Source of the DNA: Nanobdellati archaeon
Lineage (GTDB): Archaea; EX4484-52; JAADEF01
Direction: 5' to 3'
NCBI GenBank assembly: GCA_015521505.1
Contig: WAOB01000121.1
Location: 1 to 26,062 of the forward strand
DNA length: 26,062 bases
The position numbers and the translations under genes are program-made. Under the pieces are notes generated by a model that made no database searches, was not told the DNA's origin, and was given only the letters and a program-made list of their open reading frames with translations. Of the stretch, positions 1 through 26,062 are shown one piece after another. The first letter of the stretch is position 1. Each line of letters begins with the position of its first letter.

Positions 1-2
1 AT

Positions 3-392
3 ATAGATAAGAACGAGGAAGAGGATGTTGTTATATGTATAGGAGGTCCTTTAACTAACACTTTTACTTATAAACTTAATAAGTTAATGAAAATAAGATT
101 CGATGAGAGGTCACATTATAGAACCATTGTTTCGGATGTAACTAAAAAACACTACTCTGATGAATCAGTGGGTATTATGATAAAAATACATTACGAGAAT
201 AAGAAGTATATTGTTCTTAGTGGCACTTCTCTCTATTCAACAGAAGGAGTTATATATGTATTTGGGGAGTTTGTTGACACTTTTCTAAATAATGATTTAA
301 AAGAAGAGTATTATGTTGTGAATATTTTAGACAAGAATAGCGATGGAAAACCAGATGATTACGAGATATTAGAAGAATATGAATCTAAATGA
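3..392 (+). CDS. C-terminal part of a probable S-layer-like surface protein (5' truncated)
   Basis: The reading frame is open from base 3 and the start lies outside the window, so only the last ~129 residues are seen. The first residues contain VVICIGGPLTN, followed by a G-I-x-I-K strand, then KKYIVLSG, and a T-x-G-V-x-Y helix-like end. A GGPxxN turn followed by a short aliphatic strand ending in G resembles the C-terminal domain of archaeal S-layer proteins. That is a resemblance by eye only. The tail has a DKNSDGKPDDYE loop (about bases 330-365), a DxNxDGxxDDxE pattern typical of calcium-binding EF-hand or thrombospondin-3-like loops, which would suit an extracellular protein. An internal ATG at 87 exists, but nothing at ribosome-binding distance supports it, and the GGPxxN motif lies upstream of it. 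It is probably a cell-surface protein; any other surface protein with this domain is possible. Confidence 0.55.
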   Translation: MDKNEEEDVVICIGGPLTNTFTYKLNKLMKIRFDERSHYRTIVSDVTKKHYSDESVGIMIKIHYENKKYIVLSGTSLYSTEGVIYVFGEFVDTFLNNDLKEEYYVVNILDKNSDGKPDDYEILEEYESK

Positions 393-444
393 GATACTAT
401 AATATGAGATAATTTTAAAAATCTTAATATATTAATATATTGGT
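393..444 (+). promoter_or_regulatory. Probable promoter of the giant-protein operon (leaderless start)
   Basis: This 52-base gap contains TTTTAAAAAT at about 413-422, centred about 27 bases upstream of the ATG at 445. That is the usual distance from an archaeal TATA box to the transcription start. No GAGGTG-like ribosome binding site precedes the ATG, so a leaderless transcript beginning near 445 is the simplest reading. The gap is so AT-rich that the box could be chance. Confidence 0.4.
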
Positions 445-3102
445 ATGGCAAGATATTTGTTTCTTTCGCTTCTAGCGTCTTTATTTTTTATAAATATTTG
501 TTTCTCTTATAAGATTATAGAGCAGTATGATTTATTAGGAAAAAATATAACATCTCAAACAAATATTAAAACAACATATCTACTTAAGGATAATAATCTT
601 TATTCTTATAAATTATATTTTAATCACTCTACGGGGTTAAGTGATTGGTTTTATGTTTATGTGGATAATGACTATTTAGGAAATATACAAGCGAAATCAG
701 TTAATATTAGTGGTGATATTTATTACATGTTAAATATTTTATGGATAAATAAGGCGATTGCAGATTTTCTTAATACTTCCAATAACACAATAGTTGTTTC
801 TACGAGGGATGGAAAAACTTTGAGATTGTGCAGTGATATTTCATGCTTGAATGGGTATGATTATAAAACAATCTTTTTTAATAAAACAAAAGAAGATATC
901 TTAGATTTAGTTTGGTTAAATTACGAAAATATGAGTATTTTTTCTTTAAACGATGATAATTTATTAAAAACCTATTTGTTTTTTTACAATCTTTCTAATT
1001 CTCCTACAGTTTATCTGTTTGAAAGTTTCTATATTAAATATCCTTACCCTATTAATGAGATAGATGAACTTCCTTATCATAAATTGATATGTAATTTAGA
1101 TTGCGTAACTACTCAGCAATTTATTAATTCAACTTTTTATGTTAATATAGGTTCTGCTGATGGTTATGAAGATAAATTTATGCCTTTGAGTGTAGAAATA
1201 AAAACTTATACACCTTATGAATGGATAAACTCTACCTTTTATTATTATTTGGATTTAAATCCTCCTTATTTGATATCTTATTCTACTTCGTTACCTAATG
1301 GATCATATTTTATCTATTTGGATGAATGGGAAATCAACCTTACCACTAAAGATTTAAATCCTTATTCTTATGCTTGCTCTTATATAGTTAGGGATGTTGT
1401 AGGTGGTAGGCAATTTATCAACTACCTCTATCAAGACGAATGTGATAACATAACAATAAAGAATATTAATCTGACAGATTATAATGTAATCATTACTCTA
1501 TATGATTATGCGAATAATTCGAAGTCGTATCTATTTAGTTTTTATAGAAAACCTAATATTTTAGATTGTTATTGGAACGATTCTTATGAAAGGTGGTGTT
1601 ATTATAAATCATATCCTCTAAACCAGATGTATTTATATTTTGATAGATATGAAAATCTATCTATAGAGGATATGATTGTGGTCAAATTATCTATGTCTGT
1701 TCCTATAGATGGTATTAATACTATTGTGTTTAACAATCTTGAAGAGAACATATCTTATGTTTCAGGATGTGATAATTTTACATATTTTTATGCGAATAAA
1801 ACTCTCTTATGTAGTAATAATGTTTCATATATTGAGATGTACGCTTTACCCAATGTGACACTAAATCCATTTTACTATTTCGTTGAAAACATTTATCAAG
1901 ATAGAGAGAAATCTTCTGAGATGTACGGAGATACTTACATTGTTGCAAACATAAGTATTTGGAATATAGATTATATTTATACTCTTGTTCATCAAATTTT
2001 CAGAAATGTTTCTTACGATTTTAAATCTTTTTTAAAAAATATTATTAATGGGTATGAAGCATATAAAAATTATAAAGGATCTTTTGATATAGATTTTGAG
2101 AAAAATGTGTTGGTAAAACTTCAAGCAAGAAATAGGATATATGCGATATATGAGAACGATTATTATCTCAAAGAAAAGGACATATCTATACAAAACCCTT
2201 TAAATGTTTATCTGAAATACAGGGTATATAACAAGGATAATATTACATTCGAGAATATAAAAACAAACTTTCCGATGAAACCGCATAATATATTTAACAC
2301 AACAATCTGTAAGTTAGGTTATCCTTTGTACATTGATTTATCTCCTTTACAAGAGATTCGGAAAGAAGTTATGTTTAAATGTAACATTTTTAATTATACC
2401 ACAGAATTTAGGAAAACTAAATTAAAAGAAGGATATAAGTATTCTTACATTATAAGATTTTATTCACCATATGTTCCCTTACTAAATAATAAAAAGTTAT
2501 TTTATGTTGTGAATACATTGGATTTAGAATATTTTAATAAAAGAAGAGCGATGGTGGTTTATTTAAATAACCTTGGTAATGAATTAAACTACACTATAGA
2601 TGGGGAACTATTATATATTTATTTGCCTTATATTAGTGGTAATAATGAGATATTCGTCGAATATTGGTATATTATTGAGAAAAAAGAAAGCGATTCTAAT
2701 AAAGAAAAGAAAGATGAAGAAAAGAGAGTAGATAAAGAAGAGAAGAATTCAGAGAAAAAGAAAGATAAAAGAAACGAAAAAGATAAAGAAACAAGAAAAG
2801 AAAGAAGAGACAATAATTATGAGGAAGATGTTCTCGTTGAAGACAAAGAAAGATCTATAAATGTATCTTTGGAAAATAATAATACAGACATAGTGAGATT
2901 GTCTCAAGAGAAAACTGGAAAAGATGGTTTTATTACGGGAAAACTAATCGCTGAAAGAATTAAAAATTTAAATGTTTGGATAATAGTAGTTTTAACAGTC
3001 ATTTTAATATCTTTAATATTTGGAAAAATTTTAAGAAAAAGACAAAGAAGCAACTTAAATAGAATAAAATTTTTAGAATCATTAAAGAAAGAGGTGCTTT
3101 AA
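445..3102 (+). CDS. Secreted, C-terminally membrane-anchored surface protein, function unknown (885 aa)
   Basis: Residues 1-21 form a signal peptide (M-A-R, then a hydrophobic core ending at C-F-S). The body (about 25-740) is a beta-rich ectodomain with many N-x-S/T sequons and cysteines in close pairs (LCSDISC, ICNLDC, CYWNDSYERWC), suggesting disulfides outside the cell. Around residue 260 a P-P-Y-L-I-S-Y stretch looks like the start of an Ig-like module. Residues ~745-803 are almost only K, E, D and R, a likely extended charged helix or spacer. Then come F-I-T-G-K-L-I (829-835), a transmembrane helix (~844-862) and a basic cytoplasmic tail (RKRQR). I recognise no enzymatic motif. The gene ends 3 bases before the giant-protein gene and its last codons carry that gene's ribosome binding site, so the two should be co-expressed. 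A role as membrane partner or stalk for the giant protein is inference. The start at 445 is chosen because it gives a complete signal peptide. Confidence 0.8.
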   Translation: MARYLFLSLLASLFFINICFSYKIIEQYDLLGKNITSQTNIKTTYLLKDNNLYSYKLYFNHSTGLSDWFYVYVDNDYLGNIQAKSVNISGDIYYMLNILWINKAIADFLNTSNNTIVVSTRDGKTLRLCSDISCLNGYDYKTIFFNKTKEDILDLVWLNYENMSIFSLNDDNLLKTYLFFYNLSNSPTVYLFESFYIKYPYPINEIDELPYHKLICNLDCVTTQQFINSTFYVNIGSADGYEDKFMPLSVEIKTYTPYEWINSTFYYYLDLNPPYLISYSTSLPNGSYFIYLDEWEINLTTKDLNPYSYACSYIVRDVVGGRQFINYLYQDECDNITIKNINLTDYNVIITLYDYANNSKSYLFSFYRKPNILDCYWNDSYERWCYYKSYPLNQMYLYFDRYENLSIEDMIVVKLSMSVPIDGINTIVFNNLEENISYVSGCDNFTYFYANKTLLCSNNVSYIEMYALPNVTLNPFYYFVENIYQDREKSSEMYGDTYIVANISIWNIDYIYTLVHQIFRNVSYDFKSFLKNIINGYEAYKNYKGSFDIDFEKNVLVKLQARNRIYAIYENDYYLKEKDISIQNPLNVYLKYRVYNKDNITFENIKTNFPMKPHNIFNTTICKLGYPLYIDLSPLQEIRKEVMFKCNIFNYTTEFRKTKLKEGYKYSYIIRFYSPYVPLLNNKKLFYVVNTLDLEYFNKRRAMVVYLNNLGNELNYTIDGELLYIYLPYISGNNEIFVEYWYIIEKKESDSNKEKKDEEKRVDKEEKNSEKKKDKRNEKDKETRKERRDNNYEEDVLVEDKERSINVSLENNNTDIVRLSQEKTGKDGFITGKLIAERIKNLNVWIIVVLTVILISLIFGKILRKRQRSNLNRIKFLESLKKEVL
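2677..2853 (+). repeat. Low-complexity polypurine tract encoding a K/E/D/R-rich stalk
   Basis: On the + strand roughly nine of ten bases between 2700 and 2810 are A or G. The tract encodes residues ~745-803 of the upstream surface protein, made almost only of K, E, D and R, with E/D and K/R mixed as in single-alpha-helix segments. It lies just outside the C-terminal membrane anchor. Confidence 0.8.
3091..3096 (+). promoter_or_regulatory. Ribosome binding site of the giant gene
   Basis: GAGGTG lies inside the last codons of the preceding gene, nine bases before the ATG at 3106. It fixes this start and couples translation of the two genes. Confidence 0.8.
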
Positions 3103-3105
3103 TTA

Positions 3106-6100
3106 ATGAGATCAAAAAAATGGAAAAAAGTAAGTTTTTTTGTAGTGTTTTTAATAGTCATCTCTATGTTTGCATACTTTAACTTTTTTTATACTTCTTT
3201 GAATATAAATATGTCACTATTATACAGTGAAAGCAATATTGATGCATATATTATTGCTAAGAATCTTGGTTTGGATGAAAGCAAGTTAGAAGGAAATACA
3301 TATTCATTAAAAGGATATGATGCAAGCATTTTAAAAAACAAAACCCTATACTCAGAAAGTAGAACATTCTTAAAAATAAATAATTTGGAACTTTACACAT
3401 ACAAAACGAAAGTTAGAATTAAAGATATCTATTCATCTCCATTAAAAAGAAAAATAGTTTATGAGATTTACAACTCCTCTCCATACTTTATCTTGTCAAA
3501 AAATGATGGAGAGATAAGTATTAAAGTATATGATATAAAAGGAAGAAAAGTTAAAATTGAGAAAATAAAAAAAATTGATGACATACAAAAAGAGTTTAAG
3601 AGAGATAATGGATGGGTTAGAGAGGTTAAAGAGGACCTATCTAATAAAGGATTATCTGTTCAAGATATAGAGGATATATTTTATGATGAGCTCTTACCAC
3701 CAGAAGGATGGATAAATATTCTTTATAAGATTCCTGATAATATAGAGTATCCTATAACCATAACTTTAGAATCACCTCCTCAATATGCATTTAAGTTTTT
3801 CTACTTTGATCCTTACTATTCAGGTTGGTGGAATGAGTCCTGGGAGTATAGAAGCATATACCACATAAAAAATAATAATTCCTATTCCTTAGATAACTAT
3901 CCTATTCTTTTAGTTTTAAATTCTACAAACTTTCCTTGGGATTTATCTAAATCGGATTTGAGCGATTTGAGAGTTACTCAATTTAATGAAACCCAACAGA
4001 GGGAATATGAAATGCCGTATTTTGTTGAATATGTCAACTGGCAGGACAAGATTGCTTATGTTTGGATAAGAGCAGAGAACTTTACTGCTAACAGAACAAT
4101 AACTATATTTTTATATCATGGAAATAAAGATGCTGTTGATGAGAGCAATCTTTCAGGAGTTGCTAGTTTTATGGATGATTTTGAGTCAGGCAGTTTAGAT
4201 ACAACAAAGTGGAGTGTTGTAGGAACTGTAAATGTTGAAACAGATCCTGTGTTTAATACAGGAATTTTAAGAGTTGATGGAGGTAATCAAATAACTGGAA
4301 CTTGTACATCAACTTATGTTGTGCCTGCAAATTCTGTGGTAGGATATTATGTACGACCAGAAGATACCGGAGACTGGGATACAGGATTGCAAGTAGGCAA
4401 TATATATTTTGTTTCTGATACTGGAGTATATGGTGCAGCTCCTATAATCGATACTGCATGGAACTATCCATCAGGATCTCAAGGACCAGATACGAAATTC
4501 CACTTCTACAGGTTAAAGGTTGAGGATAGTTATCAGGAAATGGTAGATTACACATCAGGAGGTTCAACAAGTGCTGCTTTTGCCTACACTCCAGGAAGTT
4601 TATGTACTATAACTGATTCTGACAGCACGGCAAGAGATGCCCTATATGATTTAATTTATGTTATGGAATTACCAGAAAACGGAACTATCTTAGTTTATAA
4701 CACTACCGAGTATGTTGGATATTATTATGTCAACATAACAACACCCAAAAACAATCAAAAAGTGTATAGATATGAAAGTTTCTATTTGAATGCAACTTTA
4801 AATGCTTCAGGATTTGATTTATATGATAAAGGTGATATTGTATTAACAGATTACGATGATTTTATAAAGTACGATTCTAAGGAAAATATTACTATTGTGG
4901 ATGTTGATGATAATGATTATTTGGAACTTGCCGGACAAACTAATTGGTATCCAGGATATAAGGATTGGAAATACAGAATGCCTATAAACATAACAAACAG
5001 AAATAATGTTCTTTTGAAAGATCACCAGGTCAATGTAACAATTAATACTCAACAACTCATATCTGCTTTTAAGATGAACGATACATGTCAGGATATAAGA
5101 TTTACATACTACAATGAGACATCAAGGCAAGAGGTGGTTATCCCTTACTGGTTAGAATCAGGATGTAATACTCCTCAAACAGTTATATGGGTTAAAATAC
5201 CTGAGTTAAAAGCGAATTCAAATACAACAATTTACCTATATTATGGAAACAATAATACATTTAACGAATCTTCAGGTGATGATGTTTTTATATTCTTTGA
5301 TGATTTTGAGGATCTTTACCAAGACCCAAACAAGTGGTATCCAGATGCAGAAACAACAGAAGAGCTTGATCCAGTTTATAATGTAGGGGTTATGAGGGTT
5401 CAGGGAGGTAATGAGATACTAGGTTCTTGTTCTGTACCTACTATTCCTTCGGATGTATATATAGATTTTTATATGAGATCCGAAAGTACATTAGATTTTG
5501 ATTCTGGATGGCTGATAGGTAACATCTACTTTATTTCAGATTCGGGAGCAGGATCGCAATGTATAGATACAACAGTATGTTTCCCTGCAGGTTCTCAGAC
5601 AGATACAACATTTCATCACTATAGGATCACTCTTCTATCAGGATCTCAATTTATCATCGATTTGAATACTGGAGATAGTGCCTCGAATACTTTGAGTTAT
5701 ATACCTGGTAGTATTTGTGGTTTCAGTGATTCTGATGATACCGGGAGAGATGTTTTCTATGATTTGGTTTATATAAGGGAATATGCTCAAATAGATGTGT
5801 TTGATCAATACAATGGAACAGAGGAAGAAAACAACTATATTTATTATGAGAATGGAAGTTATTTAATTACTATAGATATGCTTTCTGCATCAATTAACTA
5901 TACCAACATAACTTATTTTGCATACATTCCTTTAAATACTAATGTTGATATTTTTGCAAGAACATCTCCAGATAAAATTAAATGGAGTAGTTGGGATTTG
6001 ATACTTAATGGATCTTATCCTAATTTGCTTGGGGAAAGATATTTACAGCTAATGGTGCATTTAAACACAACCGATAACAAGACTTCTCCAAAATTGTATG

Positions 6101-9100
6101 CAATAAACATCTCTTATGAGAGAGTTAAAAACTCTCCTTATGCATGGTCGCAATATTTTAGTGTTATAACACCTTTAAAACAATATGTGGATGATACTTA
6201 TAGTGAGTTCATAAATTATACTTATGCAGAAAACATAACTGTAGGTTATGATGGAAGTTTGTATTTAAACAACACTACTTGGAGTTTTGGAATGTGGAAA
6301 TACAGATTACCTATAAATATAACAAACAACAACGTTCAAATATTGAGGGATTTCCAAATAAATGTTATTGTAGATACTGCAACATTAATTTCTCAGAAAA
6401 AAATGAAACCAAAATGTGAGGATATAAGATTCACTTACTATAATATAACAGATAAAAAAGAATATAATATTTCTTATTGGATAGAATCTGGATGTAATAC
6501 TACATCAACTTCAATATGGGTTAAAATACCTTATGTTTATTTAGGATCTAATACTCTGCTTTACATGTATTACGGTAATCCTTACGCTGAGTCATTGTCT
6601 AATCCTTACGAGGTGTTTGATTTTTATGATGATTTTGAATCTGGTATTATAGATGAAACAAAATGGACAGGAAGCAATACACAAATAGTTTTTGATCCTG
6701 TTGTAAATAGATACGCTGCTGAAGTACCTACAGGTAATCAGGTGCAGGGTATTTGTACTATACAGACATTTAATGCTCCATTCATTGTTGAATCTCATTT
6801 AAGGCCTACTACTACAGGAGATTTTGATGCTGGATGGTTGGTAAATGACATATATTTCATTACAGATACTTCTGGGACTGGAGCACCAGGTATTAGTCAA
6901 GGTGCTTGGAACTATCCTACCGGTTCTCATGGAGCAGATACTAGTTATCATTTCTACAGGATAGAGATGCAAGATGCTTCTCAAGTATTTACAGATTTGA
7001 CTAACGGGCAAAGTGCAACAGCGACATTTACTTACACTCCCGGGGGTATATGTTTATTAAATGACGGAGATGGTGGTGCTGCATCAAGGTTTGATGATAT
7101 AAGGGTAAGGAAACTTGCTGCAGATATGAACTTTGCTCAAACTATAGGGAATGAGGAAACTTATAACTCAACTTTCCCATCAGGAACTTATATTTCAAAA
7201 ATAATAGATGTGGAAACAAACGAGTATGAATTTGGAAACTTCTATTGGTATGGTAGAGATGATCCTAATGGAGATGGAAAATTCTATGTTAGAACCTCTC
7301 CTGATGGAATAACTTGGACGGGGTGGTATTTAGTAAGCAACAATACTTTAATAGAAGCACCTCCGAACAGATATGTACAATACAAATGGGAAATATTTAA
7401 TAATGATGTTGGGATTGCAGAGGTCGTGGATAAGGTAGTTATTGAGTATAAGATTGCATCTGCAGGTTTTGTTATAATGACACCTTCAAGTATCTTTTCT
7501 ACTTCAAATCCAGAAACTTGCCCTCTAGAGGAAGTAAAACAAAATCCTAACTTAAGGCTATGTAATGTTTCTTGGAGCGTAATTCCAAAGCAGGAAGGTA
7601 ACTACACTTTGAGGGTTAAAGTTAATTCAACCAACATTTACATGGAGGAAAGTTATTCTCAAGAGGTTAATATATCTGTATTTATTAGAACATCCATAAT
7701 TGATTTTACAATAATCCCTCCTGTTCAAGGGCAAAGGAGAAATATCACTTTGAGAGCAAGACTGGTTGATGATTTAAGTAACCCTTTATCCGGATATAAT
7801 ATTTCTTTCTATGACTCAACAACTGGAAAGTGGTATGGAGATGCTTTAACTAGTAGTAATGGGTATGGTGAACTGATCTACACAATACCAAAAGACGAGG
7901 TTTTAGGTTATCATACAGTATATGCTATTTTTAATGGTTCATGGCCAGATTTCTTGGAGAAATCTAATGCATCTTTACAATATAAAGTTTCTTCTGTACC
8001 GCAAATAAATGCTCTTTATACTATTCCTTACTGGCAGGGAAATAATCAAATAGTGAGGTTAAGAGCAAACATAACAGACAAGGTTGGAGTAGATACTGTC
8101 CTTATCTACATTTACAACTCAACTAATGCTCTAGTTGTTGATGGTGCTAAAATGACCTCTATAGGTAATGATCTATACGAATATAATTTCTCCTCATGGC
8201 ATGCAGATAAGTTTAAGTTTTATGTGTGGGTTAACAATACAGACGGTATAACCAATACATCAGATTTTAAAGATTTTGTTGTGGATGTTAAGGCTGAAAT
8301 TTCTGTTAAGACAGAGAAGAATAAGTATGAGAATTACGAGTATGTTTATTTAAGTAATTACGATTATGATTGGTTTAATACTTCATGGATGTATAGGTTG
8401 CCTATTGAGTTGTACAATCCTAATAGTTATGATGTTTACTATGATGCCGTTAATGTGACTCTTAATACCAGATCTCTTATTTCACAAGGAAAAATGAAAC
8501 CTGCATGTGAGGATTTAAGATTAACTATTAAGAAAAATGTTTACGTTGTTGAACTTAATATTACAAACAACAAAGCAGTAAGCTTCACTGACAGGTCTGT
8601 TAAGATGACTATAAGTAATAGAGATATAGTTTCAAACTTCAATGATGATGGCTCTGATATAAGAATATTTGAAAACAAAGTTGAAGATCCTTATTCTCGT
8701 GGAGATTATTTGAATTATTGGGTGGAAAGAATAGATAAAGAAACTGGCAATGCAATAATTTGGGTTAAGATTCCTTATATAGGTGCTTATGAAACTAAAA
8801 CTTTGTACTTGTATTATGGAAATAAGAATGCAATAGATAAGCAAAACTATTCTGCTGTTTTTGATACTGTTATAGGAGAGGCAAGAACCTTTATATTAAA
8901 TAGCAGTGTAAAAACCATCAACTTCTTAAGAACTTATTCTCAATCACCAGTTGTTATGGCATCTTTAAATAGTGAAAATGAGATAGATCAGGCATTTGTT
9001 AGGATAACTTCTGTAACAACAAGCGGTTTTGATGCTTTTATACAGGAATCTATTGCTTTAGATGGTACACATGTTTTTGAGAATGCATCTTATATTGCCT

Positions 9101-12100
9101 TACTACCAGGGGAATGGTTAGTAGGAGGTAGGTACTTGGAAGTTGGTACTGGTAGTGTTGATAGTAACTATGCAACTTTAACATTTACTAATGTATTCTC
9201 CTCCAAACCTATAGTATTGAGTCAAATACTAACTAATAATGAAGCAGATCCAGCAAAAACAAGACAAAATAACATCTTGACAGGAGGTTTTGATGTTAAG
9301 ATAGAGGAGACTGATACTGTTGACACACCCCATACTTTTGAGACTGTAGGTTATGTAGCATCAGAGATGTTCAATTTAAAGACAAAATCGATGGTGATTA
9401 ATGTTGGTTTCAAGAATCATGACCAGCCATCTGCTAATGACTGGTTTACATATAGATTAGAAGGATTTTCTTCTATTCCTGTGGTTGTTGCTAAGATAAT
9501 GACAGAAAATGGACCAGATAATGCCCATGAAAGAATAAGAAATGTTAATCCAACATACTTTGAATATCAAATAGAGGAAGAAGCAGGTTATGATGGAGTT
9601 CACATTAATGAGGATAATGGTTATATTGCTGTGAGTAATGCATCTTTACTTTATGGATTACCTTATGCAGATTATTCTATGTCTGTTACTTTAGGTTCTC
9701 AAGAAGTTGTTTCTTCAACTTATGAAGAAATTCCTTATTGGATAGAGGAAGGATGTAACACTAATTTAACTAAAATATGGGTTCAAATACCTATTTTGAA
9801 ATCTCAAGATAGTATTTTAGTTTATGCTTATTACGGCAATCCTAATGCTTTAAGTAAATCAAATAAATCCGCTGTGTTTAGTTATCCTTTCAAGAAATCT
9901 TTCTATTATGTTTTGGATGGAGATATTGCATTAGGAGATTTACAAATATCAGCCTATTATAACGATACCTCTTATGAGATAGGCACCTCTTCTGGAATCA
10001 TCGATAAACAACAACTTGCCTTAATACCTGCTGGTGATTTAAATGTTGGTAGTGCTTTGAAATCTAACAAACCTTTATCCACTACAACATTAGTTTCAGG
10101 AAATGGAGATGCTTTAACACCAAAGATAGCGATAGGTAAAGAGTTCATTACTTACTCTATAAGAGGAGTTGAGTATTTGACTATATTGTCTTTGGATAAT
10201 GACAATCTGATTGAGATTTATGATGTATCCTCAGGAGTGTTTACGAAAGTAGGGAGTTTAACATTGAATGCTTATCAATCTTCAACCTTTAGCTATGATT
10301 TCCTTGATGGTAATAGTATATATGTTAATTCAAGTAAACCTATCTTATTACATAGGAGAGCAGAAACTGATTATGATTTATTCACTGTTTTCCCTCCATC
10401 TTTGGGATGGTATGGTGTGCCATCTCAAAACCTCGGTATTGTGGCTTTAAGACCAAATACACAAGTAACTATTTATAGATCAGATCAATCAACACCCACT
10501 ACCGTAACTCTTACTAATGCTGGTGATTCCTATACCTTGGGAACATTAGGAACTGCAGGTAATGCTCCTGCATTTTATGTTAATGCTACAAAACCAATAA
10601 GTGTAATGGCATGGGCAGATGGTGATGGTACAGAAGGAACTACTTTCTTGCCGGAGAATGAGCTTGATAATGAGTATATTTTACCTGCTGATGCTGAATA
10701 CGTTGCTATAGCAACCAAAGATGCCATAGCAACATGTTATATTTATGATGCTAACGGGACACTATCAACTTCTACAACAACATCTTATACTTCTACTCAA
10801 TACCCTTACCCTGGCTATATAAGATTTGGAGGTACTGTTTTAGCAGGATCAAAAATAAACTGTACCTCTCCTTTCTTTGCATACTTTGAGAGGGCAAATC
10901 TTTATGAAACCAATCTTTATGGTCCTAAACATTTCAGAGAAGGTTTCTTGTATTCAATAAGACAAACAAATAGAACTGAGGAAGATGTTTACAACAACTT
11001 GAAGAACAATGGTAATACTACTTTGAGAGGCTATCTTTATATGATAGTTGAGGAAGAAACCTCTACAGGATGGTCTTTAGTATTTCCTGATGGTGTAATT
11101 ATTAATGATAGAGCAGATAATAATCTGAGATCGCTATTACCTGGAGATTTTATTAATTTAACTGATTTATGGAAGCAGCAAGGAGGTTGGTATACCTCTA
11201 GTAGAGAACCTAAAAAATATAGAGTCTATATTGCTTTCCAAGATGAAAGTGGTTTACCAATAAAAGATTCTTATGGAAACAGATTAGAAGATTACTACAT
11301 CTTTGAGATAATACCTTCGGAACTTACAGTAACTAGATTAGAGCATGAGAACATGTATAAAGGTAATGTTAAAGAGTATGAGGTAGGAGATAACATAGCA
11401 TTAATAAATGTTTCAGTTAAAGCATTAAATAACACAGCAATAGATGCTCAAGTAGAGCTAGATTTAGTTAAACTAGATAAAACCTATGCAGGTTTTGGTC
11501 CTTTAAATGAGATCTATTCTTGTGGTAATATTCCAAAAGATAGTGAATGTTATGCAGTTTATGATAACACATCTAATGGATATGATATCCCATTAAATGC
11601 CCAAGGAGATTATATCTTCTATTGGAATGTTACAATGACTTTACAAAATGGAGAGGCAAAATATAACGGAACAGAACACATAAAAGTACATGATTTAAGG
11701 AATAATGTATCATCAACCTTACAACCTACAAGAATTTATATCGGTAAAGGGCAAGCATCTTATTATAACTTCACAATATTTAATCCATGGAGTGTCAATA
11801 TAAGTTATGTTAATGTTACAATAAATTGTGATGCAACATTAAATTGTACTTGTTCTTTGCCTAATCAACTTTATCAACCAAATTATTGTTATCTTGGAAA
11901 TGTATCTGGAAAGGAATATGCTTATGCGAACTTTACTGTTAATTATACTTCATCTACAACACAAGGAGATTATGTCATTAATGCAACTTTGGAATATTAC
12001 AATATAGGAGATGAATTTAAGAAATGGTATGAACTTGCTCCTCAAACCTTAGAAGTGAGATATCAAGGCATATTAGCAATAACTCCTTATACCTATCCTT

Positions 12101-15100
12101 CAAGAGTTGTTAGAGGGCAAAGCGGTTATGTTTTCGAAACTTATATAAACAACACAGCAGATTTTATATCGACTAATGCTTGGTTAAACTATACCTTGCC
12201 TGCTGGATGGAGTAATACCTCTGGTAATCTATACGATAGAGCATTAAGCTTAAATCCATCAGAGATCTTCTGGAACAACATAACAGTTTTTGTTGGTTTA
12301 TCTTCCTCCTTAGGTGTACAAACTGTTAGGATAGATTCTGGATCTGATCAAGGACAAGAAGATTTTAAGAACCTACAAGTAGAGGTTTATGCAAAACCTA
12401 GGGTTTTAAATATTGTATTTAATGATTCCAATGTCAGCCAAGGAGAGCAAGTTATTATTTATGCTCAACTTATAGATGATTTAGGAGATCCCATTCAAGG
12501 AGAAACCTTGAGATTTTATGATGAAAATGAAAGTATCTTTATAGGATCAGCAACTACTGATGCCAATGGAAATGCCTCTATAGTCTATACATTACCTTCC
12601 AATGCTTTGACAGGATTACACTATATAAATGTTTCTTTCTTTGAGAACCCATCATCTTATTTGTTATATGCAGAAAACTATTCTTGGTTAGATGTAGGCG
12701 AGAAACCGAAAATAAATGCTATATGGCATGATCCTTATGAGATATCTTATGGAGGAAACATAAGTATTTATGTTAATACTACGGATGATGATGGAATAAG
12801 CAATGTTGAACTCTACATAACCTATGCAAATGGAACTCAACAAATCTTTAACATGATACATCTTTATGGAGATATCTATAACTACAACATATCCGATCTA
12901 TGGGACTATGGATCTTATACATATTATGTGGTTGTTGAAGACATAACAGGAAGTAGAACATCCTCATTAATAAAAACATTTAATTTAGTTTCTTATGCAA
13001 AAGTTTATATTTTGACAGATAATGAGAGTTATCCTCCAAATACAGATGTCTATTTAGTTTCGAACATGAGCTGGTATTATAAGGATAGATACTATAAGAA
13101 AAAGATTGTTTTAGAAAACAATTATGGATTTAATTTAAATAATTCATTTGAATTAATACAGATAGATACAAGAACATTAATAAGTCAAGGAAAATTAGAT
13201 GATAGATGTGAGAATTTAGCGTTTACTTATTATAATGCAACATCCAATCAAGAACAACTCGTAAGACATTATGTCATTCCAGGATCATGTAATTCTGAAA
13301 AAACTTATATTTATGTTGAGATACCTTTAATTTCTGCTTTAAGTAATTCAACAATATTTATGTATTATGACTCAGTGAGCAATGTTAAGAAGTATTATTA
13401 TGGTGAAATCAATATTACATCATTTGAAGAAAACATAACAATTCATTACCCTGTTTCCTCAGTACATAACGGAAGTGATGCTTATGCTGTAAGTTATGTT
13501 GATGGTTATATGGAAGTTGGAACCACACCTCATGTAATGATTAAGGGTTCTCCAGAACTTATATCACAAACAGAGATGGTACAGAATACACCGATAAAGC
13601 ATAACGTTCCTGTTTCAATTTCAAGTGTTGACGGGGATGGAGATGCATTTCCAAGTATTGCTATGGCAGGTAAGAGATTTACTTATAGAATGGATAGAGG
13701 TGTCGATAGGTTCTATATTATGGCAGTGTGGCAAGATGCCAACTGTAACATCTATGACTCAACAACTCTTGTTGATAGCTTTACCGTTAATAAGGGTCAG
13801 GCAGTAACAAGAAACACTGATATAACGGATGGTAATGCAGGTATTTTAGAATGTGATGCTCCTGTCTTAGCATTCCATGATGCAACAGGAAATGATGCTT
13901 ACGTGATGTATCCTGTAAGTAAAGAATGGTATGGTGTTGCTAGTAATTACTTGATGATTTCTGCTTTAGAAGACAATACTTATGTGGAATATTATAAAAG
14001 TGATGGATCTACTAACTCCTCACCTATAATACTTAATAGGGGGCAGACTTATATTGAGATCGGTCTGGGATCTCAGGGAAACGGACCTGCTGTTTATGTT
14101 AAAGCAAACAAACCAATAGGTGTTAATACAATAGCAGATGGAGATGGAACAGATGGAGCTATTTTCTTACCTGGATGGGAATTAAGCAATTACTATATAT
14201 TTCCAGAAGATTTTGAATATATTGCTGTTGCAGTTCCTTATTCATTTACTAAATGTGATTTACTTAACCAAAATGATTTAGTTATTGATAGTAAAATATC
14301 AGGTAATCTACAGCCGCCACATCCTGGACAGATGTTGTTTGGTTCAGGAAATGCAGGATATAGATTAAGATGTAACAACTCTGTATATGCGTATTATGAG
14401 CAGTTATCTGGCAATAGAGAAACAAATATATTCGGTGCTATATCAAATAGAATAGGTTATGGATATAATGCAACTAATAAATATATATTGGAAGAGTATG
14501 TGCAGGGATCTAAGGTTATAAACCATGGTAATATTTCTATGCATTATTATTTAGTTGCTTATGTTGAGCAAAATACAACTAATGGTTGGAAACATATAGA
14601 AACAATAATAAACGATACCTCTACAGGAACTTTAAGAAAACTCAACCAGTATGAAAGTTTTGATATAGCAAGTTTATGGAATCAAAGTCCTTTTAATACT
14701 GATCTATATCCAAAAGGCACTTATAGGGTTAAAGCAGATTTGGTTGATAAAGAAGGAAATGTTATGCAAAGTGTTTATGGAGTAGTAACAAACCACGATT
14801 TATTTAATATAACTGCGGGAGAACTTAAACTTAACATTACCCAAATAAGGATATATAATGTAACTTATTCATTAAATCCGAGAACCTCTGAAGTTGATCT
14901 AGAAAAAGCATCTATTAACGATACTTTTATAATGTATGTCAGTGAGATTTATAGGATAGAAGTGGATGTTAACGTTTCCTCTACTTCTTCTATATGGTGG
15001 ATTAATACTACAAATGTAAGTTATGAAAACCTAAACAGCGATAACTGGGTTATAAAATATCAAGATATATGGTATAGGAATTCAACAGATATTAATGACA

Positions 15101-18100
15101 GAATAGGAGGTAACTTTAGTTTTAATATTTTAACATGGAATACTACAGATAACGACGGTAAAGAAGATCCTTCAGGTAAGGTGACTTTCTATTATATTCT
15201 AAATTTAACGAATGCCGTCCCTGAAGAGAGACAGGTTGTGTTTAAGGTTATAGGGAATGGTGTTGGAGAGCAAGATATCTCCACTTTCAAGATTTTACCT
15301 CAGGACAGAGTTCCTCCTGTACTTTATAATAACACCTATGACTTAAACACTTCCTGGGTTATAAGAGGAGATGATGCTTTGGTTTATGCAAGATGGAATG
15401 AAGAAATAGGTAATGCTTTAGTTGAATACAACTCAACCACTCCTGTTTTAGTTAACTATACTATAACCTTACCTTCTCCTAATCCATACAATTGGACTAA
15501 CTATACTTTAGATACAACCTCTGCATGGTTATTAGGGAATCATGCAGTTAAGATTTATGCGGAAGATATCTCAGGTAATATGAACTCTTCTTTGAAATAT
15601 TTAATTTTAAGTGTTTATGGATTAGCATCTATAACTAATAGCTATGTTAATACCTCTACTATAGGTATTGGAGAGTATGTTGAGATTCATTGCCAAGTTA
15701 AAGATTTAACCTCTGATCCTGTTAGTGCTATAGAATCATACAAAATTGTTTTCTATAATGAATCTGATGTTTTAGGTATTAATTATACTAATAGCAGTGG
15801 TTATGCTTCTTGGATTTATAATGATTACTCTCCAGGTTATGAAACGATAGGTTGTTATATCGAGGATAATAAAACGAGATTCTATAAAGTTGATCAAAAT
15901 AATTATAATAAATCATTTACAATATTCACTCAAGAGTTTGTGCCTCCTTATTATACAGAGGTCTGGCAAAACTCAAGCATAATTCATAAAGGAGAGTTTA
16001 TCGAGTTGAATGTTTATTGGCATGACAACTTTCAGTTAGATTATGCATTACTTGAACTAAACTCCTCTGGAACTTTCCAAAATATTTCATCGATAAATCT
16101 AAACAAGCAAAAAGATGCTTGGGCTAACTTTACATATCAGTATCCTATAAGCTATTCCCCTGGATTTGTTGCTTGGAGAGAATATGCTAACGATACCTCA
16201 GGAAATCTGAACTATACTTCTCCTTTGAAAATATTTGAAGTATGGGGTTGGGCCAAATTAGATTCCATAACTCTAAATCCATCCTCTATGTATGTTGGAA
16301 ACTCTACAATAATCTCATGTAAAGTTATAGATGCTAATTCAACTTCTCCATTACAGGGATATGCTGTTAGGTTTTACAATGATACACATCTTTTAGGTAT
16401 AAATTATACTTTAGCAGATGGAATAGCAACATGGAACTATACCGATTACTCCCCAGGAAAGGAAACAATAACTTGTGAGATTTTAGACAATCAAACTTTA
16501 ATGTACAATGCATCATCTCCAAGAAACATTTCTGCTCAACTTAATACGGTTTTGAGCGGTGATGCCTATCCTCCAAAAATTGTTAACAACTTGTATGGAT
16601 TGAATGTAAGTTATACTGATAAGGTATTTAGGAATGAAACTGTGTTGCTTTATGCATTATGGGATGAAGAAATAAATTATTCATGGTATGAGGTTAACAC
16701 AACATCCCCAAACATGGAGGTGGTTTATGTTCCGGGTCATGTTAACAACTGGACCAACCACACAATACAATTAAACTATTCTTGGATTGTAGGAAGGCAT
16801 TATGTTAAGTTATATGCTAACGACACAACAGGTAACGTTAATGATACATTATGGTATTTGAACTTCTCTGTATGGGGATTTAGTAGAGTGGATTGGATTT
16901 CTCCTAAAGATGGACAGGAAGTTAATAGATCTATCGTATATTTAATAACTAATGTGAGTGATGCAGATACATGGTGGTGTATAAACGGATATAAAGTAGA
17001 TTATTATGATAATGTTACTCCAGGATATTATATAGGTTCTGCATATACAGATGAGAATAATAACTGCTATGCTAATTTAACATGGGACGCTTCTAATACC
17101 GATGTTGGTTATCATAAATTAACTGCAATAATAAATGATGATCCCAATAAGTTTTATCTGGCATCTTCTTCAACTTCCTCTATTACTATAATTATTGTAA
17201 TTTTGGGTGCTTTAAACACTACTATTTTATCACCATTAGATGGACAAAAGCTTTATAGAGGTCAAAGTTATTGGTTTAACTCAACAACAAAAGACGATAC
17301 AGGCCAAGTTATAACACCAGATAACGCTACTTGGTATGATAATCAATCTTATTTAGCATCTCAGGAAAACTTTACCTATACCATACCATCTAATGCTCCT
17401 TTAGGTTATCATTTAATTGAAATCAATACTTCTGCTCCTTATTATCAAAGAGGACATGATGAAATAATAGTAGAATATTGGAGCAAAGCAGATGTTAATG
17501 TAACTTCTCCATATAATGGTTCTACTGTTTATATAAACAATACAATACAAATTGAATGTAGTGTTACTGATTATATAACCTCTCAAGGAATACAAAACTA
17601 CAATGTCAGTTTCTATATACAAAATTCTACTTATAATGAGTATTTAGGATATGCTTTAACTGATGCTAATGGCATAGCAACTATGGATTGGTTTGTTAAT
17701 GAAAGTAAATATGTGAAAAATACATATTATGATGTTGTCTGTACTATTGGATCAGAAGTAGATTTGTGGTATGATGTTAACATTAGTGTAAGCAAATCGA
17801 CAGTATATCTCAACGAAACAATTGGCCAATTATGGGTAGAACTTATTTTCCCACAACCAGGAATAACAACTTATGTTGATAAAGATAACAATTTTTATAT
17901 AAATGCAACAGTAACTTGTAAGTTTGGCACTTGTGGAGAGGTTAATGCTACAGCATTATATAACAATTTACCTATCTCTACAGTTATAGGTGATCAACCA
18001 TTCTATATAAATGATGGATTAGGAAATCCAAGAATCTGTTCATCTAATTTAATGCCCGATCAGAGTTGTAATGTCTCTTTTGTTGTTAATGCAACAGGAG

Positions 18101-18657
18101 ATTATGGAAGTATATGGAACATATCAGTAAACTTTACTTCAAACTTAGGCATGTATAATAAAACTCAGGATGCAGAGGTGTTTATAGGTTATGTTTTGAT
18201 TTTGAGTGTTGAACCTTCGGAGATAAGTTATTGGTATTTACCTCCTTCAGATCCAGCACAGAACTATCTTGTTCCTCCTGTTCAAAGTGTTGATCCTTCA
18301 ACTTCATTGATTAAAGCAGCAAATACGACAGAGGTTAAGCTATTGCCTGGATCAGCAGATGCCAACGGAGGATTATGGATTAAAGGAGAGAATTTAACTT
18401 CATCTACAAGTTCAAGTGTTATTCCTGTTTGGAATTTAACAAGATGTTTAGGTAGAGTAGAAGATTATCCAACACCACAATCTGCTCAAGCATGTTGGAG
18501 TGATCCAGCAAACAAATTAAGTTATGAATACAAACAAGTGCTCACAACTATGGTTGCCGGAGATTGGATAAATATAACTATATTTTTAGACTCTCCTCCT
18601 GTTTATGCTGATAAGTACTCAGGAAACATAACAATAATGGTCAATGCCACATATTAG
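3106..18657 (+). CDS. Giant multidomain DUF2341/Ig-like surface protein (5183 aa)
   Basis: The N-terminus has a basic segment (RSKKWKK) and one hydrophobic helix (~9-33) with no clear cleavage site, so it is probably an uncleaved signal anchor with the rest outside the cell. There is no C-terminal anchor; the protein ends in a beta-rich domain. Domain order by residue: 35-240 unrecognised; DUF2341 plus concanavalin-like units at ~241-537, ~621-902 and ~1064-1350; Ig-like/Big_1-like modules from ~1529; DUF2341 split into 1756-1807 and 2206-2265 by an inserted second DUF2341 and three H-type-lectin-like repeats; IgGFc-binding-like block ~2264-2742; CARDB/Ig modules to ~3320; a further DUF2341 at ~3325-3420; second IgGFc-binding-like block ~3432-3912; Ig modules including three two-module units (4069-4690); C-terminal domain ~4850-5183. 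N-x-S/T sequons are dense throughout, so heavy N-glycosylation is likely. DUF2341 proteins are known as secreted, often very large, prokaryotic surface proteins. An adhesin, sheath or host-contact fibre is the inferred role. No frameshift or stop interrupts 15.5 kb, which argues for selection to keep it. Confidence 0.9.
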   Translation: MRSKKWKKVSFFVVFLIVISMFAYFNFFYTSLNINMSLLYSESNIDAYIIAKNLGLDESKLEGNTYSLKGYDASILKNKTLYSESRTFLKINNLELYTYKTKVRIKDIYSSPLKRKIVYEIYNSSPYFILSKNDGEISIKVYDIKGRKVKIEKIKKIDDIQKEFKRDNGWVREVKEDLSNKGLSVQDIEDIFYDELLPPEGWINILYKIPDNIEYPITITLESPPQYAFKFFYFDPYYSGWWNESWEYRSIYHIKNNNSYSLDNYPILLVLNSTNFPWDLSKSDLSDLRVTQFNETQQREYEMPYFVEYVNWQDKIAYVWIRAENFTANRTITIFLYHGNKDAVDESNLSGVASFMDDFESGSLDTTKWSVVGTVNVETDPVFNTGILRVDGGNQITGTCTSTYVVPANSVVGYYVRPEDTGDWDTGLQVGNIYFVSDTGVYGAAPIIDTAWNYPSGSQGPDTKFHFYRLKVEDSYQEMVDYTSGGSTSAAFAYTPGSLCTITDSDSTARDALYDLIYVMELPENGTILVYNTTEYVGYYYVNITTPKNNQKVYRYESFYLNATLNASGFDLYDKGDIVLTDYDDFIKYDSKENITIVDVDDNDYLELAGQTNWYPGYKDWKYRMPINITNRNNVLLKDHQVNVTINTQQLISAFKMNDTCQDIRFTYYNETSRQEVVIPYWLESGCNTPQTVIWVKIPELKANSNTTIYLYYGNNNTFNESSGDDVFIFFDDFEDLYQDPNKWYPDAETTEELDPVYNVGVMRVQGGNEILGSCSVPTIPSDVYIDFYMRSESTLDFDSGWLIGNIYFISDSGAGSQCIDTTVCFPAGSQTDTTFHHYRITLLSGSQFIIDLNTGDSASNTLSYIPGSICGFSDSDDTGRDVFYDLVYIREYAQIDVFDQYNGTEEENNYIYYENGSYLITIDMLSASINYTNITYFAYIPLNTNVDIFARTSPDKIKWSSWDLILNGSYPNLLGERYLQLMVHLNTTDNKTSPKLYAINISYERVKNSPYAWSQYFSVITPLKQYVDDTYSEFINYTYAENITVGYDGSLYLNNTTWSFGMWKYRLPINITNNNVQILRDFQINVIVDTATLISQKKMKPKCEDIRFTYYNITDKKEYNISYWIESGCNTTSTSIWVKIPYVYLGSNTLLYMYYGNPYAESLSNPYEVFDFYDDFESGIIDETKWTGSNTQIVFDPVVNRYAAEVPTGNQVQGICTIQTFNAPFIVESHLRPTTTGDFDAGWLVNDIYFITDTSGTGAPGISQGAWNYPTGSHGADTSYHFYRIEMQDASQVFTDLTNGQSATATFTYTPGGICLLNDGDGGAASRFDDIRVRKLAADMNFAQTIGNEETYNSTFPSGTYISKIIDVETNEYEFGNFYWYGRDDPNGDGKFYVRTSPDGITWTGWYLVSNNTLIEAPPNRYVQYKWEIFNNDVGIAEVVDKVVIEYKIASAGFVIMTPSSIFSTSNPETCPLEEVKQNPNLRLCNVSWSVIPKQEGNYTLRVKVNSTNIYMEESYSQEVNISVFIRTSIIDFTIIPPVQGQRRNITLRARLVDDLSNPLSGYNISFYDSTTGKWYGDALTSSNGYGELIYTIPKDEVLGYHTVYAIFNGSWPDFLEKSNASLQYKVSSVPQINALYTIPYWQGNNQIVRLRANITDKVGVDTVLIYIYNSTNALVVDGAKMTSIGNDLYEYNFSSWHADKFKFYVWVNNTDGITNTSDFKDFVVDVKAEISVKTEKNKYENYEYVYLSNYDYDWFNTSWMYRLPIELYNPNSYDVYYDAVNVTLNTRSLISQGKMKPACEDLRLTIKKNVYVVELNITNNKAVSFTDRSVKMTISNRDIVSNFNDDGSDIRIFENKVEDPYSRGDYLNYWVERIDKETGNAIIWVKIPYIGAYETKTLYLYYGNKNAIDKQNYSAVFDTVIGEARTFILNSSVKTINFLRTYSQSPVVMASLNSENEIDQAFVRITSVTTSGFDAFIQESIALDGTHVFENASYIALLPGEWLVGGRYLEVGTGSVDSNYATLTFTNVFSSKPIVLSQILTNNEADPAKTRQNNILTGGFDVKIEETDTVDTPHTFETVGYVASEMFNLKTKSMVINVGFKNHDQPSANDWFTYRLEGFSSIPVVVAKIMTENGPDNAHERIRNVNPTYFEYQIEEEAGYDGVHINEDNGYIAVSNASLLYGLPYADYSMSVTLGSQEVVSSTYEEIPYWIEEGCNTNLTKIWVQIPILKSQDSILVYAYYGNPNALSKSNKSAVFSYPFKKSFYYVLDGDIALGDLQISAYYNDTSYEIGTSSGIIDKQQLALIPAGDLNVGSALKSNKPLSTTTLVSGNGDALTPKIAIGKEFITYSIRGVEYLTILSLDNDNLIEIYDVSSGVFTKVGSLTLNAYQSSTFSYDFLDGNSIYVNSSKPILLHRRAETDYDLFTVFPPSLGWYGVPSQNLGIVALRPNTQVTIYRSDQSTPTTVTLTNAGDSYTLGTLGTAGNAPAFYVNATKPISVMAWADGDGTEGTTFLPENELDNEYILPADAEYVAIATKDAIATCYIYDANGTLSTSTTTSYTSTQYPYPGYIRFGGTVLAGSKINCTSPFFAYFERANLYETNLYGPKHFREGFLYSIRQTNRTEEDVYNNLKNNGNTTLRGYLYMIVEEETSTGWSLVFPDGVIINDRADNNLRSLLPGDFINLTDLWKQQGGWYTSSREPKKYRVYIAFQDESGLPIKDSYGNRLEDYYIFEIIPSELTVTRLEHENMYKGNVKEYEVGDNIALINVSVKALNNTAIDAQVELDLVKLDKTYAGFGPLNEIYSCGNIPKDSECYAVYDNTSNGYDIPLNAQGDYIFYWNVTMTLQNGEAKYNGTEHIKVHDLRNNVSSTLQPTRIYIGKGQASYYNFTIFNPWSVNISYVNVTINCDATLNCTCSLPNQLYQPNYCYLGNVSGKEYAYANFTVNYTSSTTQGDYVINATLEYYNIGDEFKKWYELAPQTLEVRYQGILAITPYTYPSRVVRGQSGYVFETYINNTADFISTNAWLNYTLPAGWSNTSGNLYDRALSLNPSEIFWNNITVFVGLSSSLGVQTVRIDSGSDQGQEDFKNLQVEVYAKPRVLNIVFNDSNVSQGEQVIIYAQLIDDLGDPIQGETLRFYDENESIFIGSATTDANGNASIVYTLPSNALTGLHYINVSFFENPSSYLLYAENYSWLDVGEKPKINAIWHDPYEISYGGNISIYVNTTDDDGISNVELYITYANGTQQIFNMIHLYGDIYNYNISDLWDYGSYTYYVVVEDITGSRTSSLIKTFNLVSYAKVYILTDNESYPPNTDVYLVSNMSWYYKDRYYKKKIVLENNYGFNLNNSFELIQIDTRTLISQGKLDDRCENLAFTYYNATSNQEQLVRHYVIPGSCNSEKTYIYVEIPLISALSNSTIFMYYDSVSNVKKYYYGEINITSFEENITIHYPVSSVHNGSDAYAVSYVDGYMEVGTTPHVMIKGSPELISQTEMVQNTPIKHNVPVSISSVDGDGDAFPSIAMAGKRFTYRMDRGVDRFYIMAVWQDANCNIYDSTTLVDSFTVNKGQAVTRNTDITDGNAGILECDAPVLAFHDATGNDAYVMYPVSKEWYGVASNYLMISALEDNTYVEYYKSDGSTNSSPIILNRGQTYIEIGLGSQGNGPAVYVKANKPIGVNTIADGDGTDGAIFLPGWELSNYYIFPEDFEYIAVAVPYSFTKCDLLNQNDLVIDSKISGNLQPPHPGQMLFGSGNAGYRLRCNNSVYAYYEQLSGNRETNIFGAISNRIGYGYNATNKYILEEYVQGSKVINHGNISMHYYLVAYVEQNTTNGWKHIETIINDTSTGTLRKLNQYESFDIASLWNQSPFNTDLYPKGTYRVKADLVDKEGNVMQSVYGVVTNHDLFNITAGELKLNITQIRIYNVTYSLNPRTSEVDLEKASINDTFIMYVSEIYRIEVDVNVSSTSSIWWINTTNVSYENLNSDNWVIKYQDIWYRNSTDINDRIGGNFSFNILTWNTTDNDGKEDPSGKVTFYYILNLTNAVPEERQVVFKVIGNGVGEQDISTFKILPQDRVPPVLYNNTYDLNTSWVIRGDDALVYARWNEEIGNALVEYNSTTPVLVNYTITLPSPNPYNWTNYTLDTTSAWLLGNHAVKIYAEDISGNMNSSLKYLILSVYGLASITNSYVNTSTIGIGEYVEIHCQVKDLTSDPVSAIESYKIVFYNESDVLGINYTNSSGYASWIYNDYSPGYETIGCYIEDNKTRFYKVDQNNYNKSFTIFTQEFVPPYYTEVWQNSSIIHKGEFIELNVYWHDNFQLDYALLELNSSGTFQNISSINLNKQKDAWANFTYQYPISYSPGFVAWREYANDTSGNLNYTSPLKIFEVWGWAKLDSITLNPSSMYVGNSTIISCKVIDANSTSPLQGYAVRFYNDTHLLGINYTLADGIATWNYTDYSPGKETITCEILDNQTLMYNASSPRNISAQLNTVLSGDAYPPKIVNNLYGLNVSYTDKVFRNETVLLYALWDEEINYSWYEVNTTSPNMEVVYVPGHVNNWTNHTIQLNYSWIVGRHYVKLYANDTTGNVNDTLWYLNFSVWGFSRVDWISPKDGQEVNRSIVYLITNVSDADTWWCINGYKVDYYDNVTPGYYIGSAYTDENNNCYANLTWDASNTDVGYHKLTAIINDDPNKFYLASSSTSSITIIIVILGALNTTILSPLDGQKLYRGQSYWFNSTTKDDTGQVITPDNATWYDNQSYLASQENFTYTIPSNAPLGYHLIEINTSAPYYQRGHDEIIVEYWSKADVNVTSPYNGSTVYINNTIQIECSVTDYITSQGIQNYNVSFYIQNSTYNEYLGYALTDANGIATMDWFVNESKYVKNTYYDVVCTIGSEVDLWYDVNISVSKSTVYLNETIGQLWVELIFPQPGITTYVDKDNNFYINATVTCKFGTCGEVNATALYNNLPISTVIGDQPFYINDGLGNPRICSSNLMPDQSCNVSFVVNATGDYGSIWNISVNFTSNLGMYNKTQDAEVFIGYVLILSVEPSEISYWYLPPSDPAQNYLVPPVQSVDPSTSLIKAANTTEVKLLPGSADANGGLWIKGENLTSSTSSSVIPVWNLTRCLGRVEDYPTPQSAQACWSDPANKLSYEYKQVLTTMVAGDWINITIFLDSPPVYADKYSGNITIMVNATY
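3826..7150 (+). repeat. Three tandem DUF2341 + concanavalin-like units in the giant gene
   Basis: Each unit starts with W-[EK]-Y-R-x-[IP]-[IY] (bases 3826, 4966, 6295), runs through a P-Y/S-Y-[FW] strand and a Y-[HY]-G-N end, and passes straight into F-x-D-D-F-E (bases 4168, 5293, 6622), the start of a concanavalin/LamG-like module. The concanavalin-like modules share a G-[TSI]-C near their start and a P-G-[SG]-[LI]-C near their end, so each probably has one disulfide. DUF2341 copies two and three carry a cysteine pair 26 residues apart (661/687 and 1104/1130); copy one lacks it. A shorter module with R-T-S-P-D-x-[IK] and a W-x-x-W-like core follows units two and three. Confidence 0.75.
8371..9890 (+). 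repeat. DUF2341 module split by an inserted DUF2341 + lectin-like block
   Basis: The N-terminal half (residues 1756-1807) ends at A-C-E-D-L-R-L-T. The matching C-terminal half resumes at residue 2206 with E-I-P-Y-W-I-E-E-G-C-N-T and continues to Y-Y-G-N-P. In unsplit copies C-x-D-x-R and S-G-C-N-T are 26 residues apart; here they are at 1801 and 2217. The material between has its own complete DUF2341 pattern (D-I-R-I-F, Y-W-V-E-R, W-V-K-I-P, L-Y-Y-G-N; about 1812-1920) followed by three lectin-like repeats, and contains no cysteine. Confidence 0.75.
8905..9655 (+). repeat. Three tandem H-type-lectin-like repeats
   Basis: Three ~80-residue repeats (residues ~1934-2183) share the order: F-x-[RN]-x-[YF]-[SF]-x-x-P-[VI]-V, then a strand, A-x-x-R, [FY]-[DE]-[AVY], D-x-x-H-x-[FN]-E-x, then a Y-[IV]-A strand. 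Repeat one has D-G-T-H-V-F-E, repeat two D-T-P-H-T-F-E and repeat three D-G-V-H-I-N-E. The layout resembles H-type lectin-like modules often found next to DUF2341. The family name is an eye match; the threefold repetition is directly visible. Confidence 0.6.
9895..11330 (+). repeat. IgGFc-binding-like block, copy A
   Basis: Residues ~2264-2742. The block has strands ending in S-S-K-P-I-L-L and A-T-K-P-I-S-V-M-A, with an A-D-G-D-G-T-E-G loop and F-L-P. This is the pattern of IgGFc-binding-like beta domains. It continues into a segment with N-N-G-N-T-T-L-R-G-Y-L-Y and D-L-W-K-Q. Copy B has the same order of landmarks, so the whole ~480-residue block is duplicated. Confidence 0.65.
13400..14840 (+). 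repeat. IgGFc-binding-like block, copy B
   Basis: Residues ~3432-3912. The landmarks match copy A in order: V-D-G-D-G-D-A, C-D-A-P-V-L-A, K-E-W-Y-G-V-A, K-P-I-G-V-N, A-D-G-D-G-T-D-G, F-L-P, N-H-G-N-I-S, S-L-W-N-Q. It again directly follows a DUF2341 module (cysteines at 3368 and 3395). Sequence identity with copy A looks moderate, so the duplication is old. Confidence 0.65.
15310..17190 (+). repeat. Three alternating two-module Ig-like units
   Basis: Module A begins P-P-x-x-x-x-N/W and contains a W-x-[ED]-like strand and A-x-D-x-[ST]-G-N (residues ~4069, 4279, 4488). Module B begins [YW]-G-[LWF]-[AS] and contains F-Y/Y-Y-[ND], G-I-N-Y or I-G-S-A, and a Y-[AS]-x-W/T-W strand (residues ~4173, 4381, 4591). 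The A-B pair repeats three times at ~210 residues per unit. Module B carries a cysteine pair. Confidence 0.65.
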
Positions 18658-18658
18658 G

Positions 18659-18663
18659 GTGAG
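18659..18663 (+). promoter_or_regulatory. Ribosome binding site of the 284-residue surface gene
   Basis: GGTGA begins two bases after the giant gene's stop and ends five bases before the ATG at 18669. It supports this start over the ATG two codons later at 18675, and indicates an operon with the giant gene. Confidence 0.7.
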
Positions 18664-18668
18664 ATGAT

Positions 18669-19523
18669 ATGAGAATGATTTTAACATCATTTATGGTTTT
18701 GGTATTTATTTCATGTCTTTTAACTTCTTCCTATGCTTTAACGTTCTTGGCACAAAAACAAAATATAGTTCTAAATTATGGTGATAAAAAACTTATCAGA
18801 GTTCCCCTATCTATAGAATATGATAAATATTATTATATAGTAAGAATAAATAATTTACTTAATGATGAGAATCTAAAAGTTTTGTTATTAGGAGAAGGTA
18901 TGAAGCCACTACATTCTACATTTAATATCTCTGATGGAAAAGACGCAGTTCTGGTTATTGATAATAGAGTTATAAAAATGAAAGAATTATATTTGATGTT
19001 TCATTATTATTCTCCTTCCTCCCGTAATATAGTTAAAAAAGTCGATGTTGAGATATTACCTATAAAAGAAGAACATTATTTAGGTGATATTATTCCAAAA
19101 GTATCTCCATCAATATATTACACTTTTAATGTATATCTTAATGCTTACATATTTCCTACGCCTTCCTATTCTTCACCTAACGACATACCTTCTTCAGAAA
19201 ACGAAAATCAACAAATCCAGGAATATAAATCTGATATAGAGAACGGTTCTGTACAAAATGATGAGGAATCAAATAGCTCTTTTAATGGTTCTTCTAACTT
19301 AACATCTTTACATAACTATTCTACTCTAGACAGATTTAATGAAGCGGTAAATGATGGGAAGATATCTATAAAAAAGGATACTAATTCGAAATATGATTCT
19401 GAAAGAAGCATTTTACCTACTGGAGAGGTTATACAAAATCCCATAGAAAGCATATCTATCAGTACTGTATTGATCTTTATTTTAGGGTTAGTAATACTTT
19501 ATATAATTTGGAGACGATTCTGA
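18669..19523 (+). CDS. Secreted, C-terminally anchored surface protein, function unknown (284 aa)
   Basis: Residues 1-23 are a signal peptide (hydrophobic core, then S-Y-A). Residues 24-170 form a small beta-rich domain with no motif I recognise. Residues ~170-240 are a Ser/Asn/Glu-rich linker with several N-x-S/T sequons, a probable glycosylated spacer. The end has L-P-T-G-E-V-I (249-255), a transmembrane helix (~265-281) and a W-R-R-F tail. Apart from the signal peptide, which holds the only cysteine, the protein is cysteine-free. It follows the giant gene after 11 bases with its own ribosome binding site, so it is probably made with it. The layout (domain, spacer, TG motif, membrane anchor, basic tail) repeats that of the 885-residue protein upstream of the giant, with a Ser/Asn spacer in place of the charged one. 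A role in holding or assembling the giant protein is inference from the shared operon. Confidence 0.75.
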   Translation: MRMILTSFMVLVFISCLLTSSYALTFLAQKQNIVLNYGDKKLIRVPLSIEYDKYYYIVRINNLLNDENLKVLLLGEGMKPLHSTFNISDGKDAVLVIDNRVIKMKELYLMFHYYSPSSRNIVKKVDVEILPIKEEHYLGDIIPKVSPSIYYTFNVYLNAYIFPTPSYSSPNDIPSSENENQQIQEYKSDIENGSVQNDEESNSSFNGSSNLTSLHNYSTLDRFNEAVNDGKISIKKDTNSKYDSERSILPTGEVIQNPIESISISTVLIFILGLVILYIIWRRF

Positions 19524-19553
19524 TTAATAAAAGATTATAGAATATTAGAATGT

Positions 19554-20447
19554 TCAAGCACCAATACTCATAATACTATATGCTATCAAACCTAATATTA
19601 TAGCATGTCTTGATCCTGCAGATATTCTTCCTTCTGCTAATTTTCCTATGACTAATCCAGCGAATATTCCTTGAATTGTTGCCAAGTTCTTAAATATTTC
19701 TTTATATTGGTCGGGATCTACAATTATAGCTCCTCCTGATATTCCTGAGGATTCGGATAAAGCAGGTATTAAGAATCTGGTCATACCTACCATAACTGCA
19801 ATAAAAATTAGGAATACAACATAACCTTGAACCATTTGTCCATGAATACTTGCACTCCTTTCCTTCTTTATCTTCTCTATTTCAAATGTGGATTTTGTTA
19901 CTGCCTCCATCACATTTGCTAAATTACCTCCAGATCTATAAGCCTCAAGAATAGTTGCTACAACCCTGTTTATTACAGGATTTTTTAATCTTTTTGCAAA
20001 ATTTATAATAGCAACATTAAACGGTATTCCCCATGAGAGTTCGTTATTCATCTTTTTAATATATGGATCTAAAGCACCATAACTACTTCTGGCAGCATAG
20101 ATAAAGGATCTATGCAAATCCATCCCGCTCCTTAAACCTTCAACTACATTTCTCATAAATAAAGGAAACTTCTCCTCTATTTCTTTAACTTTGAGATATT
20201 GAGTATATTTATAGACTGTCGGAGGAACAAGAAATACAGTTAATGCCAAGATATTAATAACATTTGAAAAGAATAAAGCACCTGCTATGTTAAGTTTTTT
20301 CACATAAGTTATGTTTAAAAGAATTAGAAATATTGCCGAAATAGTGGAAGCCATAACTATACTTAAAAAATCTAGGTCAAGATTCTTTAAACTATCCAAA
20401 AAGCTTTCTTTTGTCTTTAAATCTTTCAGTTCATTAGTTGATTTCAT
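19554..20447 (-). CDS. tadC: Type IV pilus assembly platform protein, TadC/ArlJ-like (T2SSF family), second copy
   Basis: This is an inner-membrane platform protein of an archaeal type IV pilus. The family couples ATPase motion to pilin extraction and polymerisation. Two N-terminal membrane helices (~29-48 and ~56-78) precede the cytoplasmic T2SSF domain, which has F-P-L-F-M-R-N, E-G-L-R-S-G-M-D, L-S-W-G-I-P-F and R-S-G-G-N-L (to ~170). Further helices lie at ~208-228 and ~260-295, with G-L-V-I-G-K-L-A-E-G as commonly seen at the end of ArlJ/TadC proteins. The longest frame begins at a GTG (20453), but GAGGTG at 20458-20453 overlaps that codon and stands five bases before an ATG at 20447. I therefore take 20447 as the start (297 aa). 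It is the last gene of the ATPase-platform-platform operon and follows the other platform gene after 15 bases. Paired TadC genes are usual in archaeal pilus loci. Confidence 0.88.
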   Translation of the reverse strand: MKSTNELKDLKTKESFLDSLKNLDLDFLSIVMASTISAIFLILLNITYVKKLNIAGALFFSNVINILALTVFLVPPTVYKYTQYLKVKEIEEKFPLFMRNVVEGLRSGMDLHRSFIYAARSSYGALDPYIKKMNNELSWGIPFNVAIINFAKRLKNPVINRVVATILEAYRSGGNLANVMEAVTKSTFEIEKIKKERSASIHGQMVQGYVVFLIFIAVMVGMTRFLIPALSESSGISGGAIIVDPDQYKEIFKNLATIQGIFAGLVIGKLAEGRISAGSRHAIILGLIAYSIMSIGA

Positions 20448-20452
20448 CTTCA

Positions 20453-20458
20453 CACCTC
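20453..20458 (-). promoter_or_regulatory. Ribosome binding site deciding the second platform gene start
   Basis: GAGGTG on the - strand stands five bases before the ATG at 20447. It overlaps the alternative GTG start at 20453, making that start unlikely. Confidence 0.7.
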
Positions 20459-20462
20459 TTTG

Positions 20463-21485
20463 TTATATCTCTGGCTGAGTTAATGTCAAAAATAACAAGA
20501 AAAGCATATTAACTAAAGGAATAACAATATAAGTACCTATTTTCATTATATCTAATGGTTCTAACCCCATTATCTTACTTTCAGGAATTATATTTATCAC
20601 TGCAAGAATTGCAACCAAAAACAAAGGTGCTGCTATAAGTATTGCTGTATATATATCTGCATAAGTGGATAAAGTCTCTACATACTTTTTCCTTTCTAAA
20701 CTATAATTGAATAAAGCATAGTTGCTTTTCTCAGACAAATACTCTCTTAAATTACCTCCGCTTTCGACAACAGAGAGGATACCAAACAAAATGCTTTTTA
20801 AATCATCTGATGGAGTAGTTGAGGCAACATACTTCATTGCCCTAGTTATATCTTCTCCATATACTTCTACTCTATCAACAATCCTTTTTATTTCTTTGTT
20901 TAATTCTCCATACTCTCCCATCTCAACGAGCATCTTGAATGCTTTATCTAAAGAAACAGAAGCATAAGATATTGCATATAGGTGGTTAAGCATAAAAGGT
21001 ATGTTATTTTTTATGTTTTTTTCTCTATCATTAATAATATAGAAGGGATATAAATATCCTGCTGTAAGAATCAACAAGAAAGGAAAAATTATGGAAAGAA
21101 TAATACCTGAAATAAATGTCAAAAAATTCATATCTGTTGCACTATACATTCCAAGTAGAATTCCTATTAGAAGAGAAGAGGAAAAGAAAGACAGCATAAA
21201 TAAGGAACCTACATACAATCTATAATCTACTCGTAAATTGCTTTTCTCTAAGGCATCTCTTAATGGCTCGAAGAATTGAGGATATATCTTCTCAAATTTG
21301 AAAAAAACATTAATTACCAACGGTTTTAAAGAAGATGCTTTTAATACAGATAATATATTATACCATAAATGTAAAGATTCCTTTTTTCTCCTATGGGTTT
21401 GTGTTAAATTCTTTTTCTCTAATATCCTTTTTATCTTAACTAATTCTGTATTTTCTTCCTGCCTTTTTGATTTTAACTTTATCAT
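20463..21485 (-). CDS. tadC: Type IV pilus assembly platform protein, TadC/ArlJ-like (T2SSF family), first copy
   Basis: A 340-residue polytopic membrane protein. The first ~85 residues are cytoplasmic and basic. Membrane helices lie at ~92-113, ~121-150, ~274-299 and ~312-335. Between the second and third is a T2SSF-like cytoplasmic domain with N-N-I-P-F-M-L-N, S-V-S-L-D-K-A-F, Y-G-E-D-I and V-E-S-G-G-N-L-R-E-Y-L. It is a divergent paralogue of the next gene, sharing the S-G-G-N-L turn. Together they would form the two-subunit platform that receives the ATPase in Tad-like and archaeal pilus systems. It lies 11 bases after the ATPase gene, with a weak AAAGGT before its ATG, and is clearly in the same operon. 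The adjacent ATPase and pilins make pilus assembly a firm call. An archaellum is unlikely because none of the other archaellum motor genes is present here. Confidence 0.87.
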   Translation of the reverse strand: MIKLKSKRQEENTELVKIKRILEKKNLTQTHRRKKESLHLWYNILSVLKASSLKPLVINVFFKFEKIYPQFFEPLRDALEKSNLRVDYRLYVGSLFMLSFFSSSLLIGILLGMYSATDMNFLTFISGIILSIIFPFLLILTAGYLYPFYIINDREKNIKNNIPFMLNHLYAISYASVSLDKAFKMLVEMGEYGELNKEIKRIVDRVEVYGEDITRAMKYVASTTPSDDLKSILFGILSVVESGGNLREYLSEKSNYALFNYSLERKKYVETLSTYADIYTAILIAAPLFLVAILAVINIIPESKIMGLEPLDIMKIGTYIVIPLVNMLFLLFLTLTQPEI

Positions 21486-21496
21486 AACTACAACCT

Positions 21497-23179
21497 TTAT
21501 CCTTCATTTGTAATTATCAACTTATTATTTCTCATAGCATCTAATGCAGTAGATTTGTCTTTATGATATAAACTAACATATTTGGAGAATTCAAAGAAGT
21601 TTGTTATATTGTTTCTGTCCAACCACTTTAAATATTCTAATCTATTTTCTATTTCCTTTTCTATCTCTGTTAAAGGTAATCCATACTCAGAACTTATCTT
21701 CTGAAGTAAGTAACTATTCTTCTTTATCAATACATCCTTAGCAGGATCCCATTCAAATACATCATTAACATGTGCTCTACCTGTATTTCTATCAATATCG
21801 ATTATCTCAGAGGCTTTTTTTAATCTTCTAAAACTCTTGCCAAATTGCAGTGCATGACTCATTATCAAAATAAGATCTAAGGATTCTACAAGTTCCGGAG
21901 GTAAACTAATAGGAGGTGTTTCAATTCTTTTGATTATATCTTCCACACTACCTCCGTGGATGGTACCTATAGATGGATGACCAGATGCCATTCCTTGGAA
22001 CAACACTGATGCCTCCTTACCTCTAACCTCTCCTACAATAACATAATCTGGATTTTGTCTAAAACTTTCTTTCAATAAATCAAACATTGTTATCTCACCA
22101 TATTTCTCTCCTGTTTTAGATTCTATTCCAAAACCTGCTCTCACTACAGCAGGTATCCAGTTTTCATGTGGTAATCTAAGTTCTCTAGTATCTTCTATAG
22201 AGATTATTTTGTCTTCCGGAGGTATAAATCCTACCAGAGCATTAAGCATTGTTGTTTTACCTGCACCTGTTCCTCCTGCAATAAGTATATTTACTTTGTG
22301 TTCAACTACAAACCATAAATAAGCCAAAAATTCCAATGAGACTGTTTTCAATCTATACAAATCTAAGGCAGAATAAGGTATTTTAACGAATTTTCTTATA
22401 GAAAATGTCGGTCCATGAGTTGTTACGTCACTAGACAAAGTTGCATTAACTCTTGATCCATCTGGTAATGTCCCATCAAGTAATGGCTCAGCATAAGAGA
22501 TATATCTATTACATTTTTCTGCGAGTTTTATTATAAATTCTTCAAGTTCTTGCTCATCATCATATCTTACGTTGGTCCTTAGGTTTCCATATTTTTTATG
22601 TGTGATATATATAGGTATGCCTATACCATCACATCCTATATCTTCAATAAATGGATCATGCATTAATGGTTCTATTTTCCCTAATCCAACAAAATACTTG
22701 TAGATATGATACATTATTCTGGTAAACTGTCCTGGTTTTAAAGCGATACCAAAATCTTCGAGTATTTTTATAACTTTGCTTTTTATATATTCTATTTGCT
22801 CTTCATTACTCTTAAGTTTATTAATATCTACATCAAGATAGTTTGTTATATTTTGTTTTATTGTTTCATATATTTTAATTTCTTCATCATTAAGTTCTGG
22901 TTCAATAATTGCATATTCAAGATCCTTTTCCTTATCATTCCATTTTATATTTGCATAAGCAAATGGTTGTATTAATGTGTATTTTATGTCTAAAGAAGTA
23001 ATATCTTTTATATCTGATAAAACACTAACGCCTTTTCCAGGAACGATTTTAAAATTTTCAATCTCTCTTTTGATCTTTCCTTCAATTTCCTTCAATTCCG
23101 CTATTTTTCTTCTTACAATCCCTCTTAAAGTCATAAAACTATATATATACCTTAGATGTATATATTCTTTAAGGAACAT
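21497..23179 (-). CDS. tadA: Type IV pilus assembly ATPase, TadA/VirB11-like (GspE family)
   Basis: Cytoplasmic hexameric secretion ATPase that powers pilin assembly. In the 560-residue frame the Walker A loop GGTGAGKTT is at ~302-310, the Asp box (S-I-E-D-T-R-E-L) at ~327-334, the Walker B region (V-I-V-G-E-V-R-G) at ~380-387 and the His box (H-P-S-I-G-T-I-H-G-G) at ~401-410. All catalytic motifs are intact. The ~200 N-terminal residues include the P-L-x-x-D-P-x-I-E-D-I segment that leads into the N-terminal domain of these ATPases. It heads the operon with the two platform proteins. The start is uncertain: 23179 is the longest, while an ATG at 23134 (M-T-L-R-G-I-V) is also possible. A TTTTATAAAA box at about 23189-23198 would place transcription start near 23168, downstream of the first ATG, which favours 23134. 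Neither has a good ribosome binding site. Confidence 0.93.
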   Translation of the reverse strand: MFLKEYIHLRYIYSFMTLRGIVRRKIAELKEIEGKIKREIENFKIVPGKGVSVLSDIKDITSLDIKYTLIQPFAYANIKWNDKEKDLEYAIIEPELNDEEIKIYETIKQNITNYLDVDINKLKSNEEQIEYIKSKVIKILEDFGIALKPGQFTRIMYHIYKYFVGLGKIEPLMHDPFIEDIGCDGIGIPIYITHKKYGNLRTNVRYDDEQELEEFIIKLAEKCNRYISYAEPLLDGTLPDGSRVNATLSSDVTTHGPTFSIRKFVKIPYSALDLYRLKTVSLEFLAYLWFVVEHKVNILIAGGTGAGKTTMLNALVGFIPPEDKIISIEDTRELRLPHENWIPAVVRAGFGIESKTGEKYGEITMFDLLKESFRQNPDYVIVGEVRGKEASVLFQGMASGHPSIGTIHGGSVEDIIKRIETPPISLPPELVESLDLILIMSHALQFGKSFRRLKKASEIIDIDRNTGRAHVNDVFEWDPAKDVLIKKNSYLLQKISSEYGLPLTEIEKEIENRLEYLKWLDRNNITNFFEFSKYVSLYHKDKSTALDAMRNNKLIITNEG

Positions 23180-23225
23180 TCAAAGTGATTTTATAAAAAG
23201 GTAAAAAGGCAGAGGGTGATATATA
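23180..23225. promoter_or_regulatory. Divergent promoter region between pilus ATPase and pilin operons
   Basis: Only 46 bases separate the two outermost starts. TTTTATAAAAA at 23189-23199 is nearly palindromic and could bind TBP facing either way. For the pilin, a second box TGTATATATT at about 23157-23166 would start transcription near 23187 and leave a ~39-base leader that contains the ribosome binding site GGGTGAT (23214-23220). The central box would start too close to the pilin ATG to keep that site. I infer the central box serves the ATPase operon and the outer box the pilin. Confidence 0.5.
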
Positions 23226-23702
23226 ATGAAGAGGATAAGAGTTAAGGCAGTTTCTCCTTTAATAGCAGCAGTGTTGTTGATAGTGTTTACGGTTGCAGTC
23301 GGAGCAGTTGTGTTAAATTGGATGACACAATATACTAAGGGAACTACAGAGAAAGCAGGTACAGATACAACATCAACAGTAGAGTGTGCTAAGCAGATAA
23401 TTGATATTCAAGATGTACGGTTTACTTCTGATAAAAATGGTAATAATTATTTAGAGAATGTTACATTATTTGTACAAAACTTAGGTACTGCTAAAGCGGT
23501 TATATCTACAGTATCAGTATATGATGACGAAGGAGATACATGTGAGAACACGTCTGCAAATGTACCTTTAGAGCCAGGAGCGTTTAAGGCATTTACACCG
23601 TTAGAGTATTGTTCATCTCGACAGGTGAGTAATACGACATTCACTGTAAGAGTATCTACAGATTGTGGTTCAGCAGACACGTATAAATACACCTCGAGTT
23701 AA
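23226..23702 (+). CDS. Archaeal type IV pilin, probable major subunit
   Basis: A 158-residue prepilin. The short basic leader M-K-R-I-R-V-K is followed by A-V-S-P-L-I-A-A-V-L-L, the hallmark of the archaeal type IV pilin N-terminal domain, and a hydrophobic helix to ~32. Cleavage by the archaeal prepilin peptidase is expected at or near K7/A8. The mature N-terminal helix would sit in the membrane and then pack the pilus core. The head (~53-158) is beta-rich with cysteines at 54, 106, 129 and 147 and sequons at N78 and N136. It has the best ribosome binding site of the cluster (GGGTGAT), a plausible TATA box and a strong T-rich terminator right after it, all consistent with a highly expressed major subunit. 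That ranking is inference. The nearby ATPase and platform genes would assemble it. Confidence 0.88.
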   Translation: MKRIRVKAVSPLIAAVLLIVFTVAVGAVVLNWMTQYTKGTTEKAGTDTTSTVECAKQIIDIQDVRFTSDKNGNNYLENVTLFVQNLGTAKAVISTVSVYDDEGDTCENTSANVPLEPGAFKAFTPLEYCSSRQVSNTTFTVRVSTDCGSADTYKYTSS

Positions 23703-23721
23703 AAAGTTAATTTAAATTTAA

Positions 23722-23740
23722 TTTTTTATTTTTTCTTTTT
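23722..23740 (+). terminator. T-rich archaeal transcription terminator after the first pilin
   Basis: Seventeen of nineteen bases are T, in three runs (6, 6 and 5) on the + strand, 20 bases after the pilin stop and with no hairpin needed. This is the form of intrinsic archaeal terminators. It would end most transcripts after the first pilin and let a minority read into the second pilin and the glycosyltransferase. Confidence 0.7.
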
Positions 23741-23763
23741 AATATTCTTATATTGTGGTTTTT

Positions 23764-24252
23764 ATGTTTAAAAAATCAGTCTCTCCTATAGTAGCGGAAG
23801 TCTTAATGATAACTTTAGTGATTATGATTGGTATTATTTTTCTCACATGGACAGATTACTTCTCATCCGAATCAAGAGAAAAAACAGATGAAAAGTACAA
23901 AGTTACCATATCATGTTCTTCGATGAATGCGCAAATAGAAGTGTTTTTTATTAAAAAAGGAATCTCACAAGTAAAAATTTTGATCCAAAACAAAGGAACC
24001 ATACCTTATGAAATAAAATCCTTTGAGTTATACAATAATAGAGGAGAAAGATGTTTCAATGAGAGTAATTATATTATTGATATTGGAGAATCTGAGTGGT
24101 TGATTTATAATTGTAAGGATAATTTCATTTCTTCTTGCGATGATTTCAGAAGTTTAGCATTGCTTTCTGTTTGCAATGATAAATCACTTCTCATCTCCAA
24201 ACCATTAGAAGATACAGGTAATGCATGTAAGTACACTAATCCATTTATATAA
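23764..24252 (+). CDS. Second archaeal type IV pilin, probable minor or tip subunit
   Basis: A 162-residue prepilin whose leader M-F-K-K precedes S-V-S-P-I-V-A-E-V-L-M-I and a hydrophobic helix to ~29. It is a paralogue of the upstream pilin: cysteines at 51, 97, 117 and 137 match those at 54, 106, 129 and 147, and I-Q-N-K-G-T aligns with V-Q-N-L-G-T. It has two more cysteines (125, 155), so possibly a third disulfide. A GTG nine bases earlier (23755) is in frame, but the ATG gives the usual short basic leader, and GTGGT before it could act as a weak ribosome binding site. It lies behind the terminator of the first pilin and is tightly linked to a glycosyltransferase. Lower expression and a minor or tip role are inferred. 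Confidence 0.83.
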   Translation: MFKKSVSPIVAEVLMITLVIMIGIIFLTWTDYFSSESREKTDEKYKVTISCSSMNAQIEVFFIKKGISQVKILIQNKGTIPYEIKSFELYNNRGERCFNESNYIIDIGESEWLIYNCKDNFISSCDDFRSLALLSVCNDKSLLISKPLEDTGNACKYTNPFI

Positions 24253-24257
24253 GGTGG
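24253..24257 (+). promoter_or_regulatory. Ribosome binding site selecting a TTG start for the glycosyltransferase
   Basis: GGTGG (preceded by AA of the previous stop codon) directly abuts the second pilin's stop and stands five bases before TTG at 24263. The first ATG after it (24272) is 14 bases away and the ATG at 24221 lies upstream of it, so the TTG start is favoured. Confidence 0.55.
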
Positions 24258-24262
24258 TATTT

Positions 24263-25342
24263 TTGAAAATCATGAGAATATCAACGTATCTAGATAGTGG
24301 TGGTGCAGAAACAAGTATGAGGTTATATTTAAAAGAACTTTCTAAAAGAAATGAAGTATATTTGATTTACTTTTACGGTAATGACAAGTTTAGGGAAGAG
24401 ATGGAAAAAGAGGGAATAATAACTTATCAACTACCTTTCTCTATAACAGGCATGGTAAGATCTTTGGTATTATACAAGTTCATAAAACCTGATGTAGTTC
24501 ACACTTCTTTATATAAAGCAGAATTTTTCGGTTTTCTTCTTAAAATATTCTATAGGTGTAGATTGGTGACTAACAGAGATGTGGATATATGGGATTTTAG
24601 CAAATATAGAGCATTTAATAGAATAATAGATAAGATATTTCACAAGTATCTCTATTATCTGTTTGTAGATAAAATAATTGCCATTACACATCATATAAGA
24701 AACTACATGCTTTATGATTTTGGTTTTAGAACATCAAAGATAGATGTGGTTTATTATGGATTGCCAATAAAAAATTATACTAAAAAGAAAAAAAGGTTAA
24801 ATAATAAACTAGTGGTGGGTTTTGTAGGGAGGTTGGTTTACCAAAAAGGAATAGATACGTTTGTTAAAACTCTTCTTAATTTAAAAATAAAAAAGAAGAT
24901 TGAGGTTGTGGTGTGTGGTGATGGATATTATAGAGATTTTCTAAAACTTGTTCAAAAATATATGCCCAAGAATGTCGAATTGAGATTAGAAGGACATGTT
25001 AAAAATATAAATTCATATTATGAAAAAATGCATGTGCTATTCCTCCCTACAAAATACGAAGGTTTTGGATTAGTATTTATAGAGTCCTTATTACATAACA
25101 TAATTGTTTTAACATCTAATATAAAACCTTTGGATGAAGTATTAGATAAACATGCTTTATTTTGTAAGAGTGAAAACCATGAATGTTTTGCCGAGAAGAT
25201 AGAAGAGATATATAAAAACTATGATAACATATACAACAATCTTTTCAAAGATATTGAGAATCACCTTGACAAATTCGATATAAAGAAGAATGCTAAATAC
25301 TTAGAAAATATTTATTTATCCTTAACTTATGGCAAATCTTAA
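24263..25342 (+). CDS. Family-4 (GT-B fold) glycosyltransferase
   Basis: From the TTG start the product is 359 residues. The N-terminal Rossmann half begins M-R-I-S-T-Y with the S-G-G-A-E acceptor-site loop (~12-16). The C-terminal half has V-G-F-V-G-R-L-x-x-x-K-G (~185-196) and the E-x7-E signature E-G-F-G-L-V-F-I-E (~266-274), which binds the nucleotide-sugar donor in GT4 retaining enzymes. No membrane segment is evident, so it should act at the cytoplasmic face, probably on a lipid-linked glycan. It starts 10 bases after the second pilin and is probably co-transcribed with it. Pilins, the giant protein and its partners all have many N-x-S/T sequons, so a role in building the N-glycan for these surface proteins is likely but inferred. 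Its exact sugar and acceptor cannot be read from the sequence. Its 3' end overlaps that of the convergent pelota gene by 21 bases. Confidence 0.88.
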   Translation: MKIMRISTYLDSGGAETSMRLYLKELSKRNEVYLIYFYGNDKFREEMEKEGIITYQLPFSITGMVRSLVLYKFIKPDVVHTSLYKAEFFGFLLKIFYRCRLVTNRDVDIWDFSKYRAFNRIIDKIFHKYLYYLFVDKIIAITHHIRNYMLYDFGFRTSKIDVVYYGLPIKNYTKKKKRLNNKLVVGFVGRLVYQKGIDTFVKTLLNLKIKKKIEVVVCGDGYYRDFLKLVQKYMPKNVELRLEGHVKNINSYYEKMHVLFLPTKYEGFGLVFIESLLHNIIVLTSNIKPLDEVLDKHALFCKSENHECFAEKIEEIYKNYDNIYNNLFKDIENHLDKFDIKKNAKYLENIYLSLTYGKS

Positions 25343-26062
25343 TAAAGCAACTATACCTCCTAAATACTTTATTTGGTTGTAGTATGGATTTATCTTGTCA
25401 ATTATTATTATCTCTCCTCTGCTTCTTAAAGTTTGTTCTACTATTTTTGATATGTCTTCTTTATCTAATATTTCATAACATACTATCAACTTGTCAATAG
25501 CCCCCATTTCTGCTGCATTTTTGATTTGTTTTATTCCATAAGTGTATGTTTCTTTTCCTTTATTTATACACTCAAAAAACTTTTCAATCTCTTTAATCTC
25601 TTCTTCAACTATCTTTATTTTTAATGCTTTCTCCAAAAGACCTCTTTTTATTATCTCTACCAATCCTGTAATACCCGTAACGCTTGTATCACCTAAAACA
25701 TATTTAACTTTGTCTTTTATTATTTTCTCTATTTCATATTTTGCAAATCCTGGACCTGCAAGAATTACTACATCATACTTCTCACACATTTCTAATATCT
25801 TTTTACTAACTTCTTTATAATACATCACTCCTTCTTCCACTCCTTTTTTAGATTTGTTCCTTGTTTCAAAGAGCAAATCAATACTGTTGTTTCTTATTTC
25901 TCCAAAAGTTGCTTCTTTATGATCCATTACTACTGCTAAAGCATTAAATCTTTGTCTCTTCTTAAGATAATTTACTATTTCCCAAAATACTTCATTTACA
26001 TGTGTTTTTATTAATTCAAAGGAATCGTTTTCTTTAATTTCAAAGGAGTGGTAACCATATAG
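25322..26062 (-). CDS. pelA: Pelota (aPelota/Dom34) ribosome-rescue factor, 5' truncated
   Basis: The frame is open to the window edge, so about 246 C-terminal residues are seen and the N-terminal SH3-like domain is missing. The central domain has A-L-A-V-V-M-D-H-K-E-A, then D-V-V-I-L-A-G-P-G-F-A-K and a D-T-S-x-x-G-I-T-G-L segment. The C-terminal eRF1_3-like domain has Y-G-I-K-Q-I-K-N-A, E-M-G-A-I-D-K-L and ends in Y-L-G-G-I-V-A-L-L-R-F, all standard pelota landmarks. The protein enters the A site of stalled ribosomes and, with ABCE1, splits the subunits. It lacks the GGQ loop of release factor aRF1 in the visible part, which separates the two. It is a housekeeping gene that marks the edge of the surface-protein island. 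Confidence 0.95.
   Translation of the reverse strand, partial: LYGYHSFEIKENDSFELIKTHVNEVFWEIVNYLKKRQRFNALAVVMDHKEATFGEIRNNSIDLLFETRNKSKKGVEEGVMYYKEVSKKILEMCEKYDVVILAGPGFAKYEIEKIIKDKVKYVLGDTSVTGITGLVEIIKRGLLEKALKIKIVEEEIKEIEKFFECINKGKETYTYGIKQIKNAAEMGAIDKLIVCYEILDKEDISKIVEQTLRSRGEIIIIDKINPYYNQIKYLGGIVALLRFAIS

What the first reader, a model, noticed from the sequence alone, without database searches (positions are those of the whole stretch)
8371..9890. A DUF2341 module nested inside another DUF2341 module, with its disulfide pair kept across a ~390-residue insertion
Four DUF2341 copies in the giant have a conserved cysteine pair. Three are intact, with spacings of 26, 26 and 27 residues (661/687, 1104/1130, 3368/3395). 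In the fourth the same two cysteines, in the same local sequence, are 416 residues apart (1801/2217). The intervening block contains its own cysteine-free DUF2341 pattern plus three lectin-like repeats and no cysteine at all. This looks like insertion of a whole domain cassette into a surface loop without breaking the host fold. The lectin-like repeats would then be presented from the side of the fibre, not in line. Same-family nesting of this kind is rarely noted.
Basis: partly seen in the sequence, partly recalled or inferred. Interest (0 to 1): 0.75.

Follow-up and report, generated by a model that had tools for sequence, protein, structure and literature searches.

The report
Surface-protein domain nested inside its kin
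In a giant surface protein of a tiny uncultured archaeon, one building-block domain is opened at a hairpin tip and appears to carry, inside itself, a second domain of its own family plus three domains related to sugar-binding proteins, an arrangement shared by nine diverse related proteins.

Summary
In a 5183-aa giant (window 3106-18657 +), one DUF2341 domain is split: halves 1756-1810 and 2205-2262 flank a 394-residue cassette of a cysteine-free DUF2341 plus three H-type-lectin repeats. AlphaFold2 (pLDDT 84, pTM 0.76) gives both halves the secondary structure of an intact control copy, 54 of 55 and 56 of 57 positions, at fixed offsets: the insert replaces only a hairpin tip, and C1801/C2217 fall on the two cysteine positions.

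Ten distinct proteins, the window's included and all found by searching with this region, share the nesting. Nine have both cysteines, one neither; 30 intact copies have 19 both, 11 neither, 0 single. Insert DUF2341s form one clade (100/99). Un-nested DUF2341-plus-lectin blocks exist in other archaea.

Not shown: bonding distance (no coordinates returned), sugar binding, side display, direction of the change. Domain insertion is a known kind. Unusual are the same-family nesting, its conservation, concordant cysteines across some 415 residues, and three lectins that may form a single-chain pseudo-trimer.

The parts
3106..18657 (+). giant surface protein, 5183 aa (P0001)
   Evidence: single open frame; 57.6% identical over 5041 aligned columns to the giant of a related genome, G002
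8371..8535 (+). host DUF2341, N-half (residues 1756-1810), holding C1801 (nt 8506-8508)
   Evidence: hmm 1-54, E 1.6e-16; secondary structure equals intact copy at offset +17, 54 of 55
8536..9717 (+). inserted cassette (residues 1811-2204, 394 aa; net +390 against an intact hairpin)
   Evidence: offset changes from +17 to +407 between control positions 59 and 64
8536..8865 (+). insert DUF2341, no Cys pair (residues 1811-1920)
   Evidence: hmm 4-114, E 5.2e-30; Pfam 60.6 bits; one clade with eight other inserts, 100/99
8866..9123 (+). H-type lectin repeat 1 (residues 1921-2006)
   Evidence: PF09458 29.6 bits; repeat alignment
9124..9378 (+). H-type lectin repeat 2 (residues 2007-2091)
9379..9663 (+). 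H-type lectin repeat 3 (residues 2092-2186)
9664..9717 (+). return segment of the cassette (residues 2187-2204)
   Evidence: strands E459-462 and E466-474; a similar YG..Y segment follows the lectins in the un-nested G344 copy (read)
9718..9891 (+). host DUF2341, C-half (residues 2205-2262), holding C2217 (nt 9754-9756)
   Evidence: Pfam 46.3 bits; offset +407, 56 of 57
3826..4170 (+). intact DUF2341 copy 1, no Cys pair
   Evidence: residues 241-355
4957..5295 (+). intact DUF2341 copy 2, C661/C687
   Evidence: residues 618-730; AF2 control
6280..6624 (+). intact DUF2341 copy 3, C1104/C1130
   Evidence: residues 1059-1173
13072..13401 (+). intact DUF2341 copy 5, C3368/C3395
   Evidence: residues 3323-3432
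9892..11000 (+). unnamed ~350-aa module after the split host, repeated after copy 5
   Evidence: 37% identity over 346 aligned columns, E 1e-58

Best explanation
One DUF2341 beta-sandwich of a giant archaeal surface protein serves as a socket. The tip of the hairpin between its DIR[FL]T and EIPYWIE strands is replaced by a 394-residue cassette, made of a second DUF2341 and three H-type lectin repeats, and the chain then returns to finish the host fold. The conserved cysteine pair sits at the root of that hairpin, where the cassette leaves and re-enters, and most likely forms a disulfide that staples the host shut. The cassette thus hangs off the fibre as a short side arm, with no flexible linker visible on its N-terminal side, and the lectins, perhaps packed as one single-chain pseudo-trimer, bind glycans on a partner surface. 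The disulfide would also let tension along the fibre bypass the 415-residue loop. Shown by computation: the split, its conservation, the Cys co-occurrence, the predicted secondary-structure match. Inferred: the disulfide bond, sideways display, the pseudo-trimer, glycan binding, the tension bypass.
Confidence: 0.78

Rival explanations
1. Tandem degenerate copies: the N-half is a decayed partial DUF2341, the insert is an ordinary in-line copy, and the C-half is a third, decayed copy; nothing is nested and the lectins lie in line.
For: In P0001, P0004 and G002 the C-half match reaches back to hmm 19-22.
Against: In the eight other distinct nested proteins the two halves cover complementary stretches of the model, overlapping by at most 7 columns; cysteines are present or absent together in 10 of 10; AF2 gives both halves good confidence and intact-copy registers. 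A decayed stub would not be expected to keep its half of the pattern over relatives at 34-66% identity.
Confidence: 0.07
2. Crossed pairing: the host N-half pairs with the insert's C-half and the insert's N-half with the host C-half, a strand-swapped pair of domains with the lectins inside one of them.
For: All four half-domains are DUF2341-like, so sequence alone permits it; the host C-half's secondary structure also resembles the insert's (47 of 57).
Against: The Cys pattern (hosts have it, inserts have none, both absent in P0010) and the short contiguous hairpin inside the insert copy favour local pairing.
Confidence: 0.04
3. The reverse history: a nested or multi-copy block is ancestral, and un-nested DUF2341-lectin blocks such as that of G344 arose by losing the outer halves; no cassette was ever inserted.
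For: G344's DUF2341 carries the Cys pair (22 residues apart, read) like hosts, not inserts; inserts plus the G344 and G268 copies as one clade is 21.8 log units worse (p 0.068, not a rejection).
Against: Insertion into one hairpin is the simpler single step (inference); insert copies form one clade apart from hosts.
Confidence: 0.25
4. Sequencing or assembly artefact.
For: The window comes from a 141-contig genome.
Against: Nine other distinct proteins share the arrangement, and the window's frame is open throughout.
Confidence: 0.01

Closest known systems
DUF2341 giants of archaeal type IV pilus loci (arCOG03508 and others; PMC4858521, section 9 read)
   Same: Large DUF2341 proteins placed by those authors at the pilus tip by analogy with PilY; in the window a T2SSE ATPase, two T2SSF proteins and two small proteins with pilin-like N-termini lie downstream.
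   Different: That section describes no nesting or lectins. In the stretches taken around giants of G178, G344, G260, G268 and G232 no relative of these genes was found.
RrgA / GBS104 pilus-tip adhesins (PMC7893114, passages read)
   Same: The D3 domain is inserted between two sequence regions that fold back together into host domains, so a binding domain is carried by a split host.
   Different: The insert is a vWA domain in Ig-type hosts, not the host's own family with lectins; a different kind of pilus in Gram-positive bacteria.
H-type lectins (Helix pomatia agglutinin, discoidin II)
   Same: Pfam H_lectin match and 80-85 residues superposed at rmsd 1.9-2.8.
   Different: Known ones assemble from separate chains (recalled); here three repeats lie in one chain. 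Binding residues were not compared.
A1-B-A2 domain insertions (ECOD survey, PMC13114784, abstract and passages seen)
   Same: One domain interrupts another whose parts still fold together.
   Different: In that survey inserted domains are smaller than hosts in 77.0% of paired measurements. Here each inserted domain (about 85-110 residues) is no larger than the host (113), but the cassette as a whole (394) is about 3.5 times it and holds a member of the host's own family.

Membership tests
DUF2341 (PF10102), split host | profile match over the curated cut-off | tested here: met
   C-half 46.3 bits, cut-off 23.4; N-half mostly outside the Pfam model, found with the 115-column model at 1.6e-16
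DUF2341 (PF10102), split host | same fold as an intact copy | tested here: met
   predicted secondary structure 54 of 55 and 56 of 57 at fixed offsets; predicted, not solved, and without coordinates
DUF2341 (PF10102), split host | cysteine pair of Cys-bearing copies within bonding distance | not testable with these tools
   no coordinates returned; co-occurrence only
H-type lectin (PF09458) | profile match over the curated cut-off | tested here: met
   29.6 bits, cut-off 24, repeat 1 only; 7 of 9 aligned rows match at 0.01
H-type lectin (PF09458) | H-type fold in all three repeats | tested here: inconclusive
H-type lectin (PF09458) | sugar binding | not testable with these tools
   needs a glycan assay
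H-type lectin (PF09458) | trimeric assembly | tested here: inconclusive
Type IV pilus tip adhesin (PilY-like) | encoded in a pilus locus | tested here: inconclusive
   yes in the window; not in the stretches taken around giants of 5 other genomes
A1-B-A2 domain insertion | two host segments complementary in the profile and flanking an independent domain | tested here: met
   8 of 8 giants, G178 and G002, P0012

The most novel reading that the evidence does not exclude
The DUF2341 hairpin is a reusable, disulfide-stapled socket, and this family uses it to mount a single-chain pseudo-trimeric H-type lectin as a stiff side arm on a giant archaeal adhesin, with the staple shunting fibre tension past the arm.
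Probability: 0.35. Interest if true: 0.65.

Novelty: new variant of a known kind. Interest (0 to 1): 0.52.

Why it matters
How DPANN archaea attach to other cells is poorly known, and their giant proteins are mostly unread beyond domain lists (general knowledge). This region picks out one conserved, lectin-bearing element inside a 5000-residue protein, suggests how it can sit on the fibre without breaking it, and gives a single piece of about 510 residues that can be expressed and tested. It is also a clean, conserved case of a domain carrying a member of its own family inside itself, with a concordant cysteine pair as an internal check.

Tried and rejected
Giants in G232 and G260 first looked like empty sites (an intact DUF2341 at the matching place). 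The FastTree groups those copies with P0009_c378, not with the window's host, so I do not claim an empty site.

A recent local self-duplication is unlikely: insert copies form one old clade apart from hosts, G+C of insert and flanks is alike (0.328 against 0.326 and 0.347), and no repeat of 14 bases or more joins the two junctions (it did list one direct pair and two inverted pairs elsewhere in the region, one arm of an 18-base inverted pair ending 8 bases before the C-terminal junction). An ancient one is not excluded: hosts plus inserts as one clade is 15.1 log units worse, p 0.0685.

Viral contigs gave no relative with the patterns used. The region 2262-2900 as query found only P0003-P0005 (1170 candidates scored).

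Relatives of the window's pilus genes and of its two flanking proteins were sought around giants of G178, G344, G260, G268 and G232 and not found.

Rows dropped: P0003 (98% identical to the window) and G002 (89% to P0005) from counts of distinct proteins; P0011 (11% coverage); one truncated G354 copy from the tree, which also lacks P0012 and G002.

Literature: DUF2341 occurs in 6 papers of the held library (listing); I saw passages of three and read section 9 of one of these, PMC4858521. Searches on nesting and insertion; on H-type lectins in archaea; on DPANN giants: with passages of PMC10266531; on RrgA. I saw no description of this nesting in what they showed, which covers only this library.

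Full report
WHAT IS THERE. The window lies in a fragmented genome (849 kb, 141 contigs, 76.5% complete). A genome of the same family, G002, carries the homologous giant on a 16,373-base contig; a public contig of the same length titled DPANN group archaeon, JALWJP010000086.1, came up with the same match, so I take the window to be from a DPANN archaeon. The gene at 3106-18657 (+) encodes 5183 residues. It holds intact DUF2341 copies at 241-355, 618-730, 1059-1173 and 3323-3432 plus the region in question.

THE SPLIT. With a 115-column model built from intact copies, residues 1756-1809 match columns 1-54, residues 1809-1920 match a whole second domain (4-114), and residues 2164-2260 match 19-115. 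In 8 of 8 distinct giants (P0001, P0004-P0010) there is exactly one such split copy; G178 and G002 and P0012 show the same. Leaving out P0003 (98% identical to the window) and G002 (89% to P0005) gives 10 distinct nested proteins, the window's included. All were found by searching with the nested region or a homologue of it, so the figure speaks for conservation, not for how often the host is found nested. Identity to the window in this region is 34-66% for the seven in the alignment and 33% for G178. In P0001, P0004 and G002 the C-half match runs upstream to column 19-22; in the other eight distinct proteins the halves overlap by 0-7 columns. That upstream reach is the one sequence result that leaves room for a degenerate complete copy.

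CYSTEINES. At model columns 46 and 72, 30 intact copies have both (19) or neither (11), never one. Split hosts of the eight giants have both (7) or neither (1, P0010); insert copies have neither in 8 of 8. G178 and P0012 have both. So 10 of 10 split hosts are concordant, 9 with the pair, across 414-428 residues in the seven giants measured. The Fisher value for intact copies, 1.8e-8, ignores relatedness, and with only one Cys-less split host the split rows alone prove little. Together with the intact copies they point to a bonded pair.

STRUCTURE. AF2 of 1735-2290 on 9 nested rows: pLDDT 84.0, pTM 0.76, below 50 only at the two ends (1-20, 528-556). An intact copy (612-745) on 20 intact rows: pLDDT 89.2, pTM 0.79. 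Laying the control's DSSP string on the nested one gives 54 of 55 matches at offset +17 for control positions 5-59 and 56 of 57 at +407 for 64-120. The next offsets are neighbours (47 and 49); then come 39 of 55 for the N part (offsets +66 and +290) and 47 of 57 for the C part at +68, which is the insert's own DUF2341. The net insertion is thus 390 residues at the four-residue turn between control positions 59 and 64. Control cysteines at 50 and 76 map to model 67 and 483, that is C1801 and C2217. Over 50 unsplit copies in 14 proteins this hairpin segment varies from 8 to 16 residues. One strand (model 71-86) runs from host straight into insert, so no linker is visible on that side; the return side has strands 466-474 and 477-481. 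Coordinates are not returned, so distances and orientation are unmeasured.

EVOLUTION. A 59-row tree of DUF2341 copies puts the 9 inserts on one branch (100/99). Hosts did not form one clade in the best tree, but one host clade is not rejected (p 0.112), nor is a joint host-plus-insert clade (p 0.0685), nor inserts with the lectin-linked copies of G344 and G268 (p 0.068). In the FastTree the hosts fall in three groups, two among mostly Cys-bearing copies and one beside Cys-less copies at support 0.745. DUF2341 followed by the lectin block without a C-half after it occurs in G344 and G268; in G354 a partial DUF2341 at the contig end precedes it; lectins without a DUF2341 hit in the stretch taken occur in G223 and G201. 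In 394 related genomes, at most three candidates scored in each, 17 have any match at 1e-15 and 3 the whole nested region, G000, G002 and G178. In the phylum search it was 2 of 34 at 1e-30. Whether nesting came from tandem or the reverse is open.

FUNCTION. Downstream lie two T2SSF proteins, a T2SSE ATPase and two small proteins whose N-termini look like archaeal pilins (my reading; motif recalled). Section 9 of PMC4858521 places large DUF2341 proteins of archaeal pilus loci at the pilus tip by analogy with PilY. Relatives of the window's pilus genes were not found in the stretches taken around giants of five other genomes, so pilus attachment is a hypothesis for this locus. The nearest working analogue is RrgA and GBS104, where a binding domain is inserted into host domains of a pilus tip (passages of PMC7893114).

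NOVELTY. Domain insertion is common. In a 2026 survey inserted domains are smaller than hosts in 77.0% of measurements and 65.8% of events join different superfamilies (PMC13114784). Same-superfamily nesting is therefore not exceptional. This case stands out for same-family nesting inside a giant adhesin-like protein, a four-domain cassette about 3.5 times the length of its host, a concordant cysteine pair over more than 400 residues, and conservation in 10 diverse proteins. I rate it a new variant of a known kind.

Noticed in passing
window 19554-24252: Type IV pilus-type genes next to the giant: two T2SSF proteins, one T2SSE ATPase (- strand) and two small proteins with pilin-like N-termini (+ strand).
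   Followed up: partly
window 445-3102 and 18669-19523: Two proteins (885 and 284 aa) with hydrophobic stretches near their C-termini flank the giant on the same strand; no Pfam match and no relatives in the stretches taken around giants of five other genomes.
   Followed up: partly
window 9892-11000 and 13402-14510: An unnamed ~350-aa module follows both the split host and copy 5 (37% identical).
   Followed up: partly
P0004 residues 585-697 and 1031-1145: Two DUF2341 copies in one giant are identical over the shared model columns, suggesting recent duplication or gene conversion among copies.
   Followed up: no
P0010 residues 3302-3510: A second stretch matching the lectin repeats follows the nested region in this giant.
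   Followed up: no
G007:C54: A 10914-residue open frame with several matches to the query region in a genome of the same order.
   Followed up: no
window 25322-26062: Part of a gene with an eRF1 domain 3 (eRF1_3) at the window's edge.
   Followed up: no
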